Below are positions 1-64,000 of a stretch of DNA of 64,000 nucleotides, one piece after another (position 1 is the first letter of the stretch; each line of letters begins with the position of its first letter). Source of the DNA: Rheinheimera sp. (lineage in GTDB: Bacteria > Pseudomonadota > Gammaproteobacteria > Enterobacterales > Alteromonadaceae); the NCBI RefSeq assembly GCF_030690345.1, contig NZ_JAUYGV010000008.1:622433-686432 (forward strand), written 5' to 3'. The notes under the pieces were generated by a model. That model had not been told where the DNA came from. It did not search any database and saw only the letters and a list, made by a program, of their open reading frames with translations. The translations under genes and the position numbers were made by a program.

Positions 1-144
1 GTCCGGGTAATACACCACAAAACGCAGCGTTTTCGGGTCAGGAGCAGGAGTTGCGTTTTGCGGTTCAGTATCAGCGGCGCTGGCTAATGCCGGCATAATG
101 CCATACAGCAACAACATAATTGCCTGCAGCCAATGCTTTGCCAT
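1..144 (-). CDS. Secreted protein, N-terminal part (possible periplasmic solute-binding protein)
   Basis: Only the first 48 codons are in the window and the gene runs off the left edge. The ATG at 142-144 is preceded by an AGGAG-type ribosome binding site. The product starts with a short basic stretch and a hydrophobic core, then ALASAA, a good signal peptidase I site near residue 24. A proline-rich linker follows, then a strand reading LRFVVYYPD. That first strand resembles the start of the mature domain of extracellular solute-binding family 3 proteins (polar amino acid type), but this is inference from about ten residues. The product should be periplasmic; its function cannot be fixed here. 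Confidence 0.6.
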   Translation of the reverse strand, partial: MAKHWLQAIMLLLYGIMPALASAADTEPQNATPAPDPKTLRFVVYYPD

Positions 145-220
145 GTGTCAACTCCTGTTACCCATGGTAAAACCCTGGCACAAGCCGCAAAAAAAGCCAG
201 CTTGTGCCGGTAATCGCAAT

Positions 221-694
221 TTAAGGTTGTTTTTGCAGACTATAGCGCGCTGCTAACTCACCCTCTATGCGTTTGCCTTGTTGGTCCAACATAAACAATT
301 GATTCTCTCCAACAAAAAACTGTACCGGCTGTTCAGCTTCCAGCAGTACCGTATTGCCGGCCTCATTCCAGTTAAACTTACCATTGCTGTTAAATTCCTG
401 TGCCGACTTACCAATATATACCTGGTTTAACTGATAACTGCCATCAGCATTTAACACCACTGTAGTGCTGATGCCTTCACAATCGGCACAGGGCAACATA
501 CCCTCGTAAGAGCCGGCCCAATCCAGACTGCTGCGGGCATTATGTTCGCTGTCCGCCAGCGCCGGCCCGGCGGCAGTGGCTGTAACGGCATCAGCCGCCG
601 GCTTATTCGTTGGCACTTTACCCGGCGTATTGTTGTCACAGCCGGCCAACAACAGTAAGGCGGTAATCGTTATCACAGTTACACGGCTATTCAT
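221..694 (-). CDS. NlpE-like copper resistance/envelope stress lipoprotein
   Basis: A 157-residue lipoprotein with signal peptide and lipobox LLAGC (Cys19), followed by a low-complexity Ala/Thr/Pro linker. The folded domain starts at about residue 57 (WAGSYEGMLPCADCEG). It matches the NlpE N-terminal domain, including its CxxC pair, and continues with LNADGSYQLNQVYIGK. In E. coli, NlpE is an outer-membrane lipoprotein that activates the Cpx pathway on surface contact or lipoprotein-sorting stress. This protein has only the N-terminal beta-barrel domain and lacks the C-terminal OB-like domain of the 236-residue E. coli form. That short form is common in other proteobacteria. It is a single-gene unit with the same polarity as its neighbours; family assignment is firm, a Cpx link is inferred. 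Confidence 0.8.
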   Translation of the reverse strand: MNSRVTVITITALLLLAGCDNNTPGKVPTNKPAADAVTATAAGPALADSEHNARSSLDWAGSYEGMLPCADCEGISTTVVLNADGSYQLNQVYIGKSAQEFNSNGKFNWNEAGNTVLLEAEQPVQFFVGENQLFMLDQQGKRIEGELAARYSLQKQP

Positions 695-849
695 TGTCCT
701 GTCTCCTTAGCGCAATCTGTATCGCCGGCGCTGCAGCAACTGCAACGCGGCGATAGCTGTTTAGCATAGTTGTTTACCATAGTTGAGAACCATACTGCTG
801 CGCCTTCACTTTATGCCGGCTGAATGACGTTAAGGCTACAGAGCAGCAC

Positions 850-1539
850 TTAGGGTAAATCGAAGACCAACGCTTTAACCGCCGCTGTGGCACTAAGCTG
901 CAACGCCGTTTCGTCGATGATTTTAATACCATCACCGGGCTGCAGCTTGTTACCTGCCACGTCCAGCTCGCCGCTAATCAGGTGAATATACAACTTACGA
1001 CCTTTCTGTGTGCTGAAGTTCAGCTGCTCTGCCGTTGGCAGAATTAACTGATACAGCAAGGCGTCCTGGCGCAGCGTTAAACTGCCGTCACGGCCATCCG
1101 GAGACAAGATCAGCGTTAAGCCGTCGCGCTGGCCAAAGTCTTTTTGCTGATAGCCGGGCTCGCCGCCTTGTTGGTTTGGCTGCAGCCAAATTTGCAAAAA
1201 CGTCAGCTCATCCTGTTCGCTGGCATTAAACTCGCTGTGATAAATACCGCGGCCGGCGCTCATTAACTGAAACTCTCCGGCAGGCAGCACTTCGGTATTA
1301 CCGGCCGAGTCTTTGTGCGCAATGCTGCCGCTCAGTACCAGGCTTAAAATTTCCATATCTTTATGGCCATGGGTATCAAAACCCGCGCCCGGCGCTACTC
1401 TGTCGTCATTAATTACCCGCAGGGCTGAAAACCCCATTTGCGCGGGGTCGTAGTAGCTGGCAAAGGAAAAGGTGTGGCGGCTTTGTAACCAACCAAAATC
1501 GGCTTTACCGCGATCTGCTGCATATCTGATATCAAACAT
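850..1539 (-). CDS. Pirin family protein (YhhW-like)
   Basis: A 229-residue bicupin protein, the usual length for bacterial pirins such as E. coli YhhW. The N-terminal cupin holds the metal ligands His57 and His59 (THGHKDME) and His101 and Glu103 (GIYHSEF), the same spacing as in YhhW, so metal binding should be intact. Conserved pirin motifs RHTFSFASYYDP and GFSALRVINDD are present near residues 21-45. YhhW has quercetin 2,3-dioxygenase activity in vitro; the physiological role of bacterial pirins is mostly unknown, ranging from redox sensing to enzyme regulation. Cytoplasmic, monocistronic and divergent from the FMN reductase gene, which hints at a shared redox or quinone-stress context (inference). 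Confidence 0.88.
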   Translation of the reverse strand: MFDIRYAADRGKADFGWLQSRHTFSFASYYDPAQMGFSALRVINDDRVAPGAGFDTHGHKDMEILSLVLSGSIAHKDSAGNTEVLPAGEFQLMSAGRGIYHSEFNASEQDELTFLQIWLQPNQQGGEPGYQQKDFGQRDGLTLILSPDGRDGSLTLRQDALLYQLILPTAEQLNFSTQKGRKLYIHLISGELDVAGNKLQPGDGIKIIDETALQLSATAAVKALVFDLP

Positions 1540-1709
1540 CTGGCTTCTCCTGAATTAAGTTCATATTACGCAGACAGCATAACGGCGCAGTTACAGCGGA
1601 AAAAGCGGAATAATTTGCGCTCAATGTTCAAATAATTTGAACCCGGGTTAAACCCAGCCACCTAAGCTACACTGACACAGTCTTTTTTAAGCAACGTATG
1701 GAGCAAACA

Positions 1710-2255
1710 ATGAGTATTAATGTACTGGCCATTTGTGGCAGTTTACGGGCAAAATCTACCAACCGCGGTCTGGTGCGCTATGCCCAGGCCCATGCGCCGG
1801 ATGGCATGAAAATTCATCTGGCAGATTTAATGGAAGTACCATTTTATAATGCTGATCTGGCGGAAAAGCCGGCTGCAGTGCAGCAATTGCTGAAGCAGAT
1901 GGCCGAAGCTGATGCGCTGTTGCTCGGCTGTCCGGAATATAACTACTCACTGGCACCGGCGCTGAAAAACGCGCTGGACTGGGCCTCGCGTGAACCCGAC
2001 AACCACCTGCTAACCGGCAAGCCGGTAGCCATTATGGGTGCCGGTGGCGGCATGGGCACCAGCCGTGCCCAGTACCACCTGCGTCAGGTATGCGTGTTTT
2101 TAAACCTGCACCCGCTAAACCAACCGGAAGTATTCGCCAATGCCTTTACCGGCAGTTTCGACAGCGACGGCAATTTAATTGACGAGAAAATCCAGGGCCT
2201 GGTGCGTAAACAGCTGGATGCACTGGCCAAATGGCAGCAGCAACTGGCGCGTTAA
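1710..2255 (+). CDS. NAD(P)H-dependent FMN reductase / quinone reductase
   Basis: A flavodoxin-fold protein of 181 residues from the chosen start. An ATG four codons upstream at 1698 is possible, but GGAG at 1700-1703 sits seven bases before the ATG at 1710, so the downstream start is preferred. The FMN phosphate-binding loop GSLRAKSTNRG follows the first strand, and the family motif CPEYNYSLAPALKNALDW is complete. Members of this NADPH-dependent FMN reductase family (PF03358) reduce flavins, quinones, azo dyes or chromate; the substrate cannot be read from sequence. It is transcribed divergently from the pirin gene and ends four bases before the oppositely oriented PHP lipoprotein gene, so the two transcripts must terminate convergently. 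Confidence 0.88.
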   Translation: MSINVLAICGSLRAKSTNRGLVRYAQAHAPDGMKIHLADLMEVPFYNADLAEKPAAVQQLLKQMAEADALLLGCPEYNYSLAPALKNALDWASREPDNHLLTGKPVAIMGAGGGMGTSRAQYHLRQVCVFLNLHPLNQPEVFANAFTGSFDSDGNLIDEKIQGLVRKQLDALAKWQQQLAR

Positions 2256-2259
2256 AGCA

Positions 2260-3741
2260 TCACCCTTGCGCCGGTTGCAGCTGAATAAATACCGGATTAC
2301 TGTAAAACCATAAGTCATGCCAGGGGTTCTCACCTTCGGCATCGGCTTCGGGTTCCAGCTCATCTTTGTTATTACTGCCGCGCAGGCGCAGGTAACCGCT
2401 TTGGCTGACTTTACCCAGCGCCAGCTCAAACGTGCGGTAACCCTGTTTAGTTTGCCAGTCGCCGACATAAAAACGTTTTGCCACTTTGGTATCGGGCGCT
2501 TCATCGCTACTGCGGTGTTGCACCGGCCCGCTGATTACCCCCTGTATCACATCTACCCGCTGCACCTGCGGCATAAAACCGCCGCCATTAGGTCCCTCAG
2601 GATCGCTGAATCGTACACGCAGTACTAACTCATCTTCAGCCGACACAAGCAGAGTCTCACCTAAGGTGGCCTTTTTATCGGTATTTTTTACCACCACGTC
2701 AACATAGAGGGCGTCAATTAAATCGCCGGTGCTGACAAACATATTGCCGGCTTTGAGTGCGGCAAAAATACTGTCGTAGTCTTTTTCAGCATAAACATAG
2801 GTTTTGGCATACTGCCCCGGCCAGAAATCGGCCCAGCCGTCAGTGTAATGGCCATGGCTGTCTGACACCCCGGTTACCCACCAGCGCCGGCCTTCGCTAA
2901 GCAGGCTGTCCCAGACACCGCCTAAGCGTGCTGTCATCTGATCATAACCGCCCAGTGTCGGGTAATGCGGGTACTCAGCACGAGTAGCATTGGCATCGAT
3001 ACTGCCATCCGGGTTTAATGTGGCGGCCTGATGGCCTTCAGCGCCGGTCATACCAATCACCACATCGGGTGCCGTATCTTGCCAGTCACGCAATTGTTGC
3101 GGGGTAATTTTATGATACTGACGAAAACCCGTGGCTAAACGCGAAGGATGATTTGCCAGCAGTAAGGGTTTATCCGGCAGCGCATCCATCGCTTTAAGCG
3201 CCAACAGCATAAAAGCATCTTCGGCCTTTTCCGGCCCGGGCGGTACACCCTGGCGGCCATTGTAACGGTGTTCTATCTGGTACAGCTGCTGCGCTTCGGT
3301 AGCACTGTACGGCATAATAAAACTGGCATGGCGGCCACCCGGGCTGTTACCCGGCACGTCAAACTCCATGCCGTAAAATTGCAGAATATCCGGTAAAGCT
3401 TTGCGCGACGCCAGCAGCTCCGGATAGGCCTGCTGCAGCGCTAATTTGGCACGGTTCGGCCCGCCGTGGTCTGTTATTACCATCCAGCTTAAGCCATAGT
3501 GCGCCGCCATTTGCGCATTCAACGAAATAGAATATTTGGCATCGCCGCCAATAATCGGCGCCGGCGGAAATACCGAGCTATCCCACTTTACGCTGTAATG
3601 GCTGTGCACATGGTGATCACCGGCCAGCCAGCTTTTGCTTTGCTTTGTATTCAGGTCTGTTTGCACTTGCTGGCAAGCTGTGACCAGCAAGGTCACAATA
3701 GCAGCTAAGCCCAACTGCTTTTTATTCACTACAAAATTCAT
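2260..3741 (-). CDS. PHP-fold metallohydrolase lipoprotein (CehA/McbA-like)
   Basis: A 493-residue protein with a lipoprotein signal (LLVTACQ, Cys23), so probably membrane-anchored in the periplasm or outer membrane. The mature part opens with GDHHVHSHYS (residues 41-50), the metal-binding HxH-type motif of the PHP superfamily. Further PHP-like His/Asp clusters follow: VITDHGG, LLANHPSR and VSDSHGHYTDG. These match the CehA/McbA family, known for carbaryl hydrolysis and for maturation in microcin synthesis, but here the substrate is unknown. The C-terminal 120 residues look like a beta-rich accessory domain. It follows the TonB-dependent receptor in the same orientation, separated by a palindromic element, so the two may act on one imported or surface substrate (inference). 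Confidence 0.75.
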   Translation of the reverse strand: MNFVVNKKQLGLAAIVTLLVTACQQVQTDLNTKQSKSWLAGDHHVHSHYSVKWDSSVFPPAPIIGGDAKYSISLNAQMAAHYGLSWMVITDHGGPNRAKLALQQAYPELLASRKALPDILQFYGMEFDVPGNSPGGRHASFIMPYSATEAQQLYQIEHRYNGRQGVPPGPEKAEDAFMLLALKAMDALPDKPLLLANHPSRLATGFRQYHKITPQQLRDWQDTAPDVVIGMTGAEGHQAATLNPDGSIDANATRAEYPHYPTLGGYDQMTARLGGVWDSLLSEGRRWWVTGVSDSHGHYTDGWADFWPGQYAKTYVYAEKDYDSIFAALKAGNMFVSTGDLIDALYVDVVVKNTDKKATLGETLLVSAEDELVLRVRFSDPEGPNGGGFMPQVQRVDVIQGVISGPVQHRSSDEAPDTKVAKRFYVGDWQTKQGYRTFELALGKVSQSGYLRLRGSNNKDELEPEADAEGENPWHDLWFYSNPVFIQLQPAQG

Positions 3742-3772
3742 CGATCAATACGCCCTATTAAAACAGTGTACC

Positions 3773-3898
3773 TATACCCAAAGTAATTGGTGCTGCAGCG
3801 AGGCGGCAAGTGCTTGAGGCCCCGGGAGCATAGTTAACCTATGTGACCGGGGCGAGAGTACGCAGCCAACAAAGCTGCAGCTTCAAGTACGAGGGTAT
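3773..3898. repeat. Long imperfect inverted repeat (REP/MITE-like element)
   Basis: About 126 bases that fold back on themselves. The outer arms begin ATACCC and end GGGTAT, each followed inward by the self-complementary GCTGCAGC. Next comes a GC-rich stem, GCCCCGG (3819-3825) with CCGGGGC (3847-3853), and an inner CATAG/CTATG pair around a short loop. No reading frame fills it. It starts 31 bases past the PHP lipoprotein start codon and ends next to the receptor stop codon. It may terminate or stabilise the receptor transcript. I believe related palindromes occur between genes in Alteromonadales-like genomes, but that is recollection, not something shown here. Confidence 0.7.
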
Positions 3899-3900
3899 GA

Positions 3901-6603
3901 TCAGAACTGTACTGTTACGCCAGCCATATAAGTACGTCCACTGTAAGTGGTGTTGTACGCTCTGTTACTGGAATCGCTATACAACTCATCGCGCACATTG
4001 GTCAGGTTTATCGCTTCCAGGTTTAGCTTTATGTTGTCAGTTAAACGATAAAAGGCGGAGAAATCGACGTTAGTCGTGGCATGGTAGCCACGCTCGTCAT
4101 CGTCAATAGAGCCGCTTTCTACTCCGGTGATGTAATCACTGCGATAAGCCGCAGCAATCCGGGCACCCCAGCTTGCTGTTTCGTAATACAGCGTCAGGTT
4201 GTAGCTCTGTTTTGATAACCCCGGGAAGGCTTTAAACTGATCTTCACCTGAGTTTTCTACGTTGCGATACAAGGTATTAGCGTCGGCCCAGGTGTAGTTT
4301 GCTATCACACCGAGGTTATTAAACGGCGCCGGCAAAAAGTCGAGATCACGCTGCAGCGCCAGCTCAAAACCCTTGATGGTAGAAGAGTCTGAGTTTTGCG
4401 GTGACGACACGTTAAAAATATCGTCTACCGTTTTACCCACCGGCAACAGCGCAGCCGGTAAGCCCAACTCGCGATAGACTATTTGCCGGGTTTCAGTAAC
4501 GATAAAGTTGTCGATATCTTTATAAAATAACGCGACCGACGCCAGGCCAACATCTTCAAAGTACCACTCCAGCGCGGTATCAAAGTTGGTTGATTCAAAA
4601 GGTTGCAGGTTCGGGTTACCGACAGAAACCTGGCCGATATCGTTTTCGCCCAGCGAGGTTTGGCTAACATTGGCCGAAAATGCCATGGCGCCTAACGACG
4701 GTCGCGTCATATTTTTACTGATACCGGTACGCCAGATCACATCATCGATAAACTCATAGGCAATGTTCAGGCTGGGCAGATAGTCAGAATAATCGCGCAC
4801 CAACTGCGTGGGCACGCCTTTCGATAAGCCTGCGGAGGTGATCTCAGTATTAAAATAACGCACGCCCAGGTTCAACCGCAGCGGCGCACCGGCTACATCA
4901 TATTCAGTGTCATACAGCAAATAAGCCGCCTGAGTTTCTTCGGTTAAATCATAGGCCGAGCTTTCTACCGTGTACTCGTCGGTTAAAGCAAAATTGCTCA
5001 GGCCGTAAAATGCCTGCAACGCCGCCATATCACCCTGCAACCAGCTTTTATCCGGATGGCCGCTAAACAGCTGCGCCTGCTCTGCTGTCAGCGTAAATAC
5101 GCCCTGATTTTGTGGTGTGTCGGGGTTAGTCGGAAAGTTTTGCGCTACCCGCTGAAAGCCGGAGTTGCTGAACTTTTTATAGTTGGCACCAAATTTCAAC
5201 GCCGAGCTGTCGGTTAAGTAGTAGTCAAAATCCAGCCTGGCGTTATCAAAGTCGGAGTAGATAAAATTCGACTGAAAGTACAAATCTTTTACCGTGTAAC
5301 CTTCGACAGCGGTAACATCAAAATCCGGTGAATAGCTGTGGCCGTAGAACGCATCTTGGGTAAAGTCGGTAATAATATTGACCTTTTTCTTCGCTTCAAT
5401 ATTCAGCTTATTTACCCGCGGCTGCTCATAATCTGATGAGCTGTGGCCCAGCATGGCGCGCATTTTCAGCGTATCGCTCAGCGTCCAGTCGGCTGTCAGG
5501 CTAATTTGGTTAAATACTGATTCGTTATAGTCCTGACGGTTTTCATTACGCCAGGTGGCGTTTTCATAATCGGCGTAAATCACCTCCTTGTCGCCGTTAT
5601 TTTCGCGCCACACTAATTCATTCACCACGCTGTTATCTTTTACCGCGTGATGATGCTCAGACAGGGTGTTTTCCAGCTTGCCATGCATCAAATCCAGCAC
5701 CAGGCTGAAATCCTGGCCGGGTTTATATTGCAGCGCCGCTGTAACACCCAGCCGCTTTTGCTCATTTTCCCACATTGAATAACGGTGGCCGCGCGGGAAC
5801 CATAATTCCCCGGAATCCAGTTCAGCTTGTAATTCTGTATTGCTGGCATCGGCGGCCGTTTTGCCACCTTCACGCCGCCAGCGGGTGGTGTTGGTGCCAT
5901 ATTCCATCGTTTCTCTGTCGCTGTAAGCAACGGATACCAGAGCACCAAAGTCCGACCAGGTGTTTGACAATAACCCCGCAATCCGCGGATCGGTACTGTC
6001 GGTGTTACTGTTGGTACCCAGCTGGGCAGATACCGCGGCCTGAGCGCCGTCATAGTCAAAAGGTTTGGCGGTGCGTAAGTTTACGGTACCGGCAATGCCG
6101 CCTTCTTCCTGATCGGCCGAGTAAGATTTTTTCACATCAATCTGGTTAAACAGCTCAGAGGCGAAAATATTAAAATCAAAGGCCCGGCTACGTGACACCC
6201 CGCCACGCGCATCCATTGGCGATGACGATGTACCCAGCGCTTCCATACCGTTTACCTGCACCCGGGTAAAATCCGGGCCCAGGCCGCGCAAAGAAATCTG
6301 CCGGCCTTCGCCGCCTTCACGGGTAATGGTTACGCCGGGCACCCGCTGCAGGGAGTCGGCCAGGTTTAAATCCGGGAAGTCGGCAATGTCTTCAGCCACT
6401 ATCGAATCCTGCGCTATCATCGCTTCGCGTTTTAAGTCTTTTGCTTTGATAATGGCGCTGCGAAAGCCCTTTACTTCAATTACTTCGGTTTCTGCTACCG
6501 TTTCTGCCGGGGCAGATTGGGCCAGCAGAGGATTGCTGCATAAAGCCGGAATTGCAGCCAGTACAGCCAACGCCAGATGGCTCTTGCAAAGATTCGTCTT
6601 CAT
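3901..6603 (-). CDS. TonB-dependent outer-membrane receptor, no signalling domain
   Basis: A 900-residue receptor with a signal peptide cleaved near LLAQSAPA, a TonB-box-like TEVIEVKGF (about residue 40), a plug domain (about residues 60-175, with DSLQRVPGVTITREGGEGRQ, ISLRGLGPDFTRVQVNGME and EEGGIAGTVNLRTAKPFDY), and a 22-strand barrel ending in Phe (MAGVTVQF). This is the type often grouped as TonB-dependent receptors of carbohydrates or peptides in Xanthomonas/Caulobacter-like bacteria; the ligand is not known. It is clearly a paralogue of the receptor at 8561-11608: plug and barrel align almost throughout, and DNA identity at the 3' ends looks near 80 percent by eye. It lacks the extra N-terminal STN domain of that paralogue, so it should transport without signalling. 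Confidence 0.93.
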   Translation of the reverse strand: MKTNLCKSHLALAVLAAIPALCSNPLLAQSAPAETVAETEVIEVKGFRSAIIKAKDLKREAMIAQDSIVAEDIADFPDLNLADSLQRVPGVTITREGGEGRQISLRGLGPDFTRVQVNGMEALGTSSSPMDARGGVSRSRAFDFNIFASELFNQIDVKKSYSADQEEGGIAGTVNLRTAKPFDYDGAQAAVSAQLGTNSNTDSTDPRIAGLLSNTWSDFGALVSVAYSDRETMEYGTNTTRWRREGGKTAADASNTELQAELDSGELWFPRGHRYSMWENEQKRLGVTAALQYKPGQDFSLVLDLMHGKLENTLSEHHHAVKDNSVVNELVWRENNGDKEVIYADYENATWRNENRQDYNESVFNQISLTADWTLSDTLKMRAMLGHSSSDYEQPRVNKLNIEAKKKVNIITDFTQDAFYGHSYSPDFDVTAVEGYTVKDLYFQSNFIYSDFDNARLDFDYYLTDSSALKFGANYKKFSNSGFQRVAQNFPTNPDTPQNQGVFTLTAEQAQLFSGHPDKSWLQGDMAALQAFYGLSNFALTDEYTVESSAYDLTEETQAAYLLYDTEYDVAGAPLRLNLGVRYFNTEITSAGLSKGVPTQLVRDYSDYLPSLNIAYEFIDDVIWRTGISKNMTRPSLGAMAFSANVSQTSLGENDIGQVSVGNPNLQPFESTNFDTALEWYFEDVGLASVALFYKDIDNFIVTETRQIVYRELGLPAALLPVGKTVDDIFNVSSPQNSDSSTIKGFELALQRDLDFLPAPFNNLGVIANYTWADANTLYRNVENSGEDQFKAFPGLSKQSYNLTLYYETASWGARIAAAYRSDYITGVESGSIDDDERGYHATTNVDFSAFYRLTDNIKLNLEAINLTNVRDELYSDSSNRAYNTTYSGRTYMAGVTVQF

Positions 6604-6879
6604 AATGTGTCCGTTAATCCTGATTAGTTAAGCTAATTGGTGGAGTAAAGCTGCCGGCGCAATTGCACAGCAGTCCCCCTAAAGAGCAACAACCAGTGAT
6701 TTTTGGACAGAAAAAAATATTAAGCTTTTTTGACAGCGGGTTTTTAGCGTAGAAATGGGGATTGAAATAAGCTGGGTGAAGGCAAATGCAAAACACAAAT
6801 AGCAAAATTCAATGCCTGATCCCAGAGACGGGGACTTACGTGGATGCAACGTCCAAGTGAAATTACGTAACTTGTTAGT
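6604..6879. other. Intergenic region with receptor upstream sequence and two small hairpins
   Basis: This 276-base AT-rich stretch must contain the promoter of the receptor at 3901-6603 (minus strand) and the 3' flank of the acetyltransferase-like gene. I see no convincing promoter. Near the right side two small stem-loops adjoin: TCCC (6820-6823) with GGGGA (6830-6834), and ACTT/GGA with TCC/AAGT (6834-6858, four-base bulge). They resemble a REP-type hairpin pair more than a terminator, since no T run follows on either strand. Confidence 0.35.
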
Positions 6880-7368
6880 CTATTCTTGCTCAACAAAATC
6901 ACTTAACGGTATAAATCTCGGAAACTTATCCAAAGTTAAGCCGTTTTCCTTAACTTTAAGATCAGATAACAAGGCTCTTATTTTCTCGTGTCCCGCCATC
7001 CCCGGTTGAATATTAAAACCAAATGACGCCCAAAATGCAGAGCGATGTTGCTGGCACCTTTTTAACAAGACAGATTCTATCGGATCGCCCACATCTGACA
7101 TTTGGCCACTTATTAATGAATCTATTGGTAATTTTTTTCTCAAAACCTGAATCGCTGTATTAACAAGCAAGCTTCCGATTCCTTTACCTTGGAGACCAGA
7201 ATCATAATTATTGCCCTGAATATCTTCAATAAAGGCAGAGTCATGGGAATACTCAAGTAACAGCTTGAATTCTCGATAATTGTACTTAGCTATAACATCA
7301 ATATAGGGTGAGTGATCGTTAATAAGGACTGTTAGCCCGTCTTTAGCCCAACTCTTTAAATGTGACAT
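6880..7368 (-). CDS. GNAT-like N-acetyltransferase
   Basis: A 162-residue protein. The segment LQGKGIGSLLVNTAIQVL (residues 59-76) fits the acetyl-CoA-binding motif A of GNAT enzymes (Q/RxxGxG/A). The C-terminal SAFWASFGFNIQ resembles the FYxxxGF motif B region of that fold. The N-terminal half is less typical, so the family call is moderate and no substrate can be proposed. The gene is AT-rich compared with its neighbours and lies 57 bases after another AT-rich gene of the same orientation, so the pair may form a small acquired unit between the two receptor paralogues. Confidence 0.55.
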   Translation of the reverse strand: MSHLKSWAKDGLTVLINDHSPYIDVIAKYNYREFKLLLEYSHDSAFIEDIQGNNYDSGLQGKGIGSLLVNTAIQVLRKKLPIDSLISGQMSDVGDPIESVLLKRCQQHRSAFWASFGFNIQPGMAGHEKIRALLSDLKVKENGLTLDKFPRFIPLSDFVEQE

Positions 7369-7425
7369 CTAAACTCCTTTCTTGAGCTTCGGCAGCACCC
7401 TACACATCCCATATTTTTTGAGAAA

Positions 7426-8004
7426 TTATTTATTAGAGGCTTGCAAGATACCTTGGAATTTCCTTTTGAAAATATCGGGCCACTTTTTGGTATCTGAACC
7501 AAAAATTTCAAGTGTATTGTTGTATTCAAGTTGAAGTGATGTTTTTTCACCCAACTCTAATAACTCTAAATATTTAACTCTGTATTCTTGAGAAAAATTC
7601 ATAAAGCGACCTTCATCAGATTCCAAATTTTCTCTTTTGGCACACAACGCCATTTTTTTATAAATATCGGATACATATATAGCACCGAAGGCATTTTGCA
7701 TTTCAGAACTTTTATGGGAGAAAGATTTTTTAGCTTTCAACTCAATTTCAGGAACTAAATATTCAACACTAAAAGGTTCAATTTCGGAATAGCGCCCTGC
7801 CTTTTGAAAGTAGGGAATTATTTTGGCATATGTACTACTGGGATAACTCGTGTCAGATAAAAAAATTTTCCGTAACGTACATTTAAGTAGTTCAATTGCC
7901 TCGTCAAACTTATTTTCTTTGGCTAGGGCTGACGATGCTTTTAACTCATCAGAAATCTCTGTATTACTATTTACAATAAATTCGACTTTCAAGACAAACT
8001 CCAT
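7426..8004 (-). CDS. Uncharacterised alpha-helical protein, possibly TPR-like
   Basis: I do not recognise this protein. The preferred ATG at 8002-8004 gives 192 residues starting MEFVLKVEFIVN; a GTG at 8068-8070 would add 22 residues, but neither start has a good ribosome binding site. The first third contains KASSALAKENKFDEAIELLKCTL, a pattern of paired helices like one tetratricopeptide repeat. The rest is charged and helical without signal peptide or membrane segment, so the product is probably cytoplasmic. Base composition is AT-rich and codon use differs from the flanking receptor genes, pointing to recent acquisition. It probably shares a transcript with the acetyltransferase-like gene downstream. 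Confidence 0.55.
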   Translation of the reverse strand: MEFVLKVEFIVNSNTEISDELKASSALAKENKFDEAIELLKCTLRKIFLSDTSYPSSTYAKIIPYFQKAGRYSEIEPFSVEYLVPEIELKAKKSFSHKSSEMQNAFGAIYVSDIYKKMALCAKRENLESDEGRFMNFSQEYRVKYLELLELGEKTSLQLEYNNTLEIFGSDTKKWPDIFKRKFQGILQASNK

Positions 8005-8209
8005 TTTGACAAACCCCGTCAACGAACGCTTATTCGACAGGCACCCCAACTTAAATAGAGGTCGCCCCACTTTTTAAAATTTGGATTAGAAAACATTACG
8101 CCGTTTTTTTATGGCTGACAATACCTTACAGGTACATGTAGTTTTGCCTTGAGCACAATGCCGGCTTTGCCTACAATGGCGCATATTTTATTTAGCATAG
8201 GCCTAAGCC

Positions 8210-8470
8210 ATGAATGACACTGTAAAAAACGACACTGCCCGCCCGGAGTTACCGGATCGCCTTTCTGTTAACCCGCGCAGCAAGCATTATGTGGCAGAAA
8301 TTTTCGAGCATGACATTGGTATTAAACTAAACGGCAAAGAACGTTTTGATGTGGAAGAATATTGCATCAGCGAAGGTTGGGTAAAAGCTGCTTCGCCTAA
8401 AGCGTTGGACCGCCGTGGCCAGCCGTTGTTAATGACACTAAAAGGCACTGTTGAAGCGTTTTATCGTTAA
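8210..8470 (+). CDS. DUF3297 family protein
   Basis: An 86-residue soluble protein matching the DUF3297 family along its whole length. Hallmarks are LPDRLSVNPRSKHYV near residue 15, IGIKLNGKERFDVEEYCISEGWVK in the middle, and KALDRRGQPLLMTLKGTVEAFY at the end. The family is small, conserved in proteobacteria, and of unknown function. The gene stands alone on the plus strand between oppositely oriented genes. The ATG at 8210 follows a weak purine-poor leader. No partner is suggested by the context. Confidence 0.8.
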   Translation: MNDTVKNDTARPELPDRLSVNPRSKHYVAEIFEHDIGIKLNGKERFDVEEYCISEGWVKAASPKALDRRGQPLLMTLKGTVEAFYR

Positions 8471-8503
8471 GCCACAGCGATAAACCCGCCGCAACAGCCT
8501 TAT

Positions 8504-8535
8504 AGCCGCTTTGCTTAACACCCTGCCAAGCGGCT
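8504..8535. terminator. Convergent intergenic stem-loop
   Basis: AGCCGCTT (8504-8511) pairs with AAGCGGCT (8528-8535) around a 16-base loop, between the ends of the DUF3297 gene and the large receptor gene. No clear T tract follows on either strand, so it is a weak terminator or 3'-end stabiliser for both transcripts. Confidence 0.4.
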
Positions 8536-8560
8536 TACTCTGCTAACACCTGCTTAGCCA

Positions 8561-11500
8561 CTAAAACTCTGCCGTAACCCCCAGCATATAAGTGCGGCCG
8601 CTATAAGTGCTGTTATAGGCTCTGTCGCTGGAATCGCTATACAACTCTTCGCGCAGATTAGTCAGGTTAAGCGCTTCAATATTCAGTTTTAGATAGTCGT
8701 TTACACGGTAAAACGCTGAGAAATCGACATTAGTGCTGGCGTGATAACCGCGCTCGTCATCATCAATAGAGCCGCTTTCTACCGCAGCGATATAACGGCT
8801 ACGATAAGCCGTGGTTAGCCGTGCGCCCCAGCGCGGGGTGTCGTAGTACAGCGCCAGGTTGTAGCTGTGTCTGGATAAACCGGTAAAGGCTTTGCGCTGA
8901 TCGGCGCCGGAGTTTTGCACATTACGGTACAGCGTAGTACCGTCGGCCCGGGTGTAGTTTGCGCTTATACCAAACTGATGAAACGGCGCCGGCAGAAAAT
9001 CCAGCTTACGCTGCAGCGCCAGCTCAATACCTTTAATTGACGAGGGGCCGCCGTTTTGCGGCGAGGACAAATTAAACACATCATCCACTGTTTTACCCTC
9101 CGGTAACAGCGCAGCAGGCAAACCCAGTTCGCTAAACACCACCGGCCTGGTGGTTGTGGCAATAAAGTGGTTAATATCTTTATAAAACAGCGCCGCAGAA
9201 AACAGCCCGGCATCGGCAAAATACCACTCCAGCGCGGTATCGAGATTGTTAGCGCTAAACGGCTTTAGCTGCGGGTTACCGGTGCTGATTTGGCCGATAT
9301 CGGTTTCGCCGAGCGAGGTTTGGGTAACATTGGTAAACAGCGCTAAATCACTTAACGACGGCCGGGTAATATTTTTACTCAGGCCAAAGCGCCACAGCAT
9401 ATCCTCCGTAAACTCATAGGATAAATTCAGCGCCGGCAGGTAACCGCTATAGTGGCGCACTACGTTAGCCAGCGCGGAGCTGACCGGCGTGCCGTTAGCC
9501 ACAGCCTGGCCGGGTGCTGCGCTGGTAAGCCGGGTATGAAAATAGCGCAGACCGAGGCTGGCCCGCAGCGGCGCACCGGCTACTGCGAATTGTTGCTGAT
9601 ATTGCAGATAGCCGGCATTGGTGTGCTCGGTTAGCCGGTACATTGAGCTGGCAAGGGTATCGGCCTCGGTTAAAGCAAAACCGTCCAGGCCATAAAACGC
9701 CTGCAAGGCGGCAATATCGCCCTGTAACCAGCTTTGGTCCGGGTGGCCGCTATACAACTGCACCTGATCGGCCTTCAGGCTAACCATGCCCTGATTTAAC
9801 GGCGTAGCATTGCTGTGCGGAAAGCCGCTGGCCTCTTGCTGCAAGCCGGAATTACTAAAGGTTTTATGCTGCAAACCTAAGGTTAAGCTGCTGCTGTCGG
9901 CAAGCTGATAAGCCAGATCCAGCCCGGCGTTGTCAAAGTCGGAATAGGTAAAGTTAGACTGAAAAAACAGATCCCTTACGCTATAGCCAGGCAACGCCGT
10001 CACATCAAAGTTGTTAGAATAACTGCGGCCATAAAAGGCATCCTGAGTAAAATCGGTGACGATATCGGCTTGTTGCTTTGCTTCAATATTTAATTTGCTT
10101 AGCAGTGGCTGGCGGTAGTCGGATGAACTGTGGCCCAGCATGGCGCGCAGCTGCAAATTGTGGCTAAGCGCCCAATCGGCACTCAGGCTGATTTGGCTAA
10201 ACACCGACTCGTTATAGTCTGTGCGGTTTTCATTGCGCCAGCTGGCATTTTTATAGCGGGCATACAGCACTTCTTTATCGCCGCTGCCATCAGCCTTGTT
10301 GTCGCGCCAAATTAAATCCTGCACCAGGTTATTATCTTTTACCGCATGGTGATGCTCCGACAGCTGGTTTTGCAGCTTGCCGTGCATCAGGTCCAGCAGC
10401 AGATTGAACTGCGGCGCGGGCTGATACTGCAACGCCGCTGTTATACCCAGGCGCTGTTGCTGATTGTCCCATACCGATAAACGCTGGCCGCGCGGAAACC
10501 ATAACTCGCCGGAATCTAACAGGCTTTGTAAGGCGCTGTCGCCGGGGTCGGCGGCCTGTTTACCGCGTTCCCGGCGCCAGCGCGTGGTATTGCTGCCATA
10601 TTCATTAGTGGCACGGCTGCTGTAGGTGAGTGACAGCAGTGCACCAAACTCAGACCAGCGCTGTGATAACAGCGCAGAAAAAAGCGGATCGGCCCTGCTT
10701 AAGCTGTTATTGGCATTGCTGTTGCTGCCAAGACTGGCAGAAACAACGGCCCTGTCAGTACGATAATCAAAGGGTTTGGCGGTGCGTAAATTTACCGTAC
10801 CGGCAATACCGCCTTCTTCCTGCTCTGCAGAGTAGGATTTTTTTACCTCAATTTGGTTAAACAACTCAGCGGCAAATATATTGAAGTCAAAGGCACGGCT
10901 ACGCGACAGCGCGCCGCGCGCATCCATTGGTGACGATGAGGTGCCCAGCGTTTCCATACCGTTTATCTGTACCCGGGTAAAATCGGCACTTAAACCGCGC
11001 AGCGAAATCTGCCGGCCTTCGCCCCACTCGCGGGTAATGGCAATACCCGGCACCCGCGATAAGGCGTTGGCGACATTCAGCGCAGCAACGTTGCTGATAT
11101 CCTCTGCTACCAGTGAGTCTTGCGCAATCAGCGCCCGGCGTTTTAACAGCTCTGCTGCAGGTAACAGGCTGGCCGCAGCGTGGCGGTGTACACCACCATT
11201 AGCCCGGACGGCGATAACTTCCATCGCGGGTGCGCCAGCCGGGGGCGCCGCTTCAATTACAGTGAGCGCAGGTTTTGCCGGCGTCGCTTTAGCTTTAATC
11301 AGCCAGCCGTTCGCACGGGGTATGGCCTCTACCGGCTGCTGTGCCAGTAGCAGGCTTAATACCCGGTCAGCGACAAATTCACCGTACACTGCAGGTGCCT
11401 GCAGGCCAGCCAGCTTTGCCGGGTCGTACAATATGGGTTGATTAACTTGACGGGCAAACTGCAACAAAGCATCAGCCAGCGGCTGTTTGGGCAAGCTGTA

Positions 11501-11608
11501 AAACTGACGCGGCAGCGCGTCAGCTTGCTGCGCCGTAGCCCGGCTACAGCAAACTGCCAGCAGTAAACACACTATACAAAGCTCAGGTCGTAACAACACA
11601 ACCTGCAC
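8561..11608 (-). CDS. TonB-dependent transducer with STN domain (FecA-like)
   Basis: A 1015-residue outer-membrane receptor. After the signal peptide (to about residue 26) comes a secretin/TonB short N-terminal (STN) domain at about residues 30-107 (FYSLPKQPLADALLQFARQ, then VLSLLLAQQPVEAI). This is the module through which FecA-type receptors contact an anti-sigma factor. The plug follows (about 150-290; ISLRGLSADFTRVQINGME, EEGGIAGTVNLRTAKPF), then a barrel ending MLGVTAEF. Sequence outside the STN domain is a close paralogue of the receptor at 3901-6603. The fecR-like gene ends six bases before it, so fecI-fecR-receptor form one operon. Ligand unknown; the ferric-citrate name describes mechanism, not substrate. 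Confidence 0.93.
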   Translation of the reverse strand: MQVVLLRPELCIVCLLLAVCCSRATAQQADALPRQFYSLPKQPLADALLQFARQVNQPILYDPAKLAGLQAPAVYGEFVADRVLSLLLAQQPVEAIPRANGWLIKAKATPAKPALTVIEAAPPAGAPAMEVIAVRANGGVHRHAAASLLPAAELLKRRALIAQDSLVAEDISNVAALNVANALSRVPGIAITREWGEGRQISLRGLSADFTRVQINGMETLGTSSSPMDARGALSRSRAFDFNIFAAELFNQIEVKKSYSAEQEEGGIAGTVNLRTAKPFDYRTDRAVVSASLGSNSNANNSLSRADPLFSALLSQRWSEFGALLSLTYSSRATNEYGSNTTRWRRERGKQAADPGDSALQSLLDSGELWFPRGQRLSVWDNQQQRLGITAALQYQPAPQFNLLLDLMHGKLQNQLSEHHHAVKDNNLVQDLIWRDNKADGSGDKEVLYARYKNASWRNENRTDYNESVFSQISLSADWALSHNLQLRAMLGHSSSDYRQPLLSKLNIEAKQQADIVTDFTQDAFYGRSYSNNFDVTALPGYSVRDLFFQSNFTYSDFDNAGLDLAYQLADSSSLTLGLQHKTFSNSGLQQEASGFPHSNATPLNQGMVSLKADQVQLYSGHPDQSWLQGDIAALQAFYGLDGFALTEADTLASSMYRLTEHTNAGYLQYQQQFAVAGAPLRASLGLRYFHTRLTSAAPGQAVANGTPVSSALANVVRHYSGYLPALNLSYEFTEDMLWRFGLSKNITRPSLSDLALFTNVTQTSLGETDIGQISTGNPQLKPFSANNLDTALEWYFADAGLFSAALFYKDINHFIATTTRPVVFSELGLPAALLPEGKTVDDVFNLSSPQNGGPSSIKGIELALQRKLDFLPAPFHQFGISANYTRADGTTLYRNVQNSGADQRKAFTGLSRHSYNLALYYDTPRWGARLTTAYRSRYIAAVESGSIDDDERGYHASTNVDFSAFYRVNDYLKLNIEALNLTNLREELYSDSSDRAYNSTYSGRTYMLGVTAEF

Positions 11609-11613
11609 CGCTG

Positions 11614-12612
11614 TTAAGGTGCCCGGCTAAGCCGGATACCGCTGCTGTCTTGCTGCAGCGTTAAATTATAAGCGTCACTTAATGCCTGTACTGTTTGTTG
11701 CGTATTGGCCAGCTCAAAACGGCCGGCCACTCTTAATTGCGCGACTTCTGCACTGGCAGTCACCGGTAACGCCGCCGAGCGGTTTAACCGGTGCAGCAAA
11801 TAGGCTAAAGGTTCGTTTTCAATTTCAATCCAGCCGGAGCGCCAATCAACCAATTGCTGTAAATCAACTTTTTCTACCGCCGATAACCTGTTTTGTACAA
11901 TACGCACCCGCTCACCGGCTTTAAGCAGCTGGCGTGGCCCGGTAGCGCTCGCCTGCACCTGCACCGCCCCTTCGTACACGGTGATATCTATCAGATCCGG
12001 GTCGCGGTCAATATTAAATTCGGTGCCTACCGCCACTACTGTTGCTTGATCAAGCCGCACTTCAAACGGCCGTTGTTTATCTTTTGCCACCGCAAAATAG
12101 GCCGCGCCCTGGCCCTGTACCACCTGGCGTTTATTGGCGCTGAATAATACCGTTAGTTGGCTGGCGGCAGCGATATCGACCACAGAGCCATCATCCAGCG
12201 CCTTGTGCATAGTGCTGGCGCGGGCAGTTTTCAACTCGTAGGCCGCCGTCGGCTGAAACATACTGCTGTTGCCCAGATACAGTGCTACTGCCAACACGGC
12301 ACTGCAGGCCACCGCGGTTAACGATACTGCGGCAGTGGCAAAACGCCAACGCGGCAGTGAAAGCTGCCAGCGTTTTAACGGATGAGGCTGATACGCCGCC
12401 AGCGCCTGAGTTAATGCCGGGTCTTGCCAGGTTTGCAGCATCGACGACAGCACCGTGCAGTGCCTGGGATCAGCCTCCAGCCAATGACTGAAGCGCCTTT
12501 TGCTCAGGCTGTCCAGCTCACCGGCGGCGAGTTTTTCCACCCAGGCCGCGGCTTGTATATACAGATCCTGCTCTGCTTGTTCTGCTGTACTCAACGTATT
12601 TTGTCCACTCAA
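11614..12612 (-). CDS. FecR family anti-sigma factor / signal transducer
   Basis: A 332-residue protein with the order of FecR. A cytoplasmic N-terminal domain (about residues 10-75, with AAAWVEKLAAGELDSLSKRRFSHWL) binds the sigma factor. One membrane segment follows (about 92-114, ATAAVSLTAVACSAVLAVALYLG), then a periplasmic FecR domain (about 125-215; DGSVVDIAAASQLTVLF) and a C-terminal STN-interacting part. It should pass ligand occupancy of the STN receptor to the ECF sigma factor. The start is a TTG directly after the sigma gene's stop codon (TAATTG), so the two are translationally coupled. Confidence 0.9.
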   Translation of the reverse strand: MSGQNTLSTAEQAEQDLYIQAAAWVEKLAAGELDSLSKRRFSHWLEADPRHCTVLSSMLQTWQDPALTQALAAYQPHPLKRWQLSLPRWRFATAAVSLTAVACSAVLAVALYLGNSSMFQPTAAYELKTARASTMHKALDDGSVVDIAAASQLTVLFSANKRQVVQGQGAAYFAVAKDKQRPFEVRLDQATVVAVGTEFNIDRDPDLIDITVYEGAVQVQASATGPRQLLKAGERVRIVQNRLSAVEKVDLQQLVDWRSGWIEIENEPLAYLLHRLNRSAALPVTASAEVAQLRVAGRFELANTQQTVQALSDAYNLTLQQDSSGIRLSRAP

Positions 12613-13104
12613 TTACCCGGCCCGCTGCCGGTCCAGCCGGCGCTGAATATCTGCCAGCGCCCTGCTGACATGCTTAGCTACGGCCTCTTCACTGATTTGC
12701 AGTAAGGCCGCTATGCTGCTGCGGCTTTTGCCTTCCATGCGGTATAACACAAACACCTGACGGCGTAACGCCGGCATAGCGGCCAGCGTCTGGCTAACCA
12801 GCTCCACCGTTTGCTGCATACTGGCCATTTCTTCCGGATTGGCGCTTTGGCAGGCTAACTCGTCCGGCTGTTCTGCCGGCAGCGCTTTTAGCCGCAGCAA
12901 CATATGCCGCGCTACGGTAAAGGCATACGCCAGCGGGTTAAGCACAGGTTTTTGCCTGGCCTGCTCCAGTACCCTGACAATAGATTCCTGAAAAATATCA
13001 GCTGCATCGGCACTGCTGGCGTTCTTTTGCAGATAACGGGCCAGCGGCGCAGCATTTTTCAGCAGATGGTGCAGCTTGTGCTCCGGCTTTTCCAGGCTAG
13101 ACAT
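12613..13104 (-). CDS. ECF RNA polymerase sigma factor, FecI-like
   Basis: A sigma-70 family ECF factor of 163 residues from the ATG at 13102-13104, which has GAGG just upstream. An in-frame ATG 15 codons earlier lacks a ribosome binding site. Region 2 is around residues 20-85 (ADIFQESIVRVLEQA, PLAYAFTVARHMLLR). Region 4 is at the C terminus (LAAMPALRRQVFVLYRMEGKSRSSIAALLQISEEAVAKHVSRALADI) with a clear helix-turn-helix. By analogy with FecI it should transcribe its own receptor operon when FecR signals ligand binding; it may also control the paralogous receptor at 3901-6603 (inference). Confidence 0.9.
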   Translation of the reverse strand: MSSLEKPEHKLHHLLKNAAPLARYLQKNASSADAADIFQESIVRVLEQARQKPVLNPLAYAFTVARHMLLRLKALPAEQPDELACQSANPEEMASMQQTVELVSQTLAAMPALRRQVFVLYRMEGKSRSSIAALLQISEEAVAKHVSRALADIQRRLDRQRAG

Positions 13105-13238
13105 AATGCCTCGTTGCTTAGGGTTAAGCCAAAAGCATAAGGCAAACATATGACACTGTGTTGACAGGGAAATGCGGGGGCGTAAACAGCCGGATGCGGT
13201 ATTAGCCCGGCATCAGCAGCTGTTACGCTAACGGCAGC

Positions 13239-13571
13239 TTAGTTCTGCGGCTGATCTTCTGTCTCAGGCTGATCGTCTGTATCGGTTTGAGCTTTACCGG
13301 CGGTAGCAACACATTGCCAACCCCAGCCACGCTGCTTTTCGGCAAACTGTGCCGCTTTATCTTCACAGTAACCGGCTTCTGCGCTGGCACGCCACAGCAC
13401 CTGGGTTGCACCGTCTTTGGTGTACTGTACTTCGCACGGCAGTTCGGTACCCTGCGGATAGGCGACTTCGATTACCCGTACCGCCTCGCCTGATTGGCAA
13501 TGTATTACCTGATTATCCGCTGCCAGCAGCGAAACAGGCAGTAACGTTAGCAACAATGCAGCAAATTTCAT
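13239..13571 (-). CDS. Small secreted periplasmic protein, unknown function
   Basis: A 110-residue protein from the ATG at 13569-13571, chosen because GGAG lies seven bases upstream and a signal peptide begins exactly there (MKFAALLLTLLPVSLLAADNQ). The mature part has four cysteines (VIHCQSG, LPCEVQY, GYCEDK, WQCVATA), consistent with two disulfides, and ends in an acidic Asp/Glu/Gln tail. I do not recognise a named domain, although similar small Cys-containing periplasmic proteins are common in Alteromonadales-like bacteria. It is a single-gene unit, divergent from the toxin-like gene. Confidence 0.7.
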   Translation of the reverse strand: MKFAALLLTLLPVSLLAADNQVIHCQSGEAVRVIEVAYPQGTELPCEVQYTKDGATQVLWRASAEAGYCEDKAAQFAEKQRGWGWQCVATAGKAQTDTDDQPETEDQPQN

Positions 13572-13712
13572 GTTGTTCTCCAAAGTGTTAGTGTAAAGCT
13601 TGCTCAGTATAGCAAAGTAGCCGGACTCGTATAGCCCGTACAATATTTCAGCAGTAATTACTGCTGCAAACAGCAAAACAATAATAAAAAAATCAATATA
13701 TGCAGCATTAAA

Positions 13713-13740
13713 TTGACAATATATTTACCGGCGATAGAAT
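13713..13740 (+). promoter_or_regulatory. Sigma-70 promoter for the toxin-immunity pair
   Basis: TTGACA (13713-13718), a 16-base spacer and TAGAAT (13735-13740) form a near-consensus promoter. The leader to the ATG at 13789 is about 40 bases and contains the purine-rich GAAGGTGG just before the start. The flank is very AT-rich, which should strengthen it. Confidence 0.6.
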
Positions 13741-13788
13741 CCTTATTTTCTGAGTTTTTAAACTTTTCGGTACTGAGAAGGTGGCAGG

Positions 13789-15099
13789 ATGCTGGACAGA
13801 CACTACGACGGCGTAATATTGGCAGACAAATGGGGCAAAACCTATTTGTGCAGTAATTGTTTACTGGCTTACGCTGATTTGGGTGAAGATTGCCTCAGTG
13901 AAGTAAAAGATATGCAGTTTGGCCGCTATTTTCTGCACGACCTGGAACCGCATTGGAACCACCGTGCAATTTGGGCGCAAATGTATCAACACGCCAAGCC
14001 GTGGCAGTTTGATTTATCCAAACTAAGCAATTTCCAACTACGCGATGCGTTAATAAAAATGTTCGCCGCCGATGAAATGCGCATCTGGCAACTCACCGAA
14101 GGCTGGGGCCAGCCACCGGAAGATAACGGCATAGGCGAAGGCGGCTTAGCCGCAGAAACCGGCGGCGCTGGCACCGCTCCTGCACCGGTAACCAGAACGG
14201 CCAAACCAGGCGGTGGCGCAGCGCCAGAGGAAACCACAACAGCCAAAGCAGCAACGCATGAGGCGAAAAGCCCGCCAGCTAAGAAACCTGCCAGCCCGCC
14301 GCAGAGTTTGGAAGATTGCGAAACTTTGCTGAAAAAGGCCGCTGACGATTTAGCCGTTAACGGTTATGTGCCTAAGTACTCAGATGCTGAGCTTCGCGCT
14401 ATGGCTGCAGCGGGAACATTACCAAATGACCGTTTCATGGTGCGCTTTAGTCCTTCAGCAGACTCTATTGATAAACCTATCGGACATATGCGCTCATCTG
14501 GTCGCCATCCTTTATGGATGTCGACTTTTGATATGATTGAGCGTGCTGATACCGACCCAGCTTTGATTGCTGATCTATTTGGTACTAAATACGATCCAAA
14601 CAAAGAGTACACTCTATATATCGTCGACCGCGGAGAGAATTATTTGACCGATGGGCCAGATACATTTGTGCCAACTTTCGACAATATGCAGTCAAAACTA
14701 AAAGATGAATTTTCTGGCGACATCAGGCCTGAATTGATTGAACAAGTCATGACGCCAGAATATTCCGAAGAGTTTAGAGCACACTGGGATGCATTTAATA
14801 AAGATGTGGTTGGTAACGGACAGGATTGGCGCGATACGTTCGAAACAAAGGAAGCCGAGAGATTTGCATCCGAGTATTTTTCTGACAAGGCTGAGCAGGA
14901 TAAATTTATAGCTCGGCAAAAAATCCTATCAGAAATAGGCGCTTGGGAAGTATTTACAGGTGACGGACTGACTGAAAGATATAGCAAGAAAGGCTCGCCA
15001 GGAGCACTGGAAGTGTTGGAAATTCAACACAAACCGGAGTCTCTTAGAGAACTGGAGTCTCGTAAATCAGTTAAAGCAATTAAGCTTTCAGGGAAATAA
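13789..15099 (+). CDS. Probable polymorphic toxin (effector) with novel N-terminal domain
   Basis: A 436-residue protein in three parts. Residues 1-105 form a compact, Trp- and Cys-containing domain (KTYLCSNCLLAYADLGEDC, PHWNHRAIWAQMYQHAKPWQ). Residues 107-175 are a Gly/Ala/Pro/Thr-rich linker. Residues 176-436 are a charged globular domain of lower GC content. This modular layout, a composition shift at the linker, and a short gene eight bases downstream are the usual signs of a polymorphic toxin with immunity protein. The C-terminal part (RFMVRF, LWMSTFD, EYTLYIVDRG) faintly suggests an ADP-ribosyltransferase-type fold, but no complete catalytic set is visible. No secretion signal or VgrG, PAAR or Rhs motif is seen, so the delivery route is unknown. 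Toxin function is inferred. Confidence 0.55.
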   Translation: MLDRHYDGVILADKWGKTYLCSNCLLAYADLGEDCLSEVKDMQFGRYFLHDLEPHWNHRAIWAQMYQHAKPWQFDLSKLSNFQLRDALIKMFAADEMRIWQLTEGWGQPPEDNGIGEGGLAAETGGAGTAPAPVTRTAKPGGGAAPEETTTAKAATHEAKSPPAKKPASPPQSLEDCETLLKKAADDLAVNGYVPKYSDAELRAMAAAGTLPNDRFMVRFSPSADSIDKPIGHMRSSGRHPLWMSTFDMIERADTDPALIADLFGTKYDPNKEYTLYIVDRGENYLTDGPDTFVPTFDNMQSKLKDEFSGDIRPELIEQVMTPEYSEEFRAHWDAFNKDVVGNGQDWRDTFETKEAERFASEYFSDKAEQDKFIARQKILSEIGAWEVFTGDGLTERYSKKGSPGALEVLEIQHKPESLRELESRKSVKAIKLSGK

Positions 15100-15107
15100 T
15101 TAGCATC

Positions 15108-15581
15108 ATGAAAGACATAAATCTTTTAAACAATGCAACTGAAATGGCATTGTACAAATTTTTGGGTAACGAATTACTCGATGAAACAGGTAGCAAAGAA
15201 GTTAAGTATTTCTGTAGCGACAAGTTGCTGATAATTTATGAGATTTCCCGTGGGAAAATTAGAAATACCGAGTATCAGACCGAACTACCACTGTCTGCTT
15301 TGAGTTGGCTTAAAGACACTATTTTAAACGGGTTTTGGAAGTTACCTTCTGAAGGAGGTTTACCTAAAGACCAGCATCGGTGCATGGCGCATTTTAACAA
15401 TGAAGAAATTATTATCGGTAGAAGTATGAATGCCGGTAACTACGACAAATCGGGGTTTAAGATCGTAAACAAGTCCCGAAAGTCTCACATCTTATCTTCC
15501 TGGCCACAAGAGTTTCAAATAACTGACGAGCGTGTCGAGAAGGTATTATTGCCATTGTTTGAACGATTAGGTGCTAATTAA
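15108..15581 (+). CDS. Putative immunity protein
   Basis: A 157-residue soluble protein encoded eight bases after the toxin-like gene and almost certainly on the same transcript. It has no signal peptide or membrane segment, so it would act in the cytoplasm. The sequence has an N-terminal helix-rich part and a beta-rich middle (VKYFCSDKLLIIYEISRGK, NEEIIIGRSMNAGNYDKSG). I recognise no named family. Length, AT-rich composition and position fit a cognate immunity protein; that role rests on context only. Confidence 0.55.
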   Translation: MKDINLLNNATEMALYKFLGNELLDETGSKEVKYFCSDKLLIIYEISRGKIRNTEYQTELPLSALSWLKDTILNGFWKLPSEGGLPKDQHRCMAHFNNEEIIIGRSMNAGNYDKSGFKIVNKSRKSHILSSWPQEFQITDERVEKVLLPLFERLGAN

Positions 15582-15649
15582 TGTTAGTTTTAGTTACTGC
15601 CGGACTGGGTTAACTCTGACCAGCTCATTGACTACAAATCCCGGATAAC

Positions 15650-15674
15650 GGCGGCAGATAACGTTATTGCCGCC
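15650..15674. terminator. Bidirectional stem-loop between convergent genes
   Basis: GGCGGCA (15650-15656) pairs with TGCCGCC (15668-15674), with further ATAAC/GTTAT pairing inside the loop. It lies between the immunity gene and the carboxypeptidase gene, which converge here. Only weak T richness follows, so termination is plausible but not certain. Confidence 0.5.
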
Positions 15675-15682
15675 TATTCGTC

Positions 15683-17107
15683 TTAAATCTTCGCCGGCTG
15701 TAGTAACTTGCCGCTGCGTAAATCCAGCAATTGGCCGTTTAATACGGCTATTTGCACGCCCTGGTCATTGGCCAGCAAAAAAGTAGCGTTGCGGTATCGG
15801 GCCGGGGTTGGCCCGGTTAAACCTTGTGGATTAACTAACAGCGGTAAATCGCTGTGGTTGCTTAGCAGGCTCTCGTCACCGCTGAAGTGGCTGTAGCCTT
15901 CGCGCAGCAGCGCCAGGTAGCCGGCGTTATCCAGCGTGAGCGGTTTGGTTAGCGCGTAGGCTTTGGCCGCCTGATACTGCAGGCCGCCGGCGTCAAATTT
16001 GTGGTAGGCAGCATAAATAGATAGATCGCCGATATCACGAATACGCGCCCGGCGGTTGCCGTCGATATCCAAATCCAGCGCTACATCAATCAGCGCCTGA
16101 TTGCCGTTTACATTAAGGCTAATATTATCCAGCAGCAAATCTTTAATGCCGTCATCGCGGTTAAAAGGTATTGCCTGATAGGCGCTGAGCGGCTGTTGCT
16201 GATAGGCGCCACTGCCAATACTTTCAATGCTCATTATCAGCAGTTGGGTATTCAGCCGCCGTGCCACCTGGCGGGTATCGTCGAGTGGGTGGCCGCCGGA
16301 TTCAATTAATACCGTACTGATGCCCATGCCGGCGAAGGTATCGCCAAAAGAGCGCCAGGAAAAGGTATCATCGTACTTTGCCAGGTAGCCCGGTAATTCA
16401 GTTTCCAGCAGATCGCGCATGTCACCAATAAGCTGCATGGCTTTTTTACGCGCGGCATCAATATCTTTTGCCTCGTTAAAGGCCGGTGCCAGCAGTGAAA
16501 TAGTCGCAGGTTTGGCGCTGTCGCCAACGGTATAAAAGCGGTTTTGGTCGTGCAGGTTTAAGCCAAAATCCGGTTTAAATGCTTTGGCCACCTGCATCAG
16601 CACGCGCCCTTCCGGCGTCTGTAAGGCTTTGGCGTCACGGTTAATATCAATGCCCATACTGTTAAAGCGTGAATGCGCGGCCGCACCATCCGGGTTAACC
16701 ATCGGCAACAGCCGCAGTGTTACCTTGCTTAACCATTTTTCGCGCCAGCTGCGGTTTTGCTCAGCAGCAATAAAATTCAGCAAATCCATCAAGGCGGCAG
16801 TGGCGGTAGATTCATCACCGTGCATTTGCGACCAGGCCAGTATTTTTACCGGCCCGCGGCCAATATCAATTTGCCAAATGGCCGTACCTTGCGCCGACTC
16901 GCCGGCCCGGGTAAAGCGGAATAACGGATTTTGCTGATGCTGTTGCAGCACAGGGGCAATGTCGCTGTGCACCAGTTGCAGCTTATCCAGCCCGGCTTGT
17001 TTAATGTTGTTATACTGCTGTGCCGATAAACTGCTGAATGTCATTGCTTGTACCACCGTGGATAAACTGAAGAAACCGGCCAGAAACCAGATTACTATGC
17101 GCTGCAT
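15683..17107 (-). CDS. M14 family zinc carboxypeptidase, secreted
   Basis: A 474-residue protein with a signal peptide (to about residue 22). The M14 catalytic domain has zinc ligands His96 and Glu99 (MHGDES) and His186 (NLHDQN), substrate-site motifs NPDG (138-141) and INRDAK, and the catalytic base Glu270 (TVLIESGG). The C-terminal 160 residues are an accessory region with beta character. Related Gammaproteobacterial proteins are annotated as peptidase M14 and are expected to trim peptides or cell-wall peptides in the periplasm or medium. It stands alone, convergent with the toxin-immunity operon and divergent from the antiporter operon. Confidence 0.88.
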   Translation of the reverse strand: MQRIVIWFLAGFFSLSTVVQAMTFSSLSAQQYNNIKQAGLDKLQLVHSDIAPVLQQHQQNPLFRFTRAGESAQGTAIWQIDIGRGPVKILAWSQMHGDESTATAALMDLLNFIAAEQNRSWREKWLSKVTLRLLPMVNPDGAAAHSRFNSMGIDINRDAKALQTPEGRVLMQVAKAFKPDFGLNLHDQNRFYTVGDSAKPATISLLAPAFNEAKDIDAARKKAMQLIGDMRDLLETELPGYLAKYDDTFSWRSFGDTFAGMGISTVLIESGGHPLDDTRQVARRLNTQLLIMSIESIGSGAYQQQPLSAYQAIPFNRDDGIKDLLLDNISLNVNGNQALIDVALDLDIDGNRRARIRDIGDLSIYAAYHKFDAGGLQYQAAKAYALTKPLTLDNAGYLALLREGYSHFSGDESLLSNHSDLPLLVNPQGLTGPTPARYRNATFLLANDQGVQIAVLNGQLLDLRSGKLLQPAKI

Positions 17108-17248
17108 ACTGCACCTTTACGCTAACATCTTGTGTGACTAAGCATGGCGCAACTTTGTTAACAAAAGCAAGTTATTCAGCCACGGCCAAACCTGTTGCCG
17201 GCCCCATCCAACGCAAGCGCCGCTTTATCGCAAAAGCGACAGCAAGGC

Positions 17249-17277
17249 TTGCGGCAAAACCTGACAACCGGTATAAA
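17249..17277 (+). promoter_or_regulatory. Sigma-70 promoter for the antiporter operon
   Basis: TTGCGG (17249-17254), a 17-base spacer and TATAAA (17272-17277) lie about 45 bases before the TTG start of the antiporter gene. The -10 is strong and the -35 is partial. Confidence 0.5.
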
Positions 17278-17321
17278 TTATTCAGCTGTAACGCAAACAA
17301 TAATAATAACAGGAGGCCATT

Positions 17322-18710
17322 TTGGCTGATTGGTTAACCCTGGTACCGGCGCTGGTAGCCATTATCATCGTACTGTGGCGCAAAGAAGTGATCCTCGCGC
17401 TATTGCTGTCATTATGCAGTGCGGAATTACTGATTTTTTTGCAGGCCGGTGGCGCAGGCCCGGGTTTGCTGCTCGATGGCAGCATTAACACGCTGGAGCG
17501 CATAGTGGCGGTGACCAAAGACGGTGATAACGCCCGTATTTTAATGTTTTCCTTGTTAGTCGGCGGCTTGCTGGCCTATATGCGCGACTCCGGCGGCGTG
17601 TCGGCCACAGTAAAAATGCTGGTGGAAAAAGGCATTGCCAAAACGCCGCGTCAGGCCGGTTTGCTGACCTTCTTTATCAGCTCAGTGACTTTTATTGAAT
17701 CTAACCTCAGCTCGCTTACTGCCGGTATCAGCTCACGCGGTTTATTCGACAAGTTTAAAATGAGCCGCGCCCGGCTGGCCTATATTATCGACAGTACCAG
17801 CGCGCCTATCTGCATCATTATTCTGCTTAACGGCTGGGGCGCTTATATTCTGGGCCTGCTTAGCACTTACTCATTGGGCGATAACGCGGTATCGGTGCTG
17901 ATTGGCACTATACCGCTGAACTTTTATGCGTTGTTTACGCTAACAGTAGTGTTGTACACCATTATAACCGGCAAGGTGTATGGCCCGATGCGTAATTCCG
18001 AACAACAACTGCATACGCTGGCCGCCCATACCGAAATTGACGTTAAACCCAGCCATCCGTCTTTTATGCTGGTGCCGCTGCTAACCCTGGTAGCGTCGAT
18101 GCTGGGCTTTATGCTGATGACCGGTAATGGCCGGCTGGTAGAAGGCTCCGGTTCGCAATCGGTGCTGTATGCCACTACGCTGGCCTGTTTAGTCGCCTAT
18201 TGCATGATGTTACTGAGCAAACGTTTTAAACATCAGCAACTGGTGGATATCGGCTTTAAAGGTATGAGCGAACTGCTGCCGCTGGTTACCATAGTGCTGT
18301 TATCGCTGGCGCTGGGCAGCAGTTTAAAACTGCTGGGCACCGGCACTTTTATTGCGTCTATTGTTAATGACAGCCTGCCGCTGGTGTTGATCCCGGCCTT
18401 GCTGTTTTTGGCCGGCGCGCTGATTTCCTTTACCACCGGCACCAGTTGGGGCACCTTTGCTATTTTGATCCCCATCGGCATGCCGATGGTTGAGCTGCTC
18501 GGCCTGCCGCCTTCGTTGGTGCTGGCCGCCATTTTAAGCGGCGGCGTGTTCGGCGATCACTGCTCACCAATATCCGACAGCACCGCGGTCAGCTCAGTCG
18601 CCTCCGGCTGCGACTTACTCGAACACGTAAAAACCCAGCTACCCTATGCGCTGTTTTGCGGTGTGTTGGCGCTGCTGGCATTCCTGCTGGCCGGAGTGCT
18701 GATGATATGA
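17322..18710 (+). CDS. Na+/H+ antiporter, NhaC family
   Basis: A 462-residue polytopic inner-membrane protein with about 11-12 hydrophobic segments. Family landmarks include SVTFIESNLSSLTAGISSRG (about residue 122), STSAPICIIILLNGWGAY, a TGTSWGTFAILIPIGMP segment near residue 370 and GVFGDHCSPISDSTAVSS near residue 407. The last two are signatures of the NhaC/ArsB-like ion transporter group. It should exchange Na+ (or a small organic ion) for H+; substrate within the family is not fixed. The start codon is TTG, supported by a perfect AGGAGG at 17311-17316 five bases upstream. Its stop overlaps the next gene's ATG (ATGA). Confidence 0.85.
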   Translation: MADWLTLVPALVAIIIVLWRKEVILALLLSLCSAELLIFLQAGGAGPGLLLDGSINTLERIVAVTKDGDNARILMFSLLVGGLLAYMRDSGGVSATVKMLVEKGIAKTPRQAGLLTFFISSVTFIESNLSSLTAGISSRGLFDKFKMSRARLAYIIDSTSAPICIIILLNGWGAYILGLLSTYSLGDNAVSVLIGTIPLNFYALFTLTVVLYTIITGKVYGPMRNSEQQLHTLAAHTEIDVKPSHPSFMLVPLLTLVASMLGFMLMTGNGRLVEGSGSQSVLYATTLACLVAYCMMLLSKRFKHQQLVDIGFKGMSELLPLVTIVLLSLALGSSLKLLGTGTFIASIVNDSLPLVLIPALLFLAGALISFTTGTSWGTFAILIPIGMPMVELLGLPPSLVLAAILSGGVFGDHCSPISDSTAVSSVASGCDLLEHVKTQLPYALFCGVLALLAFLLAGVLMI

Positions 18711-19408
18711 AAATATTACCACTAACGGCCCTGCTGCTAAGCGGTTGCGCGGCTGTAACACCAGCAACGGTTACACCAACACCGGCGTCAGAAGTTCCGG
18801 CTGATTTTATTGATATTGCCACCCTGGTGCCGCAGGCTCAGGTGCGTATGGCCTACCTTGCTTCAGAGAATTTTGTTGGCAGTAAAGTAGACGGTTATGA
18901 AGCGAATAAATGCTATCTGCAACAGAATGCGGCTCAGGCGCTGGTACAGGTACAGCAAGCCGCTGCGGCTCAAGGCTATACGTTGTGGATTTTTGATTGT
19001 TACCGGCCACAGCGGGCGGTAAACCATTTTATGCGCTGGGCCGGTGATTTAAGCGATACCGGCACTAAAGCGCAGTACTACCCTAACCTGGGCAAAGATA
19101 AACTGGTGGGCGAATATATTGCCGAAAAGTCCGGCCACAGCCGTGGCAGCACTATAGATTTAACCCTGGCAGCGCAAGATAACAGTGGCAACTGGCGGCC
19201 GCTTGATATGGGCTCACCCTTTGATATGTTTGACCCGGTATCTAACGTGGGCGCGCCCGGCATCAGCGCAGCGCAACAGGCCAACCGGCAACTGCTGGAA
19301 AGCCTGATGCACTCAGCCGGCTTTAAGGTATACAACATGGAATGGTGGCATTTTACCCACCAGCCGCCGGTATACACCGACCGCTATTTTGATTTTATTG
19401 TGCGCTAA
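18707..19408 (+). CDS. D-Ala-D-Ala dipeptidase, VanX/DdpX family, lipoprotein
   Basis: A 233-residue protein starting at the ATG that overlaps the antiporter stop codon. It has a lipobox (LLLSGC, Cys14), so it should be lipid-anchored in the envelope, unlike cytoplasmic VanX. The M15D active site is complete: zinc ligands His144 and Asp151 (SGHSRGSTIDL) and His215 with catalytic Glu212 (MEWWHF), plus Arg100 in YRPQRA, which positions substrate. The likely job is recycling D-Ala-D-Ala released from peptidoglycan, as for E. coli DdpX, rather than glycopeptide resistance. Coupling to an NhaC-type carrier suggests that the carrier may move a product of the hydrolysis (inference). Confidence 0.85.
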   Translation: MKILPLTALLLSGCAAVTPATVTPTPASEVPADFIDIATLVPQAQVRMAYLASENFVGSKVDGYEANKCYLQQNAAQALVQVQQAAAAQGYTLWIFDCYRPQRAVNHFMRWAGDLSDTGTKAQYYPNLGKDKLVGEYIAEKSGHSRGSTIDLTLAAQDNSGNWRPLDMGSPFDMFDPVSNVGAPGISAAQQANRQLLESLMHSAGFKVYNMEWWHFTHQPPVYTDRYFDFIVR

Positions 19409-19430
19409 CGCCCGGCCAACGTAACGCCGT

Positions 19431-19850
19431 TTAACTGCCGGTACGGCGGCGCAAATGCATTTGCATCGCCAACTCGTCCTGTTGCTTTTGTTCGCGGCGC
19501 TGCTGTTGTAACTGCTGACGCTGCTGGCGCTGTTGCAGCAACTGTTCTATCGCCAGATTGTAGGCAGCCTGCTTATTACAGGCCTGTTGCTGCGTCGCCG
19601 CTTCCTGCTCTGCCAGCGCACTGCGCTGCTGCTGCTCTGCTGCCAGGTCATGCATAATATGCTTTAAGCCGGATAAGTTCTGCAGGCTTAAACTGCAGAG
19701 CATTTGCTGATTATTCTCCAGGCTGCCGATATGCTGTGCCAGTAAATGGCTGCGCTGCTGCTCCTGCCCGGCCAGTTGTTGCAACCGGCTGTGCCGGCTG
19801 CGCATCGCATCGAAGTTATCTTGTTGTGTTTGCAGATATTTTTTAAGCAT
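19431..19850 (-). CDS. fliJ: FliJ, flagellar export chaperone/stalk protein (lateral)
   Basis: A 139-residue, Gln-rich, highly charged coiled-coil protein with no hydrophobic segment, the form expected of FliJ, the central stalk of the FliHIJ export ATPase. Sequence is poorly conserved in this family, so the call rests on length, coiled-coil character and position: last gene of motY-lafK-fliEFGHIJ, overlapping the fliI stop by eight bases. No clear terminator follows. Confidence 0.85.
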   Translation of the reverse strand: MLKKYLQTQQDNFDAMRSRHSRLQQLAGQEQQRSHLLAQHIGSLENNQQMLCSLSLQNLSGLKHIMHDLAAEQQQRSALAEQEAATQQQACNKQAAYNLAIEQLLQQRQQRQQLQQQRREQKQQDELAMQMHLRRRTGS

Positions 19851-21171
19851 GCTGCGTCACCAAAGTTGCTAACTGTTGTTCGGTTTCGGCAAAATCAACT
19901 TGCTGATTTAAGCCCTGACAAAGAAATTGCTCAATTTTCGGATACAGCGCTACCGCCCTGTCCAGCTCGGTATCACGCCCGGCCTGGTAAGCGCCAAGCG
20001 GGATCAGCTCCTGCACCTGCTGATAACGGCTATACAAGCGCTTTAAGCTGTAACAGCTTTTCAGCTGCTGCTCAGAGACAATATTCGGCATCACCCGGCT
20101 GATAGAAGCGCCGATATCAATCGCCGGATAATGGCCACGCTCGGCCAGCTCGCGGCTTAATACCACGTGGCCGTCTAAAATAGCGCGGGCAGCGTCGGCT
20201 ATCGGGTCCTGCTGATCGTCACCTTCGGCCAGTACGGTATAAATGGCGGTCATGCTGCCACTGCTGTCATTGCTGTTGCCGGCACGCTCTACTAACTGGG
20301 TTAACTTGCTGAACACCGACGGCGGATAACCGCGGGTGGCCGGCGGCTCGCCGACCGACAGCGCAATTTCGCGTTGCGCCTGAGCATAGCGGGTTAGCGA
20401 GTCAACCAGTAACAACACATGCAGGCCCTGGTCACGAAACCAGGCGGCCAAACGGTGCGCCAGCTCTGCACTGCGCATCCGCAGCAGCGGTGATTGATCC
20501 GCCGGTGCCGCTACCACTATGGCTTTTTTCATGCCATCCGGGCCCAGGCTGTGTTCTATAAAATCTTTTACTTCCCAGCCGCGCTCGCCTACCAGGCCAA
20601 CTATCACCACGTCTGCCGCAGTAAAGCGTGTCATCATGCCAAGCAGTTTACTTTTACCCACGCCGGAGCCGGCAAATAGCCCCAGCCGCTGGCCCCGGCC
20701 GACAGTAAATAAGCCGTTGATGGCTTTAATACCGACATCCAGCGGCGTGGTAACGCCTTTTTTCTGCATTGGATTCACCGCCGCCAGTTGCGCGGAAATA
20801 TGCTCACCTTTGACTAAGGCCGGACCACCATCCAGCGGCTGCATTAAGCCATCCACCACGCGGCCGAGTAAGGCATGGCTCACGGTTAACGCCTGATCAT
20901 GGGTTAACGGCCGCACTTTGGCGCCGGTGGTCAGGGCGCTGGCATCCGTTAACGGCATTAAAAACGCCTGGTCGCGATCAAAGCCGACGACTTCGGCTTC
21001 AATCCAGCGGCCATTGTGACCTTCCACCTGATAACGCTGGCCCAGCGTGTACTGGCCACCGGCCACGGTTAAGATCATGCCGTTTACCCGCACCAGGGTG
21101 CCAAAGCTCTGGCACAGCGGGCCGGGCTGCAGTTGCTCTGCCGCCTGCTGCAGACGCTTAAGCACTGACAT
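19843..21171 (-). CDS. fliI: FliI, flagellar type III export ATPase (lateral)
   Basis: A 442-residue ATPase related to the F1 beta subunit. Walker A is GSGVGKS (168-174). Later come the Walker B strand HVLLLVDSLTRYAQAQREIAL and the FliI-specific GEPPATRGYPPSVFSKL. FliI energises delivery of export substrates to the FlhAB gate together with FliH and FliJ. The start overlaps the fliH 3' end by 14 bases and the stop overlaps fliJ. Confidence 0.97.
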   Translation of the reverse strand: MSVLKRLQQAAEQLQPGPLCQSFGTLVRVNGMILTVAGGQYTLGQRYQVEGHNGRWIEAEVVGFDRDQAFLMPLTDASALTTGAKVRPLTHDQALTVSHALLGRVVDGLMQPLDGGPALVKGEHISAQLAAVNPMQKKGVTTPLDVGIKAINGLFTVGRGQRLGLFAGSGVGKSKLLGMMTRFTAADVVIVGLVGERGWEVKDFIEHSLGPDGMKKAIVVAAPADQSPLLRMRSAELAHRLAAWFRDQGLHVLLLVDSLTRYAQAQREIALSVGEPPATRGYPPSVFSKLTQLVERAGNSNDSSGSMTAIYTVLAEGDDQQDPIADAARAILDGHVVLSRELAERGHYPAIDIGASISRVMPNIVSEQQLKSCYSLKRLYSRYQQVQELIPLGAYQAGRDTELDRAVALYPKIEQFLCQGLNQQVDFAETEQQLATLVTQHA

Positions 21172-21796
21172 CGTCGGCGGCCTGTAATTGCTGTTGCACC
21201 TGCGGCAACATGGCGGTTAAACGCTGGCGAAAATCCACCAGATGCAGTTGCGCCGCGCCAACAAAGGCTGCACTACCCGGTGCCAGGCCGTGGTCTGCCT
21301 GGAGTTGCACTTCGCCCAGCGCGATAACATCTAACTGTTGCCACACTGCCCAGTCTTGTGGCGCTAAGCGCACTGCGCTTATCTGCTCATTAACCTGCAG
21401 CAGCGGTAGCAGGCTGTTGACCGCCTGCTGCAAATGCGCTGGCTGCAAGCTGAGTTCGGCTTCCAGCGTGCTTTGTGCCAGTTGGCTTACCAGCTCGAAT
21501 ACACCCAGCGCCAATTGTTGTTCCTGTTGCTGCTGTTGCCCGGTCAGTTGCTGCTGTAACTGCGTTAACTGCTGCTCAAACTGCTGGCGCAATGCGCGTA
21601 CCGCCTGCTTTAACTGTTCTTCGGCCCCGGCCTGCGCTTGCTGCTGAGCAAGTTGCTGCGCCTGTTGTTTGCCCTCTTCAGCGCCCAGCCGCTTGCCATC
21701 CGTTAAGCCACGCTCATACGCCAGCTGCAGTTGCTGTTCAATGCTCTGCTGTGACAGATCACGCTGTACACCGGGAAAACGATACGGGTCCGCCAT
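21158..21796 (-). CDS. fliH: FliH, negative regulator/stator of FliI (lateral)
   Basis: A 212-residue protein with a Gln/Ala-rich central coiled coil (about residues 35-100) and a C-terminal domain resembling the FliH/V-ATPase E-subunit region (LQADHGLAPGSAAFVGAAQLHLVDFRQRL). It tethers FliI to FliN at the C-ring. It starts three bases after the fliG stop codon. The low-complexity middle is normal for this family. Confidence 0.9.
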   Translation of the reverse strand: MADPYRFPGVQRDLSQQSIEQQLQLAYERGLTDGKRLGAEEGKQQAQQLAQQQAQAGAEEQLKQAVRALRQQFEQQLTQLQQQLTGQQQQQEQQLALGVFELVSQLAQSTLEAELSLQPAHLQQAVNSLLPLLQVNEQISAVRLAPQDWAVWQQLDVIALGEVQLQADHGLAPGSAAFVGAAQLHLVDFRQRLTAMLPQVQQQLQAADDVSA

Positions 21797-21799
21797 AAA

Positions 21800-22819
21800 T
21801 TACCCCAGGGTCGCCTCTTCGTATAAGCGGTAGTCCACTTCACCTTTGGCCATCATCTGGCGGATCATTTGCATAATCTCAGCGCGGGCTGATTCTACCT
21901 TGGTGACGGTTTGCGCCTTGGTGCCTTCAATTTGCTGGCGGTAAACCTGGGCCAGACGTTTTGGTAACGCAGCCATAATGTTGTTCAGCAGTTCCGGCTC
22001 GCAGCCTTTTAATGCCACTACCCAGAGCTCGTCCGGAATTTCGTTCAGCAGATAAGCCAGTACATCTTCGCTTTGCCGTGCCAGCGAGCCAAAATCGTAC
22101 ATTTTGTCCTGTACCGCTTCGGCCGTTACCGCATTGTGCTGCTTTAACAAATCCATAATCTCGGCTTTATTACCGCTGTAACGGTTCATGATTTCCGCCA
22201 CTTTTTCCACGCCGTTAACCCGGGCGCCTACCTGCTCGCCAACAAAGGCAATACAGGCTTCCAACGTGTGGCGTAAATCGTCCATCACGTGCTCGCTGAC
22301 TTCGCGCAGGCTGGCAATACGGTACAAAATGTCGTCATGCTTCTGCTTGGGAAACAACGAAATAACCGCGGATGCCTGCTCTGCCGGTAAAAACGCCAGC
22401 AGCAAGGCCTGCATCTGAATATGTTCCTGCTCTAAAAAGCGCGCCAGCAGTTCTGCCGGTACCCATTCCAGCCGGCGAATGTCATCGGCCAGGGCGCCGC
22501 CGTAGATATCGTCCAGCATGCCGCGCGCTAGTTTGCGGCCTACGGCCCGGTCCAGTGCCCGCTCCAGATAAACCCGCGATGCACCACTAACGCCGCTTTC
22601 GTTGCGGTAGCAGTCAAAAAAATCCTGCAGGATCAGCGCGACATCGTCCTGGGTAACATTGGCAATTTTTGCCATCCGCTCAGACAGCGCCTTTACCTCC
22701 TGCCGGTTTAATTTTTTAATGATGCCGGCGGCGTTCTCTTCGCCCATGCTCAGCAACAAAATGGCCGCCCGATCCAGGTCGGTAATGGTGCGGCCGGCTT
22801 CAGACCTTAGTTGATTCAA
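21800..22819 (-). CDS. fliG: FliG, flagellar motor switch protein (lateral)
   Basis: A 339-residue protein with the three FliG domains: N-terminal FliF-binding (about 10-100), middle (about 115-190, where EHIQMQALLLAFLPAEQASAV carries the EHPQT-like motif in altered form), and C-terminal torque domain (about 200-335; MYDFGSLARQSEDVLAYLLNEIP). The charged ridge that contacts MotA is in the last part (KVESARAEIMQMIRQM). The gene overlaps the fliF 3' end by 20 bases. Confidence 0.95.
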   Translation of the reverse strand: MNQLRSEAGRTITDLDRAAILLLSMGEENAAGIIKKLNRQEVKALSERMAKIANVTQDDVALILQDFFDCYRNESGVSGASRVYLERALDRAVGRKLARGMLDDIYGGALADDIRRLEWVPAELLARFLEQEHIQMQALLLAFLPAEQASAVISLFPKQKHDDILYRIASLREVSEHVMDDLRHTLEACIAFVGEQVGARVNGVEKVAEIMNRYSGNKAEIMDLLKQHNAVTAEAVQDKMYDFGSLARQSEDVLAYLLNEIPDELWVVALKGCEPELLNNIMAALPKRLAQVYRQQIEGTKAQTVTKVESARAEIMQMIRQMMAKGEVDYRLYEEATLG

Positions 22820-24533
22820 TGCTGACTCCCCGCTCTACCCAATATTTAATCACTGCCGTTACCCGCTCAGATTCTTTGCTGGCTAACAGCTGCATATGCG
22901 TAATTTGCTCGGCAAACTCAGAGCCAACCTGGGGTAAATTAATGGCATTAAAGCCCGGCTGCGGCATGGCGCTGCTGTCTGCAGCGACAATGTCATCTGC
23001 ATCAGCACTGCGCTTAGTTGTGCTTTGCGCTGACAGCGCGGCTACCGCGGCATCGCTATCTTCGCCATACAGCGCATCCGGCTCTGCAGCGCGCTGCTTT
23101 TTGCCGCTAACCAGGTGATTAACCAGCGGCCGCACACCAAACAGGATCAACGCCAAACCAATTAAGCTGGCAAACAGGTAACGGGCATACTCTTTGACTT
23201 CCGGCAGTTGCCACCATGGCAAGCCGGCCAGCGGTGCACCAACCGGCGCGGCCGCAACAAAACCAAAGCTGGTGATATTAAACTGATCGCCGCGCTCAGC
23301 CTGAAAGCCGGTGGCGGTTTTGACCATGTCACCCAGTTGCTGCAATTGCGCCTGAGTCCAGCCGGCGTCACCGGCAGCACCTTCGTTTACCAGTACCGAC
23401 ACACTCATCGACTTTAACCGGCCCACTTCAAACCGCGTGTGGGTAACGGCACGGCCGCTATCAAACTGCCGGCTGCTTTCATTGCGCTCTGAGGTACGCT
23501 GATTATTGTCTTCGGCTTGTTGATCGGCCGGTAACGGTGGTTGGTTGGCCAATGCGCCCGGAATACCCATCGCCAGTTGGTCCAGCATGGTATCGGTTTT
23601 GATGGATTCAGACCGCACCACAGAGTCCGGGTCTATTGCCTCGCGGGTTTCTTCTACCACACTGAAATCAACATCTGATGACACCTGAATGCGGTAGTTA
23701 CCATCACCTAAAATCGGCAACAGCATAATAGAAGCGCGCTGTTCGATATTGCGTTCCAGCTTTTGCACAAAGGCCAGCTTTTTATCGGTTTCTTTACCTA
23801 CCGGTGTCTCGTCGTACAATTCACCGGTCAGCAGTTTACCGCGCTGGTCCACTACCGATATTTTGCGCGGGTCTAAACCCGGCACACTGCCGGCAATCAG
23901 GCTGACAATGGCTTCTACCTGGTTTGGCTTTAGCTCGTAGCCCGGGGCTAAATCAACCATCACTGAAGCGGCAGATTTCTCTTCCTGGCGGCCAACAAAT
24001 AAATTGCGTTTTGGCACTGCCAAATGCACGCGGCTGTTGCGAATGCCGTCCATGGTAATAATGGTGCGGGCCAGCTCACCTTCCAGCGCATGCTGGTACT
24101 GCATAGACTCCATAAACTGGCTGGTACCCATAGTGACTTTTTCACCTATGGTTGACAGCCCTTCCGGCATCGCCGCTTTAATGCCGCGCGCGGCCAGCGT
24201 AATACGCGCATCCGCTAAACGGTCTTGCGGCACCATAATGTTGCCGCTGTCGGTGTCGATACGAAACGCCACCTTTTCTTTATCCAGGATCTCCAGAATA
24301 CCGGCTTTGTCGTAGTGCTCCTGGTTGCCATACAACGGCACATAGTTTTTTGCCGAGGTCCACAGGATCAGCACTATAGTCGCCGCCACCAGGGTTGCCA
24401 GCAGCGCAATAGACGCTATGCTGCGATCACCGCCCGGTAACCAGCTGAACCGGTTAGACAAATTAATGACTTTCTCCCGAAAGTTGCCCTCGATACTGAC
24501 CGGGGGCATAGTTTTAACCACTTCGCCTTTCAT
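22800..24533 (-). CDS. fliF: FliF, flagellar MS-ring protein (lateral)
   Basis: A 577-residue protein with membrane segments near residues 40-60 and 450-470, flanking a large periplasmic ring-building domain. Its YscJ/FliF part includes LVPLYGNQEHYDKAGI-like sequence near residue 65 and LARTIITMDGIRNSRVHLAVP further on. The C-terminal tail (ITHMQLLASKESERVTAVIKYWV) is the FliG-binding helix pair. AAGGA precedes the ATG at 24533, eleven bases after the fliE stop. Confidence 0.97.
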   Translation of the reverse strand: MKGEVVKTMPPVSIEGNFREKVINLSNRFSWLPGGDRSIASIALLATLVAATIVLILWTSAKNYVPLYGNQEHYDKAGILEILDKEKVAFRIDTDSGNIMVPQDRLADARITLAARGIKAAMPEGLSTIGEKVTMGTSQFMESMQYQHALEGELARTIITMDGIRNSRVHLAVPKRNLFVGRQEEKSAASVMVDLAPGYELKPNQVEAIVSLIAGSVPGLDPRKISVVDQRGKLLTGELYDETPVGKETDKKLAFVQKLERNIEQRASIMLLPILGDGNYRIQVSSDVDFSVVEETREAIDPDSVVRSESIKTDTMLDQLAMGIPGALANQPPLPADQQAEDNNQRTSERNESSRQFDSGRAVTHTRFEVGRLKSMSVSVLVNEGAAGDAGWTQAQLQQLGDMVKTATGFQAERGDQFNITSFGFVAAAPVGAPLAGLPWWQLPEVKEYARYLFASLIGLALILFGVRPLVNHLVSGKKQRAAEPDALYGEDSDAAVAALSAQSTTKRSADADDIVAADSSAMPQPGFNAINLPQVGSEFAEQITHMQLLASKESERVTAVIKYWVERGVSIESTKV

Positions 24534-24543
24534 TGCATTGTCC

Positions 24544-24861
24544 TTACAGTGACATTCGCATCACGTCATCAATGCCGCTCAGTACCTTGTTGCGTACCTG
24601 CATCAGCATGGAGAAACTTAAATCCGCTTTCTGGCTGGCTACCATGGCGCCAACCACATCGTCACTACGGCCGGTATCGACTGCCGTCATCAGATCGGCA
24701 GAGATATTTTGCTGCTGGTTCACCGAGCGGATAACCTGGCTAAAATCACTGCTGATGCCGCTATCGTTGCTGGCCGGAGCAATCTGTTCGCTGCCGGCAA
24801 CCTGTTGCATCCGGGTCATCATTTGCAGCATCTGGCTCTGACTGTCTATTGGTGAAATCAT
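24544..24861 (-). CDS. fliE: FliE, MS-ring/rod junction protein (lateral)
   Basis: A 105-residue protein whose C-terminal half (SFSMLMQVRNKVLSGIDDVMRMSL) is the FliE signature that forms the base of the rod with FlgB. The N terminus is variable and helical. It is exported by the flagellar apparatus without a Sec signal. It follows lafK by 11 bases in the same operon. Confidence 0.94.
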   Translation of the reverse strand: MISPIDSQSQMLQMMTRMQQVAGSEQIAPASNDSGISSDFSQVIRSVNQQQNISADLMTAVDTGRSDDVVGAMVASQKADLSFSMLMQVRNKVLSGIDDVMRMSL

Positions 24862-24872
24862 ACTGGTTATCC

Positions 24873-26189
24873 TTAAGAAGCTAATGCGTCTATGTCGACA
24901 CCATGCTCGCGCATGGCAGCTATTTTGTAACGCAAAGCGCGGGTGCTGACACCCAACGCCTGCGCCGTGCGGGTACGGTGGCCGTTAAACTTATTCAGTA
25001 CATTTAAAATGTAATCAAATTCGGCATCTTTCTTACTTTGCTTGAGCAAGCTGGCGCAAATTGCCGCCGCTTGCGGGTGGCACTGCGGTAAATTTAAATC
25101 GGCTATTTGCAGTTCAATACCACGCGCCATCACTAAAGCACGCTGCATAATGTTTTCCAGCTCGCGTACATTGCCCGGCCAGTTGTATTGCAACATCACA
25201 TCGGCCGCACCACGGCTTAAGCGGTATTTGCCGTTGCCGTACTTATTAATAAAGAACTCTGCCAGTGGCAAAATATCGTCGCGCCGCTCGCGCAGCGCCG
25301 GCCAGCTCAGTGGCAACACATCCAGCCGGTAGAATAAATCTTCGCGGAACTGGCCTTGCTCTACCTGGCTGCGCAGGTTCTTGTTGCTGGCAGCAATCAC
25401 GCGAATATCCAGCTTAATGCGGCTGTTGCTGCCCAGTCGTTCTACTTCACGCTCCTGCAATACCCGCAGCAATTTGGCCTGCAGCGCCAGTGGCAACTCA
25501 GATATTTCATCGAGCAAAATAGTGCCGCCGTTGGCCGCTTCAAACTTACCAATCTGTTGGTTTACCGCACCGGTAAAAGCACCTTTGTTGTGGCCAAATA
25601 ACATGGCCTCCAGCATATGCTCCGGAATAGCGGCACAGTTCACGGCAATAAACGGCTTGTCAGCACGATCTGAGGCCTGATGAATAAACTGCGCCAGCCG
25701 CTCTTTGCCGGTGCCCGACTCACCGAGGATCAGCACGCTGGCTTCGGTTTGCGCAGCGCGGTTAGCCAACTGCAGGATCTGCCGGCTGGCGTGCGATACC
25801 GCTACCAAATCTTTTAAGCCGCGGCTCATCGCACTGGCATTACGGATTGAAGTTTTTAACTGCGAGCAGAAAAAAGGCTTTAGTAAATAATCAATTGCGC
25901 CGCTTTGTAAGGTATCGGACGCCAACGCGCTTTGATCGTTACCGACCATACTGATAATTTGCGCTGCCGGCAGCTTGCGGCACACCAGGCTAACCAGGTC
26001 CGGTAACGCCATTTGCGGCAGGTCGCAGTCAATAAAGGCCAGCGCCGGTTGGTAGTCATGGCACAGGCCGACAATCCCGGTAACATCGGCAGTGTGCAGC
26101 AGCTGATAACCTTCGCTTTGGATACATTGGCGTACTTCAGCATCAGGCTGTTGCGGCGCTATCCACAGTACATAAGCAGCATTTTTCAT
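24873..26189 (-). CDS. lafK: LafK, sigma-54-dependent lateral flagellar master activator
   Basis: A 438-residue enhancer-binding protein. The N-terminal receiver-like domain (1-115) keeps Asp54 and Lys104, but the acidic pair after strand 1 is replaced (IAPQQP). Phosphorylation is therefore unlikely and the domain is FleQ/FlrA-like. The AAA+ domain has Walker A GESGTGKE (156-163), the sigma-54 loop GAFTGA (203-208) and Walker [10 protein letters not shown] (221-229). A Fis-type helix-turn-helix ends the protein ([23 protein letters not shown]). In V. parahaemolyticus LafK drives the early lateral genes. The gene overlaps the motY stop, and its leader carries a c-di-GMP riboswitch. Likely targets are the sigma-54 promoters before flgB and fliT. 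Confidence 0.93.
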
Positions 26190-27061
26190 TATTCGGCCTC
26201 CTGCTGAGTGCCGCTACGGACTAACCGCACTGATACGCGGCGGTTAGCTTGCTCCGGCTTACCCTGGCTGTTCAACAGCGGATAACGGTTACCATGAGCA
26301 CGGATTTCTAACTTAGACGCACTCACGCCCAACTCAATTAACTGCGCGGCAACTTCATCAGCCCTCTCCTGCGACAGCAGGCGGTTAGCCAATACAGTGC
26401 CGACATCATCGGTATGACCATCAATAAGAATTTTGCTGACAGAGCTATCCAGTTGCAGATAGCGCGCCAGTTTTTGCAGCTGTGGCAGCTGTTGCCGTGT
26501 CAGGGTGCGCTGGCCATCAGCAAACTGAATTTCACTGTCTCTGGCCTGTTGCCAGGATAACGGTGACATTTGTGCCACACAGCCACGAAACTGCTCAACC
26601 GCGCCGGAACCGCTGACACTGGTAAGCAGTATTTGTTGCTTATGTTGTTTGTCACTCAGCTCAAATTGCAGCCAGTTACCAAACTGAATTTGCTGTAGTA
26701 AAGGCAAGGCACCTGCGATAAAGCTTACTTTGCTATCGTGATATAGCTCGGCGCTGTAGGGGAAATCTGCTGTGGCTGTCGCGGCGCCGGGTTGCCAATC
26801 GGCAGGTCGGGCGGCCACATTGGCTTGCGCTAAGGCATAGTAAGGTTGGGCTAATGCCAGATCCAAGCGCAGTGAATGGCCCGGTTCTGCCAGAAAGCTG
26901 ACATCACCCACGCCATTAACCACCTGCTGTAACCGACAATGAAAAGCGCTGCTGTGCAACTGCCAGTCTGCCTGTTCTGCCGGTTGCACCAGCAACGCAG
27001 CCGCCAGTGCACCGCCGGCGGCAGAGGCACTAAGCCAGAGACTCAGAGATAACAATGACAC
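26189..27061 (-). CDS. motY: MotY-like stator-associated T-ring protein (lateral)
   Basis: A 290-residue exported protein. The N-terminal half contains [20 protein letters not shown], matching the MotY N-terminal domain that binds the basal body. The C-terminal half (about 165-285) is an OmpA-like peptidoglycan-binding domain with [12 protein letters not shown] and NRRVSVRL. MotY forms part of the ring that holds stators in Vibrio polar and lateral motors. The start is a GTG at 27059-27061 with AAGGA seven bases upstream. It is the first gene after a long structured leader that includes a c-di-GMP riboswitch. Confidence 0.88.
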
Positions 27062-27089
27062 ATCAATATCCTTTTAATTAACCACAACC

Positions 27090-27108
27090 GTTACTGCCGG
27101 GCAGTAAC
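27090..27108 (-). other. Perfect 9-bp hairpin in the motY leader
   Basis: GTTACTGCC (27090-27098) and its complement GGCAGTAAC (27100-27108) flank one base. No T tract follows on the minus strand, and the motY ribosome binding site lies about 15 bases further. It may be part of the riboswitch expression platform or a protein site; role not established. Confidence 0.5.
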
Positions 27109-27212
27109 ACCAAAAGTTGAAGAAAATAAAAGGAAAACCGCATAGAAAGCGCTCTGTTCTGACACGGACAGCCGTGCAGGCAGAGGCATACCCGAAGGAT
27201 GCCGCTAAGCTA

Positions 27213-27300
27213 ATGCAACCCCGCTATCGTAGCGTTTTTTAACAAAACGTCGTAGACCGGAGGCTTTGCGTCCTGCCCTTTCGGTGCAGTTTGCCTTTTA
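27213..27300 (-). ncRNA. Cyclic di-GMP-I (GEMM-I) riboswitch
   Basis: On the minus strand the sequence contains the GEMM-I core in order. GGCAAACTGC comes first, then a helix closed by a GAAA tetraloop (CTGC-ACCGAAAGG-GCAG). The hallmark GGACGCAAAGCCTCCGG follows (27257-27273), then a second helix (CGTTTT with AAAACG), and AGCGGGGTTGC (27215-27225) closes the aptamer. These conserved blocks and their spacing match class I c-di-GMP aptamers. The aptamer lies about 150 bases before motY-lafK-fliEFGHIJ. Downstream are a UUCG-type hairpin (27185-27203) and a CACGG/CCGTG hairpin (27163-27176), but no clear intrinsic terminator, so whether ligand turns expression on or off cannot be read. Confidence 0.92.
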
Positions 27301-27313
27301 ATTGTCTTAACCT

Positions 27314-27342
27314 GTTCATAAAAAGCTATGCTATTTATGAAC
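27314..27342. promoter_or_regulatory. 9-bp inverted repeat upstream of the riboswitch
   Basis: GTTCATAAA (27314-27322) and TTTATGAAC (27334-27342) flank an 11-base spacer. Arm length, spacing and position just downstream of a candidate promoter suggest a repressor or activator operator for motY-lafK; it could instead be an RNA stem in the leader. Confidence 0.4.
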
Positions 27343-27361
27343 TGAAACTGAATAAATTAAA

Positions 27362-27389
27362 AGATAACTAAATTAGCACTGCAAGGCAA
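27362..27389 (-). promoter_or_regulatory. Candidate sigma-70 promoter of motY-lafK
   Basis: On the minus strand TTGCCT (27384-27389), a 16-base spacer and TTATCT (27362-27367) would start RNA near 27355, about 55 bases before the riboswitch. Both hexamers are imperfect. The surrounding 27360-27540 stretch is AT-rich and noncoding and includes the AAGATCT/AGATCTT repeat at 27404-27421. Confidence 0.35.
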
Positions 27390-27571
27390 GCATCTTTTTT
27401 CACAAGATCTTATTAGATCTTTAGGATCATCAACTTGCAACTGCATATTTTTGCGCCAATCGTTACATTACACTTACAACTGCTCTGACCAGCCAGGCTG
27501 ATTTTTGACTAACTATGTACAATTAACTGCACAACTATCTAAACAGAGCCCTTTATATCCGCTGTATATTA

Positions 27572-27606
27572 GCTACAGCCTGTTACATCAACATGACAGC
27601 TGTAGC
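27572..27606 (-). terminator. 3' stem-loop after flhA
   Basis: GCTACAGC (27572-27579) pairs with GCTGTAGC (27599-27606), and TGT/ACA extends the stem past a bulge. It lies 38 bases beyond the flhA stop. No T run follows, so it is a transcript-end stabiliser or weak terminator of the long fliT-flhA operon. Confidence 0.4.
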
Positions 27607-27643
27607 CGGATCCGCCAACGCTGCGCTTGCTTGTCAGCTGCAA

Positions 27644-29716
27644 TTAGCCCAGAGCACCAATCACATTTACCCGCACCGTTTCCGGAATTTCGTTATACGA
27701 CAACACCGCCAGCGAGTTCTGCGTAAAAGTACGCGCATAGCGGGCCAACAATGGCCGTAACTGCGGCACCACGACCAGCGCCGGCGTTAAGCCCTGCTGC
27801 TGCATCTGGCTGCTGATCAGCGGCATATTGCGCTGGAACTGGCTTAACAGGTTAGGTGCCACCGGAAAACTGTCCAGTGCTACTTTACCGGCCTGCATCG
27901 CCTGGTTCAGTGCACTTTGTAAGGTTTGCTCCAGCTTTTCATCCAGCGTAAAGGCGCTCAGCTCTTCTTTATCGCCGCTGATCTGCCGCACTAAGGCGCG
28001 TTGCAAGGCACAGCGCACATCCGATGTTAGTAAGATAGGATCTTTGGTCACTTCACTGCTGTCGAGCAAGGTGCTGGCGATGCTCAAAATATCGCCCAGG
28101 CTGACCTGCTCGCGCAGTAACAGGCGATACACTTTGAGCTGTACTGTGGCGGTCAGCGCTTTATCCAGTGCCTCAGCCAATACCGGTGCTACAGTAGCCA
28201 GCCGCTTGTTCAGCTGTTTTACATCTTCATATACAAACAGCTCAGATAAATGCTCTTTAATCACTTTACCGGCATGGGTAGCAATTACAGTGGCCAGATC
28301 CACCACTGAATAACCTAAATTCAACGCTTTGGCCCGGCTGTTGTTATCTATCCACACCGCTTCCAGGCCATAGGCCGGGTCCCGCGTGATCTCACCGTCT
28401 AACTGACCATAAATATCGCCGGTATTCAGTGCCAGCAATTGCTGCGGATTTAACCGGCCGGTAGCCAGCGGCACCCCGGCTAACTTAATACGGTACTCTT
28501 GCGGGTTAAGCTGCAAATTGTCGCGCACCCGCACTTCCGGTAATAAAAAGCCGCTTTGCTCCGACAAGGTTTTGCGAATACCACGCAGGGTTTGCACCAG
28601 CTCTTCGCCTTTGTCTTTATCGGCCAGATACACCAGCCGGAAACCCAATTCGATAGAAATGCGGTCAACATGCGGAATATCTTCCCAGCGCAGCGCCGAC
28701 GGCGTTTGCGCTATGCTCTCGGTCAGCAGCTCAGCTTCGGCCAAATCACCTTTATCAACCCGCTGTTGCAAGCGCCAGGCAACATACACCAACGGTAAGC
28801 CAAAGCCGATAAACGCCAGTCCGGGCATACCCGGCACCAGGCCCAGTATCAGCATAATACCGCCGGTGGTCAGCAGTACCCTCGGTGACGCCAGCAACTG
28901 CCGGCCCACTTCGTCTGACATTTCGCCTTCATCGTTCATCCGTGTGACGATAATGGCGGCGGCAACGGCCAGCAGCAACGACGGAATTTGGGCTACTAAG
29001 CCATCACCTATGGTTAACAGCGCAAAGCGCTGGAAGGCTTCGCCCATGCTCAGGCCATGCTGGAACACCCCTATGCTGATACCGCCAAGCAGGTTAATCA
29101 CCAGAATAATTAACCCGGCAATAGCATCACCACGGACAAACTTGGAAGCACCGTCCATCGAACCGTAAAAATCAGCTTCGCGCGACACTTCACTGCGCCG
29201 CTCTTTGGCTTGCTCCGGGCCAATTAAGCCGGCGTTTAAGTCGGCATCTATCGCCATCTGCTTGCCGGGTAAGGCATCGAGAGTAAAACGGGCGGCAACT
29301 TCAGAAATACGTTCGCCACCTTTGGTGATCACCACAAAGTTGATCACCATCAGAATAATAAACACCACCATACCGACAACATAGTTGCCGCCAATAACCA
29401 CTTCACCAAAGGCCTGGATCACGCGGCCGGCCACGTCCGAGCCTTCATGGCCATGCAGCAACACCACCCGGGTGGAGGCAATATTCAGCGTTAACCGCAT
29501 TAAGGTAGCCACCAGCAATACCGTGGGGAACACCGAGAAGTCCAGCGGCTTTTTACTCGATACCGCCACCAGCAGTACGATCACCGACAGCACTATGTTA
29601 AAGGTAAACAACGCATCCAGCATCCAGGCCGGCAGTGGCAATACCACCATCGCCAAAATAGCCAGCAGCAATACGGGAATTGCGGTATAGGGTTGGGTAA
29701 AAGTACGCCAGTTCAC
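27644..29716 (-). CDS. flhA: FlhA, export gate protein (lateral)
   Basis: A 690-residue protein with eight N-terminal membrane segments (to about residue 325) and a cytoplasmic ring domain that receives export substrates. The FHIPEP-family signature is clear in the cytoplasmic loop near residues 140-165 (SEVAARFTLDALPGKQMAIDADLNAG). FlhA forms the nonameric gate with FlhB under FliPQR. It is the last gene of the long fliT-to-flhA operon and starts three bases after the flhB stop. No flhF or flhG follows, unlike polar flagellar operons. Confidence 0.97.
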   Translation of the reverse strand: MNWRTFTQPYTAIPVLLLAILAMVVLPLPAWMLDALFTFNIVLSVIVLLVAVSSKKPLDFSVFPTVLLVATLMRLTLNIASTRVVLLHGHEGSDVAGRVIQAFGEVVIGGNYVVGMVVFIILMVINFVVITKGGERISEVAARFTLDALPGKQMAIDADLNAGLIGPEQAKERRSEVSREADFYGSMDGASKFVRGDAIAGLIILVINLLGGISIGVFQHGLSMGEAFQRFALLTIGDGLVAQIPSLLLAVAAAIIVTRMNDEGEMSDEVGRQLLASPRVLLTTGGIMLILGLVPGMPGLAFIGFGLPLVYVAWRLQQRVDKGDLAEAELLTESIAQTPSALRWEDIPHVDRISIELGFRLVYLADKDKGEELVQTLRGIRKTLSEQSGFLLPEVRVRDNLQLNPQEYRIKLAGVPLATGRLNPQQLLALNTGDIYGQLDGEITRDPAYGLEAVWIDNNSRAKALNLGYSVVDLATVIATHAGKVIKEHLSELFVYEDVKQLNKRLATVAPVLAEALDKALTATVQLKVYRLLLREQVSLGDILSIASTLLDSSEVTKDPILLTSDVRCALQRALVRQISGDKEELSAFTLDEKLEQTLQSALNQAMQAGKVALDSFPVAPNLLSQFQRNMPLISSQMQQQGLTPALVVVPQLRPLLARYARTFTQNSLAVLSYNEIPETVRVNVIGALG

Positions 29717-29719
29717 TGT

Positions 29720-30871
29720 TTAACTACCTCGGACATTAGCTTGGTCTAACAAACTTTTCGGGATCTCCAACGCCGGTAACGGCGCCGGTTGCTGGCCACG
29801 GCCATTCTTGTAAGCTTTTAACTGCATAACGTAAGTCAGCACGTAAGCTACCGCCGTGTATAAACCTTTTGGTACTTCCTGGTCGACGCGGGTGGAGTAA
29901 TAAATGGCCCGCGCCAGTACCGGAACTTCCAATATTTCTATCTGATGACGCTGGCCTACGGCTTTAATCCGCAGCGCCATCTCATCTATACCCTTGGCCA
30001 CCACATAGGGTGCTCTGGCATCTTTTTCGCTGTAGCGGATCGCCACCGCATAGTGTGTCGGGTTCATCACAATGACATCGGCTTTGGGCACCCGCTCTTC
30101 AATTTTGCGGTTGGCCATCTGAAACTGGATTTGGCGGATACGGCCTTTAATCTCGGGGCTGCCGTCAGACGATTTACGCTCTTCTTTTACTTCCTGCTTG
30201 GTCATCTTCACTTTAGACGAGATGGTGTACTGCTGATACGGCACATCTATCGCCGCTACCAGCAACAACAAGGTGACGGTAATCATTAAACTCAGCGCCA
30301 GCAGGGCAAAACCTTCCTGCAAAGCGGTGGTTAAATCCAGCCGTTGTAAAAACAGCATCCGCGTCCAGAGCTGGCTGAGAAAACCGTATAAACAGCCGCC
30401 CAGCAACAGCACTTTAATAATCGATTTAACCAATTCGACCAGCGCATTGGCACTAAACATCCGCGCCAATCCGGTTAGCGGATTTAACTTATTAAACTTC
30501 GGTGCGGCCAAAGAGCCGGAAAAAATAAAGCCGCCCGGCATGGCTCCGATAATCCACATCGCCAAAAATAATAACAGCAGAAACGGCAGCATGGCGCTAA
30601 GCATATCCAGAAAGGCCTGGCCGATAGCCAGCGGCATCAGCTTATTGTTTGCCAGCATCTCTTTGTTCAGCTGCATGCTGCTTTGCATCAGCTGCATAAA
30701 CAAGGTAAACAGTAACTGGGCGAACCACAGCAAACCGCCCACGCCCAGCATTAACAACACCGCGGTATTGAGCTCCTTCGAGCGCGCGACCTGGCCGTCC
30801 TTACGGGCTTTTTTCAGCCGTTTTTCCGTTGGCTGTTCGGTTTTTTCCTGCGAACTGTTCTGCTCAGACAT
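29720..30871 (-). CDS. flhB: FlhB, export switch protein (lateral)
   Basis: A 383-residue protein with four membrane segments in its first 210 residues. The cytoplasmic autocleavage site NPTH (270-273) lies in VIVMNPTHYAVAIRY. Cleavage between Asn and Pro switches export from rod/hook to filament substrates, working with FliK, which is encoded in the same operon. The N terminus (QEKTEQPTEKRLKKARKDGQV) is the family signature. Confidence 0.97.
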   Translation of the reverse strand: MSEQNSSQEKTEQPTEKRLKKARKDGQVARSKELNTAVLLMLGVGGLLWFAQLLFTLFMQLMQSSMQLNKEMLANNKLMPLAIGQAFLDMLSAMLPFLLLLFLAMWIIGAMPGGFIFSGSLAAPKFNKLNPLTGLARMFSANALVELVKSIIKVLLLGGCLYGFLSQLWTRMLFLQRLDLTTALQEGFALLALSLMITVTLLLLVAAIDVPYQQYTISSKVKMTKQEVKEERKSSDGSPEIKGRIRQIQFQMANRKIEERVPKADVIVMNPTHYAVAIRYSEKDARAPYVVAKGIDEMALRIKAVGQRHQIEILEVPVLARAIYYSTRVDQEVPKGLYTAVAYVLTYVMQLKAYKNGRGQQPAPLPALEIPKSLLDQANVRGS

Positions 30872-30874
30872 GGC

Positions 30875-31654
30875 TTACTCCATTACCAGCCGCATCTGCT
30901 CCAGCACATGGCTGGCCAGAGTAGCAAACTGCAGCCCGGTTTGGCTTAAGGTTAAAAACACACAGACAAAACCCAGCAATAAGGTCATCGGAAAACCCAG
31001 CACAAACAGGTTAAGTGACGGTGCCGAGCGCGTGGCCACACCAAAGGTCAGGTTAACCAGCAGCATGGCAATCACGGCCGGCAAGGCTACCAGCAAGGCG
31101 GCGCCAAACATCCAGCCAAACAATTGCAGCAGCACAGTAATATTCAATTGATACAAACCGCTGCCTACCGGCCACAGCGTAAAGCTGTCAACCAGGATCG
31201 CCAGCGTAACAAGATGGCCGTTGAGCGAGAAAAACAACAAGGCCGACATCAGCCAAAACAAATGGCCTAACAAAGAGGTGGAATCGCCGCTACCGGGGTC
31301 CATCATCATCGCCATCGACAAGCCCATCTGCATCGATAAAATAAGCCCGGTCAGTGCCAACACTTCAAACAAAATACGTACCGCCAGCCCCATCATGATG
31401 CCAAAGCCGATTTGCTCGAAGGTCATCACTATCGCATCCAGCGAAAAAGGGTCTACCTGTGGCATCGCCGGCAAGGTTGGGCCGACCAGAAAGCTTAAAA
31501 ACATAGCCAGAATAATGCGCGAGCGTGGTGTTACCCCGGGGTTATCAAACACCGGCATCGCCCACAACAGCGCTGAAAACCGGACAAAAGGCCACCATAC
31601 GGTGCCAATCCAGCTCATCAGCTCGCCACTGCTCAGCGATATTAACGAGTTCAC
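30875..31654 (-). CDS. fliR: FliR, export gate component (lateral)
   Basis: A 259-residue hydrophobic protein with about six membrane segments. Family patterns include FVRFSALLWAMPVFDNPGVTPRSRI near residue 22 and GFPMTLLLGFVCVFL near the end. It builds the FliPQR core of the export gate. It overlaps fliQ at its start and ends three bases before flhB. Confidence 0.95.
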   Translation of the reverse strand: MNSLISLSSGELMSWIGTVWWPFVRFSALLWAMPVFDNPGVTPRSRIILAMFLSFLVGPTLPAMPQVDPFSLDAIVMTFEQIGFGIMMGLAVRILFEVLALTGLILSMQMGLSMAMMMDPGSGDSTSLLGHLFWLMSALLFFSLNGHLVTLAILVDSFTLWPVGSGLYQLNITVLLQLFGWMFGAALLVALPAVIAMLLVNLTFGVATRSAPSLNLFVLGFPMTLLLGFVCVFLTLSQTGLQFATLASHVLEQMRLVME

Positions 31655-31920
31655 CCGAACACTCCAGGGATAATCTGCGCCAAATTAGCAAACCAGGTCA
31701 GCAGGGTTTTAATCAGCCAATGGCCGGCAAATACCACCATTAACAGCGTTAATAACATCCGCGGTAAAAACGTCAGCGTTTGTTCCTGAATAGACGTCGC
31801 CGCCTGAAACACCGCTACTATAATGCCGAGAATCAAACCCGGCACAATCAGCACCAGCAGCATCTGAATAATGGTGTACACCGCCTGGGCGATAAGCTCT
31901 GTTGCCTGTTCCGGACTCAT
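31651..31920 (-). CDS. fliQ: FliQ, export gate component (lateral)
   Basis: An 89-residue protein of two membrane hairpin segments with the family motif GLILGIIVAVFQAATSIQEQTLTFLP. It belongs to the FliPQR gate complex. It overlaps fliP by four bases (ATGA) and fliR similarly, so translation is coupled. Confidence 0.96.
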   Translation of the reverse strand: MSPEQATELIAQAVYTIIQMLLVLIVPGLILGIIVAVFQAATSIQEQTLTFLPRMLLTLLMVVFAGHWLIKTLLTWFANLAQIIPGVFG

Positions 31921-32675
31921 GGTGACGCTCCGAAGGTGGCAGCCAGAGTACCGGCTACCATAGACCAGCCGTCGGCCAGCACAAAAATCATTAACTTAAA
32001 CGGTAAACTGATGATCAGCGGTGACAACATCATCATACCCATCGACATCAGCACGCTGGCCACCACCAGGTCGATAATTAAAAACGGGATAAACAGCATA
32101 AAGCCGATTTGAAAGGCGGTAGTCAGCTCGCTTAGCACAAAGGCCGGCATTAACACTTCCAGCGGCACATCCGCTGCCGCCATAGTGGTCGGCTCTTTAG
32201 CAATTAACAGCACCTGGTGTAATTCGTTTTCGCGCGTTTGCGCCAGCATAAATTGCCGTATCGGTTGCTCTGCCCGCGCTAACGCTTGCTCCAGCGTCAT
32301 CTCTTCAGCCTGATACGGCTTAAAGGCGTTTTGATACACGTCCTGCCATACCGGACGCATAATAAGCAAGGTCAGCATCAGCGAGATGCCAATTAACACG
32401 CGGTTTGGCGGGCTTTGCTGCAAGCCCAGCGCCTGGCGCAATATTGCCAGCACTATAATGATGCGGGTAAAAGAGGTTAACACCATCAGCATGCCGGGGA
32501 TTAAACTCAGTGCTGTCATCAGCAGCAGAATTTGCAGCTTAACGCTGTAATCCTGGCCACCGTCGGCATCGCGCACCGACAGCAGGGTTAAGTCATTACC
32601 AAACGCCAGCGCCGGCATCAGCAGGGCAAATAGCGGCAACAGCCATGTCAGGCCGCGCAGCAGCGTGTTACTCAT
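31917..32675 (-). CDS. fliP: FliP, export gate component (lateral)
   Basis: A 252-residue protein from the ATG at 32673-32675, which overlaps the fliN stop codon region and gives a proper Sec signal peptide (LLRGLTWLLPLFALLMPALAFG). An upstream in-frame TTG is unlikely. Family landmarks are SFTRIIIVLAILRQALGLQQSPPNRVLIG (about 60-88) and the C-terminal SMGMMMLSPLIISLPFKLMIF. It follows fliN directly; no fliO lies between, as in other lateral (Flag-2-like) systems. Confidence 0.96.
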   Translation of the reverse strand: MSNTLLRGLTWLLPLFALLMPALAFGNDLTLLSVRDADGGQDYSVKLQILLLMTALSLIPGMLMVLTSFTRIIIVLAILRQALGLQQSPPNRVLIGISLMLTLLIMRPVWQDVYQNAFKPYQAEEMTLEQALARAEQPIRQFMLAQTRENELHQVLLIAKEPTTMAAADVPLEVLMPAFVLSELTTAFQIGFMLFIPFLIIDLVVASVLMSMGMMMLSPLIISLPFKLMIFVLADGWSMVAGTLAATFGASP

Positions 32676-33036
32676 GATGCTCCGCCACGGCTTTACGGTT
32701 AACAAACTTCAGGCCGTACTTGCCATCAACCATCACCACTTCGGCTTTGGCAAACAGCACGCCGTTCACTTTTACATCCAGCGGCTCGCCTACAGCTTTT
32801 TCCAGCGGCAGTACATCGCCGACACTGGCGCGGCTCAGCTCACCTAAGGTGACTTCGGCACTGGCCACTTCCAGCGTTACCGTTAACGGCACATCGCGGA
32901 ACATGGATAAACCATCGGCTTTGGTGGCTGCCGCCTGGCCTTCCTGTTCAAAAATGTCATCCATATCCATCATATCCAGCCCGGCCAGGGCCGCATCAAG
33001 GCCATTAGTGTTGTTCAGGTTGTCGCTCATTGTCAT
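32668..33036 (-). CDS. fliN: FliN, C-ring switch protein (lateral)
   Basis: A 122-residue protein with an acidic N-terminal tail (MDMDDIFEQEG) and a C-terminal SPOA domain (about 45-120; FRDVPLTVTLEVASAEVTLGEL, VGEPLDVKVNGVLFAKAEVVMVDGKYGLKF). FliN forms the bottom of the C-ring and docks FliH. It overlaps the fliM stop by one base. Confidence 0.95.
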   Translation of the reverse strand: MTMSDNLNNTNGLDAALAGLDMMDMDDIFEQEGQAAATKADGLSMFRDVPLTVTLEVASAEVTLGELSRASVGDVLPLEKAVGEPLDVKVNGVLFAKAEVVMVDGKYGLKFVNRKAVAEHHE

Positions 33037-33914
33037 TACTCCCGGGTGACGATATCAGTGATTTGGAACACCAGGCTGTTGGCTTCTTCTGCTACTTTGC
33101 CGAAAAACAGCCGTTCTTTGTTCAGTTGCAGCGACATAGCGCTGTGTAATTCAATCGGCAGCACGGCGCCGTCAAGGCATTCCCGTAACTGGCGCAGGCT
33201 AACTTTTTTCCGTGCCATTTCAATGCGGCACAGTACCGGCACCTGCGGCCATTGCGCCACATCAACAGCCGGTAGCTGCACCTTGCTGTCGCTGTCGTCC
33301 TGCTCAACAAAAAAGGCCAACGGCAGCCACAGGTACCAACTGATGGCTTCGCTATCGAGTACCAGCCGCACTTTTAACGGTAAGTACTGAAACTTCGCCG
33401 GCTCCAACTGCTGTTTCACTGCCGTAGCCGGCAGCGCAGATTGCTCTTTAAACAGTAACTGCTGCATTGCCAGTAACTGACGCTGCGCCACCCGGCCGCA
33501 TACCCGCAGTTCGGACGCGCTCAGTTCAGTTTTATCTTCGGTTGGCAGCACTTTGCTCAGTTGGCCACCCAGGGCTAAATCGGCCAGGTGATGCACACCG
33601 GTGAAATCCAGCGCAAAAAAACAGTAGCCGTCGGTCGGTACCAGTACCGGGCATTGCAACAACAAGCGGCCGGGCTCTGCCAGCCAGCTGTCCAGCCCGG
33701 TGCCCTGGCACAGGTTCATCTCAATACTGAACTCGACATCGTGCAGCAGCCGGCCCAACTCAATTTCTACCGCCTGTGCCAGCTCCGGCAGCCGCTGTTT
33801 CGCCGCCAGTAAGGCTTTACTGAAGCGACGTTGGTCCAGCGTCAGCGCAAACGGCTGACAAGCTGTGGCCGAAGCCGCAGGGATAATGCTTGAACGTATG
33901 GTCATATTATTCAT
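33036..33914 (-). CDS. fliM: FliM, C-ring switch protein (lateral), without CheY-binding N terminus
   Basis: A 292-residue FliM. The middle domain (about 45-215) and C-terminal SPOA domain (about 220-290; VPVLCRIEMARKKVSLRQLREC, LFFGKVAEEANSLVFQI) are present. The N terminus (MNNMTIRSSIIPAASATACQ) lacks the LSQxEIDALL motif by which FliM of polar and enteric motors binds phosphorylated CheY, and the protein is about 35-40 residues shorter than E. coli FliM. Switching may therefore be absent or controlled otherwise; the preceding gene encodes a PilZ protein. The start overlaps that gene by eight bases. Confidence 0.92.
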   Translation of the reverse strand: MNNMTIRSSIIPAASATACQPFALTLDQRRFSKALLAAKQRLPELAQAVEIELGRLLHDVEFSIEMNLCQGTGLDSWLAEPGRLLLQCPVLVPTDGYCFFALDFTGVHHLADLALGGQLSKVLPTEDKTELSASELRVCGRVAQRQLLAMQQLLFKEQSALPATAVKQQLEPAKFQYLPLKVRLVLDSEAISWYLWLPLAFFVEQDDSDSKVQLPAVDVAQWPQVPVLCRIEMARKKVSLRQLRECLDGAVLPIELHSAMSLQLNKERLFFGKVAEEANSLVFQITDIVTRE

Positions 33915-34326
33915 CTGCTGTTGCGTGTTGTGTCGTACCGCTGTCTCGCGACACGCGGTAAGCTTTTTTACTTAAGCGACGGAGTAAATTCAGTCGTTGC
34001 TCGCGTTTGGCATCTAACCAACTCAGGCCAAGAAACACTAACTTGTCACTGACCTGGCGGCGGTACACTACTTCGGCTTTAATCCGCGTTTGCCCGTCGT
34101 ACTGCACTACAATCAGATCCGGCACCGTTTTACTGACCGGCGCCAACAAGCCGGCACCGCCCAAACTCATATCCTTGACCACCGCCAAACAAATCTGGCT
34201 GCCAAACAAGCCGGTTTGCAACAGCTTTACCGGCACACCTTTGGTTTGGCTTTCATGTGGCTCGTTAGCGGTACAGAAGTACCAACGCAAATACTTGCGC
34301 GAAATATCCGGCTTAGTTAATGGCAT
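33907..34326 (-). CDS. PilZ-domain c-di-GMP-binding protein in the motor operon
   Basis: A 139-residue protein from the ATG at 34324-34326; an in-frame GTG at 34377 would add 17 residues inside motB. It has both parts of the PilZ c-di-GMP site: RKYLR (residues 10-14, RxxxR) and DMSLGG (52-57, DxSxxG), followed by beta strands typical of the barrel (DLIVVQYDGQTRIKAEVVYRR). The C terminus is basic (RLNLLRRLSKKAYR). It is not fused to a YcgR N-terminal domain. Position between motB and fliM, overlapping both, points to a c-di-GMP-dependent effect on the stator or C-ring, analogous to the YcgR brake but not proven. Confidence 0.87.
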   Translation of the reverse strand: MPLTKPDISRKYLRWYFCTANEPHESQTKGVPVKLLQTGLFGSQICLAVVKDMSLGGAGLLAPVSKTVPDLIVVQYDGQTRIKAEVVYRRQVSDKLVFLGLSWLDAKREQRLNLLRRLSKKAYRVSRDSGTTQHATADE

Positions 34327-35314
34327 CTTGCACCTGTACGCCTGAGCGGCCGACCGGTTGATTACGTTGTGCTTCACGGGCAGCTTGCTGTACGGCGTTA
34401 TTATTATTGTCAGGGGAAAACAGTTGGTTCAGCTCCGCTTCGGCGGCGCTGGTTAAAATCAGCAGTTCAATGCGGCGGTTTTCACTGCTGCCCTGGTCTG
34501 CTTCGTTCAGTGGCCGCGTAGCAGAAAATGCCGCCACCTGGGCTACGCGCTGCACCGGCATACCACCGGCGGCCAATACCTGGCGGGCTTGCAACGCCCG
34601 GTCACCGGACAACTCCCAGTTACTGTATTGGCTACCGCTGAATGCAGTAATGTCGGTATGGCCGGAAATAATCAGTTTGTTCTGCACTTTAACGAACACC
34701 GGCCCCAGGCTTAGCAGCAGATCTTCAAAAAACGGTGTCATACGGATTTGGCCACGGACAAACATCTGCCGATCTTTGCTGTCACGGATAATCACCCGTA
34801 AGCCGGACGGCACTATATCCAACTGAATATGGCCCTGGGCCATTTGCTCTGCGGCCAGTTGTTCAAATGCCTGCAGCAATAAGCTCAGCTGCTCCGGCGT
34901 ATCAAACTGGCCGTCTACCAGCGAGTTCAGCTTATCGCCTTTGCCGGCCAAAGGCCTCTCATCACCGGACGGTACCTGCAGGTATTCCGCCATCCCCGGC
35001 AAGGGGTTATCCGGTGGCAACATATTGGCCGAATTTTTATCCACTACCGATGGCGTGCCGCCCAAGTTCACCGGGAACGGGCTGTTTTCCGGATCAAACG
35101 GGTGCGGGCTGCCATCAAAAATGGAATGGGTGCGCATATAGTTGGCAATCTCGGTGCGCTCTTTCACGTTGGATACTTCCAAAATCCACAGCACCATAAA
35201 AAAAGCCATCATTGCCAGGGTAAAGTCGGCAAAAGCTACCTTCCAGGCGCCGCCGGCTTTGGTTTTACCAGCCGCTCGCGGACCACGCTTAACTATTATC
35301 GGCGTACTGTTCAT
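34313..35314 (-). CDS. lafU: MotB-type stator protein (LafU)
   Basis: A 333-residue protein with one membrane helix carrying the proton-binding Asp30 (FADFTLAMMAFFMVLWIL), a linker with the plug region, and an OmpA-like peptidoglycan-binding domain (about 185-300; KLIISGHTDITAF, NRRIELLIL). The helix resembles the proton-driven E. coli MotB, consistent with lateral motors. It pairs with MotA, overlaps its stop by one base, and overlaps the pilZ gene downstream. Confidence 0.94.
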   Translation of the reverse strand: MNSTPIIVKRGPRAAGKTKAGGAWKVAFADFTLAMMAFFMVLWILEVSNVKERTEIANYMRTHSIFDGSPHPFDPENSPFPVNLGGTPSVVDKNSANMLPPDNPLPGMAEYLQVPSGDERPLAGKGDKLNSLVDGQFDTPEQLSLLLQAFEQLAAEQMAQGHIQLDIVPSGLRVIIRDSKDRQMFVRGQIRMTPFFEDLLLSLGPVFVKVQNKLIISGHTDITAFSGSQYSNWELSGDRALQARQVLAAGGMPVQRVAQVAAFSATRPLNEADQGSSENRRIELLILTSAAEAELNQLFSPDNNNNAVQQAAREAQRNQPVGRSGVQVQDAIN

Positions 35315-36171
35315 CAGGCGGCCCTGTCGTTAATCCACTGTTCCATCGTGGTAAAAGATGGCTTTTGTTCTTCATTGATCATGCGCCGGCCGGAGTCGGT
35401 CGCCACTATGGCAACATGGCCCTTGGCGTGCGCCACCAAAATAGCGCGTACACATTCCAGTAAGGCAACCTGCTTTTTCACATACTGCTCCATCGCCGAA
35501 CTCAGCGGTGCCATAAAGCAGTAACAGCCAAAAATACCGATAAAGGTACCTACCAACGCGGCCGCAACGTGATAACCGATATTGCTCAGCGGCCCGTCAA
35601 GGTGTTGCATAGTAATAATAATGCCGCCTACTGCGGCCAAAATACCAAAGCCCGGCATAGCTTCAGCAATCACCGCCATGGCGGCAGACGGCTTCAGCTT
35701 TTGTAGCTCTATGGTATAAATTTCCTGTTCCAGCAGGTTGTCAAAATCGTGTGCACTCAGCTTGCCCATACTCATCAAACGCAGGTTGTCACAGACAAAC
35801 ACCACCAGGGCTTCGTGCTCTAACACCAACGGGTAAGCCAGAAAAACCGAACTGGTGTGCGGGTTTTCCACATGGTCGTCCAGTTCGCGCAGGCCTTTGC
35901 TTTTAGCCAGGTCTAACAAGGTGTGCATTAATAACAGCAGTTCGCGATACAGCTCAGTGCTGTCTTTTTGCTTAACAAACTGCGACCGCACCTGAGCCCA
36001 CATTTCTTTTAAAACATAGGTAGAATTTCCCACTACCAGGGCACCAAAGCCGGCGCCGAAAATAATCAGAAACTCAGCCGGCTGCCACAAAGTGGCGGGG
36101 TTGCCACCGGCAAACATATAACCGCCTACCACTGCACCCAGCACTATGGCGAAACCTAAAATTTTCTGCAT
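35314..36171 (-). CDS. lafT: MotA-type stator protein (LafT)
   Basis: A 285-residue protein with four membrane segments and a cytoplasmic loop between segments 2 and 3. The loop contains the charged stretch KSKGLRELDDHVENP, corresponding to the FliG-contacting Arg90/Glu98 region of E. coli MotA. The size is close to E. coli MotA (295) rather than the sodium-type PomA (about 253), supporting proton coupling. It lies 19 bases after the fliA stop. Confidence 0.95.
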   Translation of the reverse strand: MQKILGFAIVLGAVVGGYMFAGGNPATLWQPAEFLIIFGAGFGALVVGNSTYVLKEMWAQVRSQFVKQKDSTELYRELLLLMHTLLDLAKSKGLRELDDHVENPHTSSVFLAYPLVLEHEALVVFVCDNLRLMSMGKLSAHDFDNLLEQEIYTIELQKLKPSAAMAVIAEAMPGFGILAAVGGIIITMQHLDGPLSNIGYHVAAALVGTFIGIFGCYCFMAPLSSAMEQYVKKQVALLECVRAILVAHAKGHVAIVATDSGRRMINEEQKPSFTTMEQWINDRAA

Positions 36172-36190
36172 TGTTCTGCTTCCTGTACCG

Positions 36191-36910
36191 TTACCACTGC
36201 GCCAGCTTTTTGCTGAGCATTTCCACTGATTGTTTATGCAACTGACACACTCTGGACTCAGTCAGCTCCAGCACCAGTGCAATCTCCTTCATATTCAGCT
36301 CATGGCTGTAATACAACTGCAGCAACAACTTGTTGCGATCCGGCAGTGTCGACATGGCCTTTTTCAGTGACAATTTCAGCTCCAGCTGGCTCAGATTACT
36401 GCTACCCAGCTGGGCTTCAGATTGCTGCTCCATAATGAGATCCAGGCTTTCCATCGCTTCCGCCTGGCCAACGTATTGCAGCTCCAGCAAGGTTTTCAGC
36501 TCAATACCCAGGGCTTCACATAACTCTTCGTCGGTGGGAATGCGTCCCAGTTGCCTGGTTAATTCACGGGTTTTGTCACGCAGCTGATGCGATTGCTGAC
36601 GTAACTGGCGCGGACGCCAGTCGGTACGGCGAAACTCGTCCAGCATGGCACCGCGAATACGCTTGAAGGCATAGGACTCAAACTGCTCATCGGCTTCACG
36701 GCCATAACGGCGCAGCGCACTTAACAAGCCCATCAGGCCTATTTGCTGTAAATCGTCTTTATCTACCATACTGCCGACCAGGCTGCGTAAGTGCGCGGCG
36801 GCGCGCTTAACCAGATGGCTGTAGCGGTTTAGCGCAGCAGTTTCCTGCGCCGGGGTCAGCTTAAAGCTGCCGGGTTGTTCCGGGTCTGCCCACTGTTTGG
36901 TTGCCAGCAT
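36191..36910 (-). CDS. lafS: FliA-type sigma-28 factor (LafS)
   Basis: A 239-residue sigma factor from the ATG at 36908-36910, preceded by AGGG. An upstream ATG would overlap fliL and lacks a ribosome site. Region 2 (VDKDDLQQIGLMGLLSALRRYG, SYAFKRIRGAMLDEFRRTDWRP), region 3 and region 4 (HELNMKEIALVLELTESRVCQLHKQSVEML) are all intact. It should transcribe late lateral genes such as lafA. Its partner anti-sigma factor FlgM is encoded at 54169-54462. It sits inside the large operon, so sigma-28 is made together with hook-length control and stator proteins. Confidence 0.95.
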   Translation of the reverse strand: MLATKQWADPEQPGSFKLTPAQETAALNRYSHLVKRAAAHLRSLVGSMVDKDDLQQIGLMGLLSALRRYGREADEQFESYAFKRIRGAMLDEFRRTDWRPRQLRQQSHQLRDKTRELTRQLGRIPTDEELCEALGIELKTLLELQYVGQAEAMESLDLIMEQQSEAQLGSSNLSQLELKLSLKKAMSTLPDRNKLLLQLYYSHELNMKEIALVLELTESRVCQLHKQSVEMLSKKLAQW

Positions 36911-36920
36911 TATCAATGCC

Positions 36921-37343
36921 CTACTGAATAAACACGTTAGTAACCAGCACCTGTTCAATCTGATGACTGAATTTATGCTGACGTAAGGTGAGGTTGAATT
37001 TTTCCAGCAGCTGTTGCTGTACCTGCGGAATATCTTTAAAGCCGGTTTTCACATCAACATGGTTGCTGTTGGAAAAATGCTGTACCAGGGTGTTACGCAA
37101 CAGCGGTGCAGCATCCTGCAGCATCGCCAGCACCAGTTGATCATGGCTGACTAATGTCAGCTCTAATACCAGGTAACGTGAATGCTGCGGACTGTCGACG
37201 CTGATCACAAAGCGCTCTAACGGGTAAAACAGTGGCTTGCTTTGCTCCACCACCGGCGGGTTTTTCTGGCTGTACCAATAACTGCCACCGACGCCGGCGG
37301 CAACTAATAAGGCTGCTACTACGATTAACACTAAGGCTTTCAT
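36921..37343 (-). CDS. fliL: FliL, stator-associated basal-body protein (LafF)
   Basis: A 140-residue single-pass membrane protein: N-terminal anchor (LVLIVVAALLVAAGVGGSYWY) and a periplasmic FliL domain (FYPLERFVISVDSPQHSRYLVLELTL). FliL forms rings around stators and supports torque under load, which fits swarming-type lateral flagella. It lies between fliK and the sigma gene, in the laf order E-F-S. Confidence 0.92.
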   Translation of the reverse strand: MKALVLIVVAALLVAAGVGGSYWYSQKNPPVVEQSKPLFYPLERFVISVDSPQHSRYLVLELTLVSHDQLVLAMLQDAAPLLRNTLVQHFSNSNHVDVKTGFKDIPQVQQQLLEKFNLTLRQHKFSHQIEQVLVTNVFIQ

Positions 37344-37357
37344 CTGCTTTGTTTCTC

Positions 37358-38560
37358 CTATACCAGCCGGTCCAGCCAGCCTGTTGTCTGCTGCACGGCA
37401 GCAGCGCTGTTTAGTTCAGCCGCGTCATCGGCCAGCTGTGCAGCAATTTGTGTTGCTACTGCACTGTGTTGTTTACTCTGTTGCTGTGCCTGGTCGCGTA
37501 CATCCAGCTGCAGGCTTTGTTCTGCGCCAAGCCGCTGAGCCAGTTGCTGGCGCAGTTGGTCAAGGTTTTGCTGCATGGCTTCACGTACCTGGCTATTCGC
37601 CGCATACAGCTGCACGCTGGTACGATCGCCATCCACGCTGACGCTCAGTTCAATCACACCCAGTTGTGGCGGATCGAGACGGATTTGCGCCCGCTGAATT
37701 TGCTGGCCCAGCTGTAAATTGATTTTGTCTGACAATAAATGCACCAGCTTCTGGCCCCACTGGCTGCTTTGCAGGCCGGCTAAATCGGCCTTCCAACTCA
37801 AGGCCGCTTCCGCGCCGGCGGCTGTGCTGCCGCTTGCTGCTGCGGTTGCTGTTACGCCGCTGACTGCGGCGCTGCTACTATCTTGCTGTTGCACCGACCC
37901 CAGCGCCTGGCGGATAAACTGCTGTAAACTGGTGCCTTGCAGCGGTAATACCGTTTGCGGGGCTAAACCGGCTTGCTGTGCTGCGGTGTTTTGCTGTGCC
38001 TGTTGCGTCAACAGCGTTTGCTCTGTCACGGCCTGGCGTTGTGCTTCTGTTGCCGTCGCTGTAGCCGCAGAAGCTGCCAGCGCCGCCATGGCAGCCGTTT
38101 GCCCGGTTGCAGCTACGCTGTTATGTTGCGCCACTGCATTCAGGCCGGCGGCTGTGTCCGTTGGTATATTGCTGTAAAACACACTGCGTTCTGCCGCAAA
38201 GCTGTACGACAAATTCAGTGCAGCGACAGTATTAGTTTGGCTATCAGCATGGCTCTGCTGCGTCGTTGCGTTGTCCGTTAAGGGCACCGGCAGCAGCTCA
38301 GCCGTGACAATATCTGTGATATCAAACAATGCGGCGTCGGCCACTGCAACTTCAATTGCTGCACCGTCTGATGGCAATGCTGTATCCGCAACCTCAGATG
38401 GTTCGCTTTGTTGCGTACTCTGTTGTGTTATGCCAGCCAACAAGTCTGCATAGTTTTCTGCAGCGCTATCCTGCTGCGGCGCCGTAGCATAATTACCTTG
38501 CACCGCCGCCGTCTTTGCCTGTGATTGTGCCTTGTTAAGTGCCGGCATTAATTGCGTCAC
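37358..38560 (-). CDS. fliK: FliK, hook-length control protein (LafE)
   Basis: A 400-residue protein with a long Ala/Gln/Thr-rich low-complexity ruler region (about 1-265). The C-terminal FliK domain (about 270-370) contains LHLSDKINLQLGQQ-like sequence and the signature AQIRLDPPQLGVIELSVSVDGD. FliK is secreted, measures hook length and triggers the FlhB switch. Repetitive composition explains the many spurious overlapping frames here. It overlaps the fliT-like gene by four bases. Confidence 0.92.
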   Translation of the reverse strand: MTQLMPALNKAQSQAKTAAVQGNYATAPQQDSAAENYADLLAGITQQSTQQSEPSEVADTALPSDGAAIEVAVADAALFDITDIVTAELLPVPLTDNATTQQSHADSQTNTVAALNLSYSFAAERSVFYSNIPTDTAAGLNAVAQHNSVAATGQTAAMAALAASAATATATEAQRQAVTEQTLLTQQAQQNTAAQQAGLAPQTVLPLQGTSLQQFIRQALGSVQQQDSSSAAVSGVTATAAASGSTAAGAEAALSWKADLAGLQSSQWGQKLVHLLSDKINLQLGQQIQRAQIRLDPPQLGVIELSVSVDGDRTSVQLYAANSQVREAMQQNLDQLRQQLAQRLGAEQSLQLDVRDQAQQQSKQHSAVATQIAAQLADDAAELNSAAAVQQTTGWLDRLV

Positions 38561-38883
38561 AGCGATTTCCCTTCTGTCGTTTGCCGGTAGGCCACTAAAC
38601 CCTCACGTTTTTGATTAAACTGTTTCATCTGAATTTCGGTGCGGCTCAGTTCACTTTTGGCCAGCTTTAACACATGCTGATAGTTCTGCCGCAGCGCATT
38701 AAGCTGAGAAGCAAATTGCTCTTTGGCACCGGCTTGCTCCAACTGCTGCACCAGAGCTAACAGTTGCCGGTCCAGGCCACGCAATTGCTGCCAGTCTTGC
38801 GCCCGCGCGGCCAACAATAAGTTGTGCTGCAGCAGCGATAACTGCTTTGCCATATCTGTTGCCTGTAGATGGTTTAATGCCAC
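38557..38883 (-). CDS. FliT-like export chaperone (LafD)
   Basis: A 108-residue all-helical protein with GTG start, first gene of the long operon. No strong motif is visible; the call rests on size, helical/coiled-coil content (LLQHNLLLAARAQDWQQLRGLDRQLLALVQQLEQ) and position between the fliS block and fliK, which corresponds to lafD (fliT) of V. parahaemolyticus. FliT-type proteins chaperone the filament cap FliD. An internal ATG at codon 11 is an alternative start. Confidence 0.7.
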   Translation of the reverse strand: MALNHLQATDMAKQLSLLQHNLLLAARAQDWQQLRGLDRQLLALVQQLEQAGAKEQFASQLNALRQNYQHVLKLAKSELSRTEIQMKQFNQKREGLVAYRQTTEGKSL

Positions 38884-38934
38884 ATTCAGCCCCGGTTCAA
38901 TTTTGTTGTTAAAGTGTGTTCGCTAACAAGGTTT

Positions 38935-38950
38935 AGCAAATCGCGGGCCA
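38935..38950 (-). promoter_or_regulatory. Sigma-54 promoter of the fliT-fliK-...-flhA operon
   Basis: The minus strand reads TGGCCCGCGATTTGCT, agreeing with TGGCACGNNNNTTGCA at all but two positions, with GG and GC spaced correctly by ten bases. Transcription would start near 38925, about 42 bases before the fliT GTG. A palindromic putative enhancer lies 50 bases upstream. Confidence 0.8.
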
Positions 38951-38999
38951 TAAATTATATTTATGATTTATAAGGATTTTTAAGAAAGAGGAAGCAAAA

Positions 39000-39032
39000 T
39001 GCGGAAGTGTTGCTTCCGCTGATCGGAAGCGG
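39000..39032. promoter_or_regulatory. Putative LafK enhancer palindrome (fliT side)
   Basis: GCGGAAG-TGTTG-CTTCCGC (39001-39019) is a perfect 7-bp inverted repeat with a 5-base spacer, followed by a third half-site CGGAAGCGG (39024-39032). The same arrangement, including the spacer on the opposite strand, occurs upstream of the flgB sigma-54 promoter at 53369-53398. The rest of 38884-39190 is noncoding: promoter, this site and the fliS terminator. Confidence 0.7.
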
Positions 39033-39105
39033 TAACCGTGCCGCTTGCCGCCGGTAAGTAAACCGGAGGACAAACTCGTATCGCAGTGAAATGCCGGGCG
39101 TTAAA

Positions 39106-39132
39106 TAAAAAAACCGCTGCAAAAGCAGCGGT
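39106..39132 (-). terminator. Intrinsic terminator after fliS
   Basis: On the minus strand ACCGCTGC and GCAGCGGT (39113-39132) form an 8-bp stem with a TTTT loop, followed directly by a run of seven or more T. It lies 58 bases past the fliS stop and separates the lafA/fliD/fliS block from the fliT operon. Confidence 0.9.
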
Positions 39133-39190
39133 AAAAGGTCACATCAGGGTACAAATGCAACATTGCAGGAACGCGGTAAACCAGCTTGGA

Positions 39191-39583
39191 TCAGGCGGCG
39201 TGTTGCGCCAGGCCCTGCCAGCCTTCTTGTAAATTGGTCATAATCACCCGAACGGTATCCAGTTCGGTTAAATCGTTTTTCAGGCTGGCATTAAGTAATG
39301 CCTGGCCACAGTGCTGATACAGCTTTTGCATATTGGCCGCTACTTCGCCGCCGTTTTGCTGGTCCAGCGACGCATCCAGGCCGCCAATAATTTTCAGCAT
39401 CCGCTCAATGCCGGCGGCTTTTTTATCAAAGCGTTTGGCCTGAATATGGCCTTCTACCCGGGCTAACTCATCGAGGAAACCGTCGAATAACATCAGCACC
39501 AGTTTATGAATATCGGCGCCGGCGGCTTTGCCTTCCACTGACGTATTCTGGTACGCCTGGTAACCGTTGGAAAAATCTAACAT
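39191..39583 (-). CDS. fliS: FliS, flagellin export chaperone (LafC)
   Basis: A 130-residue helical-bundle protein with the FliS signature (GYQAYQNTSVEGKAAGADIHKLVLMLFDGFLDELARVEGHI). It binds the flagellin C terminus and keeps it unpolymerised before export. It lies 17 bases after the fliD stop and ends in a strong terminator. Confidence 0.95.
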   Translation of the reverse strand: MLDFSNGYQAYQNTSVEGKAAGADIHKLVLMLFDGFLDELARVEGHIQAKRFDKKAAGIERMLKIIGGLDASLDQQNGGEVAANMQKLYQHCGQALLNASLKNDLTELDTVRVIMTNLQEGWQGLAQHAA

Positions 39584-39600
39584 AAGCTGTCTCTCACTAA

Positions 39601-40893
39601 TTAAAACTGACCCATAGAACTTTCAAGCTGCGCTATCGTCACCTGCATCTGGGTAAACTGGCCCAAATAGCGTTTGTAGGTTAACTCCATGGAATAATCG
39701 TGCCGCTTTTGCTTTTCGGTGACTAAATCCAGGCTGGCCTGAATGGTTTTTTGCTTATCGCCCAACAAACCAAAGTTTTTGCTGTAAGGCTCTATGGTAG
39801 TTTCCAGCTTTGCCAGCATACCGGCGTCGCCGGACAACATGGCCTCAAGCTTGGCCGGATCTTCCGCCAATGCTTGTTCAAAACGCTTGTCGTTAATGCT
39901 CAGCACGCCGTTACGGTCGAATTCTATACCCACGCTGTACAGGGTGCTGCCTTCAAAAGTGCCCTGGAATACGGCACGGAACTGGTTTTGCACGCTGCGC
40001 GCCATACTGTCGTTTTTCAGGTTGGCATCTTTACTGATACTGCCCACTACACTGTTGTAGCCATCAATAAATTTTTTCAGGTTATCTTTTATTGCTTGTT
40101 CATCCTGACCAATTTTAACGCTGACCGGACTATCGGTGCCGGTTTGCACTTTTAATAAATCAATGGTGACGCCTTCAATAACATCGGTCAGGGTATTGCT
40201 GGCGCTGGTCACGCTGATAGCAGTATCGCTACCGAGGCGCACTATGGCGTCCTGCGCCGTTTTCAGCTCCTGCTTCGCAGCCAGGGCGGCGGTAATATCA
40301 GCGCCGGCGGCATCAGCGCCCGGGGTAAAGCCCAACGTAAGCTGATTAGCAGCACCGCTTTCTTCGCTGGAGATCACCAGGAAGGTTTCAGCGCCACTGC
40401 GCATCAAAGTAGCTTTAACGCCTTCGTTATCGGCATGGTTGTTAATCGCCGCGGCCAGGTCGCTTAATTTAGCATTGGCCGGTAAGCCTGCCATATCGAC
40501 CGAAAAGCTATTGCCGGCTAAGTCGATACTAAACTCACCGTCTGTTGCCAGCGCAGCATCTGGGTCAAACGACATCGCCAACTGATGGTTTTGCGCCAGC
40601 TGCTCCACAAAAATCTCATAACTGCCGGCTACGGCATTGCCGCCTGCTTTAACGCTGAGCGTCGACTCGCTGCTGCTACTGGCGGTGTTAGCCAGAATGC
40701 TGTTGTCGCCGCTGCGGAAATCTTTAATCTGGGTAGAAAAGTCTTTCAGAGCTGTTTGCAGCTTTTTAATCGCATTAAGCTGGCTGCTAAATTGGTTCGC
40801 TTTAGTCGATAACAATTTGTCTTTCCCCGCACGTTCAATTTGCGTGTATTGGCTGGCCAGATACTGCGGATCAATACTTAAATACGACGACAT
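39601..40893 (-). CDS. fliD: FliD, filament cap protein (LafB)
   Basis: A 430-residue protein with the N-terminal FliD domain (SQYTQIERAGKDKLLSTKANQFSSQLNAIKKLQTALKDF) and the C-terminal FliD domain (LNSVVGSI-like region, RFRAVFQGT-like, ending TYKRYLGQFTQMQVTIAQLESSMGQF). It forms the pentameric cap under which flagellin polymerises. It is separated from lafA by a terminator-like hairpin, so it may have its own promoter or depend on read-through. Confidence 0.95.
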   Translation of the reverse strand: MSSYLSIDPQYLASQYTQIERAGKDKLLSTKANQFSSQLNAIKKLQTALKDFSTQIKDFRSGDNSILANTASSSSESTLSVKAGGNAVAGSYEIFVEQLAQNHQLAMSFDPDAALATDGEFSIDLAGNSFSVDMAGLPANAKLSDLAAAINNHADNEGVKATLMRSGAETFLVISSEESGAANQLTLGFTPGADAAGADITAALAAKQELKTAQDAIVRLGSDTAISVTSASNTLTDVIEGVTIDLLKVQTGTDSPVSVKIGQDEQAIKDNLKKFIDGYNSVVGSISKDANLKNDSMARSVQNQFRAVFQGTFEGSTLYSVGIEFDRNGVLSINDKRFEQALAEDPAKLEAMLSGDAGMLAKLETTIEPYSKNFGLLGDKQKTIQASLDLVTEKQKRHDYSMELTYKRYLGQFTQMQVTIAQLESSMGQF

Positions 40894-40931
40894 AATGCTT
40901 ACCTTTTGCCAGTTAATGACGCTTTGAAAAT

Positions 40932-40957
40932 ACCCTGCCAGCCGCGGCCGGCAGGGT
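40932..40957 (-). terminator. Terminator after the flagellin gene lafA
   Basis: ACCCTGCC (40932-40939) and GGCAGGGT (40950-40957) form an 8-bp GC-rich stem followed on the minus strand by TATTTTC, 26 bases past the flagellin stop codon. Likely partial termination that sets high flagellin relative to FliD. Confidence 0.7.
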
Positions 40958-40982
40958 TATGACACGATTACTATGCTGTGAA

Positions 40983-41822
40983 TTAACGCAGCAGTGAACC
41001 AATCATCTGTGTAGTGCTGTTAGATGCGCTCAGTACAGAAATACCTGAGTTCATCAGTAACTGTTGCTTAGTCATGCTTGAGGTTTCTTTAGCGAAATCA
41101 GCATCCATTAACTGAGAAGCAGAAGCTTGAGTGTTTTCAGCCATGTTGGTCACGTTGTTGATAGTGTGATCCAAACGGTTCATCGTAGCACCCAGGTTAG
41201 CACGGGCGGCACCGATAGAATCGATCAGGGTATCTACGTCGCCCATAGCGGTAGAAGAAGTAGCTTGGTCAGTTAAACCACCGGCAAAAGCGCCAATAGC
41301 GGTAGTTACATCACCCAGCTCGGCTGAAATATCTACATCTAAAGTTTCAGCAGCTGAAGAACCGATTTGGAACGTCACAGCAGCAGAGAACTTACCGGCT
41401 GCATCTAACAAAGTAGTGCCTGAACCGTAAGAGGTGTTGTCCATGATGTTAGTTAATTCAGCAGACAGTGCTTCGAATTCACCGCTTATTGCAGTGTATT
41501 CAGAAGTATTGTTCGTGCCGTTGGCGCCTTGCGTTGCCAGCTCTTTCATCCGGAAAGCAATGTTAGTCATCTCTTCAAACGCGCCTTCAGCGGTTTGCAG
41601 CATTGAGTTTGCATTGTTGGCGTTGTAAATAGCCGCTTCCTGACCACGCACCTGAGCGTTCAGACGGTTTGCAATTTGCAGACCGGCAGCATCATCTTTC
41701 GCAGAGTTAATTTTGAAGCCAGAACCTAAACGCTCCAGCGCTACAGATAAATCGTTGTTAGTACGACCCAGTTGGTTTTGGATCGACTTTGAAGCTGCAT
41801 TAGATTGAATTGATAAAGCCAT
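40983..41822 (-). CDS. lafA: LafA, lateral flagellin
   Basis: A 279-residue flagellin with intact D0/D1 termini: N-terminal MALSIQSNAASKSIQNQLGRT through LGSGFKINSAKDDAAGLQIANRLNAQ, and C-terminal ADFAKETSSMTKQQLLMNSGISVLS ending SLLR. The central variable domain is short (about residues 140-200), giving a small lateral-type subunit. It is the only flagellin gene in the window. Ser/Thr residues in the centre are possible glycosylation sites for the neighbouring Maf protein. It is monocistronic, with a candidate sigma-28 promoter and an AGGAG site before the ATG. Confidence 0.96.
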   Translation of the reverse strand: MALSIQSNAASKSIQNQLGRTNNDLSVALERLGSGFKINSAKDDAAGLQIANRLNAQVRGQEAAIYNANNANSMLQTAEGAFEEMTNIAFRMKELATQGANGTNNTSEYTAISGEFEALSAELTNIMDNTSYGSGTTLLDAAGKFSAAVTFQIGSSAAETLDVDISAELGDVTTAIGAFAGGLTDQATSSTAMGDVDTLIDSIGAARANLGATMNRLDHTINNVTNMAENTQASASQLMDADFAKETSSMTKQQLLMNSGISVLSASNSTTQMIGSLLR

Positions 41823-41863
41823 CGTTGGATCTCCTGTGATTGATTGCTCAGGGATATAAAGCG

Positions 41864-41889
41864 ACGACGGCGAAAAAGAACTGAAATTA
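41864..41889 (-). promoter_or_regulatory. Candidate sigma-28 promoter of lafA
   Basis: The minus strand has TAAT (41886-41889), 14 bases, then GCCGTCGT (41864-41871). The GCCG core is right, but the rest of the -10 and the -35 deviate and spacing is one short of the usual 15. Position, about 35 bases from RNA start to the ATG, is suitable. Confidence 0.35.
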
Positions 41890-41911
41890 TTTTTTTGAAA
41901 TTTTTAGCGGA

Positions 41912-42166
41912 TTATTGCAGCAGATCGGCCAGTTCATATTCCAGGTAATCGGCCAGGCCTAACCAATCACGTTGCTGCTGACACTGTAACACCGCTGTCA
42001 GGATCTGTTGCAACTGGCCATACTGCTGAGGTGTCGCCTGGCAAAATAAGCTAATCAGCTTTTCAGCCAAAGCGGCAAGTTCAAGCGCCGGCCCGGTGGT
42101 AATACCAAGCCGGAACTGCAGCGCCAGCTTAGCGGCGTGCTGCCGGCATTGAGTAATAGTGGCCAT
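41912..42166 (-). CDS. Small helical protein of unknown function beside Maf
   Basis: An 84-residue, mostly helical protein with two segments rich in Leu, Ala and Gln (KLALQFRLGITTGPALELAALAEKLI; YGQLQQILTAVLQCQQQRD) and an acidic C terminus (YLEYELADLLQ). No signal peptide or membrane helix. Its start overlaps the stop of the Maf gene, so they are coupled. I do not recognise the family. Location between Maf and flagellin suggests an accessory in flagellin modification or export, perhaps a chaperone (inference). Confidence 0.6.
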   Translation of the reverse strand: MATITQCRQHAAKLALQFRLGITTGPALELAALAEKLISLFCQATPQQYGQLQQILTAVLQCQQQRDWLGLADYLEYELADLLQ

Positions 42167-43476
42167 TATGCTGTTAACTCCGGATGATATTCGGTACCGG
42201 CTATTACCGCACCGGCTTTAGAAGTATTAAAAAACCTTACGTTGGGCTGGCCGGCAATATAGCGCTCCAACCCGGTCAGATAGGTCAGTAAATTGCGCAG
42301 CGTGGGCACTTTAGCGCCAAAGCCGTTAACCACCTGCGCGGTAGCGTGTTGATAAGCCGGGCCTATGCTGCCATTTTGCCAGTTCGCATGGGTTTTATTG
42401 TGGCTAAAGGCAAAGTCGGCACCAAACAGCACAACACGTTTGGCGCCCATTTTTACCGCTAAATCCACAGCGGGGTGGATAACGCTGCCATAGCTGAATA
42501 ATGACGCCGCCGGCAGTTGCTTACGCAGCGGTGCAAAAACTGCACTGTCGCTCAAGGCAACATAGCGCGGACCGGGAAACTGCTGTAACAGCTCCGCGTT
42601 AGCCAGCGGAAAATACACCAGGCTGCTGGCCGCGGTTAAGGCGCTGCAGGGTAAATGTTCTGAGGTTATTTTATGGTCGCGGCTGACAATAATATCCGGC
42701 CGGATCTGCTGTGCCAGCAACCCCGGCACGGCGGTATCCAGGCAAATAAACAATGGTGCCGCCGGCTGCTGTTGTACCTTTTGAAGATGAGCGTAATGCG
42801 GCTCCAGCGATGGCCCGGTAGCAATAACATACACCTCACGGTTGGCTGCGAGGCTGTTAAATAAGCTTTGTACCGGCTTATCTTGCTGCCAAAAGCGCTG
42901 ATTCTGCTGCAAGCGGGGTAAAAATGCACTGATATCCTGCTGCAGACGCTGCGCCGCATAACCGGCTTCCAGCTCAGCATACAGCCGGTCGCAGATTTTT
43001 AAACTGCCGTCACTGGCCAGCACTAATTCCGACGGCAGTAAGGCATAGGGCAGTTGCAAATCTTGCTGTTGCGCAGCCCATTGCAGCGTTACTCTGGGGT
43101 CGTTCAGCCAATGGCGCTGATCTAACAGCTGCAGCACCAGGGCAAAAATATATTCATTTAAAATGCAGACGCTCAGTTGTTGCAGCTGCTCTCTGGCAAG
43201 CAACTGCTGTTGCAGGTCGCCAAGGCCGGTGCCGTATAGGGTGATCTGCCGGTAATGCCGCGGTAATTTACTGATTTGTTGTAAGGCTTCACGTTGCCGG
43301 TCATGCCGGCTGGTAAGCTGGATACCGTTAATAACCAGGGTGCTGTCGCGGCCTTCGGCCAGCCGCACCGCCGGCCTGTGTTGCTCTGCAGTGGCGGCCT
43401 GCTGCAGCACAGTGGCCAGTGCCGGCCAGCGCCGGCTAATCACTGCTAAATTTTGTTTGAAACAGTCATTACTCAT
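42166..43476 (-). CDS. Motility accessory factor Maf (DUF115-type flagellin glycosyltransferase)
   Basis: A 436-residue soluble protein. The central core shows the MAF_flag10/DUF115 pattern: EVYVIATGPSLEPHYAHLQ (about 215-233), PLFICLDTAVPGLLAQQIRPDIIVSRD, and RVVLFGADFAFSHNKTHA (about 350-367). Maf proteins of Aeromonas, Campylobacter and others transfer nonulosonic acids such as pseudaminic acid to flagellin before export. Sugar biosynthesis genes are not in this window, so the donor must be made elsewhere. Position between flgL and lafA supports lateral flagellin as substrate. Confidence 0.85.
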   Translation of the reverse strand: MSNDCFKQNLAVISRRWPALATVLQQAATAEQHRPAVRLAEGRDSTLVINGIQLTSRHDRQREALQQISKLPRHYRQITLYGTGLGDLQQQLLAREQLQQLSVCILNEYIFALVLQLLDQRHWLNDPRVTLQWAAQQQDLQLPYALLPSELVLASDGSLKICDRLYAELEAGYAAQRLQQDISAFLPRLQQNQRFWQQDKPVQSLFNSLAANREVYVIATGPSLEPHYAHLQKVQQQPAAPLFICLDTAVPGLLAQQIRPDIIVSRDHKITSEHLPCSALTAASSLVYFPLANAELLQQFPGPRYVALSDSAVFAPLRKQLPAASLFSYGSVIHPAVDLAVKMGAKRVVLFGADFAFSHNKTHANWQNGSIGPAYQHATAQVVNGFGAKVPTLRNLLTYLTGLERYIAGQPNVRFFNTSKAGAVIAGTEYHPELTA

Positions 43477-43480
43477 CCGC

Positions 43481-44506
43481 TCAACCCAAGCCGAACTCGA
43501 CCAGGCTGCGGGTAATATTGGCTTGCGACATCACCACCGACACCGCACTTTTACTGCCGCCCTGCATACCAAGCTGCAGCTGTTCACTCAGCGCATTAAG
43601 CTCAGCATTGCTGCCCTGGCTTTGCTGAATGGCCGCCAACTGGGCCTGCAATGCTGCGCGTTGTGCCTGCACCTTTGCCAGCGCATCTTTTAATTGCTGC
43701 TGCGCCTGCTGAATTTGTTGCTGATACGCCTGCACATTGTCGGCAGTTGCCGCCGCTTTACCTAACTGCGCTAAGCTGCTGTCGGCCGGTTGTAATTTTA
43801 CACTGACCGGATTACCGGCCGCGACACGCACGCCCTGGCCGGTGATAAGCCAGGGTTCCTGCAGCTTACGGGCGTCGCGCGCTTCGGCAGAGAAATACAG
43901 CTGTTGCTGCTGGTTTATCCCTACGCTGATTTGCTGGCGGCTGAATGCCTGTTGCATCGTATGCAGGTTTTGCTCCGCCGTTTGGCCGGCTTCCAGCACT
44001 AAGCTTACCGCACCACCGCTTCTGCCCAGCAGTATTTGTACCTGCTCGGTTTGGCGCCGTTCTGTCAATAAATCAATGCTGTGGCTTAAGCTGGCTTTTA
44101 CCGGCGCAGGGCCAGGCCCGGTCAGGGCTAAATCGGCGTTTATACCGGCGGCGGGCTTTTGCAGCTTTTGTTCCAGCTGTTGCAGTTGTTGCTGTGCCGT
44201 CTGCTGTTGCTCGGCCGACAATTTACTGTACGCCGGCGAGTTAAGTTGGCGTTTTAAATTTTCCAGTGCCTGGTAAGCCTGGCGAATGCTGCGCTCGGTT
44301 TGGTCGGTTTGGCTTAGCTGTTTGCTGACATCCGCCGCCTGTGCCCATTTGCTTAATACCTGAATTTGCCGCGCCTGGCGTGACACCGGTACTTTACGAC
44401 CATTATCATCAGCGCTGACTGCTTTGATCACGGCAGCACGGTCTGTTGCACTTAGCGGGCTGAGTGCACTGGTAGTGACCTTATCGAGCGTAGCGGATAC
44501 CTGCAT
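43481..44506 (-). CDS. Uncharacterised flagellar-locus protein with coiled coils
   Basis: A 341-residue protein of unknown family encoded between flgL and maf, 13 bases after the flgL stop and four before maf. It has no signal peptide. Two Gln/Leu-rich coiled coils (about 75-120 and 255-305) flank a beta-rich centre (TEQVQILLGRSGGAVSLVLEAG, VGINQQQQLYFSAEA). The last 20 residues (VVMSQANITRSLVEFGLG) are amphipathic and resemble the polymerising tails of flagellar axial proteins. It could be an exported filament-junction or filament-associated protein, or a Maf partner; both are inference. Confidence 0.6.
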   Translation of the reverse strand: MQVSATLDKVTTSALSPLSATDRAAVIKAVSADDNGRKVPVSRQARQIQVLSKWAQAADVSKQLSQTDQTERSIRQAYQALENLKRQLNSPAYSKLSAEQQQTAQQQLQQLEQKLQKPAAGINADLALTGPGPAPVKASLSHSIDLLTERRQTEQVQILLGRSGGAVSLVLEAGQTAEQNLHTMQQAFSRQQISVGINQQQQLYFSAEARDARKLQEPWLITGQGVRVAAGNPVSVKLQPADSSLAQLGKAAATADNVQAYQQQIQQAQQQLKDALAKVQAQRAALQAQLAAIQQSQGSNAELNALSEQLQLGMQGGSKSAVSVVMSQANITRSLVEFGLG

Positions 44507-44519
44507 AGCCTTACCTTAT

Positions 44520-45422
44520 TCAGACGTAGGAAAACAGCGTCATTTTAGTCACGCTGGAATACACTTTCAGAGACGACTCGTATGCCGCCATCGCCTGGTT
44601 CATTTGCACATAAGCTTCCGGGTAATCAACTTCTTTAATGTCGTCGCGCAGCGTTTCGGTAAACAGCGCAATATCATCGTTACCCAGTTCCATTTCGTCC
44701 AGCGACGCCAATGTGCCACCAATGCGGGTAATTTCGCCGCTTATGGTGCCAAGAAAGGTGCTGATATGGTTCAACATATCGCGCGACTCATTGCCGACAC
44801 CGGCGGCCGGTGCGGTGGAAATCAGATCGAGGTAGGTTTGCATTTCATTTAAAAAATTCACCCCGGGGTCCAGCTCACTGCCAACAATATTCGCCGGCAC
44901 ACTGGAATTGTCCGATACGGCCACATCGCGCACGCGGTCATCACCGTTGTATTGAAACACCCCGGCGCCATCGCGTTCAAACGGCATTACGTCGGTTAAG
45001 CTGCCGGAAAAATAATAGTTATCGTTGCCGTCTTTCGCATTTAACAGGTCCACGATGGCCGGAAACAGCACCGACAATTCCTGGCTAAAGGCTTCCAGCT
45101 CTGCCTGGCCCATAGAACCATCGGCAGCGGTAGTAACTATTTCCTGTACCGAGTTCAGTGTATTTACAATGCTGCTAAGCTGGGTTTCCTGCTGGCCCAA
45201 ATTAAAGTGCACCGCATCCATATTCTTTTTGTACTGCTCCAGCTTGGTCAACTCGCTGTTCAGTGTCAGCAACATTACCGAGCCCAGCGGATCATCCGAC
45301 GGCTTTTGAATGCGCTGGTTGGTGGCCAGCTGGGTAGAGAGTTTGCTGTACTCCGCAGTAGACTGCTGAATATTGCGAATAGTGGTTAAATGATACTGAT
45401 TGCTGCTAACGCGCATGGCCAC
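44520..45422 (-). CDS. flgL: FlgL, hook-filament junction protein (lateral)
   Basis: A 300-residue flagellin-like axial protein. The N terminus MRVSSNQYHLTTIRNIQQSTAEYSKLSTQLATNQRIQKPSDDP is diagnostic, and the C terminus (YVQMNQAMAAYESSLKVYSSVTKMTLFSYV) resembles flagellin D0. It connects FlgK to the filament. It follows flgK within five bases as the last typical gene of the flgBCDEFGHIJKL run. Confidence 0.95.
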   Translation of the reverse strand: MAMRVSSNQYHLTTIRNIQQSTAEYSKLSTQLATNQRIQKPSDDPLGSVMLLTLNSELTKLEQYKKNMDAVHFNLGQQETQLSSIVNTLNSVQEIVTTAADGSMGQAELEAFSQELSVLFPAIVDLLNAKDGNDNYYFSGSLTDVMPFERDGAGVFQYNGDDRVRDVAVSDNSSVPANIVGSELDPGVNFLNEMQTYLDLISTAPAAGVGNESRDMLNHISTFLGTISGEITRIGGTLASLDEMELGNDDIALFTETLRDDIKEVDYPEAYVQMNQAMAAYESSLKVYSSVTKMTLFSYV

Positions 45423-45426
45423 TACC

Positions 45427-46749
45427 TCAGAAGATATTAATCAGGGTTTTAAACAATTGATCGGCAGTGCTGATCACCCGGGCGTTAGCGTCATACAACT
45501 GCTGATAATACATCAGGTTAGCCGCTTCTTCGTCCAGGTTTACGCCACTTACGCTATCGCGTGCGGCTACGGCATCGTTGTTCAGCACCTGTGCTGTTTT
45601 AACGCTGCTTTGCACTTGCTTGCTTTGAATGGCCAGGTCGCCGATTAGGGTATCGTAGCCGGCCGTACCACCGTTAAGTGACGCCACCAGGTTCGCTATG
45701 TTGCCGTTGTCACCACGGCCACCGGTCGGGTTACCAAAACCGTCATTACCGATAAAGGCCAGGTCATCCGGTTGCAGCGCAGGGTTAACGCTGATGGTGC
45801 CCAGTACGTCGGCAGGGTTGTACTGAAACAGTGGCTCGCCGGGCAAGCCGTTTAAATCAAAGCCCTCTGACAAGGCCGTATTGACCGAGTCGGCAATATT
45901 AGTGACGATTTGTTCCAATTCCAGTTTAGCCGGCTGCAACACATTAACATCGACATTCAGTAAGCCACCAATGCGGCCGCCGACAGATTCATTTAACGGA
46001 AAAGTCTGGCCGTTAAAGTTCACCTCTACCGTGGTGCCGGTAACCGTTGCCGCAGCGGCTTTGGATCCCACCACCAGCGGCGCACCGTTTTTGCTGCTGA
46101 TATTAATATTACCATCACCCGGATCAACAATGTCGACGCCCATATAAGCGGATAATTCCGTTACCAGCACTTCGCGCGCATCCGACAGTTCAGAGGTAGG
46201 CTGGCCCAGCGCCTGTGCCTTGCTGATTTTGCTGTTCAGTTCAGCTATCTGTTCAAACAACGAACTGCTGTTATCTGCCAGGTTACTTAATTCTTTGCCC
46301 AGCTTATCCTGTTGATCGGATAAGGCGCCGTTGATTTGCGATAAGTCCTGCACCAACGCCTGTGCCGATGACAACACCTGCTGACGGTAGGCATTGGAAT
46401 CAGGCGCTGACATGGCAGCATTAAAGGCCGCGCTGATATCGGCCACGGCATCATTCAGGTTCAGTGATTCAGTACCGAGAATTTGTTCCAGATAGCCAAG
46501 GTAACTTTGAAAACCGTCGTAGAAGCCAACATCTGAGCCGGTACGCCAAATATCATCGTTTAAAAAGTCATTAACGATGCGATCTACCTTGGTTACTTTA
46601 ACGCCGTTTAAACTGCCGCCGGCAGTTTCCAGGTACACCGTCTGGCGGCTGTAACCTTTTACCGCAGCATTAGCTACGTTCTGGCCTACCACATTCAGCG
46701 CATTGTTGGCAGCATTAAGCCCCGACACACCGTTTAAAAGCATACTCAT
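45427..46749 (-). CDS. flgK: FlgK, hook-filament junction protein 1 (lateral)
   Basis: A 440-residue axial protein, shorter than E. coli FlgK (547), as usual for lateral systems. N terminus GVSGLNAANNALNVVGQNVANAAVKGYSRQTV and C terminus VSGVNLDEEAANLMYYQQLYDANARVISTADQLFKTLINIF are the conserved rod/hook-type ends. It sits between hook and FlgL. It overlaps the flgJ stop by four bases. Confidence 0.96.
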   Translation of the reverse strand: MSMLLNGVSGLNAANNALNVVGQNVANAAVKGYSRQTVYLETAGGSLNGVKVTKVDRIVNDFLNDDIWRTGSDVGFYDGFQSYLGYLEQILGTESLNLNDAVADISAAFNAAMSAPDSNAYRQQVLSSAQALVQDLSQINGALSDQQDKLGKELSNLADNSSSLFEQIAELNSKISKAQALGQPTSELSDAREVLVTELSAYMGVDIVDPGDGNINISSKNGAPLVVGSKAAAATVTGTTVEVNFNGQTFPLNESVGGRIGGLLNVDVNVLQPAKLELEQIVTNIADSVNTALSEGFDLNGLPGEPLFQYNPADVLGTISVNPALQPDDLAFIGNDGFGNPTGGRGDNGNIANLVASLNGGTAGYDTLIGDLAIQSKQVQSSVKTAQVLNNDAVAARDSVSGVNLDEEAANLMYYQQLYDANARVISTADQLFKTLINIF

Positions 46750-47237
46750 AAGCTGGATTTCCCACCGTTTTCAACCGGCCACAATGGCTGGTTAAACGCG
46801 CTGTTGTTGTATTCCGGCACCGCTGGCGTCAGCGCCCCCTTATCGGGTAAAGCGACGGCGTCGGCCAGCTGCTTGAATTTATTTTCCGTTTGCGCCAGGC
46901 CATCACCTAACTGGCGCACTATGGCTTCGGCCAGACCCAGTTGCTGATTGGCCGCTAAGGATTGCGCCAGTTGAGCGTCGTGCATATCGCGAAAGGTGCC
47001 CGCCTCTTTGCTGCTGAACATGCCGTTTTCACCGGCCATCGCCTCGGTACCGGCGTGCATGTTTTTTAATACCAGTTGCAAAAATATCGCTTCAAACTGT
47101 TCAGCTGCTTTGCTTAACCGCTCTGCCGGTGCCTGATTTGCCGCGATATTGCCGGCGGCGCGCGGGTCTATAGCCAGCCCTGCGCCGGATAAAGCCTGGT
47201 TGGTTGAAAAGTGGCCGGACAATGAGGTAATAGTCAT
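46746..47237 (-). CDS. flgJ: FlgJ, rod-cap protein without muramidase domain (lateral)
   Basis: A 163-residue protein corresponding to the FlgJ N-terminal rod-binding domain (EAIFLQLVLKNMHAGTEAMAGENGMFSSKEAGTFRDMHDAQLAQSLA). The C-terminal peptidoglycan hydrolase domain of enteric FlgJ (about 313 residues in total) is absent. A separate lytic enzyme must open the wall for the rod; none is obvious in the cluster. It starts directly after flgI. Confidence 0.93.
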   Translation of the reverse strand: MTITSLSGHFSTNQALSGAGLAIDPRAAGNIAANQAPAERLSKAAEQFEAIFLQLVLKNMHAGTEAMAGENGMFSSKEAGTFRDMHDAQLAQSLAANQQLGLAEAIVRQLGDGLAQTENKFKQLADAVALPDKGALTPAVPEYNNSAFNQPLWPVENGGKSSL

Positions 47238-48326
47238 TCAGATCACCAGTAAATCAGCATCCAGTGCACCGGCGTTATCCAGCGCAATCAGGATTGACAT
47301 CAGTTCTGCCGGGGTTGCCCCCAACGCATTAATCGCCTGTACTATGGCATCCAGCGAGCTGCCTTCCGGCCACAACATCATATTGGCCGTGCGCTCCTGC
47401 ACATCGACACCGCTGTTTTGCAGCGGCGTAGTAGTGCCGTTAGAAAAGGGTAACGGCTGGCTTACGCCCTGCTGCTCGGTAATGGTAATGGTTAAGCTGC
47501 CGTGACTTACCGCGGCACGTTTTACCCGCACTATGTCGTTCATCACCACAGTGCCGGTGCGGCTGTTAAACACTACCCGCGGCCGCTGGCTGCCTTCTGT
47601 CACTTCTATATCCTGTAACAGCGACATAAAAGTAATGCGGCTGTTGGCATCCTGCGGCGCGCTCAGCACCAACTTGCCTTTATGCTCGGCGCGGGCCACA
47701 TCGGGGCCAAATACCGCATTCACAGCAGTAACTACATTGCGTGCGGTTTGATAATTCGGTTGTTTTAAGTTCAGTACCACTTCGTGTGGCTGATGAAACT
47801 GTGGTATGGCGCGCTCCACAATAGCGCCGGACGGAATAATACCGGCGGTTGGCACGTTAACGGTAACGGAAGAACCATTCTGGCCGCTGGCATTTAAGCC
47901 ACCCACCACCAGGTTGCCCTGGGCCAGCGCGTACACTTTACCGTCTACGCCACGCAGCGGGGTCAGCATTAAGCTGCCGCCATGCAGGCTTTTGGCATCG
48001 CCCAGCGACATAATAGTCACATCCAGCACCTGACCCGGGCTGGCGTTAGCCGGTAAGGTGGCGGTAACGGCAACGGCGGCAACGTTTTTTGATTTTGGCA
48101 GGCTGTTTTCATCCAGCTGCACACCAAACTGCTTCAGCATATTGTTCAGCGACTGGGCGGCAAATTTAATTTGCGCCTTATCGCCGGAACCGGGCAAACC
48201 CACTACCAGGCCATAACCCACCAGTTGGTTGTCGCGCACGCCCTGAATATCAACTAAATCCAGTAGCGGCCTGGCCTGCAGCGCCAGCGGCAACAATAAC
48301 ACCAGCGCACTTATAAAAGCTTTCAT
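47238..48326 (-). CDS. flgI: FlgI, P-ring protein (lateral)
   Basis: A 362-residue periplasmic protein with Sec signal (FISALVLLLPLALQARP) and the conserved start RPLLDLVDIQGVRDNQLVGYGLVVGLPGSGDK. The C-terminal NALGATPAELMSILIALDNAGALDADLLVI is typical. It forms the P-ring in the peptidoglycan layer and needs the chaperone FlgA, encoded at the far end of the flg block. Confidence 0.97.
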   Translation of the reverse strand: MKAFISALVLLLPLALQARPLLDLVDIQGVRDNQLVGYGLVVGLPGSGDKAQIKFAAQSLNNMLKQFGVQLDENSLPKSKNVAAVAVTATLPANASPGQVLDVTIMSLGDAKSLHGGSLMLTPLRGVDGKVYALAQGNLVVGGLNASGQNGSSVTVNVPTAGIIPSGAIVERAIPQFHQPHEVVLNLKQPNYQTARNVVTAVNAVFGPDVARAEHKGKLVLSAPQDANSRITFMSLLQDIEVTEGSQRPRVVFNSRTGTVVMNDIVRVKRAAVSHGSLTITITEQQGVSQPLPFSNGTTTPLQNSGVDVQERTANMMLWPEGSSLDAIVQAINALGATPAELMSILIALDNAGALDADLLVI

Positions 48327-48341
48327 AACACCTCAGCTGCG

Positions 48342-49019
48342 TTAAAACGGGTTCAGGAAGCGGTTAAATAACCGCGTAAACCAACCGGGCTGGCTGGCAT
48401 TGGCTAAATCGCCTTTGCCGGAGTAGCTGATCCGCGCATCGGCAATGCGCTGTGACGATACGCGGTTGGTCACATCGATATCTTCCGGCCGCACCAAGCC
48501 CTGCAGGCGGATATATTCGTCGCCCTGGTTTAACTTAATCCACTTTTCGCCGCGAATAGCCAGAGCACCGTTAGCCAGTACATCGGTTACCCGCACGGTA
48601 ATAGAGCCGCGTAAAAAGTTCTGCTGGCTGGCGGCACTTTCGCCGTCAAACTGTGAGCGCGAGTTCAGCTCCATCGCCAGTTCCGCCACATTTAAGTTAC
48701 CCACCAGCGGCACACCAACATTAATGCCGGTATTTTTGTCGATACTGCTGTCGGCACTTTTGCTCGACTGGGTGCGCTCGTTCAGCTCTACAGTAAGAAT
48801 GTCGCCGACGCGATAAGCACGCTTATCTTCGTACAAGGTGAACATATAGCGGTCGTTGTACAGGCTGCCTTGCTGTTGTGATGGCAAGGCCTCTTCGGTG
48901 CTGCGCTCTGCCACCACCTGCTCCCAGTCTGCCTGATGTACCGGCTCCGGCTGGCTGGCGCAACCGCTCAGCACGACAATACTCAACAGCGTACACAACA
49001 GTAAGTAAAGGCTTTTCAT
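48342..49019 (-). CDS. flgH: FlgH, L-ring lipoprotein (lateral)
   Basis: A 225-residue lipoprotein from the ATG at 49017-49019, just after the flgG stop; it gives a lipobox VVLSGC (Cys20). An upstream start would lie inside flgG. Conserved motifs: NDRYMFTLYEDKRAYRVGDILTVELNERTQSSKSA and the C-terminal ADARISYSGKGDLANASQPGWFTRLFNRFLNPF. It forms the L-ring bushing in the outer membrane. Confidence 0.95.
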   Translation of the reverse strand: MKSLYLLLCTLLSIVVLSGCASQPEPVHQADWEQVVAERSTEEALPSQQQGSLYNDRYMFTLYEDKRAYRVGDILTVELNERTQSSKSADSSIDKNTGINVGVPLVGNLNVAELAMELNSRSQFDGESAASQQNFLRGSITVRVTDVLANGALAIRGEKWIKLNQGDEYIRLQGLVRPEDIDVTNRVSSQRIADARISYSGKGDLANASQPGWFTRLFNRFLNPF

Positions 49020-49023
49020 TGGC

Positions 49024-49803
49024 TTACAGGCTCTGATTAATAAAGCGCAGCATTTCATCGGCTGCCGACACCACTTTGGCGTTCATTTCGTAGGCACGTT
49101 GCACCGCTATCATGCTGACCATTTCATCCACTACGCTGACGTTGGAGCCTTCAATAGCACCTTGTTGCAAGGCCCCCAGCGCATCCTCACCCGGTATGCC
49201 CTCTATCGCTTCGCCGGAAGCCGCCGTGGCGCGGAATAAGTTACCGCCCAGCGCTTCTAACCCGGCCGGATTAACAAAGTTCACCGTTAAAATCTGCCCC
49301 AGTTCTACCTGCTCGCCTTCCACCACCGCCGTAACAATACCGTCGCGGCCAATGGTCACGCTCATGGCGTTTTCCGGGATAGCAATATTCTGCAACAGCG
49401 GTAAGCCATTGGCATTCACCATTAACGACTCGGCATTAGGCTGAAACTGGCCGTTACGGCTGTACAGAATTTCGCCGTCCGGGTTTTCAATCTGGAAGAA
49501 GCCCTGACCGGTAATGGCGATATCCAGCGGATTAGCGCTGGTTTCATAGTTACCTTCGGTAAAGATTTTCTGCGTACCGTTTATCCGCACCCCGGTACCC
49601 ACCTGAATACCTGAGGGTACCTGGTTCAGCTCATCGGCCTGGGCGCCGGGCTGGCGCTGCACCTGATAGAACAAATCTTCAAATACCACGCGGTCTCTCT
49701 TAAAACCGGCGGTACTTACGTTGGCGAGGTTGTTGGAGATAGTGGTCATGCGCATATCTTGCGCGGCTAACCCGGTTTTGCTGACCCATAAGGCTGAATT
49801 CAT
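49024..49803 (-). CDS. flgG: FlgG, distal rod protein (lateral)
   Basis: A 259-residue axial protein, the family's standard length. Conserved N terminus (SALWVSKTGLAAQDMRMTTISNNLANVSTAGFKRDRVVFEDL) and C terminus (EGSNVSVVDEMVSMIAVQRAYEMNAKVVSAADEML). It forms the distal rod that passes the P- and L-rings. Confidence 0.97.
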   Translation of the reverse strand: MNSALWVSKTGLAAQDMRMTTISNNLANVSTAGFKRDRVVFEDLFYQVQRQPGAQADELNQVPSGIQVGTGVRINGTQKIFTEGNYETSANPLDIAITGQGFFQIENPDGEILYSRNGQFQPNAESLMVNANGLPLLQNIAIPENAMSVTIGRDGIVTAVVEGEQVELGQILTVNFVNPAGLEALGGNLFRATAASGEAIEGIPGEDALGALQQGAIEGSNVSVVDEMVSMIAVQRAYEMNAKVVSAADEMLRFINQSL

Positions 49804-49816
49804 TGTGCTGCTCCTG

Positions 49817-50551
49817 TTAGCTGTTGCCGCTAATTAATTTATTACCGGCTGTTGCCAGCTCGTCGGCGGTTTTCATCATGCGGATATTCATTTCAAACTG
49901 ACGGCTTATCGTCATGGTGCTGACCATTTCTTCCACCGCATTGACGTTAGAGCCTTCCAGCGCCCCGGTACGCAGCGTAATGTTCAGATCCGCCGCCAGT
50001 TGTTCCTGCTGCTGTGGCCGCAGTAAACCGTCGAGGCCTTTGGTTAAGGTGTCATCACCGACGCTGACCAGTTTCAGCCGGCCTTCCTGCTCTATTACGC
50101 CGCCGCCTACCGGCAGCAGGTTAATAGTGCCGTCGGCGCCAATATCGATATCACCGAATTCCGGCAACACGATGTCGCCTTGCTCACCCTGCACGGCATA
50201 GCCGTTCAGCATTAAGCGGCCGTCAGCGTCGACATGCAGGTTACCGGCGCGGGTATAGGCTTCATTGCCATCGGCGTCGGCCACGGCTAAAAAACCGCCT
50301 TCGCTCAGCACTATGTCCAGGTCACGGCCGGTTTGTTGCACCGGGCCTTCGCTCAGGCTGGTAAACACCGGCATTAACTGCGCCTGATAGCGGGTGCGAA
50401 AGCCGTCACCGGCAATCATCATCGCCTGCGCCTGCTCAATATCGGCTTTAAAGCCCGGCGTATTAACGTTGGCCAGGTTGTTAGCACTTACCCGCAGCGC
50501 GGTTTGATTTAACTCAGCGCCGGATACAGCGGTATAAATTAAGCGTTCCAT
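49817..50551 (-). CDS. flgF: FlgF, proximal rod protein (lateral)
   Basis: A 244-residue rod protein with the shared N-terminal pattern (LIYTAVSGAELNQTALRVSANNLANVNTPGFKADIEQAQAM) and C-terminal EGSNVNAVEEMVSTMTISRQFEMNIRMMKTADELA. Placed between flgE and flgG in the canonical order; 13 bases before flgG. Confidence 0.96.
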   Translation of the reverse strand: MERLIYTAVSGAELNQTALRVSANNLANVNTPGFKADIEQAQAMMIAGDGFRTRYQAQLMPVFTSLSEGPVQQTGRDLDIVLSEGGFLAVADADGNEAYTRAGNLHVDADGRLMLNGYAVQGEQGDIVLPEFGDIDIGADGTINLLPVGGGVIEQEGRLKLVSVGDDTLTKGLDGLLRPQQQEQLAADLNITLRTGALEGSNVNAVEEMVSTMTISRQFEMNIRMMKTADELATAGNKLISGNS

Positions 50552-50562
50552 AATGCGTTACC

Positions 50563-51759
50563 TTAGGTGGCGCTAAACAGAATTTGCATCATTTCATCAG
50601 CACTACTGATGGTTTTGGCATTGGCCTGGTAGTTTTGCTGAAACGCCATTAAATCCACCAACTGTTCACTGATATCGACGTTCGAGCCGGCATAGGCACC
50701 GGATAACAGCGCGCCAAAACTGCCGGCATCGGGCGTACCATATAAGGCGGCACCGGATTCATTAGTGGCATACCACACGGTTTTATTACCGGTTTCCAGG
50801 CCATTCACGTTGGCAAAGTTGGCCAGTACTACCTGGCCCTGTAACTTGGTTTCACCGTTGGTAAAGGTGGCAAACACTTCACCGGTTTCGGCTACTGCCA
50901 CCCCGGCAAACTCACCGGCGGTAAAGCCGTCAGCATCGTTTTCGTAAATATTAAAACCGCTGCCAAACTGAGTACTGTTAGTCAGGTTAACGCCAAAGTT
51001 CATTGGATCTGCGCCTGTGGTGGGGTTATAAGCCAGTGCAACAGTGGCCGGTGCGGCAGGGGCTATCAGCTCGCCGCTGCCGTCAAAGGTCAGGGTTGAT
51101 GGTGTGGCTAAGTCTGCGCCGTCAACAAAATAGTGTGTATCCCAGGTATTGGGACCGGTATGGACAAAATACTGGGTTAAGGTATGGCTGTTACCCAGCG
51201 AGTCGAATATTTCGCTCGACTGTGAATAGTTATAACTGTTGCCCACTGCAGGGTCGAACGCGGCCGCCGGCAGCACATCGCTGGCCGAGCTTAAGTTCAG
51301 TGAAAATGCTACCTCAGTAGAGGCTTCGGCCGGAATATTGGCGGCTTCAATTTTCAGATCGGTTAAAATACCCGGTACCAGGTTGCCATCAGCATCAATG
51401 CCGTAGCCCTGCAGGCGGTTACCGCTGGCGTTGATAATGTTTTGATCTTTATCCAGATCAAAGCGGCCGGCCTGGGTGTAAGCCATACGGCCGTTTTCCG
51501 ACACGACAAAAAAGCCTTTGCCGGTAATGGCTAAATCCAGCGCTGAGCCGGTGTTTACCACACCGCCTTCACGGGTAAAGTTCTCTTTAATGTCGCTAAC
51601 GTCAACGCCGCCGCGCTGGCCACCGTTATACACAGAGGCAAATTCTGCACTGCCGCTTTTAAAACCGGCGGTAGAGGAGTTAGCAATGTTATGGCTGGTA
51701 ACTTCCAGGGCTTTCTGCGTGGTTTTTAACCCACTTAAACCGATATTAAACATAGACAT
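50563..51759 (-). CDS. flgE: FlgE, hook protein (lateral)
   Basis: A 398-residue hook subunit, close to E. coli FlgE (402). N terminus MFNIGLSGLKTTQKALEVTSHNIANSSTAGFKS and C terminus AGSNVDISEQLVDLMAFQQNYQANAKTISSADEMMQILF are conserved. The middle (residues 150-330) is the variable hook surface region. Confidence 0.97.
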   Translation of the reverse strand: MSMFNIGLSGLKTTQKALEVTSHNIANSSTAGFKSGSAEFASVYNGGQRGGVDVSDIKENFTREGGVVNTGSALDLAITGKGFFVVSENGRMAYTQAGRFDLDKDQNIINASGNRLQGYGIDADGNLVPGILTDLKIEAANIPAEASTEVAFSLNLSSASDVLPAAAFDPAVGNSYNYSQSSEIFDSLGNSHTLTQYFVHTGPNTWDTHYFVDGADLATPSTLTFDGSGELIAPAAPATVALAYNPTTGADPMNFGVNLTNSTQFGSGFNIYENDADGFTAGEFAGVAVAETGEVFATFTNGETKLQGQVVLANFANVNGLETGNKTVWYATNESGAALYGTPDAGSFGALLSGAYAGSNVDISEQLVDLMAFQQNYQANAKTISSADEMMQILFSAT

Positions 51760-51771
51760 AAGACTGATTCC

Positions 51772-52443
51772 TTAACTGTTGCCGCCAAAGGCCAGCTGAT
51801 TGGTATCTAACAGAGCGTGGTTACCCAGGCCGTTGACTTGCAAAATAATGTCGTCTTTATTGCTGCCCACCGACACCCGCTCTACTTCACCGCTAAGCAA
51901 GGTGGTTAACGGCTGTGGCTTGCCGTTTATATTGGCGTCGGCCTGCACGTAATAACCGCCGGCATCCTGCTGCTCAAAGGCAAAGCGTAAAGTACCGATA
52001 CCGGTAAACGGCAGCTCTTGCTGCTGCATCAACTGGCCTTGGGCGTTATATAAACGCACGGTTACGCTTTGCGCTTCCACACCCAGGTTTACCGCGCCTT
52101 TCACTTCTGCCGCTTGCTCCAGCAAAATAGTGTCGGCGGCCACATCTACCTGTTGGCCAATTAATGCCGTGGCTTGCAGTGCTTGCTGGCTGGCTTGCAG
52201 TTCAAGATTTTTGCCGGAATCAATGCGCAGACTTTGCAGGCTTTCTACGTTGGCAAACTCGGCCAACTGGCTGACATACTGGGTGCCGTCCATCGGATCC
52301 AGCGGGTTTTGGTGGCTGATTTGCGCCACCAGCAAGTCTAAAAACATGGTAGATAAGCCTTCAGCGCCGGTGGCACCGTTTTTGGCTACTGCGTTGTCGT
52401 TGCTTGTATTAGTACCGGCACCCAGGCCGCTGATTGCACTCAC
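51772..52443 (-). CDS. flgD: FlgD, hook cap / scaffolding protein (lateral)
   Basis: A 223-residue protein with the FlgD N-terminal signature (FLDLLVAQISHQNPLDPMDGTQYVSQLAEFANVESLQSL, about 32-70) followed by the Tudor-like and FnIII-like domains. It caps the growing hook and is later replaced by FlgK. It is 12 bases upstream of flgE. Confidence 0.95.
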   Translation of the reverse strand: MSAISGLGAGTNTSNDNAVAKNGATGAEGLSTMFLDLLVAQISHQNPLDPMDGTQYVSQLAEFANVESLQSLRIDSGKNLELQASQQALQATALIGQQVDVAADTILLEQAAEVKGAVNLGVEAQSVTVRLYNAQGQLMQQQELPFTGIGTLRFAFEQQDAGGYYVQADANINGKPQPLTTLLSGEVERVSVGSNKDDIILQVNGLGNHALLDTNQLAFGGNS

Positions 52444-52455
52444 GCTCTAACTCCT

Positions 52456-52872
52456 TTACTGGCCAAGCCGCAGCACACTTTGCTGCATGCTGGATACCCG
52501 GCCCATAACTTCTACCGACGTTTGGTAACTGCGCGACGCGGACATCATGTCAGCCATCTCTTCGAGCACATTAACGTTGGAATAAAAAACATAACCATCT
52601 TGGTTAGCCAGCGGGTTATTTGGCTCAAAACGCTGCTCAACCGGCTTGTCGGACGACGTAACCCCCAGCATCTGTACTTCTGCCGATAAACTTTGTTGCT
52701 CGGCGGTTTGCTTATATAAGGCAGCAAACACCGGCTTTAAGGCGCGATAAGCGGTGGCTTCGGTTGGCGCAGCAGTGTTGGCATTGGCCAGATTCGACGC
52801 TATGGTATCCAGCCGCATCACTTGTGCGCGCATCGCGCTGCCGCTGACGTCGTAAATACTGTTAAATGACAT
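52456..52872 (-). CDS. flgC: FlgC, proximal rod protein (lateral)
   Basis: A 138-residue rod protein with the N-terminal motif (IYDVSGSAMRAQVMRLDTIASNLANANTAAPTEATAYRALKPVF) and the C-terminal SNVNVLEEMADMMSASRSYQTSVEVM. Coupled to flgB with a two-base gap. Confidence 0.96.
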   Translation of the reverse strand: MSFNSIYDVSGSAMRAQVMRLDTIASNLANANTAAPTEATAYRALKPVFAALYKQTAEQQSLSAEVQMLGVTSSDKPVEQRFEPNNPLANQDGYVFYSNVNVLEEMADMMSASRSYQTSVEVMGRVSSMQQSVLRLGQ

Positions 52873-52874
52873 CC

Positions 52875-53243
52875 TTACTCTCCTTTAATGGCTTTATGTA
52901 AGCCACTTACTTTCATGTTCATAAAGGTCAGGCTGGTTTGAAAATCCATGCTGTTGGCAGCAAAGTTGGCCTGCTCTATATTCAGCTCGGCGGTATTGCC
53001 ATCAGCCGCCGGTTGGTACGGCGTGCGGTACATTAACTGATGGCCGCTTTCGGCCGCCGCATAGGGCCGCGCCTTGCCCTGCTCAACACCGTAGGCCACA
53101 TCCTGCATCACTTGCTTATAGTCGATGTCACGTGCCTTAAAGCCCGGCGTATCGACATTGGCCAGATTGCCTGCAATAATTTCTGCTCTGTCCAGCCGCA
53201 GCTGCAACGAAAAAGGGTGTACACCGAGCGCTTTATCAAACAT
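52875..53243 (-). CDS. flgB: FlgB, proximal rod protein (lateral)
   Basis: A 122-residue rod protein: LGVHPFSLQLRLDRAEIIAGNLANVDTPGFKARDIDYKQVM at the N terminus and ANFAANSMDFQTSLTFMNMKVSGLHKAIKGE at the end. First gene of the flgBCDEFGHIJKL operon, driven by a sigma-54 promoter about 50 bases upstream, and divergent from flgA. Confidence 0.96.
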   Translation of the reverse strand: MFDKALGVHPFSLQLRLDRAEIIAGNLANVDTPGFKARDIDYKQVMQDVAYGVEQGKARPYAAAESGHQLMYRTPYQPAADGNTAELNIEQANFAANSMDFQTSLTFMNMKVSGLHKAIKGE

Positions 53244-53291
53244 ATTCCGGATGACCTCATAACACAGGTTGTCATTAGCTACGGTTGCTAT

Positions 53292-53307
53292 TACAAGCTC
53301 TGTGCCA
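53292..53307 (-). promoter_or_regulatory. Sigma-54 promoter of the flgB operon
   Basis: The minus strand reads TGGCACAGAGCTTGTA, close to TGGCACGNNNNTTGCA with correct ten-base spacing between GG and the -12 element (GT in place of GC). The predicted RNA start is near 53282, about 40 bases before the flgB ATG. Confidence 0.75.
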
Positions 53308-53330
53308 CAATTAAAAAGCGATATTTATTA

Positions 53331-54104
53331 ATGATTTACAATATAAACAGCCTGTTTTTCCGCCATAAAGCGGAAGCAACACTTCCGCAGCGGAAGCGCG
53401 GCACTTTCCCGGCCCTGCTGCTGCTTCCGCTGTTAGCCTGGTTCAGCACCGGCACGGTTGCCGCCGCCGGCATTGAGCAACAATTGCAGCAGCATATTGA
53501 GCAAGAGTTAGCGCAGTATCTGCAGCAGTTGGGCGTGCGCGCGCAGCAGCAGGATATTCAGCTGATGCTGCCGGGTGGCCTGGCAGATAACCACTGCGAT
53601 AATGTGCAAATCTCCAGACGGCAACAGCAAGAGCCGCCGTTGGGCCGCGTAAGTTACACCCTGAGTTGCGACAGCCCGCAGCGCTGGCAAAGCCGCGCCA
53701 CTGCCAAAGTCGCCTTGTGGCTGGAACTGGTGGTAGCCAGCCGCACGCTGGAGCGCGATGAAGTGCTGAACGACACTATGCTGACCACGAAAAGCCTGGA
53801 TATTGCCAGCCTGCGCCATGGCCTGGAGTTTGACAGCAGCGCGCTGTTTGGTATGACGGTAAAGCGCCGCATTGATGCCGGCAGCCCGGTAAGCCGGCAT
53901 TTGCTGCAAGCGGCCTGGTTGGTGCAAAAAGGCGCGCAGGTAACGCTGCAATTCAGCGGTGACGGCTTTGCTGTCAGCACCAAAGGGCTGGCGCTGAGCA
54001 ATGGCCAATTGGGTGAAAAAATCAGTGTGCAGAACCTCAGCTCCGGCAAGGTGATTGACGCCATTGTCATAGCGGAAGATTTAGTTGAAACCGGGCATAA
54101 ATAA
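53331..54104 (+). CDS. flgA: FlgA, P-ring assembly chaperone (lateral)
   Basis: A 257-residue periplasmic protein taken from the ATG at 53331. The frame stays open back to 53040, but that part overlaps flgB in antisense and precedes the signal sequence. The hydrophobic core FPALLLLPLLAWFSTGTVAAAG is a signal peptide with a long basic N-region. The C-terminal SAF/ChapFlgA domain is clear (VASRTLERDEVLNDTMLTTKSLD, RRIDAGSPVSRHLLQAAWLVQKGAQVTLQFSG, NLSSGKVIDAIVI). It chaperones FlgI. No good ribosome site precedes the ATG, and the putative LafK palindrome falls inside the first codons, so the true start is uncertain. Confidence 0.88.
   Translation: MIYNINSLFFRHKAEATLPQRKRGTFPALLLLPLLAWFSTGTVAAAGIEQQLQQHIEQELAQYLQQLGVRAQQQDIQLMLPGGLADNHCDNVQISRRQQQEPPLGRVSYTLSCDSPQRWQSRATAKVALWLELVVASRTLERDEVLNDTMLTTKSLDIASLRHGLEFDSSALFGMTVKRRIDAGSPVSRHLLQAAWLVQKGAQVTLQFSGDGFAVSTKGLALSNGQLGEKISVQNLSSGKVIDAIVIAEDLVETGHK
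53369..53398. promoter_or_regulatory. Putative LafK enhancer palindrome (flgB side)
   Basis: GCGGAAG-CAACA-CTTCCGC (53370-53388) followed by another GCGGAAGCG half-site. The block of 21 bases starting at 53369 is identical to the minus strand of the site at 39000-39020. It lies about 62 bases upstream of the -24 element of the flgB sigma-54 promoter, the right distance for an enhancer, and within the 5' end of flgA. Confidence 0.7.
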
Positions 54105-54107
54105 ATT

Positions 54108-54134
54108 TAAGTCGGCGGGCGTTACTGCCGCTTT
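54108..54134 (+). promoter_or_regulatory. Candidate sigma-28 promoter of flgM
   Basis: TAAG (54108-54111), exactly 15 bases, then GCCGCTTT (54127-54134), about 35 bases before the flgM ATG. The -35 and the GCCG core fit sigma-28 sites, the last half of the -10 does not. Autoregulated late expression of flgM would be normal. Confidence 0.35.
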
Positions 54135-54168
54135 AGATCAATAAGAGTAAGTTAGCGGAACTACAGCC

Positions 54169-54462
54169 ATGCAAATTGAACCCAAAAACACCCTGCAGGT
54201 AAACCCGGTTAACCGGCTGCAGAACGAGCAACAACCCACTGCGCAAACCACGCCCACCGTGGTTAGCGCTAACAGCGATGCGCCGGTAAGCCAGGTCAGT
54301 GCTTTTAGCCACGCCATGGCCGAAAGCTATAAGTCCTTGTCTGAGCACGATAGTGTCGATATGGCCAAAGTGCAGCAGTTAAAACTGGCCATTGCCAACG
54401 GCGAGCTGAAACTGGATGACGACGCCATTGTCAGTGCCATGCTGGAAATGCATAAACGATGA
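54169..54462 (+). CDS. flgM: FlgM, anti-sigma-28 factor (lateral)
   Basis: A 97-residue protein with a disordered N-terminal half and a conserved C-terminal sigma-binding region (VDMAKVQQLKLAIANGELKLDDDAIVSAMLEMH). It holds LafS inactive until exported through the finished hook. It follows flgA by 64 bases and overlaps flgN (ATGA). Confidence 0.93.
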   Translation: MQIEPKNTLQVNPVNRLQNEQQPTAQTTPTVVSANSDAPVSQVSAFSHAMAESYKSLSEHDSVDMAKVQQLKLAIANGELKLDDDAIVSAMLEMHKR

Positions 54463-54890
54463 GTGCGCAGCTGCTGAAGCAATTTATCAGCAGCCTGCAA
54501 CAGGACGTGCAGCGGCTGGACCAGCTGAGTCAGTTGCTTGATCAGCAATACGAGCTGATGAGCCGGCGCAGTACTGAACAGCTGGAGCAGCTGAATCAAC
54601 ACACCCTGCAACTGATGGCGGCGCTGGAGCTAAACCATGCTGAACGTGACCAACTGTTGCAGCAGTTTGGTCTGCAGCACAACCGCGACGGCATGCACAG
54701 CTTAGTTAGACGGCTGCCGGCCAGTGTGCAACAAGGTACACGCCAGTTGTTGCAAGAGCTGACACTAAAAGCACGGCTCTGCCATGCCCAGAATGAAAAA
54801 AGCGGTAAACTGCTGGCATCACAGCGCCAGTTAATGCAAAAACTTACCGGGATGCACAGCCGTACCAGCTACCCCGCCATGCCGCTGTAA
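54459..54890 (+). CDS. flgN: FlgN, export chaperone for FlgK and FlgL (lateral)
   Basis: A 143-residue helical protein: FISSLQQDVQRLDQLSQLLDQQYELMSRRSTEQLEQLNQHTLQLMAAL forms the long N-terminal coiled coil, with C-terminal RLCHAQNEKSGKLLASQRQLMQKLTG. It delivers hook-filament junction proteins. It is translationally coupled to flgM. Confidence 0.92.
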   Translation: MSAQLLKQFISSLQQDVQRLDQLSQLLDQQYELMSRRSTEQLEQLNQHTLQLMAALELNHAERDQLLQQFGLQHNRDGMHSLVRRLPASVQQGTRQLLQELTLKARLCHAQNEKSGKLLASQRQLMQKLTGMHSRTSYPAMPL

Positions 54891-54926
54891 CTGCAGCGCG
54901 CGGTTTATTACAGGAAGCCAAAAGCT

Positions 54927-55376
54927 ATGTTCTCTGCCAAAACAGACGGCGTAAAAGCCAGTCCGAAAAATGCTACCTTAATTTCCCAGGGTTGTGAGCT
55001 CGAAGGCGAGCTGATCCTCGATTGTCATATGCAAATTGATGGCCAGCTGCTGGGGCAAATCCGCTGCAGCCATTCGGTTACCGTAAGCCAACCGGGCCGG
55101 GTAAAGGGCAAAATTTACGCCGACCATATTATTATTAAAGGCCGCGCTGAAGGTGAGTTTTATGCCGACCGTGTCGAGATCCTGCAATCCGGTCTGGTCA
55201 GTGGCACCATTTACAGCGATAATCTCAGCATTGAGCAAGGCGGCCGCTTTATCGGCGAAATTCATGCGGCCGACAGCCAAAAAGAACTGCGGCTAAAGGA
55301 TAAGGCTGCCGCTGTTGGCAACAACCGTGATGTAAAGGCGTTAAATGTCGCCCCTGCAACAGGCGCTGCCGGCTAA
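54927..55376 (+). CDS. Bactofilin
   Basis: A 149-residue protein whose central 100 residues form the bactofilin (DUF583) beta-helix: TLISQGCELEGELILDCHMQIDGQLLGQIRCSHSVTVSQ, KGKIYADHIIIKGRAEGEFYADRVEI and GRFIGEIHA. Short unstructured ends flank it. Bactofilins polymerise without nucleotide and act as membrane-linked scaffolds for envelope or appendage assembly; in Bacillus subtilis, bactofilins are needed for flagellar assembly. It lies 36 bases after flgN, apparently in the same operon, so a scaffold role for lateral flagella is plausible (inference). Confidence 0.88.
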   Translation: MFSAKTDGVKASPKNATLISQGCELEGELILDCHMQIDGQLLGQIRCSHSVTVSQPGRVKGKIYADHIIIKGRAEGEFYADRVEILQSGLVSGTIYSDNLSIEQGGRFIGEIHAADSQKELRLKDKAAAVGNNRDVKALNVAPATGAAG

Positions 55377-55400
55377 ACCCTTCCCGCTATTGAGGTTCAG

Positions 55401-56600
55401 GTGCATCTTTTTGTTTTATTGCCGCTATTGCTGCTGATGTTACTGCAATGGATGCTGCCTGAACTGATGCTCACGTTCAGCGCGGCTTTTCCGCTACTTA
55501 TTTACGCCATGTTATGCCTTACCGGCTTGCTCGCCAGCCTGATGCGGCAATGGAACTGGCTGTACACCCTCAGCTTATTAACCAGCCACTATTGGGTGGT
55601 ACAAAGCGCACTGCAACAATCGCTGAGCAACGCCGACACTGCTGCCATTGCCGTGGTGCTGCCGTTGGCGTTTACGGCGATAATGCTGTTACTGCAACTG
55701 CAAAATAAACCCCAGCTGCCTACCGCACGCGGCATTATGTTACTGCTGCTTACCCTGCTGGCACCGGTGGCCATACTGCTGCTGCCATTGGCCGGCTTTT
55801 TAGCCAGCTCCGGCTTACCGGCGGCATTTTTACAACCGGTAAGCCCAACATTGCTGTTTAGCTGGGGCCAGTTATGGTGGATGGCGGTGGTCGCCGCCTG
55901 CTGGCTTGGCCTGCTGAACTTTTACTCTGCCGGCAGCCAGCGTTGGGGCCAGTTTGCCGCCTGGTTGGCCATTATGCTGTTTTACCTGACGATACAACAA
56001 TCGCATATGTCCGGCTGGATGACCCTGGCCGCCTGCTTTGCTTTGTTATTCAGCTTAGCCAGCCAAATGCTGCAACTGGCTTACATCGACGAGCTAACCC
56101 AATTGCCGCAACGCCGCGCTTTGTTAAGCCACTTAAGCCGGCTGGGCCGGCGCAGTGCCGTGGTGATGCTGGATGTGGATCACTTTAAAAAGTTTAACGA
56201 CACCTGGGGCCACGATGTCGGCGACCAGGTATTAAAGCTGCTGGGCGCAGTGCTGGGCAGCGAGCGCGGCGTAAAAGCCTATCGCTACGGCGGCGAAGAA
56301 TTTACCCTGGTGTTTAGCCACAACAACAAAGACACCCTGGCAGAAAAGCTGGAGCAGGTACGCGCCGCAGTAGCGGGCTATCCGCTGGTGATCCGCCAGC
56401 AAACGCGGCCAAAAGACAGCAGCGAAGGCAAGCAACAACGCGGTAAAGACGCCGGCAGCAAAACCGTGCACATTACCATTAGCCTGGGCTGTGCCATCCG
56501 CCAAAGCGGCGAAAGCACCACGGCCCTGCTGAAACGCGCCGACGAAGCGCTGTATAGCGCGAAAAAAGCCGGCCGTAATCAGGTAGCTTTTGCACGCTGA
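55401..56600 (+). CDS. Membrane diguanylate cyclase without I-site
   Basis: A 399-residue protein with GTG start 24 bases after the bactofilin. About six to seven hydrophobic segments fill residues 1-215, followed by a GGDEF domain (about 230-395). Metal and substrate residues are present: VVMLDVDHFKKFNDTWGHDVGD and the active-site RYGGEEFTLVF. The RxxD product-inhibition site expected five residues before GGEEF is missing (ERGVKAYRYGGEEF). A basic, charged insertion follows (KDSSEGKQQRGKDAGSK). It should make c-di-GMP from GTP at the inner membrane without I-site feedback, near a riboswitch and a PilZ protein that could read it. Confidence 0.9.
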   Translation: MHLFVLLPLLLLMLLQWMLPELMLTFSAAFPLLIYAMLCLTGLLASLMRQWNWLYTLSLLTSHYWVVQSALQQSLSNADTAAIAVVLPLAFTAIMLLLQLQNKPQLPTARGIMLLLLTLLAPVAILLLPLAGFLASSGLPAAFLQPVSPTLLFSWGQLWWMAVVAACWLGLLNFYSAGSQRWGQFAAWLAIMLFYLTIQQSHMSGWMTLAACFALLFSLASQMLQLAYIDELTQLPQRRALLSHLSRLGRRSAVVMLDVDHFKKFNDTWGHDVGDQVLKLLGAVLGSERGVKAYRYGGEEFTLVFSHNNKDTLAEKLEQVRAAVAGYPLVIRQQTRPKDSSEGKQQRGKDAGSKTVHITISLGCAIRQSGESTTALLKRADEALYSAKKAGRNQVAFAR

Positions 56601-56603
56601 ACC

Positions 56604-56620
56604 GGCCGTTAGCAACGGCC
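56604..56620 (+). terminator. Hairpin after the diguanylate cyclase gene
   Basis: GGCCGTT (56604-56610) pairs with AACGGCC (56614-56620) around a 3-base loop, four bases past the stop codon. No T run follows, so it is a weak terminator candidate ending the flgA-flgM-flgN-bactofilin-cyclase unit. Confidence 0.4.
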
Positions 56621-56701
56621 AGATTAGGTTAGGCCGAAGCTGTTAAGTTATGTTAAAATTGCTGCCGTATTAAGCAGATAACATGGTTAAGAGACAGCAA
56701 G

Positions 56702-57319
56702 ATGGTTAGACGTACTAAAGCCGAAGCCGAGAGCACCCGGGCAGCTATTTTAGATGCGGCAGAGGTGTTGTTTTTTCAGCATGGTGTGTCGCGCACGACG
56801 TTGGAAAAAATTGCTGTGGCGGCCAATGTTACCCGCGGTGCCATTTACTGGCATTTTCAAAATAAAGCGGATTTATTCAATGCCATGCTGGAGCGGGTGC
56901 GCTTGCCGTTTCAAACTATGTTAACTGAAATAGATAACGACACCAGCGCAGAGCCATTTGCGCAGTTGCAGCAGTTATTTACCAATGGCCTGCAACTGAT
57001 TGCCGCCAGTGAACAAAAACAACGCGTGCTGACTATAGTGTTTCACCGCTGTGAATATATCGACGAGCTAAACCCCGCCGTAACCAAACAAGATGAATTA
57101 GACGAACAAACGGTAGCTGTGATGCAGCGCGCCTTTGAACGTGCCGCCGCGGCCGGTACCTTACGTGACGGTGTGTCGCCAAGGTTAGCGGCAAACGCTA
57201 TGCATATGTATGTTGGCGGTATTATCAGCACCTTCTTATTACGGCCACAGCAGTGCGACCTGCAACAACACGCGGCCGCCTTGATTAATACCATGCTGCA
57301 GGGCCTGATGAAAGCCTGA
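56702..57319 (+). CDS. TetR family repressor, AcrR-like
   Basis: A 205-residue regulator. The N-terminal helix-turn-helix (about 10-57; TRAAILDAAEVLFFQHGVSRTTLEKIAVAANVTRGAIYWHFQNKADLFNAML) is that of AcrR/MtrR-type efflux repressors, and the AcrR C-terminal domain follows (RVLTIVFHRCEYIDELNP). It probably represses the RND pump encoded at 60292-64000, though it is not divergent from acrA as usual: a 2.7-kb secreted-protein gene lies between it and the pump's 3' end. The upstream region must hold its own operator. Confidence 0.87.
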   Translation: MVRRTKAEAESTRAAILDAAEVLFFQHGVSRTTLEKIAVAANVTRGAIYWHFQNKADLFNAMLERVRLPFQTMLTEIDNDTSAEPFAQLQQLFTNGLQLIAASEQKQRVLTIVFHRCEYIDELNPAVTKQDELDEQTVAVMQRAFERAAAAGTLRDGVSPRLAANAMHMYVGGIISTFLLRPQQCDLQQHAAALINTMLQGLMKA

Positions 57320-57501
57320 CGCCTTTATGCGCCGGGTAAGCACTGTTTCTATTTACTTAGTTTTATCAGATTGCTAAGATTCGCCCGCTTTTTAATCATA
57401 TAACTCAACATACAATGGATTGTCTTCCTGTTACCCGCAGCGGTAACAATATATTTCCCTGACTTTCCGAATACAATTACCCCCATTAGGAACTTACATT
57501 G

Positions 57502-60189
57502 ATGCGTAAAACGTTTCTGGCTGGTGTATTTCTGGCAGTATCATCTGTACAGGCAGAGCAACTTGTAACGCCACTTTATGACAGCAGCTCTTATCTGCCG
57601 TCAAAAGAGTATCTGAGTGAGCCAATCAGTTTTCAAACTGCAGCTCAACTTGATGAAGGCATTTTGGCCTATGCCCATAATGTAGCGCGCGGCGACAAGG
57701 TTACTGCGGTAGCCAGTTATCAGGGCATTGCTATCTACGCAACGAAAGATGGTCAATATCAGTTGGTACGCGAAGTAAGTCATGCTGAACTTGGCCTGGA
57801 TACACAAACCTCTGTGGAACAGCTGGAAGTTTCCGCAACAGACAGCTGGGTGCTAATGCTCACTAATGGTGTGGTAACCCTTATCCCGCTGGATCAACAG
57901 TACCAACCTGATCTAACAGCATTAAGCAGTGTAAATACCGGTTATGGCCGCATAGTCATTTCAAATAGCGGCCTTGTAGTGCTGAACAGCGGCTATAACA
58001 TTACGACTTATATCGTAGCCCCGAACAACGGCAAGCTGACGTTGCTCAGCACTTTGCAGCTGGCTGAGTATGCAGAAAATATTGCCCTGGCAAATAACCT
58101 GCTGTTGGTGAGCAAATCAAGCTGGCAAAATGCCAACGAAAACCTGGTGGTGTATAAGTTGGATAATGGCCAGTGGCAGTATGCCGACGGGCATAATATG
58201 ACTCACAATAGTACCAGCTATCAATCTGTCAGTTATATGGCCGTCAACCCAAGCGGTAACCGCATTGTTTACGGTGGCAACAACGTCAGTTATGTGTTGA
58301 ACCTCGACCTTGCCAGTATGCAACTGAGCGAGGAGAACAGTGGTAATAACTTATTCAGCAGCTATTTCGACCAACTGTATTTTGTCGATGATACTACTTT
58401 GTTGCTGAGAAACTACAACCAGCTTCGCTTGCATAACAGTAGCGACCTGCAACAACTAGCCATCGCTGACTTTAACAATGAAATCAATAATATAAACAAT
58501 GTTTCAGTAAGTAGAAACGCAATAACGCTGTTAACTGATACCGGCTTATTACAGTTAGATACTGACACCTTAGCGGTGCAAACCCGCCTGCTGCCAGGTG
58601 AGCAAGATGTGGTGCTGGCGTTTGATCAGTCCAACGGTGTTATACCATTGGACAACGATTACCTGCTGCAGCGTCATAATCAACTGTTCAGGCTGTATAA
58701 ACTTAATCAACAAGGTATACCTGAACTGGTGCAGCTTGCTACTGCGTCAGAATTACTCGGCTACGACGATCACCAATCAACAATAATCAGCCGCAAGCTG
58801 GCAGATGGTCTGTTCGCTATCTTCCAGAGTCACCGATATTCAGTGCTGCAACTGAACAGCCAAACTGATCAGTTGCAATGGCTGAGCAGCGGCATCCTGA
58901 CGGACTACAACGGTTCTTCGCTGTACACCAATTCCCGCAATCTGGCCAGCGTCGGCACTGATCTGCTGATTTCCCGCAATAACACCCTTAATCTGTTCCG
59001 GCTGGGGCAAAATAATCAGTTCAGCTTAGTTAATACTGTGGCCGACGGTGTATCAGGCGTATCAGGTATTGCTCGCATCCAGCTGCTGTTGGCGATAGAA
59101 AACAATATTTATACCGTAAATTCGCAAGAGCAAATTATCAGCCACTTTACTATTGTGGATGCTAACTTACAGCAAAACCGGCAGTATCACGGCTTCTCTT
59201 TACCTGCACCGGACAGCTACTACCTGCATAACGATCTGTTGACATTAAGCAACGGCAACTATCTGCAAAGCTACCGCGTAGCGCCAAGCGGTGAGCTGAC
59301 ACTGCTGTCAAACCAGTATCTGCAAACCGATTTCGCCCGCGCAGTTCGTGTGGGTGAACGCTTTGCCGCATCATACGACGGGCATGGGCTGCACCTTATT
59401 GAGCAAGACAGCAACAGCGGTATCTGGTCTGACAGTCTGGATATCAGCAGCCAACAGCTGTATGACGACTACCAGCTGAGCAGTATCATGCTGCTGCCGT
59501 TGGCCGGTAATCTTGGTATCTATGATGCGCAGAACCGCCGCTTAATACGCTTTGCACATAACAGTGCGCCTTATGTCAGCGATGCTGCACAGCTGCAACT
59601 TTTGTTGAATCAAGGCCAACCTTATCAGCTGACGCTGAGCACTGTGGTGCGTGACGAAGAAGATGCGACACTGTCATTCAGCCTGCAAAACGCAGTACCT
59701 GGCGTAAGCATAAGCGATGACGGGCAACTAACCGTTAATGAACAGCAAAGTGCACCCGGTAGCTTTGACGTATTAGCCGCCGACCCTGCCGGCCTGGTAT
59801 CGCGCGCCAGCTTTAACTTCAGTTTGAACATGGCGCCGGTGGCCAAAGCCACACTACCGGTATTCAGCACCACAGCAGGCGATGCTATCCAGTTCGAACT
59901 GGCACAGCATTTTACCGACCCTGAAGGCCAGGCATTGCAATTTGCCCTGGCCTCAACCCAAGCCGGGTTAACCTTGTCCAGCACCGGCTTGCTTACCGGT
60001 ACCCTGAGCAGCGCCGGCGAGTTTAGCTTAAGCGTTAACATCAGCGACTCTACCGGAGCAGTTAGCAACCATACGGTGCAAATCTCAGTAGCCGCTAAGC
60101 CTGAGCAGAGTTCAGGCGGCAGCTTACATTGGTTGTTATTGAGCTTGCTGGCGTGCACTGCGCTTTGCAGAGTAACCAGCCGGCGCTAA
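57502..60189 (+). CDS. Large secreted propeller/cadherin-like protein with GlyGly-CTERM tail
   Basis: An 895-residue protein from the ATG at 57502 (AGGA ten bases upstream; a TTG one codon earlier is in frame). Signal peptide to about residue 20. Residues 25-690 are repeated beta segments (for example GRIVISNSGLVVLNSGYN, GNRIVYGGNNVSYVLNLD) like a beta-propeller. Two dystroglycan/He_PIG-type Ig-like modules follow (about 700-860; DPEGQALQFALASTQAGLTLSS). The end SSGGSLHWLLLSLL plus a basic tail (SRR) is a GlyGly-CTERM signal, cut by rhombosortase after type II secretion. The product is probably released or surface-attached; its activity is unknown. Confidence 0.8.
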   Translation: MRKTFLAGVFLAVSSVQAEQLVTPLYDSSSYLPSKEYLSEPISFQTAAQLDEGILAYAHNVARGDKVTAVASYQGIAIYATKDGQYQLVREVSHAELGLDTQTSVEQLEVSATDSWVLMLTNGVVTLIPLDQQYQPDLTALSSVNTGYGRIVISNSGLVVLNSGYNITTYIVAPNNGKLTLLSTLQLAEYAENIALANNLLLVSKSSWQNANENLVVYKLDNGQWQYADGHNMTHNSTSYQSVSYMAVNPSGNRIVYGGNNVSYVLNLDLASMQLSEENSGNNLFSSYFDQLYFVDDTTLLLRNYNQLRLHNSSDLQQLAIADFNNEINNINNVSVSRNAITLLTDTGLLQLDTDTLAVQTRLLPGEQDVVLAFDQSNGVIPLDNDYLLQRHNQLFRLYKLNQQGIPELVQLATASELLGYDDHQSTIISRKLADGLFAIFQSHRYSVLQLNSQTDQLQWLSSGILTDYNGSSLYTNSRNLASVGTDLLISRNNTLNLFRLGQNNQFSLVNTVADGVSGVSGIARIQLLLAIENNIYTVNSQEQIISHFTIVDANLQQNRQYHGFSLPAPDSYYLHNDLLTLSNGNYLQSYRVAPSGELTLLSNQYLQTDFARAVRVGERFAASYDGHGLHLIEQDSNSGIWSDSLDISSQQLYDDYQLSSIMLLPLAGNLGIYDAQNRRLIRFAHNSAPYVSDAAQLQLLLNQGQPYQLTLSTVVRDEEDATLSFSLQNAVPGVSISDDGQLTVNEQQSAPGSFDVLAADPAGLVSRASFNFSLNMAPVAKATLPVFSTTAGDAIQFELAQHFTDPEGQALQFALASTQAGLTLSSTGLLTGTLSSAGEFSLSVNISDSTGAVSNHTVQISVAAKPEQSSGGSLHWLLLSLLACTALCRVTSRR

Positions 60190-60201
60190 GCCTGCGGGTA
60201 T

Positions 60202-60240
60202 AAAAAAACCGGCAAGTCAGCGTGGGACTGAAATGCCGGT
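60202..60240 (-). terminator. Intrinsic terminator after acrB
   Basis: On the minus strand ACCGGCA and TGCCGGT (60208-60214 and 60234-60240) form a 7-bp stem, extended by inner AGTC/GACT, followed by seven T. It lies about 52 bases past the acrB stop and between convergent genes. Confidence 0.8.
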
Positions 60241-60291
60241 AAGGTACAAACTGTCGGGCAGCGTAGCTGCCCGTAATTTTTCAATAGCCTG

Positions 60292-63200
60292 TTATTGCTC
60301 TGCCTGCGGTTTCGCCGCTGTCTTTTCACCAAAAAAGCGCATTATCACCAGATAAAACACCGGCACTAAAAACACTGCTAATACCGTGGCGGAGATCATG
60401 CCGCCCAGTACTCCGGTACCAATAGCATTGCGGCTGGCCGAGCCGGCACCGCTGCTGATCACCAGTGGCAGTACGCCAAGCGAAAATGCCATAGATGTCA
60501 TAATAATCGGCCGCAAGCGCAGGCGTACTGCTTCGAGTATCGCAGCGGTCAGCTCTTTACCCTGCTGTTGCAGCTCGCGGGCAAACTCGACAATTAAGAT
60601 GGCGTTTTTCGACGCTAAGCCCATAGTGGTTAACAGCCCCACCTGGAAGTAGACATCGTTACCCAAACCGCGCATATAGGCGGCAATTAAGGCGCCGATA
60701 ATGCCCAGCGGCACCACCAGGATTACCGCAAACGGCACGCTCCAGCTTTCATACAACGCCGCTAAACACAAGAACACTACTAAGATTGACAGTGCATATA
60801 ACGCCGGTGCCTGAGAGCCGGATAACTTTTCCTGGTAAGAGGTAGCCGTCCACTCAAAGCCGATACCGGTCGGTAACTGGCTGATTAACTGCTCCATCGT
60901 CGCCATGGCATCGCCTGAGCTGGTGCCGGGCGCCGGCTCGCCCTGAATCTCCATTGCCGATACGCCGTTATAGCGCTCCAGCCGCTGCGGGCCATATACC
61001 CAGTCGCTGCTGGCAAAAGAGGCAAAACTGACCATCTCGCCGCTGCTGTTACGCACATGCCAACGGTTGATATCTTCCGGTGTCATGCGAAACTGTGGCT
61101 CAGCCTGCACATACACCTTCTTCACGCGGCCGCGCTCGACAAAGTCGTTAACGTAAGTAGAGCCCCAGCCAATAGATAAGGTTTGGTTAATATCGCCCAA
61201 TGCCACGCCCAGCGCCCGCGCTTTAAGCTGATCTACTGCTATCTGCAGTTGCGGCGCATCTTCCATGCCGTTCGGCCGCACACCTACCAGATTTTTTTGC
61301 TGTGCCGCCATACCCAGTAATTGGTTGCGGGCATTAAGCAGCGCTTCGTGGCCTACTCCGCCGCGGTCTTGTAAAAACAACGAGAAGCCGGTAGCCCGGC
61401 CCAGCTCGGCTATCGGCGGCAGGTTAAAGGCAAATATCTGCGCTTCTTTTACCGTAGCGAAAAAGCCCCAGGCGCGGCCAATCACGGCCTGCACGCTGTC
61501 GGCATCGCCGCGATCATCCCAGTTAGCCAGCCGCACAAAGGCCAGGCCCATATTCTGGCCACGGCCGGCAAAGCTAAAACCGGATACGGTAAACACCGAC
61601 TGCACCGCATCTTCGCTAAGATAGTGGGCCGACACTTTATCTAATACCGCTTCAGTACGCTCCTGGCTGGCACCGGTGGGCAGCTGCACCATAGATAAAA
61701 ACACGCCCTGATCTTCTTCCGGTAAAAACGAGGTAGGTAAGCGCATAAACATCACTGCCATTACCAGCACTATAGCGCCATACACCAGCATCGAGCGCTT
61801 TGGCCTGGCAAGCATGCCGGCCACACCGCGCTGATAATTGCGGTTGGTGCTGTCAAAGCCGCGGTTAAACCAGCCGAAAAAGCCGCCCTTAGCATGGTGG
61901 TCGCCGTTAATCGGTTTAAGCAAAGTGGCGCACAGCGCCGGGGTAAAAATAAGTGCCACCAGCACCGACAACGCCATGGCAGTAACAATGGTAATAGAGA
62001 ACTGTTGGTAAATGGCACCGGTGGCGCCACCAAAGAACGCCATAGGCACAAATACCGCCGACAGCACCAAACCAATACCCACCAGCGCGCCGGTGATCTG
62101 GCCCATCGATTTACGCGTGGCTTCTACCGGGCCCAGGCCTTCTTCCGACATAACCCGTTCCACGTTTTCTACTACCACTATGGCGTCATCTACCAGCAAG
62201 CCAATCGCCAGTACCATGCCAAACATGGTTAGGGTATTAATGGTAAAGCCAAACAGCGACATAATGCCAAAGGTACCCAGCAATACTACCGGCACCGCCA
62301 GCGTAGGAATAAGCGTAGCGCGGAAGTTCTGTAAAAACAGATACATCACCAGAAACACCAGAATAATGGCTTCTATCAGGGTTTGTACTACCGAGCTTAT
62401 CGACACCTCCACAAAGGGCGTGGTGTCATACGGGATCACCGTGGTTAAACCTTCGGGGAAATACGGTTTAAGCTCTTCCAGCTTGGCTTTTACCGCGGCG
62501 GCGGTATCCAGTGCATTGGCGCCGGTGGCCAGCTCTATCGCTAAACCGGTGGCCATCTTGCCGTTGTAGCGCGCTATTACCGAGTAGTCTTCACCACCCA
62601 GCTCTATCCGTGCCACATCAGACAGCTTTACCATAGCGCCGTCGGCATTAACTTTCAGTAAAATCTGGCCAAATTCTTCTGCCGACGTCAGCCGGGTTTG
62701 CGCCAAAATAGCGGCATTAAACTGCTGGCCTGGTAAGGCCGGTGCTCCGCCTAACTGGCCGGCGGTTACCTGATTATTCTGCACCTGAATAGCCGACGTT
62801 ACATCAGCCGGGGTCAGTTGATACTGGTTCAGCTTGTCGGCATCTAACCACACCCGCATCGCATACTGGCTGCCAAACACCTGCACATTGCCCACACCTG
62901 TGGTGCGGCTGAGCGGATCTTTAACATTGGCCACAACAAAATCGGCAATGTCGTCGCGTGCCAGGCTGCCGTCTTCGGAGATAAAGCCCACTACCATCAG
63001 GAAGCCGCCGCTGGATTTGGCTACCCGTACGCCGTTTTGCTGCACTTCCTGCGGCAATAACGGCAACGCCTGCTGCAGTTTGTTTTGCACCTGCACCTGG
63101 GCAATATCGGCATCGGTGCCGGTTTCAAAGGTCAGGGTCAGGCTAACGTTACCGGACGAGTCCGAGTTGGCCGACATATACATCAGGTTATCCAGGCCAT

Positions 63201-63408
63201 TCATCGCCTGCTCTATTACCTGGGTTACCGCATCTTCTGCCGTTTGCGCCGAGGCACCACGGTAAGAGGCGCTGATACTGATTGCCGGCGGCGCAATACG
63301 CGGGTATTGCTCTATCGGCAGTTGTTTAATTGATAACAACCCGGCCAGCATAATCACTATTGCGATTACCCAGGCAAAAATGGGCCTGTTTATAAAGAAA
63401 TTCGCCAT
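60292..63408 (-). CDS. acrB: RND efflux pump inner-membrane transporter, AcrB/MexB type
   Basis: A 1038-residue HAE-1 family pump with twelve membrane segments and two large periplasmic loops. Landmarks: start [43 protein letters not shown] (about 180), the proton-relay segment [22 protein letters not shown] in TM4 with adjacent Asp residues, and [12 protein letters not shown] near the end, which carries the TM10 Lys-region context. It exports drugs, bile-salt-like compounds or solvents with a TolC partner, encoded elsewhere. It lies 12 bases after the acrA-type gene. Confidence 0.96.
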
Positions 63409-63420
63409 CTGCTACCCCTG

Positions 63421-64000
63421 TTATTCTGTCGCAGTCTGGCTGATGGCAGCCGGTGCGTCTACTACCCGCACCGCAGCGCCCGGCCGTACTTTTTGCAAAC
63501 CTGCCACTATTACTTTGTCACCGGCTTGCAGGCCGGACAGCACCTGCCAGCTTTGCTCAACCGAGCGGCCGGTTTCAATTACGCGGGCTTCCACTTTATT
63601 TTCACTGTTCACCAGCATTACCGAGGCCTGGCCTTTTGGCGTGCGGCTTACCGCAGCCTGCGGCACTAACAGTGCATTATCATCGGTACCATGGTGCAAG
63701 CGTGCCCGCACAAACATGCCCGGCAGTAAGTCGCCGGTTTCATTCGGAAATACCGCCCGCAGCGTTACCATACCGGTGCCCGGGTCTACATTAACTTCAG
63801 AAAACTGCAGGCTGCCTTTATGGCCATATTCGCTGCCATCATCCAGCAGCAAATCCACGCTGACCTTGCCGCTGGTATCACCGCGCATCTGTTTTTTCAG
63901 CTTTAACAGCTCAGAGCTGGACTGGGTTAAATCAACATAAATCGGGTCTAACTGGCGAATAGTCGCCATTACCTGGGTTTGGTTGGCGGTTAACAGCGCG
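63421..64000 (-). CDS. acrA: RND efflux membrane fusion protein, AcrA type, C-terminal part
   Basis: The gene continues beyond the right edge; 193 codons are visible, with no start codon expected in the window because the frame stays open (ALLTANQTQVMATIRQLDPIYVDLTQSS). This stretch and the following beta-barrel and membrane-proximal domains (GTGMVTLRAVFPNETGDLLPGMFVRARLHHG) match AcrA/MexA. It links AcrB to the TolC channel in the periplasm. It lacks its N-terminal lipoprotein signal only because of the window border. Confidence 0.95.
   Translation of the reverse strand, partial: ALLTANQTQVMATIRQLDPIYVDLTQSSSELLKLKKQMRGDTSGKVSVDLLLDDGSEYGHKGSLQFSEVNVDPGTGMVTLRAVFPNETGDLLPGMFVRARLHHGTDDNALLVPQAAVSRTPKGQASVMLVNSENKVEARVIETGRSVEQSWQVLSGLQAGDKVIVAGLQKVRPGAAVRVVDAPAAISQTATE

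Follow-up and report, generated by a model that had tools for sequence, protein, structure and literature searches.

The window examined here, a 64,000-nucleotide stretch of Rheinheimera sp. DNA, carries on its minus strand a c-di-GMP-I riboswitch aptamer that probably belongs to the 5′ leader of the motY-lafK-fliEFGHIJ operon and most likely serves as a translational OFF switch, a reading to which we assign a probability of roughly 0.6. The results computed for it are (i) the aptamer itself, (ii) its conservation, (iii) its covariation, (iv) its fixed place before lateral motY or lafK, (v) its absence at the other motY loci tested, and (vi) a modelled energy shift at the motY Shine–Dalgarno (SD) sequence. 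The features of the locus are listed below in the order of transcription.

27361..27389 (-): putative sigma70-like promoter, TTGCCT (27389-27384), 17 nt, TATCTT (27366-27361), drawn by eye
27314..27342 (-): 5′ leader hairpin GTTCATAAA...TTTATGAAC directly before P1, drawn by eye, similar in the window's genus
27204..27311 (-): full aptamer with extended P1 (GTTAAG 27311-27306 and CTTAGC 27209-27204), from P1 covariation in 19 sequences
27210..27304 (-): Rfam aptamer core (RF03167, 59.4 bits; RF01051, 68.9 bits)
27294..27303 (-): aptamer 5′ strand AATTAAAAGG, which includes G20-G21 and is a 10-base copy of the motY SD region (identical 10-mer at 27079-27070)
27185..27203 (-): spacer hairpin GGCATCC-TTCG-GGTATGCC, from folding
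27153..27184 (-): spacer stem-loop TCTGCC...CAGAACAGA, from folding
27125..27144 (-): switching strand TATGCGGTTTTCCTTTTATT, complementary to the 5′ half UUAAAAGGCAAACUGCA of the aptamer, from folding; nearly invariant in 10 leaders of the genus
27090..27108 (-): 19-base palindrome GTTACTGCCCGGCAGTAAC between anti-SD and SD, a hairpin inside the loop joining them
27068..27079 (-): motY SD region AATTAAAAGGAT, with the SD AAGGAT at 27073-27068, read from the sequence
26189..27061 (-): motY, an ORF with a GTG start and MotY_N and OmpA domains (Pfam)
24873..26189 (-): lafK, an ORF with receiver, sigma54 activator, and Fis-type helix-turn-helix domains (Pfam); its ATG overlaps the motY stop (TAATG)
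19431..24861 (-): remainder of the operon, fliE to fliJ, from ORFs, with FliE identified by domain

Identity, fold, and operon context of the aptamer

A cmscan of the whole 64 kb against 4227 Rfam families returns a sole match at the gathering threshold, at 27304-27210 on the minus strand, to RF03167 (c-di-GMP-I-GGC), with a marginal score of 59.4 bits against a cut-off of 59 (E 1.7e-11). RF01051, the plain c-di-GMP-I family, scores higher there, reaching 68.9 bits with a cut-off of 35 (E 3.4e-13 at genome scale); this covariance check had been named by the first-pass annotation and is significant. All three GEMM-I core blocks that the annotation had reported are present in the order and on the strand it gave, and its bounds of 27213..27300 are off by 3 and 4 bases from the ends of the Rfam match. 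The P1 helix extends past these bounds, to about 27311 and 27204. RF03167 was considered as a distinct ligand class and set aside, since most relatives are reported as RF01051 (23 of the 29 family loci, with RF03167 in six) and the pocket bases are the common ones. Judged from sequence, the element is confirmed as a c-di-GMP-I riboswitch aptamer and is predicted to bind its ligand.

The ligand-contacting positions in Vc2 numbering, G20, A47, and C92 (C92 was set by context, the numbering being one off there), are all present in the window aptamer. Across 78 aligned matches, two of which are non-lateral (L002 and L003), these bases occur in 75, 78, and 76, respectively. G20 presumably marks a c-di-GMP pocket and A20 a cGAMP-type (GEMM-Ib) pocket. 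The GEMM-Ib/cGAMP riboswitches of Geobacter have the same fold; the window pocket base is G20, but A20, absent from the window, is present in three of the 78 matches. These three lie in lateral leaders, at 1226-1344 of L071, 1221-1346 of L077, and 3773-3890 of L091. An RF01051 search of the 4.35-Mb genome gives three matches, the window aptamer included. The other two lie upstream of a lipoprotein-like ORF (L002, 1501-1596) and of a 123-residue exported protein (L003, 1501-1593), both described from their translations.

Covariation was assessed over 26 pairs in a MAFFT alignment of 19 of the 29 family aptamers, with the P1 pairs picked by eye. Of all cells, 92.3% are paired, and both-side changes occur in 14 of the 26 pairs; none of 500 shuffles reaches either value, and slid-structure controls leave only 27-47% of cells paired. 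In P1, drawn past the Rfam boundary, 7 of the 9 pairs change on both sides and 81.8% of cells are paired. The count of additional pair types in the same 19 aptamers is not beyond shuffles (54/500). A three-helix junction P1/P2/P3 with covariation is present, with both-side changes in the three varying helices.

The gene order, from motY through lafK to fliE onward, agrees with the earlier description by ORF coordinates and domains; the gene names beyond FliE, as far as fliJ, are those we take from the translations. Upstream on the same strand lies flhA, named from its translation, which ends at 27644, and a second FlhA, 49% identical, is encoded elsewhere in the genome, so that two flagellar systems are present. 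The two FlhA proteins, the domains of LafK, and its grouping with lateral LafK on the tree place the operon in a lateral LafK system. The putative sigma70-like boxes would put the transcript start near 27354. By eye, the window's genus has similar boxes at this position, as do L066, L067, L071, and L077; a consensus promoter scan (9 of 12 needed) does not have the boxes at 27389-27361 among its output.

Distribution and descent

Matches to RF03167 occur at least once in 120 of 196 family genomes and in none of 14 control genomes. A sample of 395 family genomes from a larger group yields 29 loci with lateral-type motY, defined by a score of at least 140 bits (the next lies at 99 bits), and each of the 29 has the aptamer upstream on its coding strand, with scores of 54.0-80.6 bits. 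L078-L081, at 54.0-54.9 bits and E 6e-10 or better, lie under the RF03167 gathering threshold of 59 and were found since the search went by E-value. Among 31 genomes of the genus, 10 have motY at 57-100% identity; in the remaining 21, full-length motY matches reach at most 29%, with some OmpA-domain-only matches up to 41%. The aptamer is found at 0 of 21 other motY loci, presumably polar (20 of the genus, searched at the gathering threshold, and L083). One family genome has two c-di-GMP-I-GGC matches 12 bases apart (G072:C4:92403-92595).

Beyond the family, 394 genomes of the order were searched with LafK, and the 39 best non-family genomes (38 above 400 bits and G423 at 371, with the next new genome, G702 at 367, left out) were taken for an RF01051 search. 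An aptamer lies upstream of lafK, on the same strand and within about 1.2 kb, in 24 of these 39 best-scoring genomes. The 15 others comprise five of f21, eight of f6 (in which G629 alone has an aptamer), G492, whose aptamer and lafK are on separate contigs, and G540, with a degenerate copy only (L099).

Named genomes were scanned with a lateral FliE profile, and the best 80 of 284 loci were searched with our own covariance model, R1, which finds 25 aptamers at 24 of these loci, all on the fliE strand and 1.5-2.7 kb upstream, where lafK or motY-lafK lies. Within these best 80 of 284 the carriers are all 15 Aeromonas (A. simiae weakly, at 34.7 bits), three Oceanimonas, Zobellella iuensis, an Oceanisphaera MAG, Marinobacter xestospongiae, an uncultured Aeromonadaceae (L143), an uncultured Alteromonadaceae, and a gammaproteobacterial MAG; the Vibrio, Photobacterium, Shewanella, Ferrimonas, and enterobacterial loci of the same best 80 have no aptamer. 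At gathering thresholds, Rfam confirms 12 of 13 carriers sampled from the 24, A. simiae L148 not being reported, and gives no RNA family for the 13 of 56 aptamer-less loci that were run through it. Five of the 56 (L133, L158, L163, L171, and L179) are weak negatives with less than 2.7 kb of sequence upstream of fliE. L143 has two tandem aptamers before lafK, at 3588-3705 and 3820-3936. Degenerate aptamers, at 34.7 bits and with C92 changed to G, occur at 3900-4016 of L148 (Aeromonas simiae) and 1103-1219 of L099 (G540). The tie that had been drawn between c-di-GMP and lateral flagella may hold for many relatives, in which the aptamer is conserved with G20, but would stop short of the Vibrio lateral loci examined, from which the aptamer is absent.

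A quick maximum-likelihood tree, built from 91 LafK sequences and drawn with a midpoint root, has one branch (SH-aLRT 89) that sets apart 43 rows, namely 40 that bear the aptamer, two weak ones, and the truncated L133. The other side holds the Vibrio, Photobacterium, Shewanella, Ferrimonas, Marinobacter nauticus, and enterobacterial rows, and three f21 rows group with Vibrio. The tree leaves out 18 of 109 candidate loci in which the pattern gave no LafK frame (10 Pseudomonas and the aptamer carriers L078, L079, L103, L106, L108, L129, L132, and L151), and the tree program flagged long branches, some carriers included, among them L082, L091, L124, and L143. LafK of G635 is identical to that of Aeromonas taiwanensis and LafK of G540 to that of A. 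simiae, on which grounds both genomes are assigned to Aeromonas. One aptamer origin with later decay in A. simiae would be the simplest reading, held with moderate confidence. The ancestor of one LafK lineage probably had the aptamer already, and its descendants kept it; the sequences downstream of the aptamer differ between genera.

Direction and mode of control

The aptamer 3′ end lies about 150 nt from the motY GTG (27061). The 3′ part of the switching strand, TCCTTTTATT (27134-27125), complements the motY SD region and is designated the anti-SD. In the whole-leader fold, the aptamer strand UUAAAAGGCAAACUGCA pairs with UGCGGUUUUCCUUUUA (27142-27127); in the fold without the aptamer, UUCCUUUUAUU pairs with the SD region. 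L043 retains the SD pairing through matched changes, CCUUUUAUUGC with GCAAUAAAAGG. Removal of the aptamer, a proxy for the ligand-locked state that involves no simulation of binding, makes the SD costlier to open, at 8.1 kcal/mol instead of 3.5, a shift of about 4.5; when the intervening leader is dinucleotide-shuffled 110 times, no shift is as large.

At high c-di-GMP, the aptamer would close and its 5′ strand would be locked into the ligand pocket, leaving the strand UCCUUUUAUU free to pair with the motY SD, AAUUAAAAGGA. The SD being masked, motY would not be translated, and lafK and the fli genes would be off by coupling or polarity. At low c-di-GMP, the switching strand would pair with the aptamer 5′ strand, a ten-letter match to the SD region, and the ribosome site would stay open. 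We infer the transcript start, ligand binding, control direction, and effect on LafK protein as parts of this scheme. The OFF direction is proposed for the window's lineage because the SD is more hidden without the aptamer in the energy model, by which a translational OFF switch there would be likely; the Oceanimonas-type and f15 leaders fall outside that call.

The gene lafK has its own SD, AGGAGG, so that masking of the motY SD need not silence LafK, and, given this SD and the overlap with motY, control of LafK in the window would need coupling or polarity. Among the Aeromonas loci no motY intervenes, and the aptamer precedes lafK itself. The claim of the first-pass annotation that c-di-GMP controls LafK directly accords with these positions before motY-lafK or lafK itself, but goes too far for the window, where the modelled target is the motY ribosome site.

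Of the 29 family leaders 27 have a positive SD shift, as have 24 of the other 38, many of these 67 leaders being near copies of one another (L097 and L128, with unmatched start codons, were left out). The positive leaders among the 38 are 17 of 19 Aeromonas, 2 of 10 Oceanimonas-type, 1 of 4 f15, 3 of 3 f2, and L091; L124 is negative. SD hiding is missing or reversed in 16 of the 67, namely L064, L065, three of the four f15, eight of the ten Oceanimonas-type, L124, and two of the nineteen Aeromonas leaders, and the Oceanimonas-type leaders have no clear SD. In the shuffle test of ten leaders, which were picked after the SD-shift signs of the 67 had been seen, the counts out of 110 are 0 for the window, L070, L067, and L103, 1 for L042, 2 for L043 and L071, and 10 for each of L036, L122, and L116.

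Complementarity between the aptamer and the switching strand is mildly beyond shuffles in the window (37/500), with 7 to 37/500 in the ten genus leaders; by this longer test, many other genera are not beyond shuffles (342, 310, and 444 of 500 for L065, L078, and L092, respectively). A short test of the 15-nt aptamer 5′ strand against the leader is not beyond shuffles in the window's genus (35/100 for the window) and is beyond them in five of seven g45 leaders (0-3/100) and in L124, L093, L108, and L134 (0-4/100). A forced-pair version of the SD test was dropped, its constraint costing 14-41 kcal/mol. A 21-codon reading frame at about 27143-27078, noticed by eye, was also rejected, as the frame looks unkept in relatives such as L039. 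The palindrome at 27090-27108 (-) could also be a protein site.

The same riboswitch might act on transcription, with ligand binding promoting termination, intrinsic or Rho-dependent, within the 150-nt stretch ahead of motY, as in Cd1, although this is unlikely. Nine of ten genus leaders (all but L042) fold a strong hairpin of -16 to -19 kcal/mol with a C/U-rich stretch after it; the region has two terminator-like sites where 0.7 would be expected, a weak one among them at 27109-27089; and the leaders without SD hiding (Oceanimonas type, f15) need another platform. In the window, however, no hairpin with a clean U run lies between the aptamer and the start codon, intrinsic terminators common to several genera or lineages are not seen in the leaders, and the SD-masking shift is strong. 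An ON switch, by which c-di-GMP would raise motY-lafK expression, for example in readying surface growth, is distinctly improbable. It fits the 16 of 67 leaders without positive SD hiding. The pilA1 riboswitch belongs to the other class and is no precedent here. GEMM-I ON switches do exist, pilM being described alongside the OFF switch Cd1 in the available text of PMC9262584, but in the window and 27 of the 29 family leaders removal of the aptamer leaves the SD more hidden, and raised c-di-GMP inhibits Aeromonas swarming (PMC5247445, available part).

That the aptamer is a decayed or inactive remnant carried along with the lateral cluster is very improbable indeed: the weak copies L148, below the Rfam cut-off, and L099 in G540, both at 34.7 bits with C92 changed to G, are precedents for such decay, but the three varying helices have both-side changes, the pocket bases are retained in nearly all matches, and the aptamer stands at 29 of 29 family loci. 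Around the translational OFF switch a wider picture may be drawn, tentatively and at somewhat less than even odds. One branch of lateral systems would have inherited the riboswitch as a built-in input to LafK, the window's lineage would use SD mimicry by the ligand-binding strand, with one switching strand choosing between the copies, the platform would be rebuilt in each genus, and the A20 lineages might respond to cGAMP.

Relation to known c-di-GMP inputs

The same aptamer class precedes tfoY in Vibrio cholerae, where Vc2 is a translational OFF switch with P1 as its key element (PMC9262584, available text) and, when bound, restricts tfoY translation (available parts of PMC7371385 and PMC9262584). 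The target of Vc2 is non-flagellar, and in the window it is the aptamer 5′ strand that copies the SD. Inuzuka 2018 reportedly names the masking of a distant ribosome site by Vc2 in its title. Cd1 of Clostridioides difficile, of the same class, precedes the early flagellar flgB operon and is OFF with c-di-GMP; unlike the scheme proposed here, it acts by transcription termination, and its target is the flgB structural operon rather than the sigma54-activator operon of a second flagellar system (PMC6366702, partial text).

The literature found, in the portions available, treats c-di-GMP control of lateral flagella and swarming as the work of proteins, namely PilZ proteins, transcription factors, and GGDEF/EAL enzymes. 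In Aeromonas, GGDEF overexpression inhibits lateral-flagella swarming and EAL overexpression has the opposite effect, with protein effectors named; the word riboswitch does not appear in the accessible text of that paper (PMC5247445), nor in that of reviews of Vibrio lateral control (PMC9303241) and motility suppression (PMC13432727). Within the searchable literature, in the text it offers, riboswitch and lafK co-occur only in PMC4406679, as unrelated table rows. The c-di-GMP riboswitches of A. hydrophila precede fimbrial and chitinase genes according to a review (PMC6366702, partial text), and an RNA regulon comparison assigns this class to polysaccharide degradation and mostly unknown functions, its discussion extending to motility, virulence, and biofilm (PMC3766115, partial text). 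The arrangement had been put forward as undescribed for a lateral system, and no description was found in the searchable, mostly non-subscription literature, though the supplements of the original motif papers may mention lafK. The riboswitch class is known, and its link to a lateral flagellar regulator across a whole lineage appears new within the literature searched. If the reading is true, a broad lineage including Aeromonas senses c-di-GMP directly on the lateral operon mRNA, and Vibrio, with its examined lateral loci lacking the element, is suggested to use another route.

FilZ and MotL, PilZ proteins of lateral clusters, are also c-di-GMP inputs and differ from the riboswitch in acting as proteins on motor or swimming activity, not on regulator synthesis (PMC10304486 and PMC8203827, in the parts available). 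The first-pass view that c-di-GMP acts here without a protein receptor is overstated, the same cluster having a PilZ protein. The PilZ-domain ORF, at 33907-34377 (-), adjoins motB and scores 28.1 bits against a cut-off of 22.5, with RxxxR and DxSxxG motifs seen by eye; it may be a FilZ/MotL-like second c-di-GMP input of this cluster.
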